A stretch of 64,000 nucleotides of DNA from Occultella kanbiaonis (lineage in GTDB: Bacteria; Actinomycetota; Actinomycetes; Actinomycetales; Beutenbergiaceae): the NCBI RefSeq assembly GCF_009708215.1, contig NZ_CP046175.1:930001-994000 (forward strand), written 5' to 3'. Both the position numbers and the translations under genes were made by a program. The notes below the pieces were generated by a model that ran no database searches, was not told the DNA's origin, and saw only the letters and a list, made by a program, of their open reading frames with translations. Below are positions 1 to 64,000 of this stretch, one piece after another (the first letter of the stretch is position 1; every line of letters starts with the position of its first letter).

Positions 1-142
1 GGTAGAGCATGAACGCGACGAACACCGCGAGGCCCGCGTGCCTGGCGACGGACCGCCCGCACCGGCGGGGCCGGCGCCGGGTGGGCCCACCGGCCGGCGT
101 GCCGGTGGTGGTGGCATTGGGCGTGAGGGTTTGTGTGGTCAT
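1..142 (-). CDS. Carbohydrate ABC transporter permease (MalG-type), N-terminal fragment
   Basis: Only the first 47 or so codons lie in the window; the gene runs off the left edge. The visible peptide is a Thr/Pro/Arg-rich cytoplasmic head followed by the beginning of a hydrophobic segment (LAVFVAFMLYP), the usual start of the second inner-membrane permease of a sugar importer. Two ATGs lie next to the stop of the upstream permease (TGATGATG on the minus strand). The second, at 142, is better spaced from GGAG, so it was chosen. Translational coupling with the MalF-type permease at 145-1056 and the binding protein at 1088-2407 supports the call. The family assignment rests mostly on position. 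Confidence 0.7.
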   Translation of the reverse strand, partial: MTTQTLTPNATTTGTPAGGPTRRRPRRCGRSVARHAGLAVFVAFMLY

Positions 143-144
143 CA

Positions 145-1056
145 TCAGTCTCCGTAGAACACCCAGTACTTGGACAGCAGGAAGTGCCCCGCGGTCATGA
201 CGCCGATGAAGACCAGCAGCACCCAGGCCAGCGCGGAGGCGTAGCCCATGTCGAAGGCCGTGAAGCCCTGCTGGTAGATGTACAGCGTGTAGAAGAGGGT
301 CGAGTCCACCGGGCCTCCGGAGCCGCCGCTGACCACATGCGCCTGGGTGAACGCCTGGAACGCCCCGATCGTCTGCAGGATCAGGTTGAAGAAGATGATG
401 GGCGTCAGCAGCGGCACCGTGATGGAGCCGAACTGGCGCAGCACCGAGGCGCCGTCCACCCGCGCCGACTCATAGAGCTCCTCGGGTATCTGGCGCAGGC
501 CGGCCAGGAAGATCACCATCGGCGACCCGAACGTCCACACGTTCAGGATCACGAGGGTGCCCAGCGCCGTCTGCGGGTTCTGCAGCCAGCTCGAACCCTC
601 GATCCCCACCAGCGCGAGCGCGGAGTTGACGAGACCCGCGTGGCCGAACAGCTCACGCCAGAGCACCGCCACCGCGACACTCGACCCCAGCAGCGAGGGC
701 AGGTAGAACGCGCTCCGGTAGAAGGTCAGCCCGCGCATGCCACGGTCCAGGATCAGCGCGAGCAGCAGCGCGAACGCGAGCTGGAGCGGGACCGAGACCA
801 GCACGTACGTGAGCGTGACCCGGACCGATTGCCAGAACCGGTCGTCGGTGAGCATCCGCTCGAAGTTCGCGGTCCCGATGAACTCCGGGCTGGACAGGAC
901 GTTGTAGTCGGTGAACGCGAGGTAGAGGGAGGCGAGGGTCGGCAGGGCGGTGATGCCGACCAGTCCCACCAACCAGGGCAGCATGAAGACGTGCGCCGCC
1001 CGCCCCTGGCGGTTCAGTCGGCTCTTGCGCCGGGTCGGCGCCGTTGCGGTGGCCAT
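145..1056 (-). CDS. Carbohydrate ABC transporter permease (MalF-type)
   Basis: Integral membrane subunit of a sugar importer, 303 residues, with six predicted membrane segments. The first (residues 23-45) starts AAHVFMLPWLVGLVG. The cytoplasmic EAA loop that contacts the ATPase reads ESARVDGASVLRQFGSITVP (about residues 195-215), a textbook match to the binding-protein-dependent permease family. It lies between the binding-protein gene (31-bp gap) and the second permease (1-4 bp from its start), so the three form a lipoprotein-permease-permease operon. No ATPase gene follows within the window, consistent with the actinobacterial habit of sharing one MsiK ATPase. The substrate is not readable from sequence; the neighbouring hydrolases suggest an oligosaccharide or glycoside. 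Confidence 0.93.
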   Translation of the reverse strand: MATATAPTRRKSRLNRQGRAAHVFMLPWLVGLVGITALPTLASLYLAFTDYNVLSSPEFIGTANFERMLTDDRFWQSVRVTLTYVLVSVPLQLAFALLLALILDRGMRGLTFYRSAFYLPSLLGSSVAVAVLWRELFGHAGLVNSALALVGIEGSSWLQNPQTALGTLVILNVWTFGSPMVIFLAGLRQIPEELYESARVDGASVLRQFGSITVPLLTPIIFFNLILQTIGAFQAFTQAHVVSGGSGGPVDSTLFYTLYIYQQGFTAFDMGYASALAWVLLVFIGVMTAGHFLLSKYWVFYGD

Positions 1057-1087
1057 CAGTGATCGCTCCGGTCCGGGTGCTGTCGCG

Positions 1088-2407
1088 TCAGGACGCGCGG
1101 TCGATGGCGGCCTGGAGCTCGGCGATCATGGCCGTCGCGGCATCGATGGTGGTCGACTGCTCCAGGGCCACCTGCTCGCTGACGCGGGTCAGGATCGTGC
1201 GCCAGGTGCTCGAGCCGGCCGGCGCCTCGTACCGCGGGTTGCGCTCCAGCGCCCGGTCGTGGGCGACGGCGTCGAGCATCTGCTGCTCGTCCGGCGAGGC
1301 GAACTCGGCGACCTCCTCCGCGACCCGCGGGTTCACCGGTGCGCCCATGGTCAGGCCGGTGATCCGGAGCGTGTCGGTGTTGTTCACGCTGAAGTTCAGC
1401 AGGGTGCCCGCGGCTTCGAGGTTGGCCTCGTCGATGCCGCCGAAGATCGCGAGCCGCGGGGTGTACAGGTAGGGGTGACCGGGGGTGGCGTCCGCGGCCA
1501 CGGGCATGGTGCGGAGCTTGAACGTGGCCTCGGGGAAGAACTGGGCGTCGTCGATGATGTGGTTCGAGTTGCCCAAGTAACTCAGCACCCGCTCGCCGAT
1601 CAGCGCCCAGTCCGCGCCGACGCCGTCCTGCTCCGAGAGGGACGGTGCGGCACCGTTCTTGCGCAGGTTCTCCCAGAAGTCCAGCCAGCTCGCGATCCCG
1701 TCGGCGGTGAACCCGATCTGGCCGTCCCCGGTCCACAGCTCCTCGCCGCGCTGGCGCAGCCACGCCTCGAGGGTGAGGTCGTGGTCGGGGCCGTAGTTCA
1801 CGGCCCAGTTGCCGTTCGGGTTGTTCGCGGCGTAGTCGATGGCGAACTCGGTGAAGCCGTCCCAGGTCCAGCCGGCACCCTCGGGCAGGGTGACACCGTC
1901 GGCCTGCGCCATCGTCTCGTTGTAACGGACCACCGGCACGAAGATCCCGAGCGCCATCGTGTTGTGCACGCCGTCGAGGCGCAGGCCGTCGATGTCGTCG
2001 GCGCCGTAGTCGCTCAGGTCGAGGGTCTCGAGCCCGTCCAGGTCGTGGAACATGTCGTTCGCGTAGTAGGTCATCACCTGCGCGGAGGGCACCCAGAACA
2101 GGTCCGGCACGTTGCGCGCGGCCATCTGGGTGGTCATCCGCTCCTGGAACGCGGTGTACTCGGCGAACTCCGTCTCGACCGTGATCTCGGAGTGGTCCGC
2201 CATGAACTGGTTCAGGGCGTTCGTGTAGTTCTCCTGGCGCACGTTGTTGCCCCACCAGGCGTAGCGCAGCGTGGCAGAGCCGCCGGCGTCCATCCCGCCG
2301 CCCCCGCCACCACTGCCGCCACCCACGCCCGAGCAGGCGGCGGCTGTGCCCGCCAGCCCCGCGACGGCGGCGAACTTCAGCACGTTCCTACGGCTCATCT
2401 CACGCAT
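1088..2407 (-). CDS. Extracellular sugar-binding lipoprotein of ABC importer
   Basis: Solute-binding protein, 439 residues, family 1 type. The N-terminus MREMSRRNVLKFAAVAG carries a twin-arginine-like SRRNVLKF motif, then a hydrophobic stretch and a lipobox (TAAAC) with Cys at about residue 25. It is predicted to be exported folded and anchored as a lipoprotein. A Gly-rich linker (GGGSGGGGGG) follows before the mature domain. The start at 2407 is used; Met4 is a possible alternative. It is the first gene of the importer operon (binding protein, then the permeases at 145-1056 and 1-142). A promoter and a GntR-type palindrome lie just upstream (2471-2524). The ligand is unknown. Confidence 0.93.
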   Translation of the reverse strand: MREMSRRNVLKFAAVAGLAGTAAACSGVGGGSGGGGGGMDAGGSATLRYAWWGNNVRQENYTNALNQFMADHSEITVETEFAEYTAFQERMTTQMAARNVPDLFWVPSAQVMTYYANDMFHDLDGLETLDLSDYGADDIDGLRLDGVHNTMALGIFVPVVRYNETMAQADGVTLPEGAGWTWDGFTEFAIDYAANNPNGNWAVNYGPDHDLTLEAWLRQRGEELWTGDGQIGFTADGIASWLDFWENLRKNGAAPSLSEQDGVGADWALIGERVLSYLGNSNHIIDDAQFFPEATFKLRTMPVAADATPGHPYLYTPRLAIFGGIDEANLEAAGTLLNFSVNNTDTLRITGLTMGAPVNPRVAEEVAEFASPDEQQMLDAVAHDRALERNPRYEAPAGSSTWRTILTRVSEQVALEQSTTIDAATAMIAELQAAIDRAS

Positions 2408-2470
2408 CGTTGCGTCTCCCTCATCGGTGAAGTACGGCGGTCCCGTCGTCGGGACCGTCCGGTTGAACTG

Positions 2471-2499
2471 ATGCTAGTTTCGGAACACTTGACGGTCAA
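2471..2499 (-). promoter_or_regulatory. Predicted sigma70-type promoter of the importer operon
   Basis: On the minus strand TTGACC (2499-2494) and TAGCAT (2476-2471) are separated by exactly 17 bp, upstream of the binding-protein gene starting at 2407. The -35 box overlaps a perfect 11-bp palindrome TTGACGGTCAA (2489-2499). Seen directly; promoter activity is inferred. Confidence 0.55.
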
Positions 2500-2513
2500 T
2501 GAATCATGCAAAC

Positions 2514-2524
2514 TTGTTTGACAA
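2514..2524. promoter_or_regulatory. Putative GntR operator (site 1)
   Basis: TTGTTTGACAA differs at one position from TTGTCTGACAA at 7768-7778 and resembles the site at 8696-8706 in front of the GntR gene. It sits 15 bp upstream of the -35 box of the importer promoter. Probably recognised by the regulator encoded at 8724-9404 (inference from repetition and placement). Confidence 0.5.
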
Positions 2525-2547
2525 TCTGCCACCAGCGTTCCGGATCC

Positions 2548-4629
2548 CTACTCGAGGACGAGCACCTCGAACCTGCCGACGGTCGGGGTCGTGACCCGGA
2601 TCCCGCCCTCCGTCGGGGACACCGGCACCTCCACGCCCGCCACGAGCGCCCGGGCCCGTGGCGGTGGTCCGGACCACGGCAGACTCACCTCGACCGGCGC
2701 GATCGGCACCGGGTCGAGGAAGCGCTGGACGGCGTCACCGCTGCGGTTCAGCAGGTGCACCACCGTGCCCGCGTCCGACCGGCCGCGGACCACCTGGAGC
2801 TGCTCGGGGATCCCGGTGCCGCTCGGGCGGGCGCCCAGGGCACGGATCCTCGTCGCGACCTCGTCGCGCACGGCGCGCAGACCCTGCTCGCGGTAGACCC
2901 GCCCGACGGTCCATGGCAGGTGGGCCACGGTGCCGCCGTCGAGGGTCCGTTCGGCGTAGCCGGGGTGATCGGCCTCGGTGTGGCCGTAGCACTTCTCCGG
3001 TGGGCCGTACGGCGCCCGGCCAAGGGTCGGCAGGGCGACCGAGGCGTCCGGATGCGGCTCGATGACGTGCAGGGCGCCGATGACCGGAGCGGGCCGGCCC
3101 CACGGGTGCCCGGACGGCGTGGTGCCGTCGAGACGCACGTAGGCGGCCCGGGTCGCCTCCACCGAGGTCAGACCGGCGAGGTGGCGACGCACCGGGGACG
3201 CGGCCAGCTGACCGGCGCCCGCGGCGAGCGCGGACGAGCCGGTGGCGAGCACGGACCCGCCGGCGGCCACGAACGCGTCCAGGGCGGCCACCGCCTCCGG
3301 GGCGAGTTCGCCCACGTCCGCCAGGACCACGACGCGGTACCCGGTGAGCGAGCCGACGCCGTCGCCCGGGCGCCTCAGATCGGCAAGGTCGGCGATCCGA
3401 CTGCTGCTGAGCACGTCGAACGGCAGGTGGGTCTCCGCGAGGGTGAGGTACAGGCCCTCGAACTCCGAGCGGACGCCCTCGGCGCGGTCAGGCCCGACGC
3501 GGTCACCCCGGACCAGCAGCACGTCCGAGTCGGGTCGCAGCCCGGCGTAGACGTTGGCGTGGTCGCGGTGGAACCGGGTGATCTCGCCGGCCACGGTGAT
3601 GTTCTCGTACGGGCTGTCGCTCGGGCGGCCCATCACGTAGGTGGACGGCACCGCGCCGTGCGCGATCGCCTGGATCAGGAACTGGGCGAAGTGGTTCGGC
3701 TCCTCGCCGGCGAGCCGGTACGGCATGTCGACGAACCCGACGGCGTTGACCAGCACCGGCACGTGCGGCCGGTACGCCTTCGCCGCCGAGACGTGCTCGG
3801 CGGTGAGGTGGTGCCAGAGCGGACGGCCGACACCGTTGTTCGCCTCGTGGAAGACGATGTCCGCGCGGTCGCCGAGGATCAGGGCTGCGCCCGGGGCTAG
3901 GGAGCGGATGTGGGCCCGGAGCCGGGCGGTGAGGTCGTCCAGGGTGAGGCGGGCGTAGTCCTGCCAGGTCCGGTAGCCGGGGGAGGAGGGCTCCTCCGGC
4001 AGCGGGGTACCGGGCGCGAACGCGGCGAAGCCCTCCCGGCAGGCCAGGCAGTGGCACACGCCCCAGTAGGTGCGCGAGTAGTCCACCTCATTGAAGGACA
4101 TCCAGTTCAGGAAGAAGCCGGCGATGTCATAGCGGGTGAGCACCTCGGTGATCACCTCGAACACCTGCTCCTGGTAGTACGGCCCGCTCGGGCACACGCT
4201 GACCAGGCCGTTGTAGACCTGGTTCTCGCCGCGGGCGTTCACGAACAGCCACTCCGGGTGTGCCTCGGCGCGGCGCCGGTCCACCTTCGAGAAGTCCATC
4301 CGGCCGAGCACCCGGACGCCACGCTCGGCCGCGGCCGCGACCGCGTCGCCGACCAGGTCGCCCGAGGTGCGCCCGGCCAGGGCCGGGTTCGGGGTCTGGC
4401 TCGCGAGCGCCGTCGGGTAGTTCGAGACGATCCCACCCACGGACAGCAGCCAGACGTTCGCGCCGAAGTCCTCGAGGAAGTCCAGCACGCCGGGGACGTC
4501 CAGGTCCGCGTCGATCTCGCGCAGGTTCGTCTGGAACGTGCGGAACGGCGCGCGCCACCACTCGGTCGCCGGGCTCGCCTTGGCGGGCTGGTCGCCGGAC
4601 TGGGCGGCCCGGGTGTTGAGAGCGGTCAC
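2548..4629 (-). CDS. TIM-barrel hydrolase-like protein with GH42-type trimerisation domain (GHL6-like), copy A
   Basis: A 693-residue cytoplasmic protein with no signal peptide. Residues about 25-330 look like a (beta/alpha)8 barrel of the 'hypothetical glycosyl hydrolase 6' kind: HPEWLFVNARGE, then DIAGFFLNWMSFNE. A Cys-rich motif CHCLACREGF (192-201) recalls the metal-binding Cys cluster of GH42 enzymes. Residues about 365-490 form a flavodoxin-like trimerisation domain (VVVLADVGEL, FVAAGGSVLATG), and a beta-rich tail ends the chain. The start is GTG at 4629, overlapping the stop of the reductase gene (GTGA). It is paralogous in architecture to the protein at 5566-7734. It probably acts intracellularly on an imported glycoside; substrate and activity are unproven. 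Confidence 0.8.
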   Translation of the reverse strand: MTALNTRAAQSGDQPAKASPATEWWRAPFRTFQTNLREIDADLDVPGVLDFLEDFGANVWLLSVGGIVSNYPTALASQTPNPALAGRTSGDLVGDAVAAAAERGVRVLGRMDFSKVDRRRAEAHPEWLFVNARGENQVYNGLVSVCPSGPYYQEQVFEVITEVLTRYDIAGFFLNWMSFNEVDYSRTYWGVCHCLACREGFAAFAPGTPLPEEPSSPGYRTWQDYARLTLDDLTARLRAHIRSLAPGAALILGDRADIVFHEANNGVGRPLWHHLTAEHVSAAKAYRPHVPVLVNAVGFVDMPYRLAGEEPNHFAQFLIQAIAHGAVPSTYVMGRPSDSPYENITVAGEITRFHRDHANVYAGLRPDSDVLLVRGDRVGPDRAEGVRSEFEGLYLTLAETHLPFDVLSSSRIADLADLRRPGDGVGSLTGYRVVVLADVGELAPEAVAALDAFVAAGGSVLATGSSALAAGAGQLAASPVRRHLAGLTSVEATRAAYVRLDGTTPSGHPWGRPAPVIGALHVIEPHPDASVALPTLGRAPYGPPEKCYGHTEADHPGYAERTLDGGTVAHLPWTVGRVYREQGLRAVRDEVATRIRALGARPSGTGIPEQLQVVRGRSDAGTVVHLLNRSGDAVQRFLDPVPIAPVEVSLPWSGPPPRARALVAGVEVPVSPTEGGIRVTTPTVGRFEVLVLE

Positions 4630-5504
4630 GTCGTGGCCCGTCCGGCCGCGTTGCCGAGCACCCGGTGCAGCGCGGAGTGGTCGGCGTCGCCGAGCCCCTG
4701 GGCGATCGCGGCACTCATGAGCTCGTGCGCGGAGGCGGTGTGCGGCAGCGGCAGGTCCATCGCCCGCGCGGAGCCGAGGGCGAGGCCGAGGTCCTTGCGG
4801 TGCAGCCGGATCCGGAAACCGGGGTCGTACGTGTGATCGACCATCCGCTGCCCGTGCACCTCGAGGATGCGCGAGGAGGCGAAGCCGCCCATCAGGGCCT
4901 CCCGCACCACCGCCGGGTCGACCCCCGCGGCCTCCGCGAACGTCAGCCCCTCGGCCACGGCCTGGATGGTCAGGGCGACGATGATCTGGTTGGCGACCTT
5001 CGCCGTCTGGCCGGCACCGACGTCCCCGACGTGGGTGATGGTGGCGCCGAGGACCTCGAGCAACGGTGTGGCCCGCTCGAACGCGGCCGCGGTCCCGCCG
5101 GCCAGGATGGTCAGGGTCCCGGCTCGGGCGCCGACGTCCCCGCCGGAGACCGGGGCGTCGAGGTACTCGCCGCCGGCGTCGGTGATCCGCGCCGCGAAGG
5201 ACCGGGTGGCGACCGGCGAGATGGAACTCATGTCGATGACCAGGGTGCCGGGACGCAACGCCGCGGCGACGCCGTCGGTCCCGAACAGGACGTCCTCGAC
5301 GTCCGAGGTGTCCGGGAGCATGAGGATCACGACGTCGGCCTCCGTGGCCGCGTCCGCGGCGGAGGTCGCGCGGCGCCCGCCCGCCTCGACGAGGTGCTCG
5401 GTGGACTCCTTCACGCGGTGGAGGTGGACGGTGTGGCCGGCGGCGATCAGGTTGGCCGCCATCGGGGCGCCCATGACGCCGAGTCCGATGAATCCGATCT
5501 GCAC
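4626..5504 (-). CDS. glxR: NAD(P)-dependent 2-hydroxy-3-oxopropionate (tartronate semialdehyde) reductase-like
   Basis: A 292-residue beta-hydroxyacid dehydrogenase. It has the N-terminal dinucleotide fold GLGVMG (7-12), the substrate-binding signature DAPVSGGDVGA (117-127) and the catalytic lysine in GQTAKVANQ (K169), followed by the all-helical domain. The family includes 3-hydroxyisobutyrate and tartronate semialdehyde reductases, which cannot be separated by motif alone. The hydroxypyruvate-isomerase-like gene at 7825 favours tartronate semialdehyde to D-glycerate. The GTG start at 5504 has a good AAGGAG seven bases upstream. It lies between the two hydrolase-like paralogues and overlaps the downstream one by 4 bp. 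Symbol given with moderate certainty. Confidence 0.82.
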   Translation of the reverse strand: MQIGFIGLGVMGAPMAANLIAAGHTVHLHRVKESTEHLVEAGGRRATSAADAATEADVVILMLPDTSDVEDVLFGTDGVAAALRPGTLVIDMSSISPVATRSFAARITDAGGEYLDAPVSGGDVGARAGTLTILAGGTAAAFERATPLLEVLGATITHVGDVGAGQTAKVANQIIVALTIQAVAEGLTFAEAAGVDPAVVREALMGGFASSRILEVHGQRMVDHTYDPGFRIRLHRKDLGLALGSARAMDLPLPHTASAHELMSAAIAQGLGDADHSALHRVLGNAAGRATT

Positions 5505-5565
5505 GTGTATCTCCTTCGATGAGGGTGGCCCCGCTCGACGCAGGGCAGGGCAGGGCAGGGTGCGG

Positions 5566-7734
5566 TCAGGTCCAGGTCAGGTGCGCGACCTCGAGGACGT
5601 CGACGGCGGGCACGCTCACGTGGACCCGGCCGTCGGCGACGTGCGCCGGCGCCCGGGTGTCGGCGAGGTGCAGCCGCGCGGTCGCACCGGTGGCGCCCGG
5701 TGGGAGGGCCACCGAGATCTCCTGCGGCGGCAGTGGGATGGTCTCGCGGTTCTGCCCGCGCATGGCCATCGGGTTGTTCAGGTTCACCAGGGCCACCGCC
5801 ATCGACGTCTGGTCCGTGCGGACGGCGACGTCCACGAGCCCCTGGCCCTCGACGCGCACCCGGGGTTCGCCGCCGAGCGCCCAGGCGACGGCGTTCTGGA
5901 TGAGCCGGGCATGGTCGTGCTGCATCGCGGCCCAGAGGATCTCGCCCACGTTGAACGCCAGGTACACACTGCGCCCACCACCCGGCTGCTCGCGGCAGAC
6001 CACCGCGGCCGAGCCCTCCCCGCCGCGGGGATAGACCTCCTCCATCGGCAGGTCCGGGTAGTCCGGCACGAACCGGAACGGGACCGAGGTGAGGCGATCA
6101 CCCGGCGCACCGGCCGCCGTCGGGGTCTCGATCGGCTCGACCCCGACGAGGTGCGTGCCGCCGACCACCCGGGTGGCCCCGTCGAAGCCGGCGGCGACCG
6201 GGTGCTGCGGGTCGAGCGTGATGTAGTTGTTCTTGACCGGCCCGCGCGGGGCCCCGGTGAGGCGGACGCCGAGCACGTCGCCGAGGGCGAGGTCCGCGCC
6301 GCCGGCGTCGTCGGTCACGAGGGACGACTCGTGGGCGGCCACCAGGCTGCCGCCGCCGGCCACCCATTCGCGGATCACCGCGCAGTGCGCGTCGGACAGG
6401 GCCCGGCAGTTCGGCAGGATCAGGACCCGGTACGGGGCGAGCCGTTCGAGGGTGAGTTCTTGATCCGCGATGTAGTCGAACGGCACCCGAGCCTCGACGA
6501 GGGCCTGGTAGAAGCCGTCCTCGTCCGCGCTGCCGGCGGTGTGGCTCGCCCACGGGTTCGTCGGGTCGAGGCGGACGTTGTCCAGGACCGCGACCTCGCT
6601 CGTGATCTGCATGCCCGCGAACACGCCGGCGACGCGCTCGTGCAGCGTGAAAGCCTCCACGATCGGCGACACCCAGCGGGTGTCGAACACGTTCGCGTTG
6701 AACTTCGTGTACCAGGGCAGCGCGCCGTGCACGAAGCCGTCGGCCATCCAGGTCACGATCTCGTGCGGGTCGGCGACCGAGTCCTTCCACCGGTACTCGC
6801 CGTGCTCGGGACCGACCGAGGTGATCAGCGCGACCGGGCGGTCCGGGAACATGCCCCGGCTGCGCTTGCCGATCCGCCCCGACCACCACAGCGCCTCGTT
6901 CTCGGACCGGCCCTGCTTGTCGATGAAGAACATCGGGTACCGGTCGTCGACGAGGTCGCGGACCAGGTCCCGGGTCAGCATCGCGCCACGGTTGGGGATG
7001 AACCGGGCGTGCGGGCGCACCTCGCGCACCGCGTCGTCCCAGAGCACCACGAGCTCGGACAGCTGCCGGCTGCGCCAGGTGGTGTAGGCGCGCCACGCCG
7101 GGTCCGTGCGGTCCTGCGTGCGCGGCAGGTGCAGGCCGGTGTCGTCGAAGAACTGGCGCTCGGCACCCTCGGAGTAGGAGATCGCGGACGGCCCCTCCCA
7201 GCGGTTCGCGAACACCGCGTCCACGTCGTAGTCGCGCACGATCTCGCGGGCGACCTCGGTGATGAACTCGCGGTGGTAGCTGCTGAACGGGTCGGTCAGC
7301 CAGATGTCCGGGAACGCCCAGTGCGGGATCGGGTTGCCGTCGGCGTCGCGGGCGAGCCACTCCGGGTGGGCGTGCGCGGCGTCGGCGTGGATCGCGTGCG
7401 GGTCCACCCGGGCCATCACGTGCATGCCCAGCTCACGGGCGCCGGTGACCAGCTCGCCGAACGGGTCGGTGTCCCCGAGGTACCTGCTGCGGTAGTGGAA
7501 CGGGATCTGGGTGGGATAGAACGCCATGTAGCCGCCCGCGCTCAGGCACAGCGCGTCGGAGCGGGACTCGCGCATCACCGAGATCCAGAAGTCCGGGTCG
7601 AAGTGCAGCGGATCGTCCTCCACGAAGGTCAGCTGCGTCCACCGGGTGGCGGTGCGGAACCAGTCCAGCGAGCGCTCGGCGGCGGGGTTCTGCGGGAGGG
7701 GGTCGAGCCCGGGCTCGTGATCCGTAGTCAGCAT
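5566..7734 (-). CDS. TIM-barrel hydrolase-like protein with GH42-type trimerisation domain (GHL6-like), copy B
   Basis: A 722-residue cytoplasmic protein. The barrel region covers about residues 20-400, with landmark segments HAHPEWLARDADGN and DVDAVFANRWEGPS. About residues 405-540 form a GH42-like trimerisation domain (VLILPNCRALSDAH, WVAGGGSLVAAHESS). The last 150 residues are a beta-sandwich. It shares architecture and the PEWL(A/F) landmark with copy A but lacks its CxCxxC cluster. The start at 7734 is preceded by GAGAGG; a longer upstream open frame was rejected because it crosses the regulatory region and the divergent gene. First gene of the minus-strand operon (61 bp before glxR). 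Probably intracellular sugar processing; the exact reaction is unknown. Confidence 0.8.
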   Translation of the reverse strand: MLTTDHEPGLDPLPQNPAAERSLDWFRTATRWTQLTFVEDDPLHFDPDFWISVMRESRSDALCLSAGGYMAFYPTQIPFHYRSRYLGDTDPFGELVTGARELGMHVMARVDPHAIHADAAHAHPEWLARDADGNPIPHWAFPDIWLTDPFSSYHREFITEVAREIVRDYDVDAVFANRWEGPSAISYSEGAERQFFDDTGLHLPRTQDRTDPAWRAYTTWRSRQLSELVVLWDDAVREVRPHARFIPNRGAMLTRDLVRDLVDDRYPMFFIDKQGRSENEALWWSGRIGKRSRGMFPDRPVALITSVGPEHGEYRWKDSVADPHEIVTWMADGFVHGALPWYTKFNANVFDTRWVSPIVEAFTLHERVAGVFAGMQITSEVAVLDNVRLDPTNPWASHTAGSADEDGFYQALVEARVPFDYIADQELTLERLAPYRVLILPNCRALSDAHCAVIREWVAGGGSLVAAHESSLVTDDAGGADLALGDVLGVRLTGAPRGPVKNNYITLDPQHPVAAGFDGATRVVGGTHLVGVEPIETPTAAGAPGDRLTSVPFRFVPDYPDLPMEEVYPRGGEGSAAVVCREQPGGGRSVYLAFNVGEILWAAMQHDHARLIQNAVAWALGGEPRVRVEGQGLVDVAVRTDQTSMAVALVNLNNPMAMRGQNRETIPLPPQEISVALPPGATGATARLHLADTRAPAHVADGRVHVSVPAVDVLEVAHLTWT

Positions 7735-7763
7735 CGTTGCGACCTCTCGTTCGGCGTCCTCGT

Positions 7764-7792
7764 AGTATTGTCTGACAAGATAGCAAGTACAA
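7764..7792 (-). promoter_or_regulatory. Predicted promoter of the hydrolase-like operon, overlapped by an operator
   Basis: On the minus strand TTGTAC (7792-7787) and AATACT (7769-7764) are 17 bp apart, upstream of the start at 7734. Both boxes are weak matches, but the -10 region is covered by the palindrome at 7768-7778, fitting a repressed promoter. Confidence 0.4.
7768..7778. promoter_or_regulatory. Putative GntR operator (site 2), perfect palindrome
   Basis: TTGTCTGACAA is an inverted repeat around one central base, in the 90-bp divergent space between the hydrolase-like operon and the hydroxypyruvate-isomerase-like gene. A second inverted repeat (AGTAC...GTACT, 7786-7800) lies beside it. 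One regulator could control both directions from here. Confidence 0.55.
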
Positions 7793-7824
7793 CATGTACT
7801 GCCCAGAGTCTTGGAGTGTGAGAC

Positions 7825-8631
7825 GTGCAGCACCTCGGCTACGACCTCAGTGCCAACGTGTCCCTGCTGTGGACCGAGCATGACTACCTCGATCGGTTCG
7901 CGGCCGCGGCGGACGCCGGCTTCGGGGCGGTGGAGACCTGGTGGCCGTTCCCGGCCGCCGAGCCGAGCGCCGCGCAGGAGTCGGAGCTGCTGCGGGCGAT
8001 CGAGGCCGCCGGGGTGCGCCTGCGCGGGCTGAACTTCTTCGCCGGGGACATGCCCGCGGGCGAGCGGGGGATCGCCATGGACGCGGCCCGGCGGACAGAG
8101 CTGATCGCCAACGTCGCCGCGGTGCGGCGGATCGCCGAGGCCACCGGCTGTGACCGGTTCAACCTGCTCTACGGCCAGTTGGCGGACGACGAGGACCCGA
8201 CGGCGCAGCACGCCACCGCGCAGGAGGCGGTCACCATCGCGGCCGCTGCCCTGGCCGACCAGGGCGGGGTGGTGCTGATCGAGCCGCTCGCCGCCGGGCT
8301 GAACGGGGCCTACCCGCTGCGCACGCACGAGGACGTGATCGCCCTGCTGGACGGCCCGTTCGCGGGCGTGGGAAACGTCGGCCTGCTGTTCGACACGTTC
8401 CACCTGGCCATGAACGGCGTGGACGTGGTCGCGGCCGCGGTGCGGTCCGCGGCGCATATCGCGCACGTGCAGATCGCCGACGCCCCCGGTCGGGGCGAGC
8501 CCGGATCGGGTGACCTGGCCTGGGACGAGGTGTTCACCGCGCTGCGGGTGGCCGGCTTCGCGGGGCCGGTCGCCGCCGAGTACCGGCCCACCGGGTCCAC
8601 GGCGGACTCCCTGGCGTGGGTTCGCCCGTGA
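7825..8631 (+). CDS. hyi: Hydroxypyruvate isomerase-like TIM-barrel protein
   Basis: A 268-residue sugar-phosphate-isomerase-type barrel. Candidate catalytic glutamates are E153 (VVLIEPLAAG) and E252 (VAAEYRP), with metal ligands D190 (LLFDTFH) and H217, the order found in hydroxypyruvate isomerase and related xylose-isomerase-like proteins. The known reaction of the family is hydroxypyruvate to tartronate semialdehyde, which would feed the reductase at 4626-5504. GTG start at 7825 with GGAG eight bases upstream. Transcribed divergently from the hydrolase operon and 92 bp ahead of the GntR gene. Could also be another keto-sugar epimerase; the pairing with the reductase is the main argument. 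Confidence 0.8.
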   Translation: MQHLGYDLSANVSLLWTEHDYLDRFAAAADAGFGAVETWWPFPAAEPSAAQESELLRAIEAAGVRLRGLNFFAGDMPAGERGIAMDAARRTELIANVAAVRRIAEATGCDRFNLLYGQLADDEDPTAQHATAQEAVTIAAAALADQGGVVLIEPLAAGLNGAYPLRTHEDVIALLDGPFAGVGNVGLLFDTFHLAMNGVDVVAAAVRSAAHIAHVQIADAPGRGEPGSGDLAWDEVFTALRVAGFAGPVAAEYRPTGSTADSLAWVRP

Positions 8632-8695
8632 GCGGCGGTGGCATCCCCTACAGTGGCTCCGGACGGCGGGGTGGCCGATCCCTAGACTCGTCTCA

Positions 8696-8706
8696 TCGTC
8701 AGACAA
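8696..8706. promoter_or_regulatory. Putative GntR operator (site 3), upstream of the regulator gene
   Basis: TCGTCAGACAA matches the reverse complement of site 2 (TTGTCAGACAA) except for one base. It ends 17 bp before the ATG of the GntR gene, just ahead of its GAGGTG ribosome binding site. Suggests autoregulation. Confidence 0.5.
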
Positions 8707-8723
8707 TCTCCCGAGGTGATCGC

Positions 8724-9404
8724 ATGAGCGCAGGGCAGTTCCAGCTTGGTCCGTCCTCGCTCACCGATGCCCTCTACGAGTCGGTCCGGAGCCGGATCAT
8801 CAGCGGGGACATCGCCCCCGGTGAGAAGCTCACCGAGCAGCGGATCGCCGACGACTACCGGGTCGCGCGTCCGACCGCGAAGGCCTGCCTCGAACGGCTC
8901 ACCGCGCTCGGGCTGCTGCGCCGGTCCGCCCACAAGACGGCCGTGGTGCCCGAGCTCGACGAGGTCGACATCACCGACCTGTTCTTCACCCGCGAGATGT
9001 TCGAGTGCACCGCCGCGGACCGGCTGGCGCAGGCACGCACCGTGCCGGAGGCGGCCCGCAAGGCCCAGACGGCGATCGAGTCCGCGGTCCGCGCGAAGGC
9101 GTTCGACGACCAGGTGGTCGCGGACATCGAGTTCCACTGGGCGCTCATCAACGCTGTCGACAGCCCTCGGTTGTCCCGGGTCTACGAGATGGTCAGCGGC
9201 GAGGTGCACCTGACGATGGGGCAGTTCAAGGCGCACCGGCGCACCACCCCGTCGACCGTGGCGGCCGAGCACGCGCTGATCCTGAAGGCGATCGAGGACG
9301 GCGACCGCGCCGCAGCTCGCGAGCAGATGGCACACCACCTGCAGCAGGCGCGGGACCGGGTCCTCGCCCAGGTGGTCGCCTCGCGCGAGGAAGCCCCGGC
9401 CTGA
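8724..9404 (+). CDS. GntR-family (FCD) transcriptional regulator
   Basis: A 226-residue regulator. A winged helix-turn-helix occupies residues about 12-75 (LYESVRSRIISGDIAPGEKL, typical GntR opening). A helical FCD effector domain covers about 80-215 and includes the EFHWALINA and EHALILKAIEDGD segments of that family, which usually binds a carboxylated sugar or organic acid through a metal. The ATG at 8724 follows GAGGTG; a longer reading frame from 8616 was rejected because it overlaps the upstream gene and the operator. It sits next to the hyi-like gene, and three matching palindromes (2514, 7768, 8696) mark a likely local regulon. Confidence 0.9.
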   Translation: MSAGQFQLGPSSLTDALYESVRSRIISGDIAPGEKLTEQRIADDYRVARPTAKACLERLTALGLLRRSAHKTAVVPELDEVDITDLFFTREMFECTAADRLAQARTVPEAARKAQTAIESAVRAKAFDDQVVADIEFHWALINAVDSPRLSRVYEMVSGEVHLTMGQFKAHRRTTPSTVAAEHALILKAIEDGDRAAAREQMAHHLQQARDRVLAQVVASREEAPA

Positions 9405-9546
9405 CCCTCCTCGGCGGTCGAGGCCGTTCGGCTTCCCGAGTTGCAGGGCCGTCCGGCCTGGGTCACGGTGGAAGAGCCCAGGGCGCACGCGCGTGGTTCT
9501 ACGCTGCCGTCAAGCGTCCCCATCGAAGTCACGAGAGGGAGCACCC

Positions 9547-9825
9547 ATGCTCACCCTGACCGAGAACGCCCGGACCGCCATCAAGACCATCGCCACCGAG
9601 TCGGGCCTGCCCGAGGAGGGCGGCGTACGCATCTCCATGGCCGAGAACGGCAGCGAGCTCCAGATGGCACTGGCGCCGGAGCCCGCGGCCGGCGACGACG
9701 TCATCGAGAACGCCGGGGCCCGGGTCTTCGTGCCCACCGAGACCGCGGCGCTGCTCGCCGAGCAGGAGCTCGACGCCGCGACCACCGATCAGGGCACCGG
9801 TTTCACCCTACGCGAGCAGGGCTAG
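9547..9825 (+). CDS. HesB/IscA-fold protein lacking cysteines
   Basis: A 92-residue protein whose start (MLTLTENARTAIKTI) and overall pattern resemble the HesB/IscA Fe-S biosynthesis fold: N-terminal helix, then GGVRISMAENGSELQMALA strands. The three cysteines that hold the cluster in IscA are all absent; there is no Cys in the protein. It is therefore unlikely to be a normal A-type carrier. The ATG at 9547 follows GAGGGAGCACCC. Monocistronic, between the GntR gene and the SulP gene. Annotated in many actinobacteria only as HesB-like; the role is unknown. Confidence 0.75.
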   Translation: MLTLTENARTAIKTIATESGLPEEGGVRISMAENGSELQMALAPEPAAGDDVIENAGARVFVPTETAALLAEQELDAATTDQGTGFTLREQG

Positions 9826-9922
9826 GGACCCGTGCCGGTCGGCCGAGGGGCCGGCCGGCGACGGACAGTACCCCGAACGGGATGAGGCAGGGCCCGGCAG
9901 CCCCCGCGTAGTGTCCGCGGCT

Positions 9923-11587
9923 ATGACCTCCGCGAGCGGGACCGCGACCGCAACCGGCCGACCGGCCTGGCTGCTGCCGACCCTCGTCGGATATCGACGG
10001 CGGTGGCTCGGCAAGGACGTCACCGCGGGTCTGTCCGCGGGGGCGGTCGTGGTGCCGCAGGCCATGGCCTACGCCACCGTCGCGAACCTGCCGGTCGAGA
10101 TCGGGCTGTACACGTGCATCGTCCCGATGGTCGTGTACGCCCTGCTCGGCGGCAGCCGGGCCATGAGCGTGTCGACGACGTCGACGATCGCCACCCTGAC
10201 CGCGACCACGCTGGTCTCCGCGGGCGTCGCCGCCGGCTCCGACGACGCGGGGGACGTCCTCGGCTCGCTCGCGGCCCTGACGCTGCTGGTCGGCGTCGTG
10301 CTGATGGCCGCACGGCTGCTCCGGCTCGGCTCGCTCGTCGAGAACATCAGCAACGCCACGGTGCTCGGCCTGAAGATCGGGGTCGGCGCCACGGTCGCCG
10401 TCGGGCAGCTGCCGAAGCTCCTCGGCGAGACCGTGAACGTCAGCGGCGAGGGATTCTTCCGCGGGCTGGGCGCGGTCGTGCAGGCGTGGGACAGCATCAG
10501 CGGCGTGACCGTGGCGCTGTCCATCGGATCGATCCTCGCCATCGTGCTGCTCAAGGCGTTCGCGCCACGGGTCCCGGGGGCGCTGCTCGTCGTCGTGGCC
10601 GGGATCCTGATCGTCGCCCTCACGTCGGCACGCGAGGCGGGCCTTGAACTGATCGACCCGGTGCCCTCCGGGCTGCCGGTACCGCGACTGCCGGACCTCA
10701 CCCACCTCGGCGCGCTCGCGCCGGGCGCACTCGCGATCGCGGTCATGGTGTTCATGGAGACCGCAGCCGTGGCGAAGGGCATCCGCAAGCCGACCGAGCC
10801 GATGATCGACAGCGACGCCGAGCTCCTCGCCGCGAGCGCCGCGAACCTCGCCGGTGGCCTGTTCGGTGCGATGCCAGCCGCCGGCGGGTTCTCCCAGAGC
10901 GCCGTGAACGAGGGCGCGGGGGCTCGCTCGCAGCTCTCCGCCCTGGTGACCGTCGCGCTCGCCGTGGCCGTCGCACTGTTCCTCGGCCCGGTGCTGAGCC
11001 TGCTCCCGCAGGCGACGCTCGCGGCCGTGGTGTTCGTCGCCGTCGCGGGCCTGATCCAGATCCCCACCTTGGTGCAGTGGGCCCGGATCAGCCCGCGGGA
11101 CTTCTGGATCGCGAGCGCGGTGGCCGCCGTGGGTCTCACGGCAGGCCTGCTGGCTGCGGTCGGCCTGGGCGTGGTGCTGACCCTCGTCCTCGTGCTGCGC
11201 GAGCTGAACATCCCGAGGCTCGACGGCGTGGTTCGCCGGGGCGGCGCCCTCGCGGTCCACCTCGGGCGTGGGCTCTACACCGCGAACGCGCTCGAGAACG
11301 AGCGCGCCATCGTTGCCCTTGCCACGACGCAGGAGGAGCCCATCGACACCCTGGTCCTGGACGTCGAGCGCCTCGACGTGGTCACGATGACCGTGCTGGG
11401 CGCCCTCGAGGAACTCGACCGGGACCTGGCCGGCCACGGCGTCGAGCTGCACCTGGCCAGGCTGCCGGACTCCGCCGTCGAGGTCGCCGGGAAGGTGACC
11501 TGGTACCAAGGGATGGCGGCGGCCGGTCGCGTCCATGACAGCGTCGAGGACGCACTGGCCGCCGCAACGGGCCGAGAACCCACCTGA
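9923..11587 (+). CDS. SulP-family anion transporter with STAS domain
   Basis: About 555 residues. The N-terminal 430 residues are membrane-embedded (10-14 segments) and begin with the family pattern KDVTAGLSAGAVVVPQAMAYA. The C-terminal STAS domain (about 445-550) contains LVLDVERLDVVTMTVLGAL. SulP proteins move sulfate, bicarbonate or other anions across the cytoplasmic membrane. ATG at 9923 is preferred; GTG at 9911 is possible, and neither has a clear ribosome binding site. It converges with the arylsulfatase gene 9 bp away, so a sulfate role is attractive but inferred. Confidence 0.9.
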   Translation: MTSASGTATATGRPAWLLPTLVGYRRRWLGKDVTAGLSAGAVVVPQAMAYATVANLPVEIGLYTCIVPMVVYALLGGSRAMSVSTTSTIATLTATTLVSAGVAAGSDDAGDVLGSLAALTLLVGVVLMAARLLRLGSLVENISNATVLGLKIGVGATVAVGQLPKLLGETVNVSGEGFFRGLGAVVQAWDSISGVTVALSIGSILAIVLLKAFAPRVPGALLVVVAGILIVALTSAREAGLELIDPVPSGLPVPRLPDLTHLGALAPGALAIAVMVFMETAAVAKGIRKPTEPMIDSDAELLAASAANLAGGLFGAMPAAGGFSQSAVNEGAGARSQLSALVTVALAVAVALFLGPVLSLLPQATLAAVVFVAVAGLIQIPTLVQWARISPRDFWIASAVAAVGLTAGLLAAVGLGVVLTLVLVLRELNIPRLDGVVRRGGALAVHLGRGLYTANALENERAIVALATTQEEPIDTLVLDVERLDVVTMTVLGALEELDRDLAGHGVELHLARLPDSAVEVAGKVTWYQGMAAAGRVHDSVEDALAAATGREPT

Positions 11588-11596
11588 CGGCAGGCG

Positions 11597-13096
11597 TCAG
11601 GAGTTCCCGGCCGAGCTCCTGAGCTTCTCCATCACCTTATTGATGGTGAACGAGGCCGGTTCCTGGCGCGGCGGGAACTCCACGAACGTCTGCAGCATCG
11701 AGGCCACGTACGCCTGGGCCGGCACGAGCAGGAAGATGCGCGACATCATCCAGTCGTAGTAGGTGTTGGACGTGCGGTCGGCCCGTTCGAACGGGTCGGT
11801 CCTCAGGTTGAAGATCTTCGGCGCCCGCAGCTCGACCCACGGGTCCAGCCACACGGCGAGCGTGCCCTCGGTGCGCTGCTCGAGGAACACGATCTTCCAG
11901 TTGTCGAAGCGCAGCGCGGTGAGGTCGCCCTCGTCCGAGACGTAGAAGAAGTGGTTGCGTGGACTCTCGTCCGTGGCGCCCGTGATGTAGTCGAGCTGGT
12001 TGTGGCCGTCGAGCTGCACCCGGTACTCGACGCCGTTCAGTTCGGTCCCCGCCGCCAGCCGGTCGGCGATGTCGGTGTCACCGGCGGCGGCGAGCAGCGT
12101 GACGAACCAGTCGTTGTGGCTGACGATGCCGTTCAGCGTCGTCCCGGCCGGGATGTGCCCGGGCCAGCGCACCATCGCGGGCACCCGGTAGGCGCCCTCC
12201 CAGTTCGAGTTCTTCTCGTTCCGGAACGGGGTCATCGCGCCGTCGGGCCAACTGTTCATGTGCGGACCGTTGTCCGTGGAGTACATGACGATCGTGTCCT
12301 CGGCGAGGCCGAGCTCGTCGATCAGGTCGAGCAGGCTGCCGACGACGTCGTCGTGGTAGAGCATCGCGTCGTGGTATTCCGACTGCCAGCGGCCGGCCCG
12401 GCCCTTGTCCTGCTCGCGCACGTGCGTCCGGAAGTGCATGTGGGTCGCGTTGAACCAGACGAAGAACGGTGTCTCGTCGTCGGCCTTGGCGCGGATGAAG
12501 TCCGCGGCGGCGTCACGGAACTCCTCGTCGCAGGTCTCCATGCGCTTCTTCGTGAGCGGGCCGGTGTCCTCGATCCGCTGGGTGCCGTCCCCGTTCGCCC
12601 AGGAGTGGATGACCCCACGCGGGCCGAACCGGTCGTGGAAGTTGGGGAACTCCTCGGGTGAGGGGTAGTCGGGGTGCTCGGGCTCCTCCTCGGCGTTGAG
12701 GTGGTAGAGGTTGCCGAAGAACTCGTCGAAGCCGTGCATCGTGGGCAGGAACTCGTCCCGGTCGCCCAGGTGGTTCTTCCCGAACTGACCGGTCGCGTAG
12801 CCCTGCGCCTTGAGCGCCGTGGCGATCGTCGGATCCTCTGCGCGCAGGCCGACATCGGCCCCCGGCATGCCGACCTTGGTCAGCCCGGTGCGGTACGGGT
12901 TCTGCCCGGTGATGAAGGCGGCCCGGCCCGCGGTGCAGCTCTGCTCGCCGTAGTAGTCGGTGAACTTCACCCCCTCGCTGGCGACGCGGTCGATGTTGGG
13001 TGTTCGGTAGCCCATCACGCCGTCGGAGTACGTACTGAGGTTGGTGAGGCCGATGTCGTCGCCCCAGATGATCAGGATGTTCGGCTTGTCTGCCAC
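11597..13096 (-). CDS. Arylsulfatase (type I, formylglycine-dependent)
   Basis: A 499-residue alkaline-phosphatase-fold sulfatase without a signal peptide. Metal-binding Asp13/Asp14 sit in IIWGDDIG. The sulfatase signature SCTAGRAAFITG holds Cys54 in the CxAxR context that is oxidised to formylglycine. GKNHLGD and MYSTDNGPH supply further active-site residues. It removes sulfate from an organic ester. The gene for a formylglycine-generating enzyme lies 1.2 kb away (14261-15172), and a SulP transporter converges from the other side, so sulfate-ester use is the likely job. The start at 13096 lies 163 bp from the divergent HAD gene. Confidence 0.93.
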   Translation of the reverse strand: MADKPNILIIWGDDIGLTNLSTYSDGVMGYRTPNIDRVASEGVKFTDYYGEQSCTAGRAAFITGQNPYRTGLTKVGMPGADVGLRAEDPTIATALKAQGYATGQFGKNHLGDRDEFLPTMHGFDEFFGNLYHLNAEEEPEHPDYPSPEEFPNFHDRFGPRGVIHSWANGDGTQRIEDTGPLTKKRMETCDEEFRDAAADFIRAKADDETPFFVWFNATHMHFRTHVREQDKGRAGRWQSEYHDAMLYHDDVVGSLLDLIDELGLAEDTIVMYSTDNGPHMNSWPDGAMTPFRNEKNSNWEGAYRVPAMVRWPGHIPAGTTLNGIVSHNDWFVTLLAAAGDTDIADRLAAGTELNGVEYRVQLDGHNQLDYITGATDESPRNHFFYVSDEGDLTALRFDNWKIVFLEQRTEGTLAVWLDPWVELRAPKIFNLRTDPFERADRTSNTYYDWMMSRIFLLVPAQAYVASMLQTFVEFPPRQEPASFTINKVMEKLRSSAGNS

Positions 13097-13259
13097 GATG
13101 AGCTCCCTCGGTTCGGCGGCGGGAAAGTCCCCGCGATGATCGAATCACCGTGGCCGGCCGCACAGATCATCCGTCCCGGGTGAGCCCGCGGTCCGCTGCC
13201 ATCCGTAGCGTTCGGCGAACGTGGGCGGCGTGAGGTCCGTCCGGATAGGGGAACCGACA

Positions 13260-14204
13260 ATGACCGAAACCCTGCCGTCCTGGCGTGAGGGCCCCACCCG
13301 GGCGGCGATCACCGAGTTCGTCGCCGCCGTCACCACCGAGGGCAGCCCTGACTTCGTCCCACCCGAGGGCCGGGTCGCGGTCTTCGACAACGACGGCACG
13401 CTCTGGACCGAGAAGCCGATGGTGGTCCAGCTGCACTACGTGCTGCAGCAGTGGAAGGCCGCGGCGGAGGCGGACCCGAGCCTGGCCGAGAAGCAGCCGT
13501 ACCTGGCCGCGGTCTCCGGGGACCTGGCCTGGCTCGGGGCGGCGGTGGACAAGCACTACGCCGGGGACGACGCGGACCTGGGACTGATCATCGCGGCGGT
13601 GTCAGCCGCCAGCGCCGGCTCGAGCGTCGAGGAGTACGAAGCGTCGGTGGCGGCGTTCTTCCGGGATGCGCGGCACCTGACGCTGGACCGGTCCTACGCC
13701 CACACGGTGTACCAGCCGATGGTCGAGCTCATCCGGCTGCTGGACGCCCACGACTTCCGGACCTACATCGTCTCTGGGGGCGAACGCGACTTCATGCGCT
13801 TGATCGCCCAGGACTACTACGGGATCCCGACCCAGCGTGTGGTCGGCACCGGGCTCGGCCTGGAGTACGACGCCGAGCACAACGTGGTGCGCTACAAGAG
13901 CGCCCTGGCGTTCTTCGACGACGGCCCCGAGAAGCCGGTCCGGATCTGGATGCGCACCGGGCGGCGGCCGATCCTCGCCGCCGGCAACTCCAACGGGGAC
14001 ATCCCGATGCTCCGGTTCGCCCAGGGCAACCCGCGCAGTCTCGCACTGCTGGTCAACCACGACGACGACACCGACCGCGGTGACACCCCGTACACCAAGG
14101 GCGCCGAGAAGGCGATCGACGCGGCGCCGGCGCACGGGTTCACCGTGGTCAGCGTCCGCGACGACTGGTCGCAGGTCTTCCCGGCCGGCGACCACCAGGA
14201 CTGA
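13260..14204 (+). CDS. HAD-superfamily hydrolase (SerB-like)
   Basis: A 314-residue haloacid-dehalogenase-type hydrolase. Motif I is FDNDGTLW (about residues 43-50; the first Asp is the nucleophile), motif II is the Ser in YIVSGG, and motif IV is GNSNGDIPM. It acts on a phosphate ester; the substrate is unknown. The ATG at 13260 has GGGGA seven bases upstream; in-frame GTGs further upstream were rejected. It is divergent from the arylsulfatase and convergent with the formylglycine-generating enzyme, which suggests involvement in the same sulfated-compound pathway. Confidence 0.85.
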   Translation: MTETLPSWREGPTRAAITEFVAAVTTEGSPDFVPPEGRVAVFDNDGTLWTEKPMVVQLHYVLQQWKAAAEADPSLAEKQPYLAAVSGDLAWLGAAVDKHYAGDDADLGLIIAAVSAASAGSSVEEYEASVAAFFRDARHLTLDRSYAHTVYQPMVELIRLLDAHDFRTYIVSGGERDFMRLIAQDYYGIPTQRVVGTGLGLEYDAEHNVVRYKSALAFFDDGPEKPVRIWMRTGRRPILAAGNSNGDIPMLRFAQGNPRSLALLVNHDDDTDRGDTPYTKGAEKAIDAAPAHGFTVVSVRDDWSQVFPAGDHQD

Positions 14205-14260
14205 GGCGGTCCGACCGCACGAGCCGGGCTGCGCCGTCGGGCATGCGCGGGAAGCGCCGC

Positions 14261-15172
14261 TCAGGCGTCCTTCGCGCAGCGGAACCCGATGTGGGACATG
14301 CCGGTGTCCTCGGCCTGCGGCGAGCGCGCCGCGGGCCGGAACCGCAGGCAGTACTCCGGCGAGCACAGCTGCGACCCGCCCTTGAGCACCCGGCGGGGGA
14401 TCGCGAACCCCTCCTGCGCGCTGGCGGTCGCGAGCAGGTTCGTGCGCTTGCCCGGGTCCACCGGGTTGTCGGACAGGCGCAGGTGGCGCGGCGTGTAGTA
14501 GTCCGACGTCCACTCCCAGACGTTACCGATCAGGTCGAACAGGCCGTAGCCGTTCGCCGGGTAGGACCCGACCGGTGCGGCGTCGCCGACGCCCTGGTTG
14601 TCGTAGGGGAAACGCCCGAGCCAGGTGTTCGCCTGGGCGACGCCGCCGGGATAGGGCTCGTCGCCCCACGCGAACCGCTCGCCGTCCACGCCACCGCGCG
14701 CCGCGTACTCGTGCTCGGCCTCGGTCGGCAGCCGCAGGCCCGCCCAGGTCGCGTACGCCGTCGCGTCCTCGAAGGCCACGTGGATGACCGGGTGCTGCAG
14801 GCGGTCGGCGACGGAGGAGTTCGGGCCGAACGGCCGGCGCCAGTACGCGCCCGGCTGCCAGCGCCACCAGTTGCGCCAGTTCCGCAGGTCGACCGGGCCG
14901 TCGGTCGGTGTGAACACCATGGCACCGGGGACGAGGTCGGCCGGGTCGGCACCCGGGAAGTCCTTCGGGTCCAGCTCGCGCTCGGCCACCGTGACGTAGC
15001 CGGTCGCGTCCACGAAGCGGCCGAACGCGGCGTTCGTGACCTCGTGCCGGTCGATCCAGAACGGAGCGACCTCGCGCTCGTGCACCGGCCGCTCGTCGGG
15101 GTAGAAGTCCTCCGACCCCATCAGGAACGTGCCGCCGTCGAGGCGGACCATGTCGTGGTGCGTGCTCGTCAT
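14261..15172 (-). CDS. Formylglycine-generating enzyme (sulfatase-modifying factor)
   Basis: A 303-residue SUMF1-type protein covering nearly the whole chain (GGTFLMGSEDFYPDERP, then GNVWEWTSDYY). The copper-binding catalytic pair is present as GGSQLCSPEYCLRFRPAAR (Cys270 and Cys275), the arrangement required for aerobic oxidation of a sulfatase Cys to formylglycine. Many SUMF1 relatives lack these residues, so this looks like a true activator, most likely of the arylsulfatase at 11597-13096. ATG at 15172 or 15178 (MVMTSTHH); AGGAG lies ten or four bases upstream respectively. Confidence 0.9.
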   Translation of the reverse strand: MTSTHHDMVRLDGGTFLMGSEDFYPDERPVHEREVAPFWIDRHEVTNAAFGRFVDATGYVTVAERELDPKDFPGADPADLVPGAMVFTPTDGPVDLRNWRNWWRWQPGAYWRRPFGPNSSVADRLQHPVIHVAFEDATAYATWAGLRLPTEAEHEYAARGGVDGERFAWGDEPYPGGVAQANTWLGRFPYDNQGVGDAAPVGSYPANGYGLFDLIGNVWEWTSDYYTPRHLRLSDNPVDPGKRTNLLATASAQEGFAIPRRVLKGGSQLCSPEYCLRFRPAARSPQAEDTGMSHIGFRCAKDA

Positions 15173-15234
15173 GACCATGGGACTCCTTCGTTGGGCGGCG
15201 AACGCGATTCTAGGCGTGGTGCCGGCAGGGCCGC

Positions 15235-17277
15235 TCAATGCCCGACGGCGGTGCTCGCGTCGAGCGCGCCGCGCAGGTCCGCGCTGGTTGCGACGGGCAG
15301 GTCGCAGACGAATCCACGGCACACGTAGGCCGCGGACCCGCCGCGCAGCAGCGGCCGGTCGGCGAGCAGGGGGTGGGGCCGCGGGGCGGACCCGCCGGCA
15401 GGGGCTGCCTCGCCGCCGGCCGGTTGCGCGTCGACCTCCGGCGGCCCGTACGCGAGCACCAGGCCGGGTGAGGTGCTGGACCGTGCGAGCCGGACCATCT
15501 CCTCGGCCACCTCATCGGTGCCGACCACGGCGACCTGGACCGGGCCGGCCGCCGCGGCCTCGGCGACCGCGAGCGTCCACCCGGCGAACCGGGCGTCCCG
15601 CCGGGCCACCTCGCCGCCGGCCGCGATCGCCGCGTCGGCCTCGGCCCGCCACCGGCCGGTGAGCGCGGAGAACGTCAGCAGCGCCCCGGCCAGGGCCGAC
15701 GTGCCGGACGGCTCGGCGTTGTCGCCAAGGCCACGGGGGCGGATGACCAGCGTCTCGGCGTCGTCGGCGGTGTCGAAGAAGCCGCCGGCGCCGTCGGCGA
15801 AGTGGGCCAGCGCCGTGGCGAGGATCGCCTCGGCGGCGTCCAGCCAGCGTCGCTCACCGGTGGCCTGGTGCAGGGCGAGCAGACCCTCGGCGAGGTTGCC
15901 GTAGTCGTCCGCCACCCCGGCGGCCGGACCCGCGACGCCGTCGCGGGAGGTCCGCAGCAGCCGGGAGCCCGAGGTCTGCCGCACCACGTGCGCCGCCAAC
16001 AGGAACTCCGCGCACCGCGTCGCGGCGGCCACCCACTCGGGCCGCTCCAGCAGCGCCCCGGCGTCGGCCAGTGCCGCGATCGCCAGGCCGTTCCAGCTCG
16101 TGACCACCTTGTCGTCGCGGGCCGGCTGCGGTCGCGCGGACCGGGCCGCCAGCAGGGCCGCCCGCCAGGCGGGCCACTGCTCCGGCGGCTCGCCGAGCAA
16201 CCGTAGCGTCGAGCGGCCCGCCTCGAACGTGCCCTCGGCGGTGACGCCCAACAGCTCGGCCGCGGCGACGCCGTCGGGCCCGAGGACCTCGGCCACCTCG
16301 GCGGGCGACCATACGTACGTCAGGCCCTCCTCGCCGTCGGTGTCCGCGTCCAGCGCGGAGGCGAAGCCGCCCTCGGCGGTGCCGAGGTCGCGCAGCAGGA
16401 ACCCGGCGGTCTCGGTGACCACGCGCCGGGCCAGCTCGGAGCCGGTGGCCCGGAACAGGTGCAGATACACGCGCAGCAGCTGGGCGTTGTCGTAGAGCAT
16501 CTTCTCGAAGTGCGGCACCACCCAGGCCGCGTCGACCGAGTAGCGCGCGAAGCCGCCGGCGAGCTGGTCGTAGATGCCGCCGCGAGCCATCGCGGTGCAG
16601 GTCGCCTCGGCCATCGCGAGTGCCCGCTCGGACCCGGTCCGCGCGGCGTGCCGGAGCAGGAACTCGAGGACCATCGACGGCGGGAACTTCGGCGCCGAGC
16701 CGAACCCGGCCCGGCGAGGGTCGAAGTCGAGCCTCAGCTGCCCGACGGCGTCCGCGAGCCTGGCCTCGTCGATCGGCATCGGAGCGCCGACGTCGGCCAG
16801 CGCGCGCAGGTCGTCGGCGATCTTCGCGCCGCCGTCCACGACCGCGGACCGGTTGTCCCGCCACACCTCGGTCACGGCCTGCAGGAGCTGGAGGAACTGG
16901 GGCTTCGGGTAGTAGGTGCCGCAGTGGAACGGCTCGCCGCCGGGGGTCAGGAAGCAGGTCATCGGCCAGCCGCCGGCGCCGGTCATCGCCTGGGTGGCGC
17001 GCATGTACACGGCGTCGATGTCCGGGCGTTCCTCGCGGTCCACCTTGATGGCGACGAACTGCTCGTTGATCGCGTCGGCCACGGCGTCGTCCTCGAACGA
17101 CTCGTGCGCCATCACGTGGCACCAGTGACAGGCGGCGTAGCCGACGCTGAGCAGGATCGGCACGTCCCGCTCGCGGGCCTCGGCGAGGGCCTCGGGGCCC
17201 CACTCCTGCCAGTGCACCGGGTTGTCCGCGTGCTGGCGGAGGTAGGGCGAGGTACTTGCGGCCAGTCGGTTCGCCAT
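15235..17277 (-). CDS. Thioredoxin-domain DUF255 protein (YyaL/SPATA20 family)
   Basis: A 680-residue protein. The N-terminal thioredoxin-like domain (about 1-165) carries a CxxC in [10 protein letters not shown] (Cys50, Cys53) and the family opening [18 protein letters not shown]. The rest is an alpha/alpha barrel like those of AGE epimerases. The biochemical role of the family is not established. The ATG at 17277 was chosen because the conserved opening starts there; a longer upstream frame is not conserved. It follows the sulfatase-activation gene on the same strand (62-bp gap), but a functional link is uncertain. Confidence 0.9.
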
Positions 17278-17543
17278 ACGCCACGGTCTCACCTCGCCGG
17301 GGTGTGGCGCACCCGAGGCGCACGCCGGCGGGATCAGCCGATGTCCGGGAATTCCTTTCGGCCGCGGCACGGGGCGGGCTATCGTCGCCTCCCATGGCCT
17401 TCTCACGGGGGAGACCACGGTCCGTCGGCACCGACGTCGACGGATCGGGTAAGGGACTGAGGGCGGCCTGGGCCATGCCGGCAACAACCCCCGCGAACAC
17501 AGGACCGGGTACGGACCCGGTTGCGCAGACACGGGGAGGAATC

Positions 17544-18716
17544 ATGCGCACAAGGATCATCGGGACGACCGCCGCGATCACGCTCACGCTCACCGTTGCC
17601 GCCTGCGGCTCGGGTGACGACGGCGCAGGATCGGGTGACGGGGCCCTGGTCGGCGAGGGCAGCGGGGCGGACTGCCAGATCGACACGGCGGTCCCGGTCG
17701 GGGCGGCACTGTCGCTGACCGGAGGGGCCGCCAGCTACGGCGAGTCGCAGCGCAACGGCCTGGAGCTGGCCGTGGCGGACCTGAACGAGCAGGGCGGCGT
17801 CACCTACGAGCTGGCCGTCGAGGACGACCAGACCGACCCGCGCCAGGGCATCACCGTCTTCGAGAGCTTCGTCGGCGACAACACCAGCATCATCATCGGC
17901 CCCACGCTGTCCAACGGCGCCTTCCAGGCGCAGCCGATCGCCCAGGAGGCCGGCGTGCCGGTGCTGGCCATCTCCAACACCGCGTCGGGGATCACCGAGC
18001 AGGGTGACTACATCTTCCGGGACTCCCTGACCGAGGCACAGGTCATCCCGCAGACGATCGCGCTGGCCGCCGAGACCTACGACCTCGAGCAGGTGGTGGT
18101 CATGTACAGCAACGACGACGCCTTCACCGAGTCCGGGTACGAGGTCTTCGCCTCCTCCCTGGAGGAGGAGGGGGTCGAGGTCAGCGACACCCTGACCTTC
18201 TCGGTCTCGGACACGGACTTCCGGCCGCTGCTCACCGAGGCCCTCGCGGCCGAGCCCGACGCACTCGTGGTGTCCGGTCTCATCGAGGCCGCCATCCCGC
18301 TCGTCACCCAGGCCCGCGACCTCGGCATCGACGTGCCGATCATCGGCGGGAACGGCTTCAACAACCCGCAGCTGATGACCGACGCCGGCGCGGCAGCCGA
18401 GGGCGTGGTGGTCGGCGCCGCCTGGAACTCCACCTCCGACATCCCCGAGAACGTCGAGTTCCTCGCGGCGTACGAGGAGGAGTTCGGTAGGGCACCGGAC
18501 CAGTTCGCGGCCCAGGCCTACGCCGCGATGACGATCATCGACGTGGCCGTGCGGCACAACTGCTCGGGCGAGCGTGACGACATCCAGGACGGGCTGAACA
18601 ACATCGTCGACCTGCCGACGGTGCTCGGTTCGCTGACCATCAACGACGACCGTGACGCCGAGCACGAGGCGGTCGTCCAGGTGGTCCAGGACGGCGCATT
18701 CGCCGTCCTCGGCTGA
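17544..18716 (+). CDS. Branched-chain amino-acid-type ABC transporter binding lipoprotein
   Basis: A 390-residue periplasmic-binding-protein type I. Signal peptide [21 protein letters not shown] with lipobox VAAC (Cys about 21), then an acidic Gly/Ser linker. The mature domain begins [20 protein letters not shown], the Leu/Ile/Val-binding pattern. Start at 17544 with a strong GGGGAGGA. First gene of a four-gene operon with livH, a livM-livG fusion and livF. The 266-bp upstream leader shows no recognised riboswitch. The ligand may be an amino acid, amide or urea-like compound. Confidence 0.92.
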
Positions 18717-18731
18717 GGCGCGCGTCCGGCG

Positions 18732-19613
18732 ATGGACGTCCAACAGCTCCTCAACGGGCTGTTCATCGGCTCGATCTATGCCCTGTTCGCGATCGGCTTC
18801 ACCCTCGTCTTCGGCGTCCTGGACCGATTGAACCTGGCACATCCGGCGGTCTTCACCGTGGCGGCGTTCGTGGGGATCGAGCTGGTGGAGGTCGGTGGGC
18901 TCTCGATCTGGGCGGCGCTGCCGGTCGTGTTCGTGGTGGGCGGCCTGCTCGGTCTGGTGATCGAGCGGGTCGCGTTCCGGCCGCTGAAGGGCCGGCCGGA
19001 TGCCCACTTCGCGGGCCTGATCTCCTCCATCGCGCTCGCGGGCATGTTCATCGCGCTGCTGCAGTGGCGCTACGGACCCGACACCAAGCGCTTCCCCGCG
19101 GAGTCCTTCCCGGACACCACGTACACGATCCTCGGCGCCCAGGTCACCGGGGTGCAGGTCGCGATCCTGCTGATCACGATCGTGCTCGCCGTCGGGTTGC
19201 ACCTGCTTGTCGGCCGGACCCGCCTCGGCCGCGGGATGCGGGCGACCGCCGAGAACCCGACGGCGGCACGGGTGGTCGGTATCGACGTGGACCGGGTCAG
19301 CGCGACGACGCTGGCCATCTCCTCCGCGCTCGGCGCCGTCGCCGGCGCGCTGTTCGCCATGAACGTCAACAGCGCCCAGCTGGGCATGGGCAGCGCCATC
19401 GAGCTCAAGGGGCTTGCCGTGATCGTGGTGGGCGGGATGGGGTCACTGCCCGGCGCGCTGGTGGGAGGCCTGCTGCTCGGTCTCGCGGAGGTCTTCACGG
19501 TGCAGTACATCGGCTCGAGCTGGCGCGACCTGGTGGCCTTCGGGCTGCTGTTCCTGATCCTCGTGGCGCGGCCCCAGGGCCTGTTCGGCACCCGGAAGGT
19601 CCGGGAGGTCTGA
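18732..19613 (+). CDS. livH: Branched-chain amino-acid-type ABC permease (LivH)
   Basis: A 293-residue membrane protein with about eight segments, opening MDVQQLLNGLFIGSIYALFA as in LivH/UrtB proteins. The cytoplasmic loop GRTRLGRGMRATAENPTAAR (about 158-177) matches the family's ATPase-contact region. It starts 15 bp after the binding protein, and its stop overlaps the start of the next gene (TGATG). It forms the pore with the LivM part of the following fusion protein. Confidence 0.93.
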   Translation: MDVQQLLNGLFIGSIYALFAIGFTLVFGVLDRLNLAHPAVFTVAAFVGIELVEVGGLSIWAALPVVFVVGGLLGLVIERVAFRPLKGRPDAHFAGLISSIALAGMFIALLQWRYGPDTKRFPAESFPDTTYTILGAQVTGVQVAILLITIVLAVGLHLLVGRTRLGRGMRATAENPTAARVVGIDVDRVSATTLAISSALGAVAGALFAMNVNSAQLGMGSAIELKGLAVIVVGGMGSLPGALVGGLLLGLAEVFTVQYIGSSWRDLVAFGLLFLILVARPQGLFGTRKVREV

Positions 19614-21301
19614 TGCTCGGCGACGCCACCTTCGTGTTCATCGCCATCGGCGGGATCTTCGCGTTCTCCTTCTACGCGGTGCTGGTCGCCGGGCAGCTCA
19701 GCCTCGGCCAGGCCGGCTTCGCCGCCATCGCCGCGTTCGGCTCGGCCAGCCTCGCGCCCGCGCCGGCGGACGTGGGGGAGATCCCGGCCCTGCTGATCGC
19801 CGTCGCCATCGGGATGTCCGTGGGGGCGCTCGCCTCGATCGTGCTCGGCCTGCCCACCATGCATCTGCGCGGGGTGTTCCTGGCCATCGCGACGCTCGGC
19901 TTCGCGGAGGCCGTCCGCATCCTCATCATCAACACGGCCTCGCTCGGCGGCGCCCAGGGGATGTCGGTGCCGAAGGTGGTCACGCCGGCGATCGCCTGGG
20001 TGTTCCTGGCGCTGGTGGCCTACTGGTTCTGGCGGCAGGGCCCGTCCCGGTACGGCCGGGCCCTCGCCGCGATCCGTGAGGACGAGCTGGCCGCCCGGGC
20101 GATGGGCATCGATGTGGGGCGACACCGCCTGCAGGCGTTCGTCACCTCCGGCGCCGTGGCGGGGCTCTACGGCGTGCTCTGGGCGTACTTCGTGCGCCTG
20201 ATCGCCCCGGAGGACTTCTCCTTCACGACGGCGATCGACGGCCTGGTCACGGCCGTGGTCGGTGGGTCGACGCTCTTCGTGGGCCCGATCCTCGGCAGCG
20301 TCTTCCTCACCCTCGTGCCGGACCTGCAACGCGTCATCGGGATCGACGCCGGATGGATCCGTCCGTTCCTGGCCAGCCTGTTGCTGCTCCTGGTGATCCT
20401 GTTCCTGCCCGGCGGTCTCGCCGGCCTTATCCCACGGCGGGTGCGGATGCCGGCCATCACGGGCACCGACCTCGGCAGCGACGTCGTGGGGCTGGACCCG
20501 CGGCGGCACCCCGCCGGTGGCGAGCCGGTGGTCCGGTTGCAGCGGCTGAGCAAGGACTACGGCGGTGTGCACGCCGTACGCGACGTGGACCTCGAGGTCA
20601 CCGGTGGTGAGATCGTCGGACTGATCGGCCCCAACGGGGCGGGCAAGACCACCCTGGTCAACATGATCAGCGGACTGGTCCGCGGCACCTCGGGCAGCGT
20701 CGAGGTCCTGGGGGTGCGGCCGGGACGCACCGCCGTGCACCGGATCGCGGCGGCCGGCGTGAGCCGCACCTTCCAGCACTCCCGGCTGTTCCCGCGGCTG
20801 ACGGCGTTGGAGAACACCCTGGTGGGCAGCCACGTGGTGGCCCGGCCCACCTTCCTGCGCCGGCTGATCTGGCTGCCGTCCGCCCGGCGCGAGGAGCGGC
20901 AGGTGCTGCAGCACGCGGCCCGGTGCCTCGAGCGGGTGGGGCTGGCGGACAAGGGTGCGGTGGTCGCCTCGGCGTTGTCCTACGGTGACCAGCGACGGCT
21001 GGAGATCGCCCGGGCGCTCGCCGCGGACCCGTCCCTGCTGATCCTGGACGAACCTGCCGCGGGCATGAACCGGGTCGAGGCCGAACAGCTCTCCGACCTG
21101 ATCGGCGCGTTGGGACGGGACGGGCTGACGATCCTGCTGATCGAGCACAACGTCGGGATGGTGATGCGCACCTGCAGCCGGATCGTGGTGCTGAACTTCG
21201 GGGAGGTCCTCGCGACCGGCACCCCGGCGGAGATCGCGGGCAACCCCGAGGTGGTCACGGCCTACCTGGGCAGTGCCGAGACCGAGGAGGGGTCACGGTG
21301 A
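19613..21301 (+). CDS. LivM-LivG fusion: permease plus ABC ATPase in one chain
   Basis: A 562-residue fusion. Residues 1-285 are a LivM-type permease (SFYAVLVAGQLSLGQAGFAA near the start; YGRALAAIREDELAARAMGI as ATPase-contact loop). After a linker of about 20 residues, residues 305-562 form a LivG-type ATPase: Walker A GPNGAGKTT (about 338-346), signature LSYGDQRRLEIARALA, Walker B LLILDEP. No stop or frameshift separates the parts. Start ATG at 19613 overlaps livH; the end overlaps livF by 4 bp. Such fusions are known in some actinobacteria but are less common than separate genes. Confidence 0.92.
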   Translation: MLGDATFVFIAIGGIFAFSFYAVLVAGQLSLGQAGFAAIAAFGSASLAPAPADVGEIPALLIAVAIGMSVGALASIVLGLPTMHLRGVFLAIATLGFAEAVRILIINTASLGGAQGMSVPKVVTPAIAWVFLALVAYWFWRQGPSRYGRALAAIREDELAARAMGIDVGRHRLQAFVTSGAVAGLYGVLWAYFVRLIAPEDFSFTTAIDGLVTAVVGGSTLFVGPILGSVFLTLVPDLQRVIGIDAGWIRPFLASLLLLLVILFLPGGLAGLIPRRVRMPAITGTDLGSDVVGLDPRRHPAGGEPVVRLQRLSKDYGGVHAVRDVDLEVTGGEIVGLIGPNGAGKTTLVNMISGLVRGTSGSVEVLGVRPGRTAVHRIAAAGVSRTFQHSRLFPRLTALENTLVGSHVVARPTFLRRLIWLPSARREERQVLQHAARCLERVGLADKGAVVASALSYGDQRRLEIARALAADPSLLILDEPAAGMNRVEAEQLSDLIGALGRDGLTILLIEHNVGMVMRTCSRIVVLNFGEVLATGTPAEIAGNPEVVTAYLGSAETEEGSR

Positions 21302-21999
21302 CCGAACCGATCCTGGTGGTCGACGACCTGCGTGTCCGGTACGGCCGGGTGGAGGCGGTGCGCGGGGTGACCTTCGAGGCTGCCCCAGGATCACTGGTGA
21401 CCCTGGTGGGCTCCAACGGGGCCGGCAAGAGCTCGATCATCAACGCCGTCTCCGGGATGGTGCGCCCGCGGGGCGGCCGGATCACGTTCGAGGGCAGGGA
21501 CATCACCCGGACGCCCGCGCACCGGCTGGTCCGGTCCGGGCTCGTCCAGGTGCCCGAGGGCCGGCAGATCCTGGGGACGCTCACCGTCGAGGAGAACCTC
21601 CAGCTCGGTTCACCCGGCCGTGGCGGCATCGCCGAGGTCTACCAGCGGTTCCCCGTCCTGGCCGAGCGGCGGCGACTGCAGGCCGGGTCGCTCTCCGGCG
21701 GCGAACAGCAGATGCTCGCCATCGGGCGCGCCCTGGTGACCCGGCCCCGGTTGATCCTGCTCGACGAACCGTCGATGGGGCTGGCCCCGCAGATCGTGGA
21801 CGAGGTGTTCCGGGTGATCGGCGAGATCCGTGCCTCCGGCACCACCGTGGTCCTGGTGGAGCAGAACGCCCGCCGGGCGCTGCGGGCCGCCGATCACGGT
21901 TACATCCTGGCCAGCGGGGAGATCGTGCACAGCGGGCCGGCCGCCGAACTGCTGGACGACGACCGGGTTGTGCAGGCCTACCTCGGGGTGGAGACCTGA
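21298..21999 (+). CDS. livF: Branched-chain amino-acid-type ABC ATPase (LivF)
   Basis: A 233-residue ATPase, the usual LivF length. Walker A GSNGAGKSS (about 38-46), signature LSGGEQQMLAIGRAL, Walker B LILLDEPSMGL, then the LivF-typical VEQNARRAL. GTG start at 21298 overlaps the previous stop (GTGA), preceded by GAGGAGG. It pairs with the ATPase half of the fusion protein to power uptake. The last gene of the operon; a hairpin follows at 22041-22057. Confidence 0.94.
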   Translation: MTEPILVVDDLRVRYGRVEAVRGVTFEAAPGSLVTLVGSNGAGKSSIINAVSGMVRPRGGRITFEGRDITRTPAHRLVRSGLVQVPEGRQILGTLTVEENLQLGSPGRGGIAEVYQRFPVLAERRRLQAGSLSGGEQQMLAIGRALVTRPRLILLDEPSMGLAPQIVDEVFRVIGEIRASGTTVVLVEQNARRALRAADHGYILASGEIVHSGPAAELLDDDRVVQAYLGVET

Positions 22000-22040
22000 G
22001 CCTCTGTGCGGACTCCGCTCAGCGCCAGTGGTGCGGCTCC

Positions 22041-22057
22041 GACGTACCGGGTACGTC
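22041..22057. terminator. Hairpin between convergent livF and MFS genes
   Basis: GACGTACC and GGTACGTC form a perfect 8-bp stem around one base, inside a longer imperfect inverted repeat. There is no T-rich tract. Its place between two converging genes suggests a bidirectional transcription end. Confidence 0.4.
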
Positions 22058-22085
22058 GCAACCACACCGCAAGGGCCCCTCGCGT

Positions 22086-23327
22086 TCAGAGCCGGTCGTC
22101 CTCCGGGGCCGGCAGCGGCCGGGACTGCTCAGCGGCCCGCATCGTCGCGCTGGCGGCCAGCGCGACCAGGGCGGCCGTGATCCCCGCACCCATCACCACG
22201 AAGTAGCCGCCGCGCGGGCCGAAGGAATCGATGGCCTGCCCGGACAGCGAGGTACCGAAGGCGAAGCCGAGCCCGATCGCGGTGCCCACCCAGGTCAGTC
22301 CCTCGGTCAGGCGGGACCGTGGCACCAGGGCCTGCACGAGCGCGTTGCCGGTGATGATCGTCGGCGCGATCGCGAACCCGGTCACGAACATCACCGGCGC
22401 CAGCACGAACAGCGAGTCCACCCAGACGAACAGCGAGACCCCGAACGCGAGCAGGATCACGCCACCGACGAACCGCTTCCACAGCGGCGAGACCCACTCC
22501 CGGGCGCCGTACAGCAGGCCGGAGAGCAGCGACCCGGCCGCCATCACGGCCAGCATCACACCGGCCCAGGCCTTCGCACCGTGGGCCTCGGAGAACGCGA
22601 CCGTGGCCACGTCCGAGGCACCGAAGATGATCCCCATCGCCACGAACACCAGCGCGATCACGACCATCGGCCCCGAGCGCATCACCGAGCGGTGCTCGCC
22701 GTGCGGCGGGCGGCCGGCCGGTGGCGGTTCGGTGGCCCGCTGGGACAGGAACCAGAACCCGCCCGCGCCGGCGGCGACGATCGCGGTGACCAGTCCCGCC
22801 GTCGGGCTGATCGAGGTGGCCAGGAACGTGGCGAGCACCGGCCCGATCACGAACACCAGCTCGTCCAGCGCCGACTCCAGCGAGTAGGCGGTGTGCAGGT
22901 CCCGCGGGCTCTCGACGACGCGGTTCCACCGGGCCCGCACCATCGCGCCCATCGAGCCCACCGTCGCGCCGCTGAGCACGGCCGCCAGGTACAGCCACAG
23001 CTCGTCCGCGCGGACGCTGCCGACGATCGTGATCGCGGTCAGGCCGACCATCGCGACCGCCAGCGACTTGCGCATCACCTTCGCTTGCCCGAACCGGTCC
23101 ACGAGCTTGGCGATCTGTGGCGCGCAGATCGCCTGGGCCAGCGCGTATGCGGCGGCCACCCGCCCGGCCAGCCCGTAGGTGTCGTAGACGGTGGAGATCA
23201 TCAGCACGATCGAGATCGTCACCATCGACATGGGGAGCCGGGCGAGGACGCCGGCGGTGGAGAAGGCGAGGGCGCCGGGCCTGCTGAGCACGCGGCGGTA
23301 GGGGGCGAGCACGCCTGATTCTCGCAC
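22086..23327 (-). CDS. Major facilitator superfamily transporter
   Basis: About 413 residues with 12 predicted membrane segments; short basic loops such as DRFGQAKVMRKS mark the MFS loop 2-3 region. Probably a drug or metabolite exporter; the substrate cannot be read. The likely start is GTG at 23327 (VRESGVLAPYRRV), with GGGAG just upstream; GTG at 23312 is possible. The longer upstream frame overlaps the divergent metallo-hydrolase gene and was rejected. Only 40 bp separate the two divergent starts. Confidence 0.85.
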   Translation of the reverse strand: MRESGVLAPYRRVLSRPGALAFSTAGVLARLPMSMVTISIVLMISTVYDTYGLAGRVAAAYALAQAICAPQIAKLVDRFGQAKVMRKSLAVAMVGLTAITIVGSVRADELWLYLAAVLSGATVGSMGAMVRARWNRVVESPRDLHTAYSLESALDELVFVIGPVLATFLATSISPTAGLVTAIVAAGAGGFWFLSQRATEPPPAGRPPHGEHRSVMRSGPMVVIALVFVAMGIIFGASDVATVAFSEAHGAKAWAGVMLAVMAAGSLLSGLLYGAREWVSPLWKRFVGGVILLAFGVSLFVWVDSLFVLAPVMFVTGFAIAPTIITGNALVQALVPRSRLTEGLTWVGTAIGLGFAFGTSLSGQAIDSFGPRGGYFVVMGAGITAALVALAASATMRAAEQSRPLPAPEDDRL

Positions 23328-23367
23328 CGACTCCCAACTGGATCTGCTGCCGGGGTACCGTGCGGTG

Positions 23368-24009
23368 ATGAGGATCACCAAGCGTGAGCATGCCTGCCTG
23401 ATCGTGCAGTCCGACGGCGCCACCCTGATCATCGACCCCGGGTCGTTCTCGACCCTGCCGGACCTGGGTGAGCTCGGCCCGGTCGTGGCCGTCGTCCTCA
23501 CCCACGCGCACGCCGATCACGCGCACCCCGAGCACCTGGCCGCGCTCCACGGGGCCCACCCCGACGCCGTGTTCCTCGGTCCGCCCGCGGTCGCGGCCGC
23601 CATCGCGGACACGCCGGTCCAGGTGGTGCAGGCCGGGCAGTCGCTGCGCGTCGGTCCCTTCGACCTGACCTTCCACGGCGGCGTGCACGCCCGGATCCAT
23701 GCCTCCATCCCGGCCGCGGACAACGTCGGCGTGAGCGTGAACGACGTCCTCTACCACCCGGGTGACTCGGTGGAGCCCGCCGTCACCGGGGTGCCGGTGC
23801 TCGCCGCCCCGATCAGCGGGCCGTGGCTCAAGACCGGTGAGGTGATGGACCTCGTCGCCGCGGTCGCAGCCGCGCACGTGGTGCCGATCCACGAGTCCCA
23901 CGCCTCCGCCGTCGGGCAGCAGTTGGCGGGCCGGCTCGTCGGCGGCGCCGCCGAGGCGGCCGGCGGTCGGTACGACGCGCTCGCGGTCGGGGAGTTCCTC
24001 GAGGTCTAG
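23368..24009 (+). CDS. Metallo-beta-lactamase-fold hydrolase (UlaG-like)
   Basis: A 213-residue MBL-fold protein. The metal motif is THAHADH (about residues 46-52), followed by a late His in YHPGDS and PIHESH. It resembles the UlaG-like small metal-dependent hydrolases, which act on lactones or phosphodiesters. The substrate is unknown. ATG at 23368 preferred over the adjacent GTG at 23365. Divergent from the MFS gene. Confidence 0.87.
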   Translation: MRITKREHACLIVQSDGATLIIDPGSFSTLPDLGELGPVVAVVLTHAHADHAHPEHLAALHGAHPDAVFLGPPAVAAAIADTPVQVVQAGQSLRVGPFDLTFHGGVHARIHASIPAADNVGVSVNDVLYHPGDSVEPAVTGVPVLAAPISGPWLKTGEVMDLVAAVAAAHVVPIHESHASAVGQQLAGRLVGGAAEAAGGRYDALAVGEFLEV

Positions 24010-24069
24010 CACCCCGCCCGACGGCGGTGGCCGGCTCCGCCCGCTGCTCACCGTCGCCTGAGCGCGAGG

Positions 24070-24103
24070 TTGTTGGCCTCCTCGCGTGGGCAGGAGCCAA
24101 CAA
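24070..24103. terminator. Hairpin between convergent MBL and pgm genes
   Basis: TTGTTGGC(C)TCC and GGAGCCAACAA form an 11-bp stem with one bulged base and an 11-nt loop, in a 120-bp convergent gap. Likely transcription end; no T tract is seen. The same gap (about 24016) holds a half copy of the 52-bp palindromic element. Confidence 0.4.
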
Positions 24104-24129
24104 GTCCGCGTTCGGCGGGCTCGGTGCCG

Positions 24130-25809
24130 TCAGTCGGCGAGCGCCTGCCCCACCACGTCCTTGGCGGCCTCCTGCACCTGGGCCAGGTGTTCGGCGGAGA
24201 CGAACGACTCCGCGTAGATCTTGTAGACGTCCTCGGTACCGGACGGCCGGGCCGCGAACCACGCGTCCGCCGTCGTCACCTTCAGCCCGCCGATCGCGGC
24301 GCCGTTGCCGGGCGCGGCCACGAGCCGGTCCGTGATCGGCTGCCCGGCGAGCTCGGTCGCGGACACCGCCTCGGGGGAGAGGGCGCCCAGCTTGGCCTTC
24401 TCGTCCCGGGTGGCCGCCGCGTCGACCCTGGCGTACCAGCTCTCCCCGAACTCGGCGACCTGCTCGTCGTGCAGCTGGCTCGGGGAGCGGCCGGTCACGG
24501 CCTGGATCTCGGAGGCGAGCAGAGCGAGCAGGATGCCGTCCTTGTCCGTGGTCCACACGGAGCCGTCCCGGCGCAGGAACGAGGCGCCCGCGGACTCCTC
24601 GCCACCGAACCCGACGGACCCGTCCAGCAGGCCCGGCACGAACCACTTGAACCCGACCGGCACCTCCATGAGCGTGCGGCCGAGCCCGCCGACGACCCGG
24701 TCGATCAGCGCAGACGAGACCAGCGTCTTCCCGACCCCTGTGCTCGGGCCCCAACCGTCCCGGTGTGCGTACAGGTACGCGATCGCCACGGCCAGGTAGT
24801 GGTTCGGGTTCATCAGGCCCGCGTCCGGGGTGACGATGCCGTGCCGGTCCGCGTCCGCGTCGTTGCCGGTCGCGATGTCATACGGGGCGGCCGCGCCATC
24901 GGCGCGCATCGTGAGCACCAGGGAGGCCATCGCCGACGGCGAGGAGCAGTCCATCCGGATCTTGCCGTCCCAGTCGAGCGTCATGAACGCCCAGCGCGGG
25001 TCCACCACCGGGTTCACCACGGTCAGGTCAAGACTGTGCCGGTCCGCGATCGCGGCCCAGTAGTCGACGGAGGCGCCGCCGAGCGGGTCCGCGCCGATCC
25101 GGATGCCGGCCAAGCGGATCGCGTCCAGGTCCAGGACCGAGTCGAGGTCGTCGACGTAGGTGAGCAGGAAGTCGTGCTTGTGCACCGTCTCGGAGGAGAC
25201 GGCGCGCTCGTAGGGCACCCGAGCGATCGCACCGACGCCGGAGCGCAGCAGCTCGTTCGCGCGGCGGGCGATCGCGCCGGTCGCGTCGGAGTCGGCGGGG
25301 CCGCCGTGCGGCGGGTTGTACTTGAAGCCACCGTCACGCGGGGGGTTGTGCGACGGCGTCACCACGATGCCGTCAGCGAGACCCGGCCCGTGGGTGCGGA
25401 CGCCCTCGGCGGAGCCGGCGCCGTTGTGCCGCAGGATCGAGTGGGACACGGCGGGCGTCGGGGTGTAGGAGTCGCGCGCGTCGATGCGCACGTCCACCCC
25501 GGCGGCGGCGAGGACCTCGAGCGCGGTCCGGGTGGCGGGCTCGGAGAGGGCGTGCGTGTCCCGGCCAAGGTAGAGCGGGCCGTCGGTGCCCTGCGCGGTG
25601 CGGTACTCAAGGATCGCCTGCGTGATCGCGACGATGTGCGCCTCGTTGAACGCGGTGTCCAGGCTGGACCCCCTGTGACCGGAGGTCCCGAAGACCACCT
25701 GCTGGCTCACCTCGTCCGGGTCCGGGGTCCGGTCGTAGTAGGCGGAGACGACGGCGTCGACGTCGATGAGGTCCTCGGGTAGGGCGACCTGCCCAGCGCG
25801 CTCATGCAT
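24130..25809 (-). CDS. pgm: Phosphoglucomutase (alpha-D-glucose-specific)
   Basis: A 559-residue alpha-D-phosphohexomutase that interconverts glucose 1- and 6-phosphate. All four active-site loops are present: TPSHNP (Ser153 carries the phosphate), the metal loop DADADRHG, the sugar loop GEESAG and the phosphate loop [12 protein letters not shown]. The length and the opening [12 protein letters not shown] fit the Pgm rather than the ManB type. The start at 25809 is the first ATG of two near each other. It links glycogen/cell-wall precursor synthesis with glycolysis. Confidence 0.96.
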
Positions 25810-25925
25810 GCCCTTGATCCTGCCACCGCAGGGGCAGGCTGGCGACCGACCGGGTGCAATGCCGGACCGGGTCCGGTCCGGTCGGCGTTCGATCGCCTGC
25901 CCCGTCGCTCGGTAGGGTGGCCGCC

Positions 25926-26846
25926 ATGGCCAAACGCAAGAAGTCCGACGGCGTCAATGAGAAGGTCGCGGCTCGTCGCGCCGCGCGCAAGGCGGCTCAG
26001 GCGGCGAACGCCGCGGGCGGCGCGAGCGGCACCGACGACGGTGGCCGGCGCGCGTTCGCCGATCTGCCCGGCGAGGCCGACTGGGTCGCGATGCGCGAGG
26101 TGGTGCCGGCCGCGACGGCGACTGCGCGCACGAACGCCGAGTACGGCTCGAAGGACATCGTGGTCGCCTCACTGATCCCGGGCATGCTCCCGGCGCTGCA
26201 CCGCACCGACGGCGTGATCATGGTGGCGCTGCAGACTCCGTCCACCAGCGGCGACCCGAGCAGGGACGTCGCCGCCGCGCTCATCGAGATCCTCGACACC
26301 GAGCCCGGCACCAGCCTCGACCACTTCGAGCTGCCCGGCCCGGGGCCCCGCCTGCAGGACGTGCTGGACACCGAGCACCCGTTCGAGGTCACCGTGCACG
26401 AGGGCTTCGACTTCGTGGTGCCGGACGGTGTCGATCCGGAGCCGGAGCTGAAGGCCGCGCTGGAGGAGTTCGCCCAACTGACCGTGCCCACGGTCAAGGT
26501 GCCCGGCGTGGAGGCCGCGTACTGGTGCCGGATGGGCGCCCGGGAGTTCCTGCGCTGGTCGCGGACCGAGGACGAGGAGCAGCTGCTCGACGCTCTCGCC
26601 CGGCTGCACGCGAAGCGCGAGTCAGGCCTGGACGCCGACGCCCGGTTCATCGGGGCGTTCCGCTCCAGTGGGCTCGTGGTGCCGGTCTGGGAACTGGCCC
26701 GGGGCACCGAGGCGGAGGAGATCGAGGACCTCCTCGGTCCCTATCAGGAACGGCTCGTCGCGGCGCTCGCGGTCGATGAACCGCTGACCGCGGACGAGCG
26801 CCGGGCGCGGGCCGGGATCGTGTCCCGGCAGGTGACGCTCCGGTAG
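25926..26846 (+). CDS. DUF5926 family protein
   Basis: A 306-residue actinobacterial protein of unknown function. The first 35 residues are Lys/Arg/Ala-rich and probably disordered ([20 protein letters not shown]). The remainder is a folded soluble domain ([32 protein letters not shown]). No catalytic motif is recognised. ATG at 25926. Divergent from pgm and followed by a glycosyltransferase gene on the same strand, 48 bp apart. Confidence 0.85.
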
Positions 26847-26894
26847 TGGGAGAGTCAATGGGTCTGAACGCTCCAATCGCGTTAGGGTAAAGAA

Positions 26895-27770
26895 GTGAGC
26901 AGCGAGTCGGCCGGGGGCAGTGGTTCCCTACGCGTGATCCGCCGCCGCGCCCCCGAGGGTGCGCGCCATCCTGTTCCGTCCGCCGCGGACGATCAGCGGG
27001 TGGCCGTGGTGATCCCCGCCAAGGACGAGGCCGAGCGGATCGCTGCGACCGTGCGCGCGGTCCGGGCGATTCCGCACGTGGACCTGGTGCTCGTGGTCGA
27101 TGACGGCTCCGAGGACGACACCCAGCACCTGGCCCGGGGTGCCGGCGCCGTGGTTGTCCGGCACTCCCACAACCGTGGCAAGGCCTCCGCGATGGAGACC
27201 GGCGCCGCCGTGGTGGCCATGCGCGATGCCGAGACCGGCCCGGCGCGGCTGCTGCTGTTCGTCGACGCCGACCTCGGTGCCACCGCCGTCAACGCGGCCC
27301 CGCTGGTACCGCCGGTGCTGCACGGCAAGGCGGACATGTCGATCGCGACCCTGCCGAAGCAGGCCGGTGCCGCCGGACGGGGCATCGTCACCGGCCTGGC
27401 GCGTCGCTCCATCCACGCGGCGACCGGGTGGGCGCCGGCCCAGCCGCTCTCCGGGCAGCGCTGCCTGACCCGGGCCGCCTTCGACGCGGCCACCCCGCTC
27501 GCCCGCGGCTGGGGTGTGGAGACCGGGATGACGATCGACGTGCTGCTGCAGGGCTTCGCCGTGGTGGAGGTGCCCTGCGACCTGCGGCACCGGGCCTCCG
27601 GCAGCGACCTGAAGGGCCAGCTGCACCGGGCTGCGCAGTACCGGGACGTGGCGATGGCCGTGGCCGCACGCCGCTTCCGTCACTACAAGCAGAAGGTCAG
27701 TCGGGACGACCCCGGCGAGGCACCCGGACCCTCCGGACAGGCTGGGCAGGCGGAGCCGCCGCAGTCCTGA
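26895..27770 (+). CDS. Glycosyltransferase family 2
   Basis: A 291-residue GT-A enzyme. The nucleotide-binding start VAVVIPAKDEAERI (about 35-48) and VVDDGSEDDT are typical, and the metal-binding motif is FVDADLG. It probably moves a sugar from a nucleotide donor to a lipid or cell-surface acceptor. No membrane segment is seen. GTG start at 26895. Its last 74 bp overlap, on the opposite strand, the 3' end of the large membrane-protein gene; the Pro/Gly/Gln-rich tail lies in this overlap. Confidence 0.85.
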   Translation: MSSESAGGSGSLRVIRRRAPEGARHPVPSAADDQRVAVVIPAKDEAERIAATVRAVRAIPHVDLVLVVDDGSEDDTQHLARGAGAVVVRHSHNRGKASAMETGAAVVAMRDAETGPARLLLFVDADLGATAVNAAPLVPPVLHGKADMSIATLPKQAGAAGRGIVTGLARRSIHAATGWAPAQPLSGQRCLTRAAFDAATPLARGWGVETGMTIDVLLQGFAVVEVPCDLRHRASGSDLKGQLHRAAQYRDVAMAVAARRFRHYKQKVSRDDPGEAPGPSGQAGQAEPPQS

Positions 27771-30180
27771 CCGGCTCGCCCGGCTCCTGGTTGGCCCGGA
27801 TCAGGTCGGCCGGCTCGAGGGCGAGCATCCAGGTGGCACACGCGGCGAGCAGCAGTGGCACCGTGACGGACACCCCGATGGCCGGGATGGCGATCCCGGA
27901 GTCGTTGACCACCAGGCCGAGGCCGAGGGCAACACCGATCGCGATGATGCCCGGCGGCAGCATCGGGGCGTCCCGGCCCATCCGGGAGATCGGGGTGCCG
28001 GCGGAGAGCCAGTCGTACCCGCCACCACCGGGTGAGGTGATCGCGCCACGGATCGGCCGGGCCAGCACGAACACGACGGTCAGCACGCCGCAGATGGCCA
28101 GGATCGTCAGCGGCCGGTTTCCGAACAGGATCGTGATGTTCTGGTCCAGCTTGCGGGCGATCACCGGCCACAGGCCGCCGTCGAGCACCGTCTGGAAGAA
28201 CCGGCCCAGGTGGGTCCGGTCATCGGCCGGCCGCAGCCAGTCGATGAACGCGAGGCTGATCGTCGCGGCCGCCGCCACGGCGAGGACGCCGAGGACCCGC
28301 TTCCAGGTGAGCCTGATGCCCGCCGCCATGAGCGCCAGCAGCCCGTACGCGGGCAGCAGCGCGGGCGGCCCGCCGAAGTCCGCGCCGATCCCCGGGGCGC
28401 CGTCGATGACCGCCGCACACACCCCGATCGCGAGCACGATCACCCCGGCGAGCTTGCGCCGTCCCGCCCGCACCAGCGGGTTCGCGACGGCGACCGTGAC
28501 CAACAGGGTGGAGACGGTGAACAGCGCGAACGAGGTGTTGTTCATGCCGTAGAACCGGCCGGCCACGAGGGTCGGCACCCCCATGACGGCGGAGATCTGC
28601 AGGGTGGCGCCGGTGACCACGTCGACCGTGAGCACCGCCGCCGTGACCGCGGCGACCCAGGTGGCCGGGCCGAGGACGCGCCGGCGCCACGGACCCACGA
28701 GTGCGATCGCGACGATCAGGGCCACCCAGCCGAGCGTGATCACAGCCAGGCCGAGTGCCGGTGGCGTGCTGCGCCACCACGGCAGCAGGTTCGCCAGGAA
28801 CGAGGAGACCGGCAGTGCGCCGATGGACAGCGCAACCACCCGGAGCAGCCGGAGCACCCCGGACCGGGCGACCACGAGGTTCTCGTCCGGCCGGCCACGC
28901 CGGCGGGGGAAGCGCCGGGCCAGGAACGCGCGGATCCGGGTCGCGGCCGGCCGCTTGAGGCCGAGCGCGACGGCGGCGAACAGGGCCAGGTTGAGGATCA
29001 CGAGGATCAGGTAGTAGCTGGCCACGAGCGGGCGGACGGCCTGCGCGTGCAGTTCGTCGTCGAGCAGGACGTCGATGCGTTCCGCGGCGGTGCTCGAGTC
29101 GGGCAGCGCCCGCGCCGGTGCGCCGATGGTGACGCCGCTGGGGATCGCGGCCGTGATGCCCAGCAGCCCGGTGATCGTGGCCTGCTGGTCGGTGGCGAGC
29201 ACGTAGCCGTCCTGCCGGGTGGAGGAGGACGTGAGCAGCGCCTGCTCCTGGTTCGCGCCGCTGACCGCCAGCACCCGCAGCCCCGGGCCGGACCCGGAGT
29301 CGGAGATCCCGGACAGGACGATCACCGGGTCGGTCCCGGAGTCCCGGATCCCTTGGATGATCGCGGCCACGTGCTCGTCCGCGACCTGGACCTGGTTGTC
29401 GTGGTACTGCTGGATGGTGACCGGGCCGGGTGCGTCCTGGACCTCGCCGGCGTCGATGACCACGAGCCGGGACCGTTCGAGGGCGATGGTGGTCTGGACG
29501 GTCCACTCCTGCGCGCCGGTGGGCCGGCGCATGTGATCGGCGGTCTGGCCGGCCGCGTCGGCGAGGGCGATCGCCGCACCCGGGCCGATGCTCGTCGCAG
29601 CGGTCTGCGTGGTCACCGCCGCGTCGCCGAGCAGCCCGAGCCGGGCGTCGAAGTTCTCCTCGGCGGCTGCGGCCTGGTAGTCGGCCCAGCCCGGCACCGA
29701 CCCGTCCGGGTCGGGCTCGAGGAGGTCCCGGCACGGTCCCGACGCGTCTGCGGCGCGGGTGCCGGCGGAGATGGCGAGCCAGCCGTCCGCCGGGCAGGAG
29801 CTGGTCCGCACGCTACGGACCACGAGCGAGCCGACCGAGTCCTGGGACAGCGACCAGAGGGCGGGCGTCATCGGGGTCACGTCCGCCCAGGCCAGGCCGG
29901 CCACCCCGATCACCACGACGGGCCGGTCGGAGTCGACGTCCCGCGGCTGCCCGCCCGCCGGCGACGGCTCGACCGCCCCGGTGACCCCTGCGGAGGCGGC
30001 CGCGACCCGCGAAGCCGACGCTGCGCCGTCGGGCGTTGCGCCCGCGCCCGACGGTGGGGTGAACAGGAGCAGCACCACGGCACACAGCGCCACCACCAGG
30101 GCGCGCCACAGGCGCGCCACGGTGCGGGCGCTCGGTGCCCGCGTCGTCGCGGCGGCCGGGTTCGGAGTGCTCGAGGTCAT
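27697..30180 (-). CDS. Large membrane protein with extracellular alkaline-phosphatase-like domain
   Basis: An 827-residue protein. An N-terminal membrane segment (about 27-46) is followed by some 330 extracytoplasmic residues that look like a degraded alkaline-phosphatase fold (VVVIGVAGLAWADVTPMTP; VIDAGEVQDA; VIVLSGISDSGSG). About ten membrane segments fill residues 385-770. The cytoplasmic tail is basic and Pro-rich. It resembles poorly characterised actinobacterial membrane proteins found beside glycosyltransferases; a cell-envelope role is plausible. The start at 30180 is the ATG before the hydrophobic stretch. Its 3' end overlaps the convergent GT2 gene by 74 bp. Confidence 0.8.
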   Translation of the reverse strand: MTSSTPNPAAATTRAPSARTVARLWRALVVALCAVVLLLFTPPSGAGATPDGAASASRVAAASAGVTGAVEPSPAGGQPRDVDSDRPVVVIGVAGLAWADVTPMTPALWSLSQDSVGSLVVRSVRTSSCPADGWLAISAGTRAADASGPCRDLLEPDPDGSVPGWADYQAAAAEENFDARLGLLGDAAVTTQTAATSIGPGAAIALADAAGQTADHMRRPTGAQEWTVQTTIALERSRLVVIDAGEVQDAPGPVTIQQYHDNQVQVADEHVAAIIQGIRDSGTDPVIVLSGISDSGSGPGLRVLAVSGANQEQALLTSSSTRQDGYVLATDQQATITGLLGITAAIPSGVTIGAPARALPDSSTAAERIDVLLDDELHAQAVRPLVASYYLILVILNLALFAAVALGLKRPAATRIRAFLARRFPRRRGRPDENLVVARSGVLRLLRVVALSIGALPVSSFLANLLPWWRSTPPALGLAVITLGWVALIVAIALVGPWRRRVLGPATWVAAVTAAVLTVDVVTGATLQISAVMGVPTLVAGRFYGMNNTSFALFTVSTLLVTVAVANPLVRAGRRKLAGVIVLAIGVCAAVIDGAPGIGADFGGPPALLPAYGLLALMAAGIRLTWKRVLGVLAVAAAATISLAFIDWLRPADDRTHLGRFFQTVLDGGLWPVIARKLDQNITILFGNRPLTILAICGVLTVVFVLARPIRGAITSPGGGGYDWLSAGTPISRMGRDAPMLPPGIIAIGVALGLGLVVNDSGIAIPAIGVSVTVPLLLAACATWMLALEPADLIRANQEPGEPVRTAAAPPAQPVRRVRVPRRGRPD

Positions 30181-30487
30181 CGAGGTTCAGCGTAGAGGCG
30201 CGATGCGGAGGAATCGTGCTCGGGTGCGGGGGATTGGTGCCGCCGGGCCCATCGGGAGGGTCCGTTCGGCACGGGTGTGATTGCGCTCTCGGCGATCCGT
30301 GGACATCGGCTCTAGCGCGCGTGGGAGCGGTCCGGTACTGTTGCGGCTTGAGGTTGCAGTGCATCGCACGTCTTGACGTCGACCTTCGCAGGTCGGCGTC
30401 GTTCTTCTTACCGGAGAGTGACGAACGACACCGTGGCCGCGAGCTCGACAAGCGGGCCCGCGACAACACTCCCGAAGGAGAACAATT
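30181..30487 (+). promoter_or_regulatory. Cold-shock gene leader and divergent promoter region
   Basis: This 307-bp gap holds no convincing gene. It serves as the upstream region of the minus-strand membrane protein and the long leader of the cold-shock gene. A hairpin with a following T-rich run (30375-30409) and the strong AAGGAGAA ribosome site before 30488 are the only clear elements. Confidence 0.5.
30375..30400 (+). promoter_or_regulatory. Leader hairpin with T-rich tail (possible attenuator/thermosensor)
   Basis: GACGTCGACC and GGTCGGCGTC pair over 10 bp with one wobble, loop TTCGCA, followed directly by GTTCTTCTT. The shape is that of an intrinsic terminator, placed about 90 bp before the cold-shock start codon. 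Regulation is inferred. Confidence 0.4.
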
Positions 30488-30691
30488 ATGACTACCGGAA
30501 TCGTGAAGTGGTTCAACGCCGAGAAGGGCTTCGGCTTCATCGCCCCCGAGGATGGCAGCGCCGACGTGTTCGCGCACTACTCCGCCATCGCCACGAGCGG
30601 CTACCGCACGCTCGAGGAGAACCAGCGTGTCGAGTTCGAGGTGACGCAGGGCCCCAAGGGTCCCCAGGCCTCGGACATCCGTCCCGTCTGA
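30488..30691 (+). CDS. cspA: Cold-shock protein (CspA family)
   Basis: A 67-residue OB-fold RNA chaperone of standard length. It has the RNP1 motif KGFGFI and RNP2-like VFAHYSAI, plus the opening [11 protein letters not shown]. It binds single-stranded RNA and melts secondary structure, in the cold or generally. A strong AAGGAGAA lies eight bases before the ATG. It is monocistronic with a long structured leader and a strong downstream hairpin (30733-30770). Confidence 0.95.
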
Positions 30692-30732
30692 GTCTGACTC
30701 GCGGGGCCGTCTGAGCCCCCCGTTCGAACTCT

Positions 30733-30770
30733 GCGAAGCGCACCATCCCCTCGGGGGTGGTGCGCTTCGC
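30733..30770 (+). terminator. Terminator of the cold-shock gene
   Basis: An almost perfect 18-bp inverted repeat (arms 30733-30750 and 30753-30770, one T-G wobble) with a very tight loop, 42 bp after the stop codon. It lacks a run of T, as is frequent in GC-rich actinobacteria. Confidence 0.7.
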
Positions 30771-30899
30771 GCATTCCGGGCCCGTGGACCGCGCCGGATC
30801 CGCAGCCCAGGGGCGCCACGACCGGACGGTGAGGCCTCCAGCTAGTGGGTCCGTGCTCGAGCTAGTCGGACGCACGAGGCGATCTCGACGGTGAACCGA

Positions 30900-32105
30900 C
30901 TAAGGATGCCGGGCGGTTTCCGGAACTGACGCCATCCCCTGGCTTGCGTCCCCGATGGTGTTCGTCCGCACGTACAGTCCGGCCGGCTCCACCCGCACCC
31001 GCAGCCCGACGGCCTCACCGATGAGATCGCCGTCGACCTGGACGTGCGCGGGCTCCTCGATGAGAACCCGGACCTGCTTGCCGCGCCAGAACTCGATGGT
31101 GCTCGGACTGTTCGGCAGCTGCCGGCGGATCCCGAGGCCCTGCCCGACGACCTGCCCGAACAACGATGCCCAGCCGAACAGCCCGCCCCGGGTGTCCAGG
31201 GCCGCGATGTCGAGCCAGCCGTCGTTGATCTGGGCGTCCGGCAGCAGCACGATCCCGCCGGGCAGGCGGCCGCAGTTCGCGAACAGCAGGCTGCGTAGCC
31301 GCAGGTGCTGGCCCGGTGCCTCGTCAACGGTCATCCGGAGCCGGACCTTGCGCCCGTGCAGGTGTCTGGCACCGGCCAGGAAGTACGCGAACCAGCCCAC
31401 CCGGGCCTTGAGCTGGTCGCCCGCCCCGGCCACCATCGCCGCGTCGAACCCGACGCCCGCCATCACCAGGAACAGGTGCTCGTCCTCCTCGGGGTCCACC
31501 GCCGGGTCGGTCGCAGCGTCCGGGCCGGACCCGGGACCGGGTTCGTCGTCCTCGCGGGCCGGGCGCAGCCGATCCGGCCGGACCCAGCCGATGTCGATCG
31601 CGTGGTCGGTGCCGGTCAGCGCGGTGCGGATCAGGCTGCGGGTGCCGTCGACGGGCAGGTCCAGGTTGCGGGCGAGCAGGTTCCCGGTGCCCAGTGGCAG
31701 CAGCCCCATCGGGGTGCTGGTGCCGACCAGCGCCATCGCCACTGCGCGCACGGTGCCGTCGCCCCCGGCGGCCACCACCACCGATGCTCCGGCGGCGAGC
31801 GCACGCCGCGCCTGACCGAGACCCGGGTCGGCGACGGTCGTCTCGTACCAGAGGGGTTCGGGCAGGCCGGCCTCGGCGCAGACCTGTTCGACGGCGGTGC
31901 GCAGCTTGCGAGGATCGGTCACCTTGATCGGGTTCACCACGAAGGCGGGCGGCCCGGTGGGCCGGCTGGGCTCGATGGTTCCCGCGCCGAGGGAGGGCAC
32001 GCGCTGGCTTCGCTCGGAGATGCGGCGCAGCAGGACCAGGCCGACCACCACCGCCGCGACCGCCAGGACGAGCGCGACGACGCTCACCACCTGTTCCCAC
32101 GTCAT
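30900..32105 (-). CDS. Diacylglycerol/lipid kinase family protein with N-terminal membrane anchor
   Basis: A 401-residue member of the DAGK/YegS family. The kinase domain begins near residue 55 (FVVNPIKV); the nucleotide-binding loop [11 protein letters not shown] is at about 112-122, and [13 protein letters not shown] follows. It phosphorylates a lipid such as diacylglycerol or undecaprenol at the membrane. Unusually, residues 5-27 form a hydrophobic anchor before the kinase domain. The start is ATG at 32105; a longer upstream frame was rejected because it runs toward the serS promoter. Confidence 0.88.
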
Positions 32106-32187
32106 GGCTGCACGGTATCCCCGACCGCGCCGGCCGGCCCGATCCGCTCCGCGCACTCAGGTGCTCGGGACCGATACGCTCGTGCGT

Positions 32188-33477
32188 GTGATTGATCTGA
32201 AGAGCCTGCGCGAGGATCCGGACGTTGCACGAGCGAGCCAGCGGGCTCGCGGGGAGTCCCCCGCACTGGTCGACAAGGTCCTCGATGCGGACGCCAGGCG
32301 GCGGTCCCTGCTCACCGAGTTCGAGCGGCTGCGCGCGGACCAGAAGGAGGTCTCCCGCTCGGTCGGGAAGGCCACGCCGGAGGAGCGTCCGGGGATCCTG
32401 ACCAAGGCGAAGGAGCTCTCCGACCACGTCAAGGCGGCCGAGGCGGACGCCGACCGGGCTCGTGACGATCTGGACCGGCTGCTCGCCGGCTTCCCGAACA
32501 TCGTTCTCGACGGCGTGCCGGCCGGCGGCGAGGACGACTATGTGGTGCTGCGCACCGAGGGCACCCCGCGCGACTTCGCCGCGGAGGGGTTCACCCCGCG
32601 CGACCACCTGGAGATCGGCGAGCTGCTCGCCGCGATCGACACCGAGCGGGGCGCCAAGGTGTCCGGGGCCCGGTTCTACTACCTCACCGGTATCGGCGCA
32701 CGTCTCGAACTCGCCCTGCTGAACGCCGCGATCGACAAGGCCGTGGCTGCGGGGTTCACCCCGATGATCACGCCCACCCTGGTCAAGCCGGAGATCATGG
32801 CCGGCACCGGGTTCCTCGGCGCGCACGCGGACGAGATCTACCGACTCGAGGCGGACGACCTGTACCTGGTCGGCACCTCGGAGGTGGCTCTGGCCGGGTA
32901 CCACTCCGGCGAGATCCTCGACCTGAGCGCCGGTCCGAAGCGGTACGCCGGCTGGTCCGCGTGCTACCGCCGCGAGGCCGGCTCCTACGGCAAGGACACC
33001 CGCGGCATCATCCGGGTGCACCAGTTCCACAAGGTCGAGATGTTCTCCTACGTGCCGGTCGAGGAGGCCGAGGCCGAGCACGCCCGACTGCTCGCCTGGG
33101 AGGAGGAGATGCTGGCCGCCGCGGGCCTGCCCTATCGGGTCATCGACACCGCCGCGGGGGACCTCGGCACCAGCGCCGCCCGCAAGTTCGACTGCGAGGC
33201 CTGGCTGCCCACCCAGGGCCGCTACCTGGAGCTGACGTCCACCTCCAACTGCACCACCTTCCAGGCTCGCCGCCTCGGCGTGCGCGAGCGGACGCCGTCG
33301 GGCCAGACGCGCCCGGTCGCGACGCTCAACGGGACCCTCGCGACCACCCGCTGGATCGTCGCGATCCTCGAGAACCACCAGCTGCCGGACGGTTCGGTGC
33401 GGGTGCCGGAGGGCTTGCGCGGCTACCTCGGCGGGCTCGAGGTGCTCGAGCCGGCCGGCGGATCGGGCACCGCATGA
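32188..33477 (+). CDS. serS: Serine--tRNA ligase
   Basis: A 429-residue class II aminoacyl-tRNA synthetase that charges tRNA-Ser. The N-terminal coiled-coil arm covers about 30-105. Motif 2 includes [15 protein letters not shown], and motif 3 lies near [17 protein letters not shown]; the serine-site segment [10 protein letters not shown] is intact. GTG start at 32188 ([12 protein letters not shown], the conserved opening). Its stop overlaps the next gene by 4 bp. Two serine tRNA genes lie 15 kb downstream. Confidence 0.96.
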
Positions 33478-34325
33478 GCGTCGCGTTCACGCCGGAGGCG
33501 ATCGCGGACCTGAGGCCCGGGCCACAGCTGCTGGTCGCCCTGGACATCGACGGCACCATCCTCGGTCACGACGGCACGATGTCCGACGGCGTCGTCGACG
33601 CGGTCGGTGACCTCGCCGCGAGCGGCACGCACGTCGTGCTCGCGACCGGCCGGTCGCTGCAGGCCGTCACCCCGGTGCTCGCGCACCTGGGCCTGGGTAC
33701 GGGGTGGGCGGTCTGCTCCAACGGCGCCGTCACCATCCGGCTGGACCCGGAGCTGGAGGGCGGCTACGAGATCAACGACGTCGCCACCTTCGATCCCGAG
33801 CCGACTCTGCGGCTGTTGCGCGAGCACGCACCGGACGTGCTGTTCGCCGTCGAGGACCTCGGCCGCGGGTTCAAGGTGACCGCGCCGTTCCCGATGGGCG
33901 AGCTCACCGGGGAGGTGCTCGTCGTCGACTTCGAGGAGCTGTGCGCGGCGCCGGCCTCCCGGCTCACGTTGCGTGCGCCCGACCTGAACGCGGACGACTT
34001 CCACGATCTCGTCGAGCGCAGCGGCCTGCACGGGGTGAGTTACGCCGTTGGCTGGACGGCGTGGCTGGACATCGCACCGGAGGGAATCTCCAAGGCGAGT
34101 GCGCTCGAGGTGGTGCGTCAGCGTCTCGAGGTGCCGGCAGGATCCACCCTGGCCGCGGGGGACGGGCGCAACGACATCGAGATGCTCGGCTGGGCCGGCG
34201 TCGGGGTCGCCATGGGCGGCGCCGACGCGGACACGCTGGCCGCGGCGGACGTGCATACCGGACCGGTCGAGGAGGACGGGCTGGTGCCGATCCTGCGGGC
34301 CGTTCTGCGCGGCGCCGGCGTTTAG
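33474..34325 (+). CDS. HAD-superfamily phosphatase (Cof-type)
   Basis: A 283-residue Cof/YidA-like HAD hydrolase. Motif I is ALDIDGTIL (about 21-29), motif II the Thr of ATGRS, motif III a Lys in GISKASAL, and motif [13 protein letters not shown] type II cap lies between. Probably a sugar-phosphate phosphatase. The ATG at 33474 overlaps the serS stop (ATGA), so it is translationally coupled to serS, a pairing seen in related actinobacteria. Confidence 0.9.
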
Positions 34326-34340
34326 GGCACACTCCGATCC

Positions 34341-35348
34341 GTGGCCCCAGACATCGATGACGTGGCGAGGGCGGCGGGAGTCTCGACGGCGACCGTCTCG
34401 CGGGCGCTGCGCGGGCTGCCCAATGTGCGTGAGTCCACGCGTGCTCGGGTGCGTCAGGTCGCGATCGAGCTGGGGTACGCCCCTTCCGCCTCGGCGGCGT
34501 CGCTCGCTTCCGGACGCACGCGCACGGTGGGCCTGCTCACCCCGTGGTTCCGGCGCTGGTTCCATGCTGCGGTCACCGAGGGTGCCGAGCGGGCGCTGCG
34601 GGCCGACGGCTTCGACGCCCTGCTGTACTCCTTCGAGCTGGACGAGGAGTTCCGACGCTCACGGGTGGACCCGTTCGTGCTGCGCCGGCGGGTGGACGGG
34701 GTGCTCGTCGTCGGCATGACGTTGGACGCAGACGAGATCGCCACCCTCGCCGGGTTGGAGGTGCCCCTGGTGTTCGTCGGGGCCGGTCCGCCGGACCGGG
34801 TCACGGTCGGCATCGACGACGAGGCCGCAGCCCGCGTGGCCACCCGCCACCTGCTCGAGCTGGGGCACACCCGGATCGGTTATCTGGGTGGCGCCCCCGC
34901 CGAACGTGCGACGTGGTCCCCGCCGGTGCTCCGGCTGGAGGGCTATCGGGCCGAGCTCGCGCGGGCGGGCATCGGGTTCCGGCCGGAGTGGCTGGTCCAT
35001 GGCCACTTCGGGATGACCGGCGGGCGCACCGCGTGTGGTGGACTGCTGGATGCACACCCGGACATCACGGCCGTGTTCGCGGCCTCGGACGAGATGGCGT
35101 TCGGCGCGATGCACGCGATCCGCGACCGCGGCCTGCGCGTTCCGGATGACGTCTCCGTGATCGGGATCGACGGCCACGACCTCGGTGACCTGGTGGGTCT
35201 GACCACCGTGGCGCAGGATGCCGTCGAGCAGGGGGCCGCGGCGGCCGCGCTCATCCTGGAGATGCTCACGGGCACGCCGGTCGGCAACCGGCTCACCTAC
35301 CCGACGACTCTGGTAGAGCGCTCTTCCACTGCAATACCGCCGATCTGA
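34341..35348 (+). CDS. LacI-family transcriptional regulator
   Basis: A 335-residue repressor. The helix-turn-helix DIDDVARAAGVSTATVSRAL is at residues 4-23, followed by the hinge SASAASLASGRTRTVGLLTP and a sugar-binding core (residues about 60-330). It probably controls the importer operon 132 bp downstream, where a LacI-type palindrome is present at 35403-35414. GTG start at 34341. The ligand is likely an alpha-glucoside or its phosphate, by neighbourhood only. Confidence 0.92.
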   Translation: MAPDIDDVARAAGVSTATVSRALRGLPNVRESTRARVRQVAIELGYAPSASAASLASGRTRTVGLLTPWFRRWFHAAVTEGAERALRADGFDALLYSFELDEEFRRSRVDPFVLRRRVDGVLVVGMTLDADEIATLAGLEVPLVFVGAGPPDRVTVGIDDEAAARVATRHLLELGHTRIGYLGGAPAERATWSPPVLRLEGYRAELARAGIGFRPEWLVHGHFGMTGGRTACGGLLDAHPDITAVFAASDEMAFGAMHAIRDRGLRVPDDVSVIGIDGHDLGDLVGLTTVAQDAVEQGAAAAALILEMLTGTPVGNRLTYPTTLVERSSTAIPPI

Positions 35349-35381
35349 CCTGTGATGCGATTGTTATGCGCTCCGGGCCGG

Positions 35382-35391
35382 AAACGGTTGC
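35382..35391. promoter_or_regulatory. Possible second LacI-family site
   Basis: AAACGGTTGC contains the short palindrome AACGGTT, 20 bp upstream of the stronger operator. It could be a weaker auxiliary site. Low confidence. Confidence 0.25.
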
Positions 35392-35402
35392 AGCCGTCCG
35401 CC

Positions 35403-35414
35403 GTAAGCGCTTGC
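35403..35414. promoter_or_regulatory. LacI-family operator upstream of the importer
   Basis: GTAAGCGCTTGC is a near-perfect palindrome around the central CpG, as in LacI/GalR-type operators; only one base pair breaks the symmetry. It lies 67 bp before the binding-protein start and 55 bp after the regulator's stop. Confidence 0.6.
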
Positions 35415-35480
35415 ATGGGGTAGGCGACAGCGCGGGTCCCGCGCCGTCGTGTTCCCGACGTGTAGCAGGAGGACAACTCG

Positions 35481-36857
35481 ATGATGAGGACGACGGCTCG
35501 GCGTACCGGCGCCGCAGTGGCGGGAGGCCTGGCGTTCGCGCTGGCCCTGACCGCGTGTTCCGGTAGTGACCTCGGCGGCGGGGGCGGCGACGGTGATGAA
35601 GGCGGCGGCGACGCGGCCTGTGAGGACTACGCCGACTACGGCACGTTCGAGGGCGACGAGGTCACCATCCTCTCCTCGATCCGTGAGCAGGAGGCCGACC
35701 AGATGGAGGACACCTTCGTCGACTTCGAGGAGTGCACCGGCATCGACGTCGTCCACAACGGCATCGGTGAGTTCGAGACCCAGGTCGTGGTGCAGGCCGA
35801 GGGTGGCAACGCGCCCAACCTCGCGATCATCCCGCAGCCCGGCCTGCTCGCCCGCCTCGTGAACGACGGCTACATCGTGGAGCCGAGTGAGCAGACCGTC
35901 ACCAACGCCCAGGAGGGCTGGACCGAGGAGTGGCTCAACTACGGCACCGTTGACGGCACCTTCTACGCGGCGCCGCTGATGGCGTCGGTGAAGTCGTTCG
36001 TCTGGTACTCCCCGACCGCGTTCGCGGAGAACGGCTACGAGGTACCCACCACCTGGGACGAGCTGATCGCGCTGTCCGACCAGATCGTTGCCGATCACGG
36101 CGCCGACGGCGTCGTGAAGCCCTGGTGTGCGGGCATCGAGTCCGGTGGGGCGACCGGCTGGCCGGCCACCGACTTCATCGAGGACATGGTCCTGCGTGAG
36201 GCCGGCCCCGAGGTCTACGACCAGTGGGTCACCCACGAGATCCCGTTCAACGACCCGCAGATCTACGCGGCCACGGAGCGGGCCGGCTCCATCCTTCGCA
36301 ACGAGGACTACGTCAACGGTGGCATCGGGGACTCCCGGTCGATCGCGACGACCTCGTTCAACGACGGTGGGCTGCCGATCCTCGACGGCAACTGCTTCAT
36401 GTACCGGATGGCCTCCTTCTACGAGGCGCAGTGGCCCGAGGGCACGGACGTCAGCCCCGAAGGCGACGCGTTCGCGTTCTACCTGCCGGGTGACGACGCG
36501 GACTCCAAGCCGCTGCTCACCGCCGGTGAGTTCGTCGGCGCGTTCGACGACAACGAGGCGACCCAGGCCGTGCAGGCGTTCATGTCCTCCGGTGAGTGGG
36601 CCAACCTCCGCGTCACGATCGGCGGCGTCACCAGCGCGAACAACGCGGTGGATCCGGCGAACGCCTCCTCGGACGTGCTGCGGCTGGCCATCGAGCTGCT
36701 GCAGGACCCCGACGCGGTGACCCGCTTCGACGGTTCCGACCTGATGCCCTCGGCCGTCGGTGCCGGTTCGTTCTGGACCGGGATGACCGAGTGGATCGAC
36801 GGCGCGGACACCCAGACCGTGCTCGACCAGATCGAGGCGTCCTGGCCGGCGAGCTGA
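35481..36857 (+). CDS. Alpha-glucoside-type ABC importer binding lipoprotein (AglE-like)
   Basis: A 458-residue binding protein. The signal peptide ends in lipobox LTAC (Cys about 31), then an acidic Gly-rich linker. The mature part resembles AglE-type alpha-glucoside binders (VTILSSIREQEADQMEDTF; WYSPTAFAENGYEVPTTWDE). ATG at 35481, with AGGAGG upstream. First gene of binding protein-permease-permease, the AglEFG order. The permease genes are separated by a 15-bp-stem hairpin (36875-36909). The ATPase is missing, as usual in actinobacteria using a shared MsiK. Confidence 0.92.
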   Translation: MMRTTARRTGAAVAGGLAFALALTACSGSDLGGGGGDGDEGGGDAACEDYADYGTFEGDEVTILSSIREQEADQMEDTFVDFEECTGIDVVHNGIGEFETQVVVQAEGGNAPNLAIIPQPGLLARLVNDGYIVEPSEQTVTNAQEGWTEEWLNYGTVDGTFYAAPLMASVKSFVWYSPTAFAENGYEVPTTWDELIALSDQIVADHGADGVVKPWCAGIESGGATGWPATDFIEDMVLREAGPEVYDQWVTHEIPFNDPQIYAATERAGSILRNEDYVNGGIGDSRSIATTSFNDGGLPILDGNCFMYRMASFYEAQWPEGTDVSPEGDAFAFYLPGDDADSKPLLTAGEFVGAFDDNEATQAVQAFMSSGEWANLRVTIGGVTSANNAVDPANASSDVLRLAIELLQDPDAVTRFDGSDLMPSAVGAGSFWTGMTEWIDGADTQTVLDQIEASWPAS

Positions 36858-36874
36858 TCCGATGAGTTGACGGG

Positions 36875-36909
36875 CGTGGGGGCGGAACCTGCTGGGTTCC
36901 GCCCCCACG
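36875..36909 (+). terminator. Intra-operon hairpin between binding-protein and permease genes
   Basis: A perfect 15-bp inverted repeat (36875-36889 and 36895-36909) with a 5-nt loop TGCTG, 18 bp after the stop codon. No T tract follows. It probably protects or partly terminates the message, so that the binding protein is made in excess over the permeases. Confidence 0.65.
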
Positions 36910-36952
36910 TGCGACGTGTCGGTCCGCTCAGTTGACGAGAGGAGAACCAACG

Positions 36953-37936
36953 GTGGACTTCTTCCTGAATGACAAGTTCGGCCAGATGCTGCTCGTGATC
37001 ATCGCGTTCGCTGCGCTGATCGCGGTGCTGCTTGCGATCGCCTGGGCCGCCGACAAGTGGGTCGGCAAGGGACGGCGGTGGGCCGCGCTCGCGGTGTTCG
37101 GGGGACCGGCTCTGCTCCTGCTCGTGGTCGGTTTGATCTACCCGGCGATCCGCACCTTCTACATGTCCTTCTACGACGCGGGCACCAACAACGCCGTCGG
37201 GCTGCAGAACTACATCTTCACCGTCACGAACACCGGCGCCGTGATCGCGTTCCGGAACACGTTCATCTGGGTGTTCCTGGTGCCGATCGCGTCCACCCTG
37301 ATCGGGTTGATCTACGCCATCCTGATCGACAGGTCGCGGCTGGAGAAGCTCGCGAAGTCGCTGCTGTTCCTGCCGGTCGCGATCTCGTTCGTGGGCGCGG
37401 GCATCATCTGGAAGTTCGTCTACGAGTACCGAGGCGCAGCGCAGGAGCAGATCGGACTGCTGAACGCGTTCATCACGTGGCTCGGCTTCGAACCCGTGCG
37501 GTTCCTGCAGGACGCGCCGTGGAACACGCTGTTCCTGATCGCGGTGATGATCTGGATCCAAGCGGGATTCGCGATGGTGATCCTGTCCGCCGCGATCAAG
37601 GCGGTGCCGACGGACATCATCGAGGCGGCCCGGCTGGACGGCGTGAACTCGTGGGAGATGTTCCGGAACATCACGGTGCCGAGCATCCGGCCGTCGCTGG
37701 TGGTGGTGCTGACCACGATCTCGATCGCGACCCTGAAGATCTTCGACATCACCCGCACCATGACCGGTGCCCGGTTCGACACCCAGGTGCTCGCGAACCA
37801 GATGTACGACTACTCGTTCGTGTTCGGTGACAACGGCGTCGGTTCGGCGATGGCGGTGGTCATCTTCATCTTGGTCATCCCGTTGGTCGCGTTCAATATC
37901 AGACAGATGGCCAAGAACAGGTCGGTGCGAGGATGA
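36953..37936 (+). CDS. Alpha-glucoside-type ABC permease (AglF-like)
   Basis: A 327-residue membrane protein with about eight segments: two early ones (residues 8-30 and 45-66), then the six of the MalF core. EAA loop: EAARLDGVNSWEMFRNITVP (about 222-241). GTG start at 36953 with AGGAGA seven bases upstream; a TTG further upstream was rejected. Its stop overlaps the next permease by 4 bp. Confidence 0.92.
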   Translation: MDFFLNDKFGQMLLVIIAFAALIAVLLAIAWAADKWVGKGRRWAALAVFGGPALLLLVVGLIYPAIRTFYMSFYDAGTNNAVGLQNYIFTVTNTGAVIAFRNTFIWVFLVPIASTLIGLIYAILIDRSRLEKLAKSLLFLPVAISFVGAGIIWKFVYEYRGAAQEQIGLLNAFITWLGFEPVRFLQDAPWNTLFLIAVMIWIQAGFAMVILSAAIKAVPTDIIEAARLDGVNSWEMFRNITVPSIRPSLVVVLTTISIATLKIFDITRTMTGARFDTQVLANQMYDYSFVFGDNGVGSAMAVVIFILVIPLVAFNIRQMAKNRSVRG

Positions 37937-38865
37937 GCGTCGAGGCAGGCGTCCCGGAGGTCGCCGAGGTCGCCACGCAGCGGCCGAACCGGCGGTCGAC
38001 GGCCACGAAGTTCCGCTCCCTGGTGGGCAACCGGATCGGCAGCGCGGTCGCGGTGGTCATCGCGGTGCTGTGGACCATCCCCACGTTCGGGCTGTTCATC
38101 TCCTCGTTCCGCCCGGAGGAGGACATCAAGTCGAGCGGCTGGTGGACGTTCCTGTCCAACCCGGCGTTCACCCTGGACAACTACCAGGAGGTCCTCTTCG
38201 GGCGTGCCTCCTCCGGGTCGCTGTCCGACTACTTCATCAACTCGTTGGTGATCACCGTGCCGGCCACGGTGATCCCGTTGGTGCTCGCCACGATGGCCGC
38301 GTACGCGTTCTCCGTGCTGGACTGGCGGGGCCGGGACTGGGTGTTCGTGTGCGTGTTCGCCCTGCAGATCGTGCCGTTGCAGATGGCGCTGATCCCGCTG
38401 CTGCGGATCTTCTCCTCGAGCGGCCTGCTGGACACGTTCCCGTACCTGTCCGTGTGGGTGGCGCACTCGATCTTCGCGTTGCCGCTCGCAGTCTTCCTGC
38501 TGCACAACTTCATGTCCGACATCCCGAAGGAACTCGTGGAGGCCGCCCGGGTGGACGGCGCCGGGCACGTGTCGGTGTTCCTGCGGATCATGCTGCCGCT
38601 CATGGCGCCGGCGATCGCGTCCGTCGCGATCTTCCAGTTCATCTGGGTGTGGAACGACCTGCTCGTCGGTCTCACGTTCACCGGCGCCAACAACGCGATC
38701 CAGCCGCTCACCGCTCGTCTGGCGGAGATGGCCGGTTCGCGCGGCCAGGACTGGCAGCTGCTCACCGCGGGCGCGTTCGTGTCCATGGTCCTGCCGCTGA
38801 TCGTGTTCCTGTCCCTGCAGCGCTACTTCGTCCGTGGCCTGCTGGCAGGCTCGGTCAAGGGCTGA
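37933..38865 (+). CDS. Alpha-glucoside-type ABC permease (AglG-like)
   Basis: A 310-residue MalG-type permease with six membrane segments after a 35-residue cytoplasmic head. EAA loop: EAARVDGAGHVSVFLRIMLP (about 198-217). ATG at 37933 overlaps the previous stop (ATGA). Last gene of the importer; a palindromic intergenic element (38896-38972) follows before the convergent bpa gene. Confidence 0.93.
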   Translation: MSVEAGVPEVAEVATQRPNRRSTATKFRSLVGNRIGSAVAVVIAVLWTIPTFGLFISSFRPEEDIKSSGWWTFLSNPAFTLDNYQEVLFGRASSGSLSDYFINSLVITVPATVIPLVLATMAAYAFSVLDWRGRDWVFVCVFALQIVPLQMALIPLLRIFSSSGLLDTFPYLSVWVAHSIFALPLAVFLLHNFMSDIPKELVEAARVDGAGHVSVFLRIMLPLMAPAIASVAIFQFIWVWNDLLVGLTFTGANNAIQPLTARLAEMAGSRGQDWQLLTAGAFVSMVLPLIVFLSLQRYFVRGLLAGSVKG

Positions 38866-38895
38866 TCTGCCGGGCCTGGGCCCGCGCCGGGGGTT

Positions 38896-38972
38896 CGCTG
38901 AGATCGCACCTGCGTCTCTGACTTCGCACCGCCAGGTAGTGCGAGGTCGAGGCCGCGGGTGCGATCTCAGCG
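38896..38972. repeat. Palindromic intergenic element, 69-bp family, copy 1
   Basis: The outer arms (38896-38910 and 38958-38972) are perfect 15-bp inverted repeats, and a second hairpin (38920-38929 with 38939-38948, one mismatch) is nested inside. The 69 bp from TCGCACCTGCG (38904) to GATCTCAGCG (38972) recur with the same spacing at 62350-62418. Lies between convergent genes and may also terminate transcription. Confidence 0.6.
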
Positions 38973-38991
38973 CGGAGTCGGCGGCCGTCGA

Positions 38992-39675
38992 CTATAGGTA
39001 CTGGCCGGTGCCGTGGTTGCTGCGGTCGTCGGCCTGGCCGGGTGTCCCCATGGGCGGATGCGAGGCACCGGGCGGGAGGGCTCGCATCCCGACGAGCTGG
39101 TTCTGGGCGGCCATCTGTTGCGCCACCAGGGCGGTCTGGATGCCGTGGAACAGCCCCTCGAGCCAGCCCACGAGCTGTGCCTGCGCGATCCGGAGCTCGG
39201 CGTCGGAGGGCGCCCGGTCGTCGGTGAACGGCAGCGTGATCCGGTGCAGCTCTGCGACCAGGTCCGCGCTCAGCCCGGCCTCGAGCTCGTGCAGCGAGCG
39301 CTCGTGGATCTCGGCGAGGCGTTCCCGGGCAGCCTCGTCCAGGGGTGCGCTGCGGACCTCCTCGAGCAACTGCTTGATCATCGTGCCGATCCGCATCACC
39401 TTCGCGGGCTCCTCGACGAGCGATGCGGGGTCCGCGCCCTCCTCGGTCGCGACGCCGAGACCGGAGGCGGACGCCACCACGACCCGCGGCCGCTCGGGCT
39501 TGCTCCCGGACCGTTCGTCGGCGACGGTGCCTGCCCCATCGTCTGGCTGGTCGGCATCGTCGGAGCGCTCGCCGATGAGGGTCTCGTGCACCGCTTCGTC
39601 AGGGCTCGCGGTCGCCTTGGTGGCAGCCGTGGTCACGTCATCGGTCCGGTCATTGCTGGGCTCGTCGATGCTCAT
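38992..39675 (-). CDS. bpa: Bacterial proteasome activator (Bpa/PafE)
   Basis: A 227-residue protein. The core from about residue 88 (VEEPAKVMRIGTMIKQLLEE) to the end matches mycobacterial Bpa, including ELRIAQAQLVGWLEGLFHGI. The C-terminus is GTGQYL, whose GQYL tail docks into the alpha-ring pockets of the 20S proteasome. It forms a dodecameric ring that opens the proteasome for unfolded proteins without ATP. The N-terminal 85 residues are acidic and probably disordered, longer than in the M. tuberculosis protein. ATG at 39675. It implies that proteasome genes exist elsewhere in this genome. Confidence 0.95.
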   Translation of the reverse strand: MSIDEPSNDRTDDVTTAATKATASPDEAVHETLIGERSDDADQPDDGAGTVADERSGSKPERPRVVVASASGLGVATEEGADPASLVEEPAKVMRIGTMIKQLLEEVRSAPLDEAARERLAEIHERSLHELEAGLSADLVAELHRITLPFTDDRAPSDAELRIAQAQLVGWLEGLFHGIQTALVAQQMAAQNQLVGMRALPPGASHPPMGTPGQADDRSNHGTGQYL

Positions 39676-39733
39676 GCGTCCATCATGCCTGCCCGGCCCC
39701 CGCGGGCGCAGGTCGTGACGATAGCCTGCAGGC

Positions 39734-40969
39734 ATGAACTGGTTGACCAACGCCGCGCACACCCGCTGGCTCGAGGCCGAGGCCGATTCCCTGCTCGCGT
39801 TCGCCTCCGGCGCACTCACCGACGAGGGCTTCGGCTACCTCGACGCCGAGGGCCGGCCGGTGCCCGCCGAGGGCTCGCACCTGTGGATCACCTGCCGGAT
39901 GATCCACTCCTTCGCCCTCGGTGCGCTGCTCGGCCGGCCGGGCTCGGCGACCATGGTCGACCACGGGGTGCGCGCCCTCGCCGAGCACTTCCACGACACC
40001 GAGCACGGCGGCTGGTACGCCCAGGTCGGGCCCGACGGGCCGATCGACGGCACGAAGGCTGCGTACGCGCACGCGTTCGTGATCCTCGCCGCCTCCAGCG
40101 CCGCGGCGGCCGGCCGGCCCGGCGGCAAGGAACTCCTCGCCGAAGCGCTCACGGTCTCGCTCGAGCGGTTCTGGCGGGACGAGGACGGCATGGTCGTCGA
40201 GTCCTACGACGCCGGCTTCACCCGGCTCGAGGACTACCGTGGCGTCAACGCGAACATGCACACCGTGGAGGCCTACCTCGCGGCCGCGGACGTCACCGGT
40301 GATGACGCCTGGCTCGAGCGGGCCACCCGGATCACCAAGCGCGTGGTCGACGACTTCGCCCGCAACAACGACTGGCGCATCCCCGAGCACTTCGATGCCG
40401 ACTGGAAGCCGTTGCCCGACTACAACATGGACCACCCGGCGGACCCGTTCCGCCCGGCCGGCGCCACCATCGGGCACTGGTTCGAGTGGAGCCGGCTCAC
40501 GCTGCACGTGCGCGCTGCCTGGCAGCTGCGGGGCGTCTCGCCGGAGGACTGGATGCTCGACGGCGCCCAGGCCCTGTTCGACCTCGGCGTCACCGAGGGC
40601 TGGGACGTCGACGGCGCGGACGGCTTCGTCTACACGGTCGACTTCACCGGCAAGCCGCTGGTCACCGAGCGGATGCACTGGGTGGTCACCGAGGCCCTCG
40701 GCGCCGCCGCCGCGCTGTACCGGGTGACCGAGGACCCGAACCTGCCGGCCTGGTACCAGCTCTGGTGGGAGTACGCCGCCGTGCACCTGATCGACGAGGA
40801 GGGCGGCTCCTGGATCCACGAGCTCGACTCCGACAACGAGCCGAGCGCCACCGTCTGGAACGGCAAGCCGGACATCTACCACGCCATCCAGGCCACCCTC
40901 ATCCCGCGCCTGCCGCTGACTCCGCCGATCGCACCGGCGCTGGCGCAGGGCCTGCTCGACAAGGTCTGA
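39734..40969 (+). CDS. AGE-family sugar epimerase/isomerase (YihS/mannose-isomerase-like)
   Basis: A 411-residue alpha/alpha6-barrel, close to the 413 residues of YihS. Candidate active-site residues are seen in WITCRMIHSF (Arg), NANMHTVEAYL (His), GHWFEWSRL (His, Glu) and ERMHWVVTE, with the late His in PDIYHAIQ. The family includes N-acylglucosamine 2-epimerases, cellobiose 2-epimerases and aldose-ketose isomerases such as mannose and sulfoquinovose isomerase. The short single-domain form fits an aldose-ketose isomerase. ATG at 39734; divergent from bpa by 58 bp. Confidence 0.87.
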   Translation: MNWLTNAAHTRWLEAEADSLLAFASGALTDEGFGYLDAEGRPVPAEGSHLWITCRMIHSFALGALLGRPGSATMVDHGVRALAEHFHDTEHGGWYAQVGPDGPIDGTKAAYAHAFVILAASSAAAAGRPGGKELLAEALTVSLERFWRDEDGMVVESYDAGFTRLEDYRGVNANMHTVEAYLAAADVTGDDAWLERATRITKRVVDDFARNNDWRIPEHFDADWKPLPDYNMDHPADPFRPAGATIGHWFEWSRLTLHVRAAWQLRGVSPEDWMLDGAQALFDLGVTEGWDVDGADGFVYTVDFTGKPLVTERMHWVVTEALGAAAALYRVTEDPNLPAWYQLWWEYAAVHLIDEEGGSWIHELDSDNEPSATVWNGKPDIYHAIQATLIPRLPLTPPIAPALAQGLLDKV

Positions 40970-40996
40970 GCCGCCGCCGGGGCGGGCGAGACGCAG

Positions 40997-42001
40997 TCAG
41001 GCCACGAGCAGCACCTTGCCGAACACGGCGCCGTCCGCCATCAGCCGGTGGGCGTCCGCGGCCCGGTCGAGTGGCAGCCGTTCGTGCACCACCGGGTACA
41101 CCTGTCCGGAGGTCACGAGTGGCCAGACCTGCTCGCGCACGGCGGCGACGATCTCGACCTTCTCGGTGCGCGGTCGCTTGCGCAGCAGGCTGCCGTGCAG
41201 GGTGAGCCATCCGCCCATCAGGGTCCGGATGTCGAGCGTGGCACTGGTGCCGCGCATGGACGCGATGATGACGAGGTGCCCGTTCCGGGCCAGCGCGGCG
41301 ACGTTCCGCTCGAGGTACTCGCCGCCGACGACGTCCAGGATCACATCCACGCCCACCCCGTCGGTCGACCCACGGACCACCTGGGCGAAGTCCTGGCTCC
41401 GGTGGTCGATGCCGACGTCCGCGCCGAGCGCCACGCACCGGGCCACCCGCTCCGGGCCGCCGGCGGTGGTCAGCACGGTGGCACCGAGGGCCTTCAGCAA
41501 CAGGATCGCCGTGGTCCCGACACCCCCGGACCCGCCGTGCACGAGCACCGACGGCCCGGTCGAACCGCCACCGCCGGAGCCGGCGGTGCCGATGCCGCCC
41601 ACGCCGCCGAGGTTCGACCACACGGTGCAGACCGCCTCGGGCAGCGCCGCGGCGTCCACCAGGTCCAGCCCAGCGGGTACGGGCAGCAGGAACGCGGCAG
41701 GTGCGAGCGCCTTCGAGGCGTAACCACCGCCGTCGAGCAGCGCGCAGACCCGGTCGCCGACCGACCAGCCGGTCACACCCGGACCGAGCGCCGCGACGAT
41801 GCCGGACACCTCGAGCCCCGGCCAGTCCGGCGCGCCCGGCGGCGGCGGGTGGTGGCCCTTCAGCTGGAGCAGGTCGGCCCGGTTCACGCCGGCCGCGGCG
41901 ACGTCGATGAGGACCTCGCCGTCGCCCGGCACGGGGTCGGGCACGTCGGCGGGGGAGAGCACCTCGGGGCCACCGATGCCGGTGGCGAGCACTGCGCGCA
42001 T
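40997..42001 (-). CDS. Quinone oxidoreductase-like zinc-free MDR protein
   Basis: A 334-residue medium-chain reductase. The N-terminal GroES-like domain includes AAGVNRADLLQLKG; the NADP-binding fold has VHGGSGGVGTTAILL (about 148-162). No catalytic or structural zinc ligands are present, as in quinone oxidoreductases (PIG3-like). A Gly/Ser-rich insert (GTAGSGGGGSTG) precedes the Rossmann fold. ATG at 42001; a longer upstream frame crosses the palindromic element at 42026-42077 and was rejected. Confidence 0.9.
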   Translation of the reverse strand: MRAVLATGIGGPEVLSPADVPDPVPGDGEVLIDVAAAGVNRADLLQLKGHHPPPPGAPDWPGLEVSGIVAALGPGVTGWSVGDRVCALLDGGGYASKALAPAAFLLPVPAGLDLVDAAALPEAVCTVWSNLGGVGGIGTAGSGGGGSTGPSVLVHGGSGGVGTTAILLLKALGATVLTTAGGPERVARCVALGADVGIDHRSQDFAQVVRGSTDGVGVDVILDVVGGEYLERNVAALARNGHLVIIASMRGTSATLDIRTLMGGWLTLHGSLLRKRPRTEKVEIVAAVREQVWPLVTSGQVYPVVHERLPLDRAADAHRLMADGAVFGKVLLVA

Positions 42002-42024
42002 GGTCCCAACGTAGAGCCAGAACA

Positions 42025-42078
42025 CGCCCGACGGCGGAGGTGACGGCGCGTACACGGCGTCACCTCCGCCGTCGGGCG
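42025..42078. repeat. Palindromic intergenic element, 52-bp family, copy 1
   Basis: Perfect 21-bp inverted repeat (42025-42045 and 42058-42078) with a 12-nt loop containing GCGTAC. The core 42026-42077 (52 bp) matches 48486-48537 in sequence plan and exact length. It lies after the last gene of the importer operon at 42090-45346 and before the quinone reductase gene, so it may also terminate transcription. Confidence 0.65.
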
Positions 42079-42089
42079 GGTTGTGCGCG

Positions 42090-43004
42090 CTACTGCCCGC
42101 CGAGGCCGGTGGTGGCCACGCCGCGCACGATCTGACGCTGGAACAGCATGAACACGACCAGCAGCGGCAGCGCCGCGAGCAGCGCCGACGCCATCGTGCG
42201 GGCGTACTGCAACCCGTAGGTCTCCGTGACCGTGGCGATACCCACCGGGATCGTCATCAGCGAGGAGTCCGAGACCACGATGAACGGCCACAGGAAGTTG
42301 TTCCAGGCGCTGATAAACGTGAAGATCGCGACCGCCACCAGGATCGACTTGGACAGCGGGACCACGATCGTGGAGAACGTGCGCCACGGTCCGGCGCCGT
42401 CCACCCGGGCAGCGTCCAGGAGTTCCTGGGGGATGGCGTCGAAGAACTTCTTCAGGATGAACACCATCACCGGCGCCACCACCTGCGGAAGGATGATGCC
42501 GGCGTAGGTGTCGACCATCCGGAACGTCAGCATCTGCTGGAACAGCGGCACGATCAGGATCTGCCCGGGCACCATGATCGAGGCCACCGTGATCGCGAAC
42601 GCGATCCGCCGGCCGCGGAACATGGTCCGGGAGAACGCGTACCCGGCCATGGCGGAGACGACGAGGGTGATCACCGTCACGAGCACCGCCGTGATCACCG
42701 AGTTCAGCATCCAGACCGGCAGGTCACCCTTGGTCAGGACATTGATGTAGGCCTGTAGCGACCAACCGCTCGCCGGCCACAGGGTCGCCGCGCTGGCCGC
42801 GTCGGTCTCGGTCTTGAACGACGTGATGATCGCCCACACGAACGGGAGCAGCCAGACCACCGTCATCAGGACCAGGGCGAGCATGGCGAGCGTGCGGGCC
42901 GTGGTGCTCGAGCCGAGCAGGAGCCGGGTGGAGCGCTGGTTGTCCGCCCGGCGGATCGCCCGCCGGGTGGCCACCTCGGGCAGGACCAGGGATTCGGTTG
43001 CCAT
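42090..43004 (-). CDS. Carbohydrate ABC transporter permease (MalG-type)
   Basis: A 304-residue permease. A 35-residue cytoplasmic head precedes six membrane segments. EAA loop: DAARVDGAGPWRTFSTIVVP (about 196-215). The start codon is 1 bp from the stop of the MalF-type partner gene. Last gene of the second sugar importer operon, preceded by the binding protein at 43991-45346. Ends 12 bp from the palindromic element. Confidence 0.93.
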   Translation of the reverse strand: MATESLVLPEVATRRAIRRADNQRSTRLLLGSSTTARTLAMLALVLMTVVWLLPFVWAIITSFKTETDAASAATLWPASGWSLQAYINVLTKGDLPVWMLNSVITAVLVTVITLVVSAMAGYAFSRTMFRGRRIAFAITVASIMVPGQILIVPLFQQMLTFRMVDTYAGIILPQVVAPVMVFILKKFFDAIPQELLDAARVDGAGPWRTFSTIVVPLSKSILVAVAIFTFISAWNNFLWPFIVVSDSSLMTIPVGIATVTETYGLQYARTMASALLAALPLLVVFMLFQRQIVRGVATTGLGGQ

Positions 43005-43005
43005 G

Positions 43006-43974
43006 TCAGGCCTCCTTCCGGCCGCCGAAGAACCGGGTCAGGGACAGGATGACGATCAGCGCGAAGAAGATGTACGAGATCGCCGATGCGTACCCGAGCC
43101 GGTAGTTCACGAAGCCCGTGTCGTAGATGTAGAGCAGGATCGAGCGGGTGGATCCGTTGGGCCCGCCAGCGGTGAGCAGGTAGATCTGGTCGAACACCTT
43201 CAGCGAGGCGAGCAGTTGCAGGGCCAGGACGAGCCAGGTGGTGCGCCCGAGCTGCGGGATCGTGATGGAGAACAGGCGCCGCCAGGCGCCCGCGCCGTCG
43301 ATCGCCGCGGCCTCGTAGAGGTGCTCCGGGATGGCCTGCAGCGCGGCCAGGTAGAGCAGGAAGTTGAACCCGACGGTCCACCACACGGTGGCCGCGATGA
43401 TCGCGATCATCGCCCAGTTCGGGTCGGTCAACCAGCCGACCGGGTCGATGCCGAGGGCGCCGAGCCAGGTGTTGAACAGCCCGAGGTCCGGCTGGTACAT
43501 CCAGGCCCAGATCTGGGTCACGACGGCGACGGGCAGCAGGAACGAGGCGAAGAACGCGAACCGCCAGAGCCACTGGCCGGGCAGCCCGGTGAACACCAGC
43601 AGTGCCATCACCATGGCCACCAGGATCAGCGGGATGGTGCTGCCGAGCGTGAACAGGACGGTCTGCCACAGGGTCTGCCAGACCTGGGCGTCGCCGAAGG
43701 CCTCGATGAAGTTCGCGAGTCCGACGAAGCCCGGACTGGTGCCGATCAGGGTGCGGTCGGTCAGGCTCATCCAGATGCCGTAGATGATCGGCCAGACCAG
43801 GAACACGAGGAACACGACGGCGAACGGAAGGATGAACCAGTAGCCGCTGCGGCCGCTGTGGAGCTGTTCGGCGCGGCGCTCGGCATCGCGTAGTGAGCGG
43901 CGCAGGTCCTTGCGTCCTGCGCTCGGGGCGGACGACGGCGTCGCTGCCGTCGCGTCGGAGGTGGTGGCACTCAT
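43006..43974 (-). CDS. Carbohydrate ABC transporter permease (MalF-type)
   Basis: A 322-residue permease with six main membrane segments after a 45-residue cytoplasmic head that contains DLRRSLRDAERRAEQL. EAA loop: EAAAIDGAGAWRRLFSITIP (about 217-236). Sits 16 bp after the binding-protein gene and directly before the second permease. Confidence 0.93.
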   Translation of the reverse strand: MSATTSDATAATPSSAPSAGRKDLRRSLRDAERRAEQLHSGRSGYWFILPFAVVFLVFLVWPIIYGIWMSLTDRTLIGTSPGFVGLANFIEAFGDAQVWQTLWQTVLFTLGSTIPLILVAMVMALLVFTGLPGQWLWRFAFFASFLLPVAVVTQIWAWMYQPDLGLFNTWLGALGIDPVGWLTDPNWAMIAIIAATVWWTVGFNFLLYLAALQAIPEHLYEAAAIDGAGAWRRLFSITIPQLGRTTWLVLALQLLASLKVFDQIYLLTAGGPNGSTRSILLYIYDTGFVNYRLGYASAISYIFFALIVILSLTRFFGGRKEA

Positions 43975-43990
43975 GGGTTGCTCTCCCGCC

Positions 43991-45346
43991 CTACGCCGGT
44001 GCCGGCGTCTCGAGGAACGTGTTCATCTCGCCGATCATCGTGTCGACGGCGTCCTGCGCGGTGCCCAGGCCCTGCAGTGCGGTCTGCATCGCCTGGCACA
44101 TGCGGTTCTGGAAGTCGCTGCCGGAGCCCGCGAACCACACCGGTGGGTCGAGGAAGATCCACTCGGCGGCCTGCGCGTAGTTCCGCTGCGGCACCAGATC
44201 CTGGTACTCGGAGGACTCCACCACCGGGATCAGCGAGGGGATGTGCCCCGCGTCCGCCCAGCGCAGCCCCCGCTTGAGGATGGCGCCGAGCACCTCGTAG
44301 GTGGCCTCACGCCGTTCCTGGTTGGCGACCAACTGCCGGGGCAGCACGTAGGAGTGCGAGTCCCCGAACGCCGCCGGGGTGCCGAAGATGATCGGCACCG
44401 TGGCACCGCCCAGGTCCGGGATGGAGCCCTGCAGCGAGGTCTTCTCCCATACCCCGGAGAAGATCAGCCCGGTCTGCTCGGTGCTGAAGTTCGCGATCGC
44501 GCCGCCGTAGTCGCTGTTGTTCGCCGCGACCGTGCCGTCCAGCATCGACTGCATGAACTCGAGCACCTCGACGGCGGCGCCGTCGTCGAAGTCGACCGGA
44601 CGACCCGGGGTGAAGTCGTAGCCGGCGCCGGTCTGCCCGTACAGGCCCCAGAACATCCGCCAGCCCTGCGCGGCGTCGGAGAGGTAGCCGTAGGAGAAGC
44701 CCTGCGCGCCGGTCACCTCCGCCATCGCGCGGCCGGCGTCCAGCAGGGCGTCCGGGTTGTCGATCTCGACCAGGGTGCCGTCCGGGTTCAGCAGACCGGC
44801 CGGTTCGGCGATGGCCGGGTTGTAGAAGGTGATGAACGGGTGGGTATCGAGCGGCAGCGCGTACAGCTCGTCCTGGAAGAGGGCGCGCTCCCACAGTGCG
44901 GCGGGGAAGTCGGACTCGGTGATGCCGACCTGCTCGAGCAGGTCAAGGTCGAACGGTTCCAGGAGCCCGCCGGGTGCGTACCCGATCAGGCGGGACAGGT
45001 GCATGACGGCCGCCTCGGGGGCGCGGCCACCGGTGGAGGCCATGGCGAGCTTCGTGTAGTACGGCGCACCCCAGGCCAGCGTGGTCCGGTCGATCGTGAC
45101 GTGCGGCAGCTCCTCACGGACGCCGTCGACGATCTCGCCCATGATCTGGCCGTCCGACCCGCCGAGCAGGTCCCAGATCCGCACGAGCGTGCCGGACGAG
45201 GTGGCGCTCGCCACGCTGCCGGCGCAACTGCTCAGAGCCCCTGCGGAGAGCAGGGTGCCGGCGCCGAGAGCGCCCTGAAGCACCGATCTCCGGCTCGGTC
45301 CACGGGCCCCCGACCCGGGAGAACGTAACGCAGAATTCACGGTCAT
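43991..45346 (-). CDS. Extracellular sugar-binding lipoprotein
   Basis: A 451-residue family 1 binding protein. The N-terminus carries a twin-arginine-like SRRSVLQGALGAG and the lipobox LSSC (Cys about 41). Mature region: LVRIWDLLGGSDGQIMGEIV. ATG at 45346 with GGAGGT upstream; a longer upstream frame enters the divergent regulatory region and was rejected. It heads the importer operon that faces a LacI gene. Operator-like sequences in the 124-bp gap suggest control by that regulator. The substrate is probably a beta-linked oligosaccharide or uronide, judged from the GH2 gene only. Confidence 0.92.
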   Translation of the reverse strand: MTVNSALRSPGSGARGPSRRSVLQGALGAGTLLSAGALSSCAGSVASATSSGTLVRIWDLLGGSDGQIMGEIVDGVREELPHVTIDRTTLAWGAPYYTKLAMASTGGRAPEAAVMHLSRLIGYAPGGLLEPFDLDLLEQVGITESDFPAALWERALFQDELYALPLDTHPFITFYNPAIAEPAGLLNPDGTLVEIDNPDALLDAGRAMAEVTGAQGFSYGYLSDAAQGWRMFWGLYGQTGAGYDFTPGRPVDFDDGAAVEVLEFMQSMLDGTVAANNSDYGGAIANFSTEQTGLIFSGVWEKTSLQGSIPDLGGATVPIIFGTPAAFGDSHSYVLPRQLVANQERREATYEVLGAILKRGLRWADAGHIPSLIPVVESSEYQDLVPQRNYAQAAEWIFLDPPVWFAGSGSDFQNRMCQAMQTALQGLGTAQDAVDTMIGEMNTFLETPAPA

Positions 45347-45384
45347 CTTTGACCTCCAAGTAGGTGATGCGCACGTTAACAGCC

Positions 45385-45411
45385 GCACGGGATCGTCTTC
45401 GTGTCCCGTGC
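45385..45411. promoter_or_regulatory. 8-bp inverted repeat in the divergent control region
   Basis: GCACGGGA and TCCCGTGC are perfect inverted repeats spaced by 11 bp, between the divergent binding-protein and LacI genes. They differ from the AACGTT-type operators, so this may be a second regulator's site or a leader hairpin. Confidence 0.3.
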
Positions 45412-45415
45412 AACT

Positions 45416-45427
45416 TCTAACGTTGAA
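45416..45427. promoter_or_regulatory. LacI-family operator (AACGTT core), site A
   Basis: TCTAACGTTGAA agrees with the perfect palindrome TACAACGTTGTA at 46606-46617 in 9 of 12 positions. Placed between the importer operon and the divergent LacI gene, so it could control both. Confidence 0.5.
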
Positions 45428-45470
45428 TACAGTGATGTACCGCACATCGGCTGTCAAGGGGAGGTGGACC

Positions 45471-46553
45471 GTGTCGGAAGACCGGAGCGGTGCAGGAGAC
45501 GACGCGCCCGCGCGGCCGGCGCGCCGGCCGAACGTGAAGGACGTGGCCGCGCTCGCCGGCGTGTCCTGGAAGACGGTCTCGAACGTGGTCAACGGCACCG
45601 CTCCGGTGCGGGACAGCACCCGCGAGCGCGTGCAGCAGGCCATCGACCAGCTCGGGTACCGGCCCAACGCGGCGGGCCGCAATCTGCGCCAGGGCCGCAG
45701 CCGGCTGCTCGCCCTGGCCATCCCGGAGATCCGCCTCGCGTACTTCGCGGACCTGGCCCACGCCGTCATCCTCGCGGCGAAGGCCCGTGGCTACACGGTC
45801 CTCATCGACGAGACGTTCGCCGAGCCCGGCCACGAGCAGGTCGTCGCCGAAGGGTTCCGGGTGGACCTCCTGGACGGCGTCATCTTCTCCCCGCAGGCGC
45901 TCGCCGATTCCGACCTCGTGGCCGCCGGCGGACGACTGCCGATGGTCATGCTCGGCGAGGCGACGCTGCCCGTGGACGGCGGCGCGGCGGCGGCCGACCA
46001 CGTCGTGATCGACAACGTCGCCTCCGCCCGCGAGGCCACCGAGCACCTCATCGCGTCCGGGCGGCGCCGGATCGGATTCCTGGGGGTCCGGGCCACCGAG
46101 ACCAACGGCACCGGGGTGCTCCGGCACGCGGGCTACGTGGCCGCCCTCGAGGCGCACGGGCTCCCCACCGAGGCCTTCCCGGCTCCGACGTACTCCCGCC
46201 CCGGCGGCGCCGAGGTGGTCGGCGGGCTCCTCGACAGGTTCACCGGTCCCGATCCCCTCGACGCGCTCGTCTGCGCGAACGACCTCCTCGCGATCGGGGC
46301 CATGCACGTGCTGCGCGCGGCCGGGCTCCGGGTGCCGGACGACGTGGCCGTGCTCGGCTGGGACGGCACCGAGGACGGCATCTACTCGAACCCGACCCTG
46401 ACCACCGTGGCGCCCGACCTGTCCGCGCTCGCGGAGCTGGCGGTGGATCTGGTGCTCGCCCGGGTGGACGGATCGACCGCGACACCGCAGGTGCACACCG
46501 TGGGGCATCGGCTGATCGTCCGGGAGAGCACGAACGGACACCTCGGGAACTGA
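45471..46553 (+). CDS. LacI-family transcriptional regulator
   Basis: A 360-residue repressor. After a disordered head of about 20 residues, the helix-turn-helix is NVKDVAALAGVSWKTVSNVV, followed by the hinge PNAAGRNLRQGRSRLLALAI and a sugar-binding core. GTG at 45471 was chosen because AAGGGGAGG lies six bases upstream; earlier GTG/ATG codons (45408, 45435) would overlap the operator or lack a ribosome site. It is flanked by the importer operon and the GH2 gene, both preceded by AACGTT-core palindromes. Confidence 0.9.
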   Translation: MSEDRSGAGDDAPARPARRPNVKDVAALAGVSWKTVSNVVNGTAPVRDSTRERVQQAIDQLGYRPNAAGRNLRQGRSRLLALAIPEIRLAYFADLAHAVILAAKARGYTVLIDETFAEPGHEQVVAEGFRVDLLDGVIFSPQALADSDLVAAGGRLPMVMLGEATLPVDGGAAAADHVVIDNVASAREATEHLIASGRRRIGFLGVRATETNGTGVLRHAGYVAALEAHGLPTEAFPAPTYSRPGGAEVVGGLLDRFTGPDPLDALVCANDLLAIGAMHVLRAAGLRVPDDVAVLGWDGTEDGIYSNPTLTTVAPDLSALAELAVDLVLARVDGSTATPQVHTVGHRLIVRESTNGHLGN

Positions 46554-46605
46554 TCGGGCTTGACCAGTGCCGCGGGCGATGGCCTAGGCTTGCCGGTGGC
46601 CCGCC

Positions 46606-46617
46606 TACAACGTTGTA
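46606..46617. promoter_or_regulatory. LacI-family operator (AACGTT core), site B
   Basis: TACAACGTTGTA is a perfect 12-bp palindrome ending 16 bp before the GH2 start codon and just ahead of its GAGGAGAG ribosome site. Likely bound by the regulator encoded immediately upstream. Confidence 0.6.
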
Positions 46618-46633
46618 TCTCGAGGAGAGATTG

Positions 46634-48466
46634 ATGTCCGACACACCCCGCCCGGAGTACCCCCGCCCGCAGATGGTCCGGCCCGACTGGCTGAACCTGA
46701 ACGGCACCTGGCAGTTCGAGATCGACGGCGGTGACTCCGGCCTCGAGCGTGGTCTGGTCACGTCCGAGCTCAGCGGGAGCATCACCGTCCCGTTCGCCCC
46801 GGAGTCCGAGCTCTCCGGCGTCGAGCACGTCGACTTCATGGACGCCGTCTGGTACCGCCGCACGGTGACGGTCCCGGCCGACTGGTCCGGCCGCCGGGCG
46901 CTGCTGCACTTCGGCGCCGTGGACCATGACACGACCGTGTGGGTCAACGGCACCGAGGTGGTGCGCCACCGCGGCGGCTTCTCCCCGTTCACCGCGGACC
47001 TGCACGGTGTGGCCGCGCCCGGTGAGGAGGCCACCATCGTGGTCCGCGCCCGCGACCCCCGCCACGCGAACCAGGCCCGCGGCAAGCAGGCCACCAAGTT
47101 CAAGAACTCCGAGTGCAACTACACCCGGACCACCGGCATCTGGCAGACCGTGTGGCTCGAGCCGGTGCCGCACACCCACCTGCGCCGCCCGCGGATCACC
47201 CCGGACCTCGCCTCGACCAGCTTCACCGTGGTGGCCGCGCTGTCCGGCAACGTGCCCGGCCACAAGGTTCGCGCCGTGCTCTCCGACGACGCCGGCGAGA
47301 TCGCCACCGCGACCTCCCGCGCCGACCTCGACCTCGCCCCGAGCCTGCACCTGGCGGTCCCCGAGGACCGGGTCCGGCTCTGGTCCGTGGGTCAGGGCAA
47401 CCTCTACGGCGTGCGCGTCGAACTGCTGGACGCCGACGGGGCCGTGGTCGACGCCGTGGACTCCTACGCGGGCCTGCGCTCGGTCGCGATCGACGGCACC
47501 CGGATCCTCATCAACGGCGAGCCGGTGTTCCAGCGGCTCGTGCTCGACCAGGGCTACTACCCGGACGGGCTGATGACGGCGCCTTCCGACGCGGCCCTCG
47601 TCGCGGACATCGAGCTCTCGTTGAACGCCGGCTTCAACGGGGCCCGGCTGCACCAGAAGGTCTTCGAGGAGCGCTTCCTCTACCACGCGGACCGGCTCGG
47701 ATACCTGGTCTGGGGCGAGTTCGGCGACTGGGGCATCGGCGGCGGCGGACCGATCACGGACCACCAGCGGGTCACCGCCTCGTTCATCACGCAGTGGCTC
47801 GAGGTCCTCGACCGGGACGTCTCACACCCCTCCATCGTCGGGTGGTGCCCGCTGAACGAGACCTGGCAGGTGCTGCACGACCGGATGACCGACCTCGACG
47901 ACGTCACCCGCGGCATGTGGCTCGCGACGAAGGCGGCCGACCCCTCGCGTCCGGTGCTGGACACCTCCGGGTACTCCCACCGGGTCCTCGAGACCGACGT
48001 CTACGACTCCCACAACTACACCCAGGACCCGGCCGCCTTCGCCGAGGAGATGGGCGACGTCGGCGCAGGCACGCCGTGGATCAACACCCACGACGGGCGC
48101 ACCATCTCCCAGGACTACAACGGCCAGCCCTACTTCGTCAGCGAGTACGGCGGCATCTGGTGGAACCCGGACGCGCTCGCGGCCGCGGGTGACGACCGTG
48201 AGGAGTCCTGGGGCTACGGCCAGCGGGTCGCGGACGAGGAGGAGTTCCAGGTCCGGTTCGCCGGCCTGACCGACGTCCTGCTCGACGACGTCAACATGTT
48301 CGGCTACTGCTACACCCAGCTCACCGACGTGTTCCAGGAGGAGAACGGCATCTACCGTTTCGACCGCAGCGTCAAGCTCGACGTGGACCGTGTCCGCGCC
48401 GTGCAGCAGCGGCCGGCCGCGATCGAGGCGACCGCGCGGGTGGACGCGCCGGGCAGCGCCGGCTGA
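46634..48466 (+). CDS. Glycoside hydrolase family 2 (beta-galactosidase/beta-glucuronidase-like)
   Basis: A 610-residue GH2 enzyme without signal peptide, so cytoplasmic. N-terminal jelly-roll (LNGTWQFEI, VWYRRTVTVP), an immunoglobulin-like domain (about 185-280) and a TIM barrel. The acid/base glutamate is E409 in CPLNETW and the nucleophile E504 in FVSEYGG. It hydrolyses a beta-galactoside, beta-glucuronide or related glycoside imported by the neighbouring transporter (inference). ATG at 46634 with GAGGAGAG upstream. A palindromic element follows at 48484-48539. Confidence 0.93.
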   Translation: MSDTPRPEYPRPQMVRPDWLNLNGTWQFEIDGGDSGLERGLVTSELSGSITVPFAPESELSGVEHVDFMDAVWYRRTVTVPADWSGRRALLHFGAVDHDTTVWVNGTEVVRHRGGFSPFTADLHGVAAPGEEATIVVRARDPRHANQARGKQATKFKNSECNYTRTTGIWQTVWLEPVPHTHLRRPRITPDLASTSFTVVAALSGNVPGHKVRAVLSDDAGEIATATSRADLDLAPSLHLAVPEDRVRLWSVGQGNLYGVRVELLDADGAVVDAVDSYAGLRSVAIDGTRILINGEPVFQRLVLDQGYYPDGLMTAPSDAALVADIELSLNAGFNGARLHQKVFEERFLYHADRLGYLVWGEFGDWGIGGGGPITDHQRVTASFITQWLEVLDRDVSHPSIVGWCPLNETWQVLHDRMTDLDDVTRGMWLATKAADPSRPVLDTSGYSHRVLETDVYDSHNYTQDPAAFAEEMGDVGAGTPWINTHDGRTISQDYNGQPYFVSEYGGIWWNPDALAAAGDDREESWGYGQRVADEEEFQVRFAGLTDVLLDDVNMFGYCYTQLTDVFQEENGIYRFDRSVKLDVDRVRAVQQRPAAIEATARVDAPGSAG

Positions 48467-48483
48467 GCCGGACTTCGCCGAAC

Positions 48484-48539
48484 CTGCCCGACGGCGCAGG
48501 TGGGCTCGCGTACGCGGCCCACCTTCCGCCGCCGGGCAG
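48484..48539. repeat. Palindromic intergenic element, 52-bp family, copy 2
   Basis: Imperfect inverted repeat with arms about 48484-48505 and 48517-48539 and a loop with GCGTACGCG. The core 48486-48537 has the same length as 42026-42077 and shares GCCCGACGGCG, AGGTG and the central GCGTAC. It lies between the GH2 gene and a tRNA gene. Confidence 0.6.
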
Positions 48540-48589
48540 TCGCGTTTGGCTTCGCGGTGGCCCGATGGGCCACAATGGACCGCGCGCCG

Positions 48590-48678
48590 GGAGGGTTGAC
48601 AGAGCGGCCGAATGTGACGGTCTTGAAAACCGTTGTGCCTCAACAGCACCAAGGGTTCGAATCCCTTACCCTCCGCCA
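48590..48678 (+). tRNA. tRNA-Ser (anticodon TGA)
   Basis: Acceptor stem GGAGGGT pairs with ACCCTCC. The anticodon loop CTTGAAA gives TGA, read from GGTCTTGAAAACC. A long variable arm is present, as expected for serine, and the T arm has GGTTCGAATCC. Discriminator G and CCA (48676-48678) are encoded. Confidence 0.95.
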
Positions 48679-48689
48679 GATCCACCGAG

Positions 48690-48716
48690 CCGGCCCTGCG
48701 GGTCCGTCAGGGCCGG
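48690..48716. terminator. Hairpin after tRNA-Ser(TGA)
   Basis: CCGGCCCTG and CAGGGCCGG form a perfect 9-bp stem with a 9-nt loop. The hairpin includes the stop codon of the convergent DUF4166 gene, so it can serve both transcripts. Confidence 0.5.
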
Positions 48717-49327
48717 TCAGCCTCGATGCGGTAGGTGAAGTGCCCGCCGTAGCCGTACACGCGACCCAGCAGGGGCAGGTCCACCGTCAGGTCGACGCAC
48801 TGCCGTCCTCGGCCGGCGTCCCAGCTCTCGCGCAGCCGGATGATCGGGGCGACCGGGCGTGGGAGGCGGACCTGGAGGCGGCCGAACCGGAACCCGACCG
48901 TGCGGCTGGTCAGGACCAGGGCGCCGGCGGCGGTCGTGACGTCGAAGGTGGCCGCGACGGTCGCGGGATCGCCGAGGCGATCGACAACGCCGCCGCCGGG
49001 GGAGCGGGCGACATCGTCGGTCATGGTGAAGGTCCGGCCCGGCAGCTCGAACTCCCGGGTTGCCACGGCCCGGCCGTCGACGGTCCGGTTGCGGATCCGG
49101 AACGGCACGTCCCGGGCGCAGCCGGCGAACACGGCGTGGCGGCCCTCCACCAGCCGGATCAGCGGCCAGAGCCAGCGGCGCGGCGTCCCGGCGTGGGTGA
49201 AGACGCCCGTTCCGGTGCCGACGTGACCGGGCGGGATGGTCGCGAAGTACTGCTGGAGCCGAGGATGCAGTTCCTTGATCCGGGCGCCGAGCACGGCCTC
49301 ATAGGGGGAGAGCTGCGGGCCGGCCAC
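48707..49327 (-). CDS. DUF4166 domain protein
   Basis: A 206-residue protein that fits the DUF4166 family over its length (LHPRLQQYFATIPPG; VFTHAGTPRRWLWPL; RIRNRTVDGRAVATREFEL; ESWDAGRGRQCVDLTVDLP). Function unknown; no membrane segment. GTG start at 49327. It lies between two serine tRNA genes on the opposite strand. Confidence 0.82.
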   Translation of the reverse strand: MAGPQLSPYEAVLGARIKELHPRLQQYFATIPPGHVGTGTGVFTHAGTPRRWLWPLIRLVEGRHAVFAGCARDVPFRIRNRTVDGRAVATREFELPGRTFTMTDDVARSPGGGVVDRLGDPATVAATFDVTTAAGALVLTSRTVGFRFGRLQVRLPRPVAPIIRLRESWDAGRGRQCVDLTVDLPLLGRVYGYGGHFTYRIEADRP

Positions 49328-49410
49328 CCGGCGATCCTACGGTCGGACCGGACCGTCTCGCCGTTTTGGCCGAGGCCGCGCCGGGCGGGTACGCTGTCCC
49401 GTGTTGTCTA

Positions 49411-49499
49411 GGAGACGTCGCATAGTCTGGTCTAGTGCGCATCCCTGCTAAGGATGTGACGGGGCAACCCGTCCGTGGGTTCAAATCCCACCGTCTCCG
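49411..49499 (+). tRNA. tRNA-Ser (anticodon GCT)
   Basis: Acceptor GGAGACG pairs with CGTCTCC. Anticodon loop CTGCTAA within CATCCCTGCTAAGGATG gives GCT. A long variable arm and T arm GGGTTCAAATCCC are present; discriminator G. CCA is not encoded, unlike the neighbouring tRNA-Ser. The 3' end borders a block of genes with different character (49569-53089). Confidence 0.95.
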
Positions 49500-49505
49500 C
49501 CGCGA

Positions 49506-49534
49506 AGCCCCGGTTCCCGCAGGGAACTGGGGTT
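49506..49534 (+). terminator. Hairpin after tRNA-Ser(GCT)
   Basis: AGCCCCGGTTCCC and GGGAACTGGGGTT pair over 13 positions with two wobbles and a short loop, starting 7 bp after the tRNA. Likely transcription end of the tRNA gene. Confidence 0.5.
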
Positions 49535-49568
49535 GCGCAGAAGAGGGATCGCCGGAGGGCGGTATCGG

Positions 49569-50297
49569 CTAGCCGGGTAGGGCCGAACCGGTGTGCTGCT
49601 CGAGGGCGGTCAGCAGTGCCTGCTGCAGGTGCGAGTCATGGGTCGCCGGATGCGGAGCCTCGGTTCGACGGTCGCGCCAGTAGCGCCCGCTCATGGTCGC
49701 TTCAGGGCTGTCGCTGACGGCGAGCCACGTCTGGGTGGCTGCTCCCTGCTCAATGGAGACAGGCGCCGAGGCTCCTCCCATGCGGGACCGCACCCAGCCA
49801 GGGTCGACGGCGGATACGATCACGTCGTCCCATCGGCGGGCGATCGCTGCCGCGAGGGTGGTGACGAGCAGCTTGGTGTCGGAGTAGCTCGTTCCCGTGC
49901 TGGTGCTCCAGTCGAGCCCGTCGACCGTGGTCCTGCCGCCACGATGCATGCTGCTGCTCAGTGCGATCCATCTGCTCGGTGTCGGCAGGTCGGTGGTGAG
50001 CAGGTAGGGCGCGACGACGTTGACGGCCAGCAGCGACGGCCCATCGATGACTCCGGCGTTGTGGATCACGACGTCGACCGGCGCGAGTTGTCGTAGCTGG
50101 TTCGCGATGTCACGGACCTGGTCGGCATCGGCGAGATCGCCGACCACGACGTCGCTGCCCAGGCCATCGAGTCCGACGGCCGATGCACGGCCACGGGTCC
50201 GAGCGTGCAGCACGACGTCGTGGGACTGGTCGAGCAGCGTCTGCGCGGTCTGGCGGCCGATGCCGTCGGCGGAGCCGGTGATGAGGATGCGGGTCAT
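49569..50297 (-). CDS. Short-chain dehydrogenase/reductase
   Basis: A 242-residue SDR. Cofactor motif TGSADGIG (7-14), NAG (VVIHNAGV), catalytic Ser in ALSSSMH and Tyr/Lys in YSDTK. NADP(H)-dependent reduction or oxidation of an unknown alcohol/ketone. ATG at 50297 overlaps the stop of the alcohol dehydrogenase gene by 4 bp, so the two are coupled. Codon use looks less GC-biased than in the flanks, suggesting acquisition. Confidence 0.9.
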   Translation of the reverse strand: MTRILITGSADGIGRQTAQTLLDQSHDVVLHARTRGRASAVGLDGLGSDVVVGDLADADQVRDIANQLRQLAPVDVVIHNAGVIDGPSLLAVNVVAPYLLTTDLPTPSRWIALSSSMHRGGRTTVDGLDWSTSTGTSYSDTKLLVTTLAAAIARRWDDVIVSAVDPGWVRSRMGGASAPVSIEQGAATQTWLAVSDSPEATMSGRYWRDRRTEAPHPATHDSHLQQALLTALEQHTGSALPG

Positions 50298-51331
50298 GGC
50301 CGGATGAGGACCTTGAGGGCTTCGCGCGAATCCATGAGGCGGTAGGCCTCGGCGATCTCGTCGAGCGGGAGCGCTCGGTCGAAGACGCGACCGGGGTCGA
50401 TGGTGCCGTCGAGCACCTGCGGGATCGCTGCCTCGAGGTAGGCGCGCACGGTCGCGGGGCCACCGGTGAGCGTGACGTTCTTGCCGAACAGTGAGGCGAA
50501 TCCCACTGCGGCGTTGTCATACTGCGGCACGCCGACGCGCGAGATGGTTCCGCCCGGGCGGACGATGCCGTACGACTGTTCGTAGGCGGGCATGTGGCCG
50601 ACCGCCTCCAGCACGACGCGCACACCTTCGCCATCCGTCAGCCCGAGCACCCTCGCGATGCCCTCCTCGCCACGCTCGGCAACGACGTCGGTGGCGCCGA
50701 ACGCACGACCGAGATCGGTGCGCGACTCGTGTCGTCCCATGAGGATGATGGTCTCGGCGCCGAGCTGCTTCGCGGCCAGCACGGCCGAGAGCCCGACGGC
50801 ACCGTCACCGACAACCGCGACGCTCGTGCCGGCCCCGACGCCTCCGCGGACTGCTGCGTGGTAGCCGGTGAGGTAGACGTCGGAGAGCGTGAGCAGCGAA
50901 GGCATGAGCGACCCATCCGTGCCTTCGGGGATGACGACGGCGGTGCCGTCGGCCTGCGGGACGCGCAGTCGCTCGGCCTGGGTCGCTCCGGTCTCGAGCC
51001 CATCGAAGAATCCGCCATGCTTGCACGAAGTGGTGATGCCCTCGCGGCAGAACGAGCAGGTGTTGTCGGAGAACGCGAACGGCACGATCACCGTCTGTCC
51101 GACGGCGAGTCGATTGATCTCGCTGCCGATCTCCTCGATCACGCCGATGGCCTCGTGACCCATGGGGCGACCATCCGGGGTGTCCTCGAGATCGTGGTAC
51201 GGGTGCAGGTCCGAGCCGCAGACGCACGCGTAGGTGACGCGGATGATCGCGTCGGTGGGCTCCTGGATGGTTGGGTCGGGGACGTTGGCGACGCGGACGT
51301 CGCCGGCGCCATACATCAGAGCTGCTCGCAT
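50294..51331 (-). CDS. Zinc-type alcohol dehydrogenase family protein
   Basis: A 345-residue medium-chain dehydrogenase. The catalytic zinc region has ACVCGSDLHPYHD and GHEAIGVI. The cofactor fold has VVGDGAVGLSAVLAA. The structural-zinc lobe reads TCSFCREGITTSC, keeping three of the usual four cysteines, so this site may be weakened. ATG at 51331 preceded by GAGAGGAAG; a longer upstream frame enters the TetR gene and was rejected. Operon with the SDR gene; 37 bp after the TetR gene. Confidence 0.9.
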   Translation of the reverse strand: MRAALMYGAGDVRVANVPDPTIQEPTDAIIRVTYACVCGSDLHPYHDLEDTPDGRPMGHEAIGVIEEIGSEINRLAVGQTVIVPFAFSDNTCSFCREGITTSCKHGGFFDGLETGATQAERLRVPQADGTAVVIPEGTDGSLMPSLLTLSDVYLTGYHAAVRGGVGAGTSVAVVGDGAVGLSAVLAAKQLGAETIILMGRHESRTDLGRAFGATDVVAERGEEGIARVLGLTDGEGVRVVLEAVGHMPAYEQSYGIVRPGGTISRVGVPQYDNAAVGFASLFGKNVTLTGGPATVRAYLEAAIPQVLDGTIDPGRVFDRALPLDEIAEAYRLMDSREALKVLIRP

Positions 51332-51368
51332 GAGCACTTCCTCTCGTCGTGGGTGGAGTGAGTCAAGT

Positions 51369-52001
51369 TCAGGCCGTCGGTCGGGCGACCCGCCGCCAGG
51401 ACGCGATCGCTCGCTCGAGGTAGGTCCTGGTGGCGAGCGCCATGTCCACGTTCGGATCGAGCAACCATTGCAACCCGATGCCGTCAAGCGCCGCCGTCAG
51501 CAACCGCGCCTCGAGCGCGACCTGCGCCGGTGACAGCGCGCCGACGTCGCCGGCATCCACTGCTGTCTGCAGGTGACGGGCGAACGTTCGAAGGCTCGTC
51601 TCGTAGCGCTGCACGACGTAGGCGTGCGCGCGGTGCTCGGGATTCGATGCCTCGGCGGTGATCGTGGTGAAGAGCTCGAGCAGACCACGGTTGCGGCGGT
51701 GCCCTGCCATGATGTCGGGCAAACGGCGCAGGTAGGCGAGTCCACTGAGGTCGGCCAGGTCATGCTCGGCCGACTGCCGCTCCCACTCCTGGAGCACCGC
51801 GATCAGCAGCCCCTCCTTCGTGCCGAAATGGCGAATGAGTGTCGCGTGCGAGACGTCGGCGCGCTCGGCGAGCGTGCGCAGCGAGCTGCCTGCGAAACCG
51901 CGCTGCCCGAACACCTCGATCGCGATCGCGACGAGCTGTGCCCGGCGTTCGATCCCGGTGCGATACGGCCCGCGAGTCGCTGGGCGAGGGGTCTCGATCA
52001 T
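51369..52001 (-). CDS. TetR-family transcriptional regulator
   Basis: A 210-residue repressor. The DNA-binding helices are near residues 30-65 (FAGSSLRTLAERADVSHATL, then HFGTKEGLL). The C-terminal half is the variable ligand-binding domain. ATG at 52001 follows AAGGAGG. It is divergent from an aldo/keto reductase, with a perfect 14-bp palindrome in the gap (52029-52042), and upstream of the two dehydrogenase genes. Likely controls all of them. Confidence 0.92.
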   Translation of the reverse strand: MIETPRPATRGPYRTGIERRAQLVAIAIEVFGQRGFAGSSLRTLAERADVSHATLIRHFGTKEGLLIAVLQEWERQSAEHDLADLSGLAYLRRLPDIMAGHRRNRGLLELFTTITAEASNPEHRAHAYVVQRYETSLRTFARHLQTAVDAGDVGALSPAQVALEARLLTAALDGIGLQWLLDPNVDMALATRTYLERAIASWRRVARPTA

Positions 52002-52028
52002 CAGTGCCTCCTTCTCATTGCCCAACTG

Positions 52029-52042
52029 TAACCGATCGGTTA
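52029..52042. promoter_or_regulatory. TetR operator: perfect 14-bp palindrome
   Basis: TAACCGATCGGTTA is fully self-complementary. It lies 28 bp upstream of the TetR start and about 76 bp upstream of the divergent aldo/keto reductase, the classical place for a TetR-type operator. Related to the AACCGNNCGGTT pattern bound by many TetR proteins. Confidence 0.75.
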
Positions 52043-52117
52043 GCATTCCCGACGACGATCAAGCGGACCGGCGACAGCCTTGACGAGGCCGGCCCAAGGC
52101 GGAGCGAGGAGGCGACG

Positions 52118-53089
52118 ATGGAACGGTCGGTGCTGGGGACGTCGGGCATCCGGGTGTCGAGGATCTGCCTGGGCAGCGCGACCTTCGGGGTCGCTCCCGA
52201 CGCAACCTCTGCCGGTGCGATGGTCGGTGCTGCCTTGGACCTGGGCATCGACTTCTTTGACACGGCCGACGTCTATGGCTCGACGCCGACGTTCGACCGA
52301 CCGGGGGTGCCACCGGCGGGGGAGCGGGCATCGGCCGAAGAGATCCTGGGGCGTGCGCTCGTCGGTCATCGCGATGAAGTGGTGCTCGCCAGCAAGTCCG
52401 GTGAGCGGCGCTTCGACGCAACCGCTGGATTGTCACGTCGATACATCGCCCAGCAGGTCGAGCAGAGCCTGCGTCGTCTGCAGACCGATCGCATCGACCT
52501 CTATTACGCGCACTTCCCGGACCCGAGTACGCCGCTGGAGGAGACGCTGGCCGCCTACGACACGCTGATCCAGCAAGGCAAGATCCGCTCGGTCGCGCTG
52601 TCGAACCACGCGGCGTGGCAGGTCACGCAGGCGCTCTGGATCGCCGACGACCGTCGGCTCGCCTCCGCTCCCGTTGCCGCGCAGGTGCAGTACAGCCTGC
52701 TGCACCGCAAAGCCGAGTGCGAGTTGACGAGCGCCTGCCAGAAGTTCGGGCTATCCATCGTCCCCTTCGCGCCGCTCCACGGCGGTCTCCTCGCCAGTCT
52801 GGCCGTGCTCGAGCGGCCCGTGGCGGGTGACGAACGCTACGGCGGGTCGCGGTTCGACGACCGAGAGGTCGCCGTCGCTCGCGCGCTCGCCGTCCTCGCC
52901 GACGACTGGGGCATGCAGATGCAGCACCTCTCGCTCGCCTGGCTGCTGGCGCAAACGACGGTGGCCTCGGTGATCGTCGGCGCCGAGACACCTGAGGAGC
53001 TGCAGGCAAACGCGTCAGCGACCGATATCAATCTCACAGCCGAGCAGGTCGCGCACCTCTCAGCCATGACCGCCGATCTCGCAGACTGA
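52118..53089 (+). CDS. Aldo/keto reductase
   Basis: A 323-residue TIM-barrel NADPH-dependent reductase. Catalytic tetrad D48 (FFDTADVYG), Y53, K93 (LASKSG) and H132 (YYAHFPDP). The opening LGTSGIRVSRICLGSATFG is typical. ATG at 52118 with GAGGAGG upstream; the frame remains open far upstream into the TetR gene but lacks conservation there. Reduces an aldehyde or ketone; together with the SDR and alcohol dehydrogenase it suggests detoxification or use of a carbonyl compound. Confidence 0.92.
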   Translation: MERSVLGTSGIRVSRICLGSATFGVAPDATSAGAMVGAALDLGIDFFDTADVYGSTPTFDRPGVPPAGERASAEEILGRALVGHRDEVVLASKSGERRFDATAGLSRRYIAQQVEQSLRRLQTDRIDLYYAHFPDPSTPLEETLAAYDTLIQQGKIRSVALSNHAAWQVTQALWIADDRRLASAPVAAQVQYSLLHRKAECELTSACQKFGLSIVPFAPLHGGLLASLAVLERPVAGDERYGGSRFDDREVAVARALAVLADDWGMQMQHLSLAWLLAQTTVASVIVGAETPEELQANASATDINLTAEQVAHLSAMTADLAD

Positions 53090-53104
53090 GACCGGAGGAG
53101 CGTG

Positions 53105-53131
53105 ATGAAGCCCGCACCGGCCACCTGTTAG
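53105..53131 (+). other. Aborted 8-codon reading frame with a strong ribosome site
   Basis: GGAGGAG is followed by ATG at 53105 and a stop after eight codons (MKPAPATC). It looks like the start of a gene truncated at a rearrangement point just after the aldo/keto reductase. It could also be chance. Confidence 0.2.
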
Positions 53132-53191
53132 GTCTCAGGCTTCGGTGACGGTGGTGCCTCAGGACCATCGCCACCACCATCTGGTGCGCGG

Positions 53192-53512
53192 CTATGGCGA
53201 CCAGTGGACGGGCCCCGCAACTATCGGCGGCTGGGCGGGCCAGGCGATCCTGCTGACGGCTGGCAGCGCGCGCCGCGAGAGCAACTTGGCCTCACGGTCG
53301 TAGTCGGTGCGACGTGCAGGATCGCCGAGAACCGCGTAGGCGCGGAACACCTCTTGCAACGCCGCATCGGAACGCTCCCCCTGGGAGGCGCCACCATCGG
53401 AGCGAGTGTCGGGGTGATGCAGCCGAAGCAGCGCACGATAGGCGCGGCCGATCTCAGCCTGGGTCGCTTGCGGGGGAAGGCCCAGGACGGCGTAGTGGTT
53501 GGGTTCGTTCAT
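53192..53512 (-). CDS. Small J-domain protein (DnaJ-like)
   Basis: A 106-residue protein that is essentially one J-domain: opening NHYAVLGLPPQATQAEIGRA, then the HPD motif in LLRLHHPDTRSD, and the closing FRAYAVLGDPARRTDYD. There is no Gly/Phe or zinc region, so it would stimulate Hsp70 ATPase without typical DnaJ client binding. ATG at 53512 overlaps the stop of the upstream unknown gene by 4 bp, so it is translated by coupling. Third gene of an hsp20 operon. Confidence 0.88.
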   Translation of the reverse strand: MNEPNHYAVLGLPPQATQAEIGRAYRALLRLHHPDTRSDGGASQGERSDAALQEVFRAYAVLGDPARRTDYDREAKLLSRRALPAVSRIAWPAQPPIVAGPVHWSP

Positions 53513-53937
53513 AGGTCGTGGGGTCGCAAACGGGGATTTCGGATCCGTACCGAGAGTCGTGGTCCCGGCCGTTGGCCGGGACCACGTGTATGAGGATGGC
53601 TGCCGGCGGCCCGCGATTTCGCCTCCTTCACTGTGTTCCATGCGGTCGAGGTTCCATGTGGTCGAGCGGGTGTGGTGCCCGGGGGCGAGCGTTGCCGAGC
53701 CGAGCCGCCAACGCCGGGCTGCCCAAAGGGCGGCAGCCCAGCCCGGGTGAGATCGGACCAGGACCTGTCGGGCCACCGGTCCGCGACGGCGGCGGTCACA
53801 AAGTTCGAGGGCGGACCGGCCCACGAGGCTTCGATGATCGCCTCGAACTCCGCACGCACCAGTTGCTCGTCGCAGAGCACCAGAGCCAGAAACTGCTCAT
53901 CGGTGCCCGGCGCGGGTTGGCCACCTCTTCTTCGCAC
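53509..53937 (-). CDS. Uncharacterised protein between Hsp20 and J-domain genes
   Basis: A 142-residue protein not assigned to a named family. About residues 10-50 look folded (DEQFLALVLCDEQLVRAEFE, then AIIEASWAGPP). The remainder is Pro/Arg/Gly-rich, with a GVGGSARQRSPP segment I associate with similar small proteins in actinobacterial stress islands (from memory). GTG start at 53937 with CGGAG upstream. It begins 16 bp after hsp20 and overlaps the J-domain start, arguing that it is expressed. Might be a co-chaperone or adaptor; no activity can be deduced. Confidence 0.65.
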   Translation of the reverse strand: MRRRGGQPAPGTDEQFLALVLCDEQLVRAEFEAIIEASWAGPPSNFVTAAVADRWPDRSWSDLTRAGLPPFGQPGVGGSARQRSPPGTTPARPHGTSTAWNTVKEAKSRAAGSHPHTRGPGQRPGPRLSVRIRNPRLRPHDL

Positions 53938-53953
53938 GACGGACTCCGCCGAC

Positions 53954-54391
53954 TCAGGAGGTGATGACCTGCCGGTCCTGATCCTTGCTCGCGATCTCGA
54001 TCTTGCGGGGCTTGGCTTGCTCGGCCACCGGGATCCGCAGGGTCAGCACACCGGCGTCATAGGCAGCATCGATGCTCTCGGTGTCGAGGTTGTCCCCCAG
54101 CACCAACTGACGGCTGAACGTGCCCCGGGCCCGTTCGGCAGCGATCATGTCCTCGGTGTTCTCCCGCACCGGCCGTTGAGCGCTGACTGTGACCACGTTG
54201 CGTTCGACATCCAGCTCGATCGCGTCAGCGCTCAGTCCTGGAAGGTCGAACTCAACCACGAAGGTGTCGCCCTCGCGCCAGGCATCCATCGGCATCGCCG
54301 TGGGAGCCAGGGTGCCGTCGCCGCGGAACAGGTGCTGTGTCAGCCGGTCCAGGTCCCGGAACGGATCGGTGCGCATCAACAGTTGAGCCAT
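53954..54391 (-). CDS. hsp20: Hsp20/alpha-crystallin small heat-shock protein
   Basis: A 145-residue small heat-shock protein. The alpha-crystallin domain spans about 38-135 ([46 protein letters not shown], the conserved GxLxxxxP-like strand). It holds unfolding proteins for refolding by Hsp70. ATG at 54391 with AAGGAG nine bases upstream. First gene of an operon with an unknown protein and a J-domain protein. A strong promoter lies at 54453-54481. Confidence 0.94.
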
Positions 54392-54452
54392 TTCCAATCA
54401 CTCCTTCTTGTGGATCGGTTCGCCACAGACCTCCTGTGGCAGTGGTAGATTT

Positions 54453-54481
54453 TGTATAGCACCGGCGGCATACTAGTGCAA
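54453..54481 (-). promoter_or_regulatory. Strong predicted promoter of the hsp20 operon
   Basis: On the minus strand TTGCAC and TATACA are separated by 17 bp, an unusually good sigma70-type match for this GC-rich sequence, in a visibly AT-rich stretch. The spacer carries an imperfect inverted repeat (GTATGC ... GCTATAC) that could bind the HspR-like regulator encoded divergently. No exact HAIR or CIRCE element is seen. Confidence 0.65.
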
Positions 54482-54591
54482 GAGGTCAATCGAAGAAGGT
54501 TGCTCGTTCCTGACGGCTCGGTCCACGTCGCCCGCACGCGGCCATGGCTCAGCGTCAGTCAGTGCCAACCCGACGAGAGGAGGTCGGCCCC

Positions 54592-54702
54592 GTGATCGTG
54601 ACAAGGTTCTCGGCCGGCTGCGGCATCCGACAGGTTCACGAGTGCGATGCGCGTGGCAGCCGCCACTACGTCCGCGGGGTCTGCAGTCGGGGCCGGCGAT
54701 GA
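54592..54702 (+). CDS. 36-residue Cys/Arg-rich small ORF coupled to the MerR gene
   Basis: A GTG-started frame with AGAGGAGG eight bases upstream, the best ribosome site in this gap. It encodes 36 residues with Cys at 10, 18 and 31, His at 16 and 25, and eight Arg. Its TGA overlaps the ATG of the MerR gene (ATGA). This may be a leader peptide that loads ribosomes onto the regulator gene, or a tiny metal-binding protein. No homologue is recalled. Real expression is uncertain. Confidence 0.4.
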   Translation: MIVTRFSAGCGIRQVHECDARGSRHYVRGVCSRGRR

Positions 54703-55025
54703 GGCCGTTGGACCCCGCGAGGGGCGTCTACGGGATATCCGTGGCCGCCGACCTAGTGGGTATGAGTGTCCAGCGGCTGCGCTGGTACGAGTCACAGGAA
54801 CTGCTCGACCCCGAGCGAACCGCGGGTGGCACACGCCGCTACAGCGAGGACGACCTGTACCGGTTGCGGCGAATCGACCAGTTGCTCGAGGCCGGACTGA
54901 ACCTCGCCGGAATCGCCATGGTGCTGCACCTGCAGGACGAGAACCAGGACCTTCACCATCAACTGCGCCAACAGGAACGCGAGGACCGGGAGTCCACCGA
55001 TGAGAACGGGAGGAAGCGGGGATGA
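54699..55025 (+). CDS. MerR-family regulator, HspR-like
   Basis: A 108-residue regulator. The winged helix-turn-helix GISVAADLVGMSVQRLRWYE (about 12-31) is followed by DPERTAGGTRRYSEDDL and the HspR-like LEAGLNLAGIAMVL, then a short C-terminal coiled coil with EDREST. No metal-binding cysteines. It likely represses the divergent hsp20 operon. ATG at 54699 was chosen over an upstream in-frame ATG because it fits the family start and overlaps the small ORF stop. Confidence 0.85.
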   Translation: MRPLDPARGVYGISVAADLVGMSVQRLRWYESQELLDPERTAGGTRRYSEDDLYRLRRIDQLLEAGLNLAGIAMVLHLQDENQDLHHQLRQQEREDRESTDENGRKRG

Positions 55026-55402
55026 CCACACCATGGACGGACGTGCCTTCAGCAGACTCGTTCGACGAGGCCCCGGAGGCCGACGTGGGCGGAGGGGCCC
55101 GCCCCGCGGTCACTGTTGACATCCAGGACGGCTCCGCCAAGTCGATCGGGTCCACCACCCAGGCCGACCCGCTGGTCGTCCGGGGCCAGGTGGCTCTGCC
55201 CATATTGAGCGTGCGGGAGTTGATCGCGCAGCTCGCCCGGACGGAGGACCAGATCCGCCTGACCGGTCGGTTCGACGCCGGCAGCGCCTCCAGCCCTGAC
55301 GACCTGCGCCAGTTGCTGCGCCAACAGGACCAGCTCATCGCTGAGTTGCGCCGCCGACGGGCGCCCTGCCCCCGCGAGGACTCGCCGGTCGAGGACACCT
55401 GA
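55022..55402 (+). CDS. Hypothetical protein coupled to the MerR gene
   Basis: A 126-residue protein. The first 60 residues are acidic and low in structure; about 65-115 form two helices with LRQLLRQQDQLIAELRRRR, possibly a coiled coil. No family is recognised. ATG at 55022 overlaps the stop of the MerR gene (ATGA), giving a three-ORF chain (54592, 54699, 55022) with 4-bp overlaps. A role connected with the HspR-like regulator is possible. Confidence 0.65.
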   Translation: MTTPWTDVPSADSFDEAPEADVGGGARPAVTVDIQDGSAKSIGSTTQADPLVVRGQVALPILSVRELIAQLARTEDQIRLTGRFDAGSASSPDDLRQLLRQQDQLIAELRRRRAPCPREDSPVEDT

Positions 55403-55484
55403 GCCCGGGGTATCGATCGTCGGCGGTGGCGTCCAGAAGGCTCAGCTGCTGCGACGTCCCCAGTGCCCCGAGCCAGTGCGGTTG

Positions 55485-55836
55485 CTACGCGTCGCGGCGA
55501 CGCAGCGGCGGCGACGAGCGGGACGACGGCGTAACCCGCGACCACGAGTACGCCCTGCCACGGCTCGAGCGTGTGGTTGCTGCCGAGCGCCCCGCTGGTC
55601 GCGAGGAACGAGGTCGCCGCCGGCATCGGGAGGGGATCGATCAGACTCTGGACCCAGTCAATCGGATCAACTGCAGGTGGTCCGGCAGGAGCAGCAACAC
55701 GGCCAGGGACACCGTCACGGCGCCTGCGGTCGAGCGCAGCAGCGTACCCACGCCGAGGGGCGAACAGAGCGGCCGCGATGAGGCAGAACGTGGTCCCTCC
55801 GAACACCCGCCAGGTCTGGGCGCCGTAGTTCATCAC
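55485..55836 (-). pseudogene. Frameshifted remnant of an ABC-2-type permease
   Basis: The reading jumps between frames. One frame gives RVFGGTTFCLIAAALFAP. The next gives GVGTLLRSTAGAVTV followed by SLAVLLLLPDHLQLIRLTGS, as in intact ABC-2 permeases. The first frame then resumes with PMPAATSFLATSGAL and LEPWQGVLVVAGYAVVPL. A final shift yields the usual end LRRRDA and a stop at 55485-55487. At least three frameshifts are needed, and the N-terminal half is missing. Adjacent to a TetR remnant in the opposite direction. Confidence 0.7.
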
Positions 55837-55966
55837 GAGTACGGGACAGCCGATGTCATGAGGCTCGATCAGGTGCCCCGCTCATCGCTGGCACCGGCGT
55901 CGCCGTGCTCTGGTCGCGTGTACTGCGCTGGGTGGTGCTCATGGCGTACCTCTCGTGACGTAGTGA

Positions 55967-56287
55967 CGCGAAGCCGCCTTCTCGGTCGTGGTGACAGCCC
56001 ACGCCTTCGCGCTGCTGGACAGCTACATCAACGGGTTCGCACTCTCGGAGACCTCGCTGCCCATCACCGGGCCGGAAGCCGTCACCGAGGTCGCGGACTC
56101 GATGATGCACCTGTTCGAGCCGGCGGCCCATCCGCACCTGCTCGAGTTCACGACCGAACACGTCCTGGCGCCCGGATACGCCTACGGCGCGGAGTTCGAG
56201 TACGGGCTCGACCTGCTCCTCGACGGCCTCCAGCGGGCGATCGGTGACCACGGCACCGGAGCGGGCGGCTCAGGACCCCGCCGTTGA
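55967..56287 (+). pseudogene. C-terminal remnant of a TetR-family regulator
   Basis: An open stretch after an in-frame stop encodes the typical end of a TetR C-terminal domain: TAHAFALLDSYINGFAL, then LPITGPEAVTEVADSM, TEHVLAPGYAYGAEFEYGLD and LLLDGLQRAI. The DNA-binding half is absent upstream. An internal GTG at 55988 could allow expression of a fragment, but a working regulator is unlikely. Together with the ABC-2 remnant this is a decayed efflux locus. Confidence 0.7.
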
Positions 56288-56317
56288 GACCCGCCCCGGA
56301 CGGGGCCGCAGCCGGCC

Positions 56318-56779
56318 TCAGTCCAGGCAGAACTCGTTGCCCTCGGGGTCGGCCATCACGATGAACCCGATGCTGGTCGGCGGTTCGGGCTCGAACCGCT
56401 TCAGGCGGGTGCCGCCGAGGCCGACGAGACGCGAACACTCGACCTCGAGCGCGGCCATGCGCTCGTCGCCGCGCAGGTCGGAAGCGGTCCGGACGTCGAG
56501 GTGGACTCGGTTCTTGGCGACCTTGTCCTCGGGCACCCGCTGGAAGAACAGGCGCGGACCGACGCCCTCCGGATCCTCGAGGGCGGAGGCCGAGTTGCGC
56601 TCATCCTCGGGCACACCGGCCTTCTCCAGGAAGTCGTCCCAGGCGGCGAGCGGGTCCGCGCCCGGCGCCAGGTCCACTCCTGGCGGGCCGGGGTGGACGT
56701 AGCCGAGCACGTCACGCCAGAACGTCGAGAGGGCGTCGGGGTCGTGGGCGTCGAATGTGATCTGGATCGTGCGGCTCAT
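56318..56779 (-). CDS. VOC-superfamily (glyoxalase-like) protein
   Basis: A 153-residue protein with two beta-alpha-beta-beta-beta modules: ITFDAHDPDALSTFWRDVLG at the start, RLFFQRVPEDKVAKNRVHLD in the middle (His as possible metal ligand) and FIVMADPEGNEFCLD at the end. Members include glyoxalases, dioxygenases and antibiotic-binding proteins; this form often has unknown function. ATG at 56779. Confidence 0.88.
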   Translation of the reverse strand: MSRTIQITFDAHDPDALSTFWRDVLGYVHPGPPGVDLAPGADPLAAWDDFLEKAGVPEDERNSASALEDPEGVGPRLFFQRVPEDKVAKNRVHLDVRTASDLRGDERMAALEVECSRLVGLGGTRLKRFEPEPPTSIGFIVMADPEGNEFCLD

Positions 56780-56847
56780 GAGGTCTCCGTTCGGTTCGGG
56801 ACGTTCAGGGTCCCACCCTGTCGGGAGTCGCGGACAGATCCGGTCCG

Positions 56848-57810
56848 CTATCGGCCGAGGACCTCCGGTAGCTCCGGATCGACCCGGAGTGCATCGAGGA
56901 GGGCCTCGACCGTGCGCCGGCGGTAGTCGACGCCGTCGGCGTCCTTGTGGTGCCTGTCGAAGTAGTCCCGGCTGCCCATGTGGCGCATCGGCCCGATACA
57001 ACGCACCGTGATCCGCCCGTCGCGCTCCGCGCGAGCCCACGGCGAGATCCGGGCCGTCGGCCACCGCCCCGGGAACACCACCTGCCCGAGTGACTGGATC
57101 CGGTCCTTGGAGCCGTACACGTGCCACAGGTGCTCGACCCGGTCCAGGGCCGGGTCCGCGGCGAGGACCCCGCCGATGGAGAACACCGAGACCGGCACGT
57201 CGAGCGCGGCCAGGAACCAGCTCGCGCCGAGTGCGATCTGGCCGCCACCGCTGTACCCGACCACGGTCACCGGCGGCCGGACGTCCCAGTCGTAGCCGTG
57301 CCGCGTCAGCGACTCCGCGATCTCCTGTGCTACCGCGAGACTGAACGTCGGACCGTAGCGTGGGTCGGCGGAGACCAGCACCCGTAGCGCGTTGCGCAGG
57401 TTGATCAGCTTGGAGGCCGTGTTCGCGACCGGAACCCGCTGGAGGCGTTGCAACCGCCTCCAGAACCAGTTCGTCCACCGCTGCGTCAGGCCCCGGTTCT
57501 CGACGGCGTAGGGAAACACGTCCGCAGTGACGACGGCGTCCGGCAGCTCCTGCGACAGCGTCGCCAGCACCGCCTGCTCGCGTCGGGAGTCGGTGGTGCC
57601 GTCCACAGCCCCGATCCCGGACAGGTACACCACGAAGAGGCAAGCATCCCGCCGGACCGCAGGAACGCCGTCGCCAGTCTCCGGTCGGGCGAGCCCGTCG
57701 AGAACCGGTGCCTCCTTGCGCCGTGACCACCACCGCAGCGATTCCAGCGGGGCGAGCAGCGCGAAGGTCAGCGCAAGTGCCACGAGCCCCAGGAACAGCA
57801 CCTCGATCAT
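56848..57810 (-). CDS. Membrane-anchored alpha/beta-hydrolase-like protein
   Basis: A 320-residue protein. The first 22 residues are a membrane anchor (MIEVLFLGLVALALTFALL). The rest looks like an alpha/beta-hydrolase: LFVVYLSGIGAVDG and the nucleophile elbow VVGYSGGGQIALG (Ser about 190). A late His lies in YFDRHHKDADG. The substrate is unknown. ATG at 57810 overlaps the stop of the upstream membrane-protein gene by 4 bp, so the two probably work together. Confidence 0.78.
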   Translation of the reverse strand: MIEVLFLGLVALALTFALLAPLESLRWWSRRKEAPVLDGLARPETGDGVPAVRRDACLFVVYLSGIGAVDGTTDSRREQAVLATLSQELPDAVVTADVFPYAVENRGLTQRWTNWFWRRLQRLQRVPVANTASKLINLRNALRVLVSADPRYGPTFSLAVAQEIAESLTRHGYDWDVRPPVTVVGYSGGGQIALGASWFLAALDVPVSVFSIGGVLAADPALDRVEHLWHVYGSKDRIQSLGQVVFPGRWPTARISPWARAERDGRITVRCIGPMRHMGSRDYFDRHHKDADGVDYRRRTVEALLDALRVDPELPEVLGR

Positions 57811-58466
57811 GCGTGGTGCTCCCGATGCTCGAGAGGCACGAACGGGGCGCCGGAGAGGATGTCGGACGAGGTCAGGATCGTCTCGTGGCCGGTCACGAGC
57901 GTCCAGCCGCGGGAGGTCACGCGCGCGAGCGGTCCGGCGAGGACGACCGAGACCAGGTGGGCGCCGGCCCACGCGACACCGGAGATGGCGAGCGCCGGGA
58001 GCAGGCCGACGCCGAGCACCGGTGCCAGCAGGACCGCGAGTGCGACCGCCGACCACACCTCCAGGACCCGGCCGAACAGCAGGCCGAGGTAGGGGATGAA
58101 CACCAGGAACGCCAGCACGTGCGGCGCGATGGCGAACAGGTAGGCGGCGGTGATCATCTCGCCGTCGACGTTGCCGCGCGTGACGAGCCACGCGACCAGG
58201 GCGATCGCGACGCCGGTGAGGCCACGCAGGAGCACGGTGTAGACGGCTCCGAGCGCGATCGCGGCCACCATGCGCAGGCGCCGGACCCGGTTGATCACGA
58301 ACACGACGGCATGCCCGAGCATGGTCGACAGGCCGGCCAGCACGGCGATGCCGATGCCGAGGGACAGTGCGTGACCGGGCGAGTCGAGCAGCACCGGCGG
58401 CACCCGGAAGGACAGCACGTCGCCCACGGCGGCGAACACCTGGGCGAACCACTCCACGACAGACAT
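57807..58466 (-). CDS. Polytopic membrane protein coupled to the hydrolase
   Basis: A 219-residue protein with about five membrane segments between residues 28 and 190 (LSLGIGIAVLAGLSTMLGHA; AYLFAIAPHVLAFLVFIPYL). It resembles YIP1-like small membrane proteins only in layout. The C-terminal 30 residues are polar. ATG at 58466. Coupled by ATGA overlap to the hydrolase gene. Function unknown. Confidence 0.75.
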   Translation of the reverse strand: MSVVEWFAQVFAAVGDVLSFRVPPVLLDSPGHALSLGIGIAVLAGLSTMLGHAVVFVINRVRRLRMVAAIALGAVYTVLLRGLTGVAIALVAWLVTRGNVDGEMITAAYLFAIAPHVLAFLVFIPYLGLLFGRVLEVWSAVALAVLLAPVLGVGLLPALAISGVAWAGAHLVSVVLAGPLARVTSRGWTLVTGHETILTSSDILSGAPFVPLEHREHHA

Positions 58467-58646
58467 CGGGACACCATCATCCACGGTCCGAGCGCGGGCA
58501 GGGGTCCGCGGGTCGTATCGGCCCCGACGGTCGACGCCCGGGTGTGACCGCCGACACGGTGATCCAGCGCACGATCTAGAGACTTTGCCGGCGGTTCGGA
58601 GTAGACCAGAGGAAGAGGCAGGCCCTCCGAGCGGAACGAGGAGACG

Positions 58647-59801
58647 ATGGCACACCCACGAGTGGTCGTGGTCGGCGGCGGGTACGGCGGGGTCGCCGTG
58701 GCACAGCAGCTCGATGCGGTCGCGGACGTGATCCTGGTGGAGTCCAAGGACGCGTTCGTGCACGCGGTCGGCACCCTCCGAGCTGTCGCCGACCCGGCCT
58801 TCGAGGACCGTGTGTTCCTGCCCTACGACCGGCTGCTCACCCGGGGCCGGGTGATCCATGACACGGCCCGCGCCGTCACGCCCACCCGGGTCAGCTTCAG
58901 TCGGACCGAGTTCGTCGACGCCGACTACCTCGTCCTCGCCACCGGCACCGGGTACCCGTTCCCCGCGAAGTTCCTGGAGTCCGAGGAACGGGTGGTGCGC
59001 TCGCGGATGGCGCGGCTGCGCGACGCGCTCGGGCGGGCGCGCCGGGTGCTGCTCGTCGGTGCCGGTCCCGTCGGAGTGGAGCTCGCCGGCGAACTCACCA
59101 GCGCCTTCCCGGACCTGGGCGTCACCCTCGTGGACCAGGCCGATGACATCCTGACCACCATCGACGTCATCGGTCAGGTGCGCGACTCGATCCGGGCGCA
59201 GCTGGTCCAGCGGGGCGTCGACCTCGTCCTCGGTGCACCGCTCGGCTTCCTGCCTCCGATGGACGTCGGCCGCCTGCACGACTTCACCGTCCGCACCGAC
59301 GCCGGTGTGGAGATCAACGCCCAGGTCTGGTTCCGCTGCTACGGCAACCGGGCCGTGACCGACTACCTGGCCGGTGGCCTGCTCGACGCGCGCCGCCCCG
59401 ACGGGACGCTCCGGGTCACCGAGCACCTGAACGTCGCCGGGCACGAGCACGTGTTCGCCGTCGGGGACATCGCGGACCTGCCCGAGACGAAGCGCGCCGA
59501 CGCCGCTCGCGCCCACGGCCGGGTGGTCGCCACGAACATCGCGGACCTGATCGCCGGCCGCGCGCCGTCGACCGTGTACGAGCCGCCGCCCGAGCGCATC
59601 GTGCTCCCGCTGGGGCCCGACGGCGGTGCCTCCCAACTGCTCGACGGGTCCGGTGTGCCGCGCTTCCACGGGCCCGAGGAGACCAGCCGGATGAAGGGTG
59701 TGGACCTGTTCGCCGACCTCATGGCCGAGCAGTTCCACCGCTTCGACGACGTCACCGAGCATTCCCGCAGCGAGGACACCTCGCTGGAGTACACCGGCTG
59801 A
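58647..59801 (+). CDS. FAD-dependent NAD(P)H oxidoreductase (FSP1/AIFM2- or NDH-2-like)
   Basis: A 384-residue flavoprotein. FAD-binding VVVVGGGYGGVAVA (about 6-19), ATG motif LVLATGTGYPF, NAD(P)-binding LLVGAGPVGVELAGEL and the FAD-ribityl motif VFAVGDIADLPE. Length and single-chain form fit FSP1-like quinone reductases more than ferredoxin reductases. No Cys pair for disulfide chemistry is seen. It may reduce quinones at the membrane. ATG at 58647 with GAGGAGA upstream. Confidence 0.88.
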   Translation: MAHPRVVVVGGGYGGVAVAQQLDAVADVILVESKDAFVHAVGTLRAVADPAFEDRVFLPYDRLLTRGRVIHDTARAVTPTRVSFSRTEFVDADYLVLATGTGYPFPAKFLESEERVVRSRMARLRDALGRARRVLLVGAGPVGVELAGELTSAFPDLGVTLVDQADDILTTIDVIGQVRDSIRAQLVQRGVDLVLGAPLGFLPPMDVGRLHDFTVRTDAGVEINAQVWFRCYGNRAVTDYLAGGLLDARRPDGTLRVTEHLNVAGHEHVFAVGDIADLPETKRADAARAHGRVVATNIADLIAGRAPSTVYEPPPERIVLPLGPDGGASQLLDGSGVPRFHGPEETSRMKGVDLFADLMAEQFHRFDDVTEHSRSEDTSLEYTG

Positions 59802-59844
59802 CGCACCTGGGCGCCCGCGCGGGGTGAGCACTACGCTCGGCGAC

Positions 59845-60807
59845 ATGGCAGCCAAGGCCGACGACACCGCCGTCGAACTCGACGTCGGCGGACGCACCGT
59901 GCGGATCAGCCACCCCGAGCGGGTCATGTTCGCCGCACGCGGGGAGACGAAACTCGACCTCGCGAACTACTACCTCGCCGTCGGCGACGGCATCGTGCGC
60001 GCCCTGCGCGAGCGACCGTGCATGCTGCACCGGTTCCCCGACGGCGTCGCAGGTGCGAAGGTGCACCAGAAGCGGCTGCCGCGGGGCGCACCGGACTGGG
60101 TCGAGACCGTCGAGCTGCACTTCCCCCGGTACAACCGGACCGCCGACGAGCTCTGCGTGACCGAGCTCGCGAGCGTGATCTGGGCCGTGCAGATGTCCAC
60201 CGTCGAGTTCCACCCCTGGAACTCCCGGCGCGCGGACACCGAGAAGCCCGACGAGTGGCGCATCGACCTCGACCCGATGCCGGACTGCCCGTTCGACCGG
60301 GTCCGGCAGGTGGCGCACGTCGCCCACGAGGTCCTCGATGACCTCGGCATCACCGGCTACCCGAAGACCTCCGGCGGATCCGGCCTGCACATCTACGTCC
60401 GGATCGAGCCGGACTGGGGCTTCGACGACGTGCGCCGGGCCGCGCTCGCGTTCGCGCGGGAGGTCGAGCGCCGCGCGCCGAAGGACGTCACCACCACCTG
60501 GTGGCGCAAGGACCGGGACCCGGCCGCGGTGTTCGTCGACTACAACCAGAACGCCCGCGACCACACCATCGCCAGCGCCTACTCGGTGCGCGGCAAGGAC
60601 GAGGGCACGGTGTCCACGCCGATCCGGTGGGACGAGATCGACGGCGTGGACCCGACCGGGTTCACGATCGCGACCGTCCCGGCCCGGTTCGCCAAGCTCG
60701 GGGACCTGCACGCCGACATCGACTCGAAGGCGCATCGTCTGGACGAGCTGCTCGAGTGGGCGGACTCCGACGAGCGCGACGAGCCGGATCCGGGCGGCGA
60801 CGACTGA
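59845..60807 (+). CDS. Stand-alone LigD-type polymerase/primase domain protein
   Basis: A 320-residue archaeo-eukaryotic primase-fold polymerase, as in the PolDom of LigD. Catalytic metal-binding Asp141/Asp143 lie in WRIDLDPMP, SGGSGLHIYV gives the conserved His (about 182), and VFVDYNQNA the third Asp. No ligase or nuclease domain is attached and no ku gene is in view. It probably fills gaps during end-joining or excision repair. ATG at 59845. Confidence 0.92.
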   Translation: MAAKADDTAVELDVGGRTVRISHPERVMFAARGETKLDLANYYLAVGDGIVRALRERPCMLHRFPDGVAGAKVHQKRLPRGAPDWVETVELHFPRYNRTADELCVTELASVIWAVQMSTVEFHPWNSRRADTEKPDEWRIDLDPMPDCPFDRVRQVAHVAHEVLDDLGITGYPKTSGGSGLHIYVRIEPDWGFDDVRRAALAFAREVERRAPKDVTTTWWRKDRDPAAVFVDYNQNARDHTIASAYSVRGKDEGTVSTPIRWDEIDGVDPTGFTIATVPARFAKLGDLHADIDSKAHRLDELLEWADSDERDEPDPGGDD

Positions 60808-60936
60808 ACTGCCGCGCCCGCGCTCTCAGGCGGGGCGGGGGCACGCGAAACCAGGTCGAAACGGTCCCGGGCTACCCTTGCCTCTCGTGTCACCGAACTC
60901 CACCTGCCCCGTCCGACCCACGCTCGAGCAACTCGT

Positions 60937-61923
60937 ATGAGGGTCCTGCGCCAGTGGGTGGACCCGTTCGTCGTCGGGATCCTGATCGCCCTGGTCCTCG
61001 GGCTGGTGCTGCCGGTACCGGACGCGCTGCGCGGGGCGATCGAGGGTGTCGGGGACGTCGCCGTCTTCCTGCTGTTCCTCGTCTACGGGGCGCGGCTGTC
61101 CACCCGCGAGGTCCTCGGCGGACTGAAGAACGTGCGCCTGCAGGGCAGCATCCTCGGATCGACCTACCTGCTGTTCCCGTTGCTCGGGCTGGGCGTGTCC
61201 TGGGTGGCTGCGCCGATCATCGGCGACGCGCTCGCGGCCGGGGTGCTGTTCCTGTCCCTGCTGCCGTCCACGGTGCAGTCATCGGTCGCATTCGTGTCGG
61301 TGGCGCGGGGGAACGTGGCAGGGGCGATCTGCGCCGCGACGATCTCGAACCTGCTCGGCATGGTGCTGACCCCGCTGCTCGTGCTCGCTCTGATGGGGGC
61401 GTCGGGCGCCGGCGGGCTCGGCGGACTGCGATCGGTGCTGCTGCAGCTGCTGCTGCCGTTCGTCGTCGGTCAGCTCCTGCAGCCCTTGGTCGGGACCTGG
61501 CTTCGCGCGCACAAGTGGCTGACCACCCTGCTCGACCGGAGCACGATCATCCTGATCGTGTTCGGGGCGGTCGCCTCCGCCACCGCCGACGGGGTCTGGT
61601 CCTCGGTCTCCTGGGTGATGATCGTGGCACTGCTGGTGATCAGCGCCGTGGTGCTCGCGATCATGCTCGCCGCGACCTGGTGGGGTGGACGCGGCATCCG
61701 GCTCAACCGGGCCGACCGGATCGCGCTGCTGATGTGCGGGTCCAAGAAGTCCCTGGCGACCGGCCTGCCGATGGCCGTGGTGCTGTTCCCGGCGGCTACC
61801 GCGGCGACGATCGCCGTGCCGCTGATCATCTTCCACCAGCTGCAACTGGTCGTGTGCGCGGCCCTGGCCCGACGGCTCGCCCGCGACTCGGAGGACCCCG
61901 GCGTCGTGGCGGCCCAGGGGTAG
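60937..61923 (+). CDS. Bile acid:sodium symporter family protein
   Basis: A 328-residue membrane protein with about ten segments and the SBF-like layout (WVDPFVVGILIALVLGLVLP at the start; LLPSTVQSSVAFVSVARGN; MCGSKKSLATGLPMA as the second crossing motif). The substrate may be an organic acid or sulfonate; bile acids are unlikely here. ATG at 60937, preceded by a weak ribosome site. Confidence 0.88.
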   Translation: MRVLRQWVDPFVVGILIALVLGLVLPVPDALRGAIEGVGDVAVFLLFLVYGARLSTREVLGGLKNVRLQGSILGSTYLLFPLLGLGVSWVAAPIIGDALAAGVLFLSLLPSTVQSSVAFVSVARGNVAGAICAATISNLLGMVLTPLLVLALMGASGAGGLGGLRSVLLQLLLPFVVGQLLQPLVGTWLRAHKWLTTLLDRSTIILIVFGAVASATADGVWSSVSWVMIVALLVISAVVLAIMLAATWWGGRGIRLNRADRIALLMCGSKKSLATGLPMAVVLFPAATAATIAVPLIIFHQLQLVVCAALARRLARDSEDPGVVAAQG

Positions 61924-61926
61924 CGC

Positions 61927-62289
61927 CTACACCTGCAGCGTGACCCGGTGGGCCGCGAAGGCGAGCGCGGCCAGCAGCACCACACCGCCGATCAGGGCAC
62001 CGAACCCTCGGTGGCGAGCCTTGACCGCCAGGATGGTCACCGTCGCGTACGTCGCGATCAGGATGGCGGACCACAGCGCGGCCACCGGCACCCGGGCCGG
62101 ACTGCAGCCGGCCGGCGCCGGGTGGACCGCCGGGCAGACCGCCTGGGCCGCGGCGGGGATCGCCAGGAGCCACGTCGCCACCACTGACCAGAGCAGGATG
62201 AGCGACGCCGCAACGATCACCCAGGCCGCCGCGGCCCGGCTGGGTCGGACGGGCAGGTCAACACCCACGGTCGGTTGGTCGGGTTCCAT
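61927..62289 (-). CDS. Small three-segment membrane protein
   Basis: A 120-residue protein with three hydrophobic segments (about 22-45, 63-85 and 93-113) and an external loop with two cysteines (VCPAVHPAPAGCSP) that could form a disulfide. Unknown function. ATG at 62289 was chosen; the longer upstream frame runs into the palindromic element. Convergent with the symporter gene, with only 3 bp between the stops. Confidence 0.65.
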   Translation of the reverse strand: MEPDQPTVGVDLPVRPSRAAAAWVIVAASLILLWSVVATWLLAIPAAAQAVCPAVHPAPAGCSPARVPVAALWSAILIATYATVTILAVKARHRGFGALIGGVVLLAALAFAAHRVTLQV

Positions 62290-62349
62290 CGCGGCCACGC
62301 TATCGGCCGCCGGTGCTCCCGGCTGACCACCGACCCTCGCCCCGGCATC

Positions 62350-62418
62350 TCGCACCTGCGCCGTCGAGATCGCCCCTTCGCGATGGGCGATCTCGAGGTG
62401 TCGGGTCCGATCTCAGCG
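62350..62418. repeat. Palindromic intergenic element, 69-bp family, copy 2
   Basis: Begins with TCGCACCTGCG (62350-62360) and ends with GATCTCAGCG (62418), the same borders and the same 69-bp length as 38904-38972. It holds a perfect 11-bp inverted repeat (62365-62375 with 62385-62395). The 15 bp at its right end match copy 1 with one difference. Confidence 0.55.
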
Positions 62419-62429
62419 AGCGGCGGCCC

Positions 62430-63755
62430 TCAGGCGAGCACCGTCCGCACCACCCGGCGTGAGGCCAACGTGCCGAGCAGCACCAGTGCGCACGCGGCGG
62501 CCACGCTGAGCACGAACTGCATCAGCACCGGCGTCGCGGTCAGGAACGCATACCCGAGGGCCGGCACCATGAACAGCAGTGCCCCGGCGGTGGCCACGCC
62601 GACGGCAACGGCCAGCGGTATCGACGTCTCCCGCAGCCGGGCGGCATCCATGACCCGCAGGTCGGTTCCGGCCAGGTGCAGGGCGCGGTACTCGCCGCCC
62701 TGATCGATGACCCGCCCGGCCTGCATCACGCCGGTGGAGACCGCGGCCAGGACGCCCGCGATCGCGAGCGTGAGGAAGCCACCCGTCGCCATGTCCCGGT
62801 ACAGGTCGGCCTCGGCGCCGCTGCTGGCCGAGGCGGGGTCGTACATGGCGACGGCGGCCGCCAGGCCCGCGATGAACGTCGCCAGCGCGATACCGCCGAC
62901 GCTGCGCCACGCGGTCTTCGGGGAGTCCACCAGGCGGCGTGCGGCGATCAGGGTGGCCACGTCCTTGGTGCGGCGCACCACGATCCGTCCGACCACCGAC
63001 ATCACCCAGGGCCCGAGCAGATTCAGCATCGCGAACCCGCCGGCGACCACCACGACGATCACGAGGATGCCGGCGAGGCCGGTGTTCCAGAGCACGACGA
63101 ACACGGCCGCGAACAACAGGATCGGGACCAGCCGGGACCAGTGCAACGGGTTCGGGGTGGTCCGCGCGGCCACACCGAGCGGGGTGATCGCGACCTTGCG
63201 CAGGCTCGCCCCGGCCGACAGCAGCGCCACCAGCGTCACGGCGAGCACCGCCGTCGGGTAGACCCACCACGGCGCGACGAGCTCGGCGTAGGTGAAGGAC
63301 CGGCCCTGGAACTGCAGCGGCAGCACGGTCAGGATCAGCAGGAACGAGCCGGCCACGCCGATCAGCGCGCCGGCCAGGGCCTGCGCGGCCGCGTCGAGCA
63401 TGGTCATCAGGGAGACCTGGCCGGTGGTGGCACCGGCGAGCCGTAGCGCCGCCAGCCGCTCGTCCCGGCGGGCGACGGCCAGGCGGGCGGCCGCTCCGCC
63501 GAGCGTGACGAGCGGCACCATGAGCAGGATCGTGGCGGTTCCGGCCAGCGTCACGTAGAAGCCGGCGTCGCCGTACGGATCGGGGTCCCCGGCGGCGCGC
63601 TCGGCGAAGGCGGCGAAGCCGCCGACCACGAGCAGGACGACGGCGGTCGTCACCGCGAACGCAAGAACGGCGAGCACGCTCGTCAGCCGTTGCGGGTCGG
63701 ACCGGCCCGCGCTGCGGCCACGCAGCAGCAGCCACAGGTCCAGGGCGGCCTTCAT
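62430..63755 (-). CDS. FtsX-like ABC transporter permease
   Basis: A 441-residue membrane protein with two FtsX-like halves. An N-terminal segment (about 26-48) and three further segments, including MVPLVTLGGAAARLAVARRD, form the first half; the second covers about 285-440. The cytoplasmic loop DERLAALRLAGATTGQVSLM is the family's coupling signature, and a degenerate copy GEYRALHLAGTDLRV marks the second half. It probably exports a peptide or lipid, or works in envelope stress. ATG at 63755 overlaps the stop of the upstream partner (ATGA). Confidence 0.88.
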   Translation of the reverse strand: MKAALDLWLLLRGRSAGRSDPQRLTSVLAVLAFAVTTAVVLLVVGGFAAFAERAAGDPDPYGDAGFYVTLAGTATILLMVPLVTLGGAAARLAVARRDERLAALRLAGATTGQVSLMTMLDAAAQALAGALIGVAGSFLLILTVLPLQFQGRSFTYAELVAPWWVYPTAVLAVTLVALLSAGASLRKVAITPLGVAARTTPNPLHWSRLVPILLFAAVFVVLWNTGLAGILVIVVVVAGGFAMLNLLGPWVMSVVGRIVVRRTKDVATLIAARRLVDSPKTAWRSVGGIALATFIAGLAAAVAMYDPASASSGAEADLYRDMATGGFLTLAIAGVLAAVSTGVMQAGRVIDQGGEYRALHLAGTDLRVMDAARLRETSIPLAVAVGVATAGALLFMVPALGYAFLTATPVLMQFVLSVAAACALVLLGTLASRRVVRTVLA

Positions 63756-64000
63756 CGCGGCACCACCGTGACGCCGTCGGGCAGGCTCGAGCCGCCGACG
63801 GCGGGGGTGCCGTTCGGTCCGTACGGTGCGGTGGGTGCGGGCGCGGCTGCCGGCCACGGCCCGGGCGCCACGGGGGCGCCGGGCTGGGCGGTGGGTGCGG
63901 CCTGCGGCGCGGGTGCGGCCGGCTGTGCCAGAGGGGCGCCGGGCTGCGCCACGGGGGCGCCGGGCGCGACCGGCTGCGCGACGGGCGCGGCGGGAGTCCG
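63752..64000 (-). CDS. C-terminal tail of the gene upstream of the FtsX permease (partial)
   Basis: Only the last 82 codons are inside the window; the gene continues beyond 64000. The tail is low-complexity and rich in Ala, Pro, Gln and Val, with repeats of the type QPGAPVAQ, ending SLPDGVTVVPR. Position and overlap (ATGA) suggest the ATPase partner of the FtsX-like permease, but none of its catalytic motifs are visible. Low-complexity tails on such ATPases occur in actinobacteria. Confidence 0.55.
   Translation of the reverse strand, partial: RTPAAPVAQPVAPGAPVAQPGAPLAQPAAPAPQAAPTAQPGAPVAPGPWPAAAPAPTAPYGPNGTPAVGGSSLPDGVTVVPR

Follow-up and report, generated by a model that had tools for sequence, protein, structure and literature searches.

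A conserved gene cluster of Occultella combines two GHL6 proteins with Hyi- and GlxR-like enzymes and may supply a three-carbon acid to glycerate metabolism

The question raised by this locus is why two large GHL6 proteins are encoded together with enzymes of the kind used in glyoxylate metabolism and a sugar importer, and what reaction the GHL6 proteins might contribute. We analyzed a stretch of 64,000 nucleotides (the window) from the genome of Occultella (Ruaniaceae), in which the cluster spans positions 145-9404. All of the genes named in the original prediction are present and correctly placed. The minus strand encodes an importer permease of the MalF/UgpA type (145..1056; PF00528, 6.3e-11; NF007852, 4.3e-29, under the cut-off of that model), a solute-binding protein with a Tat-like signal (1088..2407; PF13416, 3.7e-24; YesO, 5z6b, 5.4e-22), GHL6-A, a GH151-like three-domain enzyme with a CxCxxC motif (2548..4629), the 2-hydroxy-3-oxopropionate (tartronate semialdehyde) reductase GlxR (4626..5504; TIGR01505; 9rb2, 1yb4), and GHL6-B, which belongs to a sister clade of A and is without the Cys motif (5566..7734). 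Divergent from these, on the plus strand, are a Hyi-like hydroxypyruvate isomerase with an AP_endonuc_2 barrel (7825..8631; PF01261, 2.4e-32; 1k77, 3ngf) and a GntR/FCD transcriptional regulator (8724..9404; FCD, 4.7e-18; GntR, 2e-11). A second importer permease occupies 1..145 on the minus strand and lies mostly to the left of the window (929240-930145 of the contig; 14240-15145 of locus L009); by BLAST family it groups with the corresponding second permease at related loci. The CUT1 sugar ABC importer is complete for the binding protein and two permeases. No ATPase gene was seen in the window operon; the ATPase of CUT1-class importers is commonly shared. Among the matches listed, we found no description of the GHL6/Hyi/GlxR gene set in the open-licence PMC literature.

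Both GHL6 proteins exceeded the gathering cut-off of PF14871 (35 bits), A with 92 bits and B with 60.2 bits. They have the domain order of GH151, a TIM barrel followed by a Rossmann-like domain and a C-terminal beta domain, and as modelled they are folded like a GH151 fucosidase. In structural alignments they were 17-20% identical to GH151 alpha-L-fucosidases (ALfuk2 of Paenibacillus thiaminolyticus, PDB 6tvk, and Mfuc3). PMC10154630 places the GH151 nucleophile, Asp154, where strand 4 ends, and we located it using a residue-number offset of +29 that was inferred from chain length (689 versus 660). In contrast to the fucosidase, A has Asn175 and B has Asn177 at this position, which was Asn in 153 of 153 aligned rows, some loci being entered twice. 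The end of strand 3 carries an invariant Arg-x-Asp in both proteins (Arg110-x-Asp112 in A) that was not found in the six Asp-type GHL6 proteins compared. The acid/base of GH151 is Glu235, at the strand-6 end. A carries an invariant Glu262 where its own sixth strand ends, and the aligned B residue was mostly Asp in one alignment and mostly Leu in another. Because the strand-6/7 correspondence of A and B differs between alignments, we make a joint claim only for the pattern at strands 3 and 4. A and B illustrate cleanly how a glycosidase fold can have its nucleophile replaced and then retain the replacement. We know of no activity for any A or B protein.

The replacement of Asp by Asn casts doubt on the first supposition, that A and B act as ordinary (aryl-)glycosidases. 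In a fuller form of that idea, which we consider unlikely, they would be ordinary glycosidases with another nucleophile, the freed sugar would be the nutrient, and Hyi and GlxR would act on a sugar acid of greater chain length, such as a C4 tetronate, in the manner of OtnI and LtnD. The closest fold, 6tvk, is that of a true glycosidase, as this idea would have it, but the invariant Asn at the nucleophile position argues against it.

We compared the locus with 80 related loci, the best of 188 when ranked by similarity to A; related species recur among them, so the counts are not independent. A conserved neighborhood in related genomes had been set beforehand as a test, and it was present: GlxR, Hyi or a 2-hydroxyacid dehydrogenase was encoded in 75 of the 80 best-matching loci. 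Gene by gene, GlxR was present in 62, the dehydrogenase in 68, Hyi in 35 and glycerate kinase in 11, and gene calls placed GlxR and the dehydrogenase together in 54. The window locus is without the dehydrogenase and glycerate kinase found in relatives, so that the predicted absence of glycerate kinase is correct for this locus and does not extend to all of its relatives. B and Hyi were both present in 34 of the 80 loci, with B alone in nine, Hyi alone in one and neither in 36 (16, eight, one and 28, respectively, when each combination of genus and architecture was counted once). GlxR was missing from 13 of 37 loci without B and from five of 43 with B. As a control, we searched seven further sugar-ABC regions in this genome, which have related permeases, for the families of the cluster (BLAST, E 1e-20, 60% coverage). 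GHL6, Hyi and glycerate kinase were not found in these regions at these thresholds; one region had a GlxR-like gene (35%, L152), one had a dehydrogenase (29%, L148) and one had a weak match to the Hyi family (56 bits, L149). Judged from these gene contents, the grouping at the window locus is not due to chance. The cluster spans 41 genus or MAG labels and has its own importer and regulator gene, in agreement with the proposal that it is a dedicated system. Given this recurrence, it may act on an ordinary compound for which no breakdown route has been described.

The promoters of the cluster have a sequence element in common. The palindrome TTGTCnGACAA occurs at three of them: an exact copy, TTGTCTGACAA (7768..7778), lies in the 90-bp divergent region between GHL6-B and Hyi, and candidate operators with one mismatch lie between GHL6-A and the binding-protein gene (TTGTTTGACAA, 2514..2524) and upstream of the regulator (TCGTCAGACAA, 8696..8706). 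The site before the binding-protein gene is also present in O. aeris (L042/L060) and O. gossypii (L061) and was not found at that position in O. glacieicola (L062). There were five occurrences of the motif in the 64 kb, compared to 0.5 expected, and none of 100 shuffles reached five. Across the genome, TTGTYnGACAA occurred at five places, three of them at GHL6 loci, a total not above that of the reversed control pattern (four and five). We infer that the GntR/FCD regulator of the cluster would bind TTGTCnGACAA.

Are Hyi and GlxR simply enzymes of general glyoxylate metabolism, with an incidental neighborhood? Both families normally act there. GlxR of the window scored 362.4 bits against TIGR01505, above the curated cut-off of 340.75. 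Hyi of the window scored 224.7 bits against TIGR03234 (E 1.2e-66), below the equivalog cut-off of 353.45, as did another Hyi of the same genome (232.9 bits) that is encoded in a second operon, gcl-hyi-glxR-glycerate kinase, at 3.760-3.765 Mb. Because the genome has this separate operon, the window copies look dedicated. We dropped the general role once the operon turned up; the conservation under so many labels and the motif common to the cluster promoters also argue against it, and we regard it as highly improbable. The original prediction that carboligase and glycerate kinase are absent is right for the window locus and wrong for the genome, which encodes both in the second operon. No Gcl was detected at any of the 80 related loci (one Gcl query, E 1e-15). 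Among the 19 genomes that have A, Gcl scored above the cut-off in seven and was present as a fragment in an eighth (G004, 580 contigs), and glycerate kinase was encoded in all 19.

Working from the gene set, its conservation, the common motif, the predicted fold and the residue changes, all of which are read from sequence, we propose the following pathway. The CUT1-type importer would take up a small acidic conjugate, either a glycoside or a sugar-acid conjugate. GHL6-A and GHL6-B, barrels of the GH151 fold whose active site is altered, would cut it to give a C3 acid at the oxidation level of hydroxypyruvate and tartronate semialdehyde. Hyi would pool these two tautomers, and GlxR (with the 2-hydroxyacid dehydrogenase in most relatives) would reduce both to D-glycerate. 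Glycerate kinase, whose gene lies outside the cluster in this genome, would convert D-glycerate to 2-phosphoglycerate. The GntR/FCD regulator, presumably a sensor of a small acid, would control the three promoters through TTGTCnGACAA. We infer from the same evidence that A and B themselves would release the C3 acid, as well as the direction of Hyi and the effector of the regulator. We give roughly even chances to the central claim, that the action of A and B liberates a C3 oxo-acid (hydroxypyruvate or tartronate semialdehyde) that ends as D-glycerate. The three-carbon keto-acid step of the original prediction is supported. More tentatively, the acid might leave as the enediol shared by hydroxypyruvate and tartronate semialdehyde. 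The cluster resembles the gcl-hyi-glxR-glxK glyoxylate pathway in having Hyi and GlxR, joined in some relatives by glycerate kinase, and in converging on D-glycerate. It differs in that no Gcl was detected at the 80 related loci, in having its own importer and regulator, and in that the C3 acid would come from A and B rather than from two glyoxylates. If true, this would let carbon enter the glycerate pathway without Gcl.

The L-threonate and D-erythronate (Otn/Ltn) pathways use OtnI and LtnD, homologues of Hyi and GlxR, and four of five Hyi homologues in operons with GHL6-B are labelled 2-oxo-tetronate isomerase (the fifth is labelled hydroxypyruvate isomerase), as would fit action on a C4 acid. 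However, Hyi and tartronate semialdehyde reductase are the higher-scoring families for the window proteins (for Hyi, 224.7 bits versus 170.5 bits with the OtnI model), and glycerate kinase recurs among the clusters. Relative to the window copies, 20 of 45 Hyi rows and 49 of 77 GlxR rows from other clusters were closer to the gcl-operon copies. The predicted action of Hyi and GlxR on a longer sugar acid is therefore doubtful.

Catabolism of glucosylglycerate or mannosylglycerate could yield a glycerate unit and a sugar. A and B might release glycerate from a glucosylglycerate-like conjugate, with GlxR, Hyi and the dehydrogenase turning the wrong isomer or an oxidized form into D-glycerate by a redox-neutral inversion. 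This would explain the co-occurrence of GlxR and the dehydrogenase, as well as a Sphingobium plasmid locus with a lactate-type permease and two MOFRL-type kinases, but freed D-glycerate would need a kinase alone, and no 2-hydroxyacid dehydrogenase is annotated in the five B operons. To our knowledge the glucosylglycerate and mannosylglycerate hydrolases, a mycobacterial enzyme included, belong to families other than GHL6-A and -B. A mycobacterial glucosylglycerate hydrolase has reportedly been described (PMC6608630). We consider release of glycerate by A and B improbable. There is a slight chance that A and B act not by hydrolysis but by cleaving a C-C bond of a keto sugar acid in a retro-aldol reaction, giving hydroxypyruvate or tartronate semialdehyde and an aldehyde. 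The lost nucleophile, the invariant strand-3 and strand-4 residues, and the lack of an aldolase-family match among the representative neighbors scanned are in its favor, but we know of no GH151-fold aldolase, and CUT1 or Opp-type import fits conjugates better than free sugar acids.

Returning to C3-acid release from a conjugate, a bolder form, which we hold to be rather doubtful, is that A and B are a new enzyme class: a glycosidase fold without its nucleophile that would use a lyase-like or retro-aldol reaction to free the hydroxypyruvate/tartronate semialdehyde enediol from an unrecognized acidic sugar conjugate. It would head a pathway across Actinomycetota, Alphaproteobacteria and Chloroflexota that is served by three or more importer types (CUT1, Opp-type and lactate-type permease). 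Sister paralogues, Asp-type outgroups and a predicted regulon make the chemistry and substrate of A and B amenable to direct test.

No neighboring gene names a substrate. We tried several guides and set them aside: the window binding protein has YesO as its nearest solved relative, which gave no substrate name; an Opp-type binding protein matched many peptide and metal binders; and glucuronate genes, malate synthase, GlcD and GH3 were each at just four to seven of the 80 loci. The products may differ among loci, since glucuronate genes, GlcD or malate synthase are present at some of the A loci. GlxR and glycerate kinase were absent from the annotated, more distant plasmid GHL6 loci of Shinella and Novosphingobium and from one Neorhizobium locus, and GlxR was absent from that of Marinovum. 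Two further layouts follow the same logic as the cluster and count in favor of the C3-acid reading. One is an alphaproteobacterial operon of GHL6-B, Hyi and GlxR, with glycerate kinase in one of five annotated loci; a B homologue is also encoded by Sinorhizobium medicae WSM419. The other is the Sphingobium plasmid locus, where GHL6-A and -B, both with a Tat-like start, are encoded together with Hyi, GlxR, D-glycerate 2-kinase and the lactate-type permease, a layout that suggests release of a small monocarboxylate outside the cytoplasm. Separately, a family of proteins of 845-878 aa adjoins a sugar-acid dehydratase.

The window (G000:C1:930001-994000) comes from a complete genome of 5.65 Mb. 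Its cluster encodes, on the minus strand, GHL6-B (7734-5566), GlxR (5504-4626), GHL6-A (4629-2548), the binding protein (1088-2407), a permease (145-1056) and, to the left of the window, a second permease. Two genes lie on the opposite strand, for Hyi at 7825-8631 and for the GntR/FCD regulator at 8724-9404. Between the two GHL6 paralogues, identity is 24% across an alignment of 750 columns. About 260 bases to the left of the second permease is a same-strand gene of 113 aa, and beyond it an opposite-strand gene that is MFS-like by eye.

GHL6-A was matched in 19 of 199 relatives (E 1e-20), including, in the same genus, assemblies of O. aeris, O. gossypii and O. glacieicola. This distribution is patchy, as for an accessory pathway. 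Scanning of GTDB contigs gave 188 confirmed places, and partner families were recounted by tblastn across the best 80 of these 188 loci. GHL6 was found at all 80, 2-hydroxyacid dehydrogenase at 68, GlxR at 62, permeases at 57, a CUT1 binding protein at 52, GntR at 38, Hyi at 35, LacI at 25, an Opp-type binding protein at 17, glycerate kinase at 11, malate synthase G at seven and beta-glucuronidase at six; glyoxylate carboligase (Gcl) was found at none of the 80. GlxR, Hyi or the dehydrogenase was present at 75 of these best 80 loci. By elimination, the five loci with none of the three are L069, L070, L083, L107 and L133, four of which are shortened by a contig end. The dehydrogenase is absent at the window locus; O. 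glacieicola has one at the end of its locus (L043, 4773-5735).

As a control, BLAST was run on seven further regions of this genome that encode sugar-ABC systems with related permeases. No GHL6, Hyi or glycerate kinase was detected in these seven at the limits used; there was one GlxR-like gene (35%), one dehydrogenase (29%) and, inside one region, a weak match (56 bits) to the Hyi family. We conclude that the cluster is a real, conserved catabolic system, assembled from known families, at whose core is a glycosidase-fold clade in which a catalytic residue has changed. As far as searches of the open-licence literature show, among the matches listed, the system is undescribed.

The window genome also has adjacent genes for glycerate kinase, Gcl, GlxR and Hyi at 3.760-3.765 Mb, and the window copies are 48% (GlxR) and 43% (Hyi) identical to those of this gcl operon. 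Gcl scored above the curated cut-off in seven of the 19 GHL6-A genomes, and an eighth, the fragmented G004, has part of Gcl next to part of a kinase; glycerate kinase was present in all 19. The cluster is therefore independent of Gcl. Compared with proteins from other clusters, the gcl-operon copies outscored the window copies in 20 of 45 rows for Hyi and 49 of 77 for GlxR, sets in which, as in the 153-row GHL6 alignment and the 98-locus motif count, some loci are present twice (for example, L042/L060, L046/L081, L048/L076, L050/L085, L052/L087, L053/L086, L054/L093 and L057/L138). At seven Nonomuraea loci, identity to the gcl-operon copies is 59-65% for Hyi and 73-78% for GlxR; at others the lead of the gcl-operon copies is slight.

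GHL6-B and Hyi are coupled. Across the best 80 of the 188 loci, both were present at 34, B only at nine, Hyi only at one and neither at 36; the gene caller gave 32, 10, one and 37, and counting each genus and architecture once gave 16, eight, one and 28. Because this set was found through A, it cannot include any operon that has B alone. The 37 loci without B had GlxR in 24, the dehydrogenase in 32, Hyi in one, Opp-type binding proteins in 16 and malate synthase in seven.

Operons with B and without A do exist, at five loci on plasmids of Agrobacterium, Rhizobium and Martelella. They comprise LacI, a binding protein, a B homologue (identity about 50%, where listed), two permeases, an ATPase, Hyi/OtnI and GlxR. 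Glycerate kinase comes next in A. vaccinii, and the window GlxR shares 64% identity with that of A. tumefaciens. At plasmid loci of Rhizobium acidisoli and Devosia, GHL6 is accompanied by GlxR and the dehydrogenase. Neither GlxR nor glycerate kinase is annotated at plasmid loci of Shinella, Novosphingobium and one Neorhizobium, and no GlxR is annotated at that of Marinovum. A second Neorhizobium locus and that of Roseinatronobacter have sparse or truncated annotation. Among closely related Sphingobium plasmids from tomato root, ten match a GHL6-A homologue and ten match B. The order in TomTYG74 is GHL6-B, cyclase, SDR, GlxR (59% identical to the window GlxR), Hyi, D-glycerate 2-kinase, L-lactate permease, GHL6-A, a hypothetical gene, GntR and a second MOFRL-type kinase (scanned in TomMM15). 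Both Sphingobium GHL6 proteins start with twin-arginine-like stretches, as judged by eye, and no ABC importer is annotated in the 40 kb covered. An apparently periplasmic GHL6 pair thus adjoins both a glycerate kinase and a permease for monocarboxylates, and of all single clues this arrangement points most strongly to release of the C3 acid by the GHL6 step itself.

In the simplest reading, B would yield hydroxypyruvate, which would account for Hyi, and A would yield tartronate semialdehyde or both tautomers, which would account for GlxR and the dehydrogenase. Release of a shared enediol by the GHL6 enzymes would explain the alternation of GlxR plus dehydrogenase with Hyi plus GlxR. All products would end as D-glycerate and then 2-phosphoglycerate.

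The 90-bp divergent region contains TTGTCTGACAA at 7768-7778. Allowing up to one mismatch, the window has five matches to TTGTCnGACAA, against an expectation of 0.5 (none of 100 shuffles gave five), and three of these sites stand at the promoters of the binding-protein gene, of B/Hyi and of gntR. In 98 related loci there were 100 sites, in 49 loci, 79 of them outside called genes; one mononucleotide shuffle gave 10. Genome-wide, TTGTYnGACAA occurs at five places, a total no higher than for the reversed control pattern; two are in the cluster and a third adjoins the GHL6 gene at 2.05 Mb. We infer that the GntR protein of the cluster binds TTGTCnGACAA. Small carboxylic acids are frequent ligands of FCD regulators.

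In the third GHL6 locus of this genome (L041, G000:C1:2049929-2057865, outside the window), importer genes are joined by ThuA-like and Gfo/Idh/MocA-like ones, and the divergent intergenic region contains a TTGTTTGACAA site. The second (L040, G000:C1:1776787-1783074, also outside) encodes a protein about 50% identical to GHL6-A, with its own importer, a 2-hydroxyacid dehydrogenase, a HIT-domain gene and an adjoining LacI regulator; no GlxR or Hyi was called there. Four GHL6-A loci (L119, L123, L134 and L135) have UxaC, UxuB and enolase-superfamily genes, and three of the four also beta-glucuronidase, hinting that some substrates contain glucuronate. Near some GHL6 loci, proteins of 845-878 aa that match nothing significantly in Pfam lie beside an enolase-superfamily dehydratase (L122, 14425-17061; L130; L059; and L143, 4581-7175, grouped here by size and place only). 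In the window, a SulP-type permease, a sulfatase, a HAD protein and a gene FGE-like by eye adjoin the cluster (9911-15178); they are probably a separate sulfate-ester system, because these families were labelled at that place in Occultella loci only. Two tRNA-Ser genes (tga and gct) lie about 0.7 kb apart at 48590-49501.
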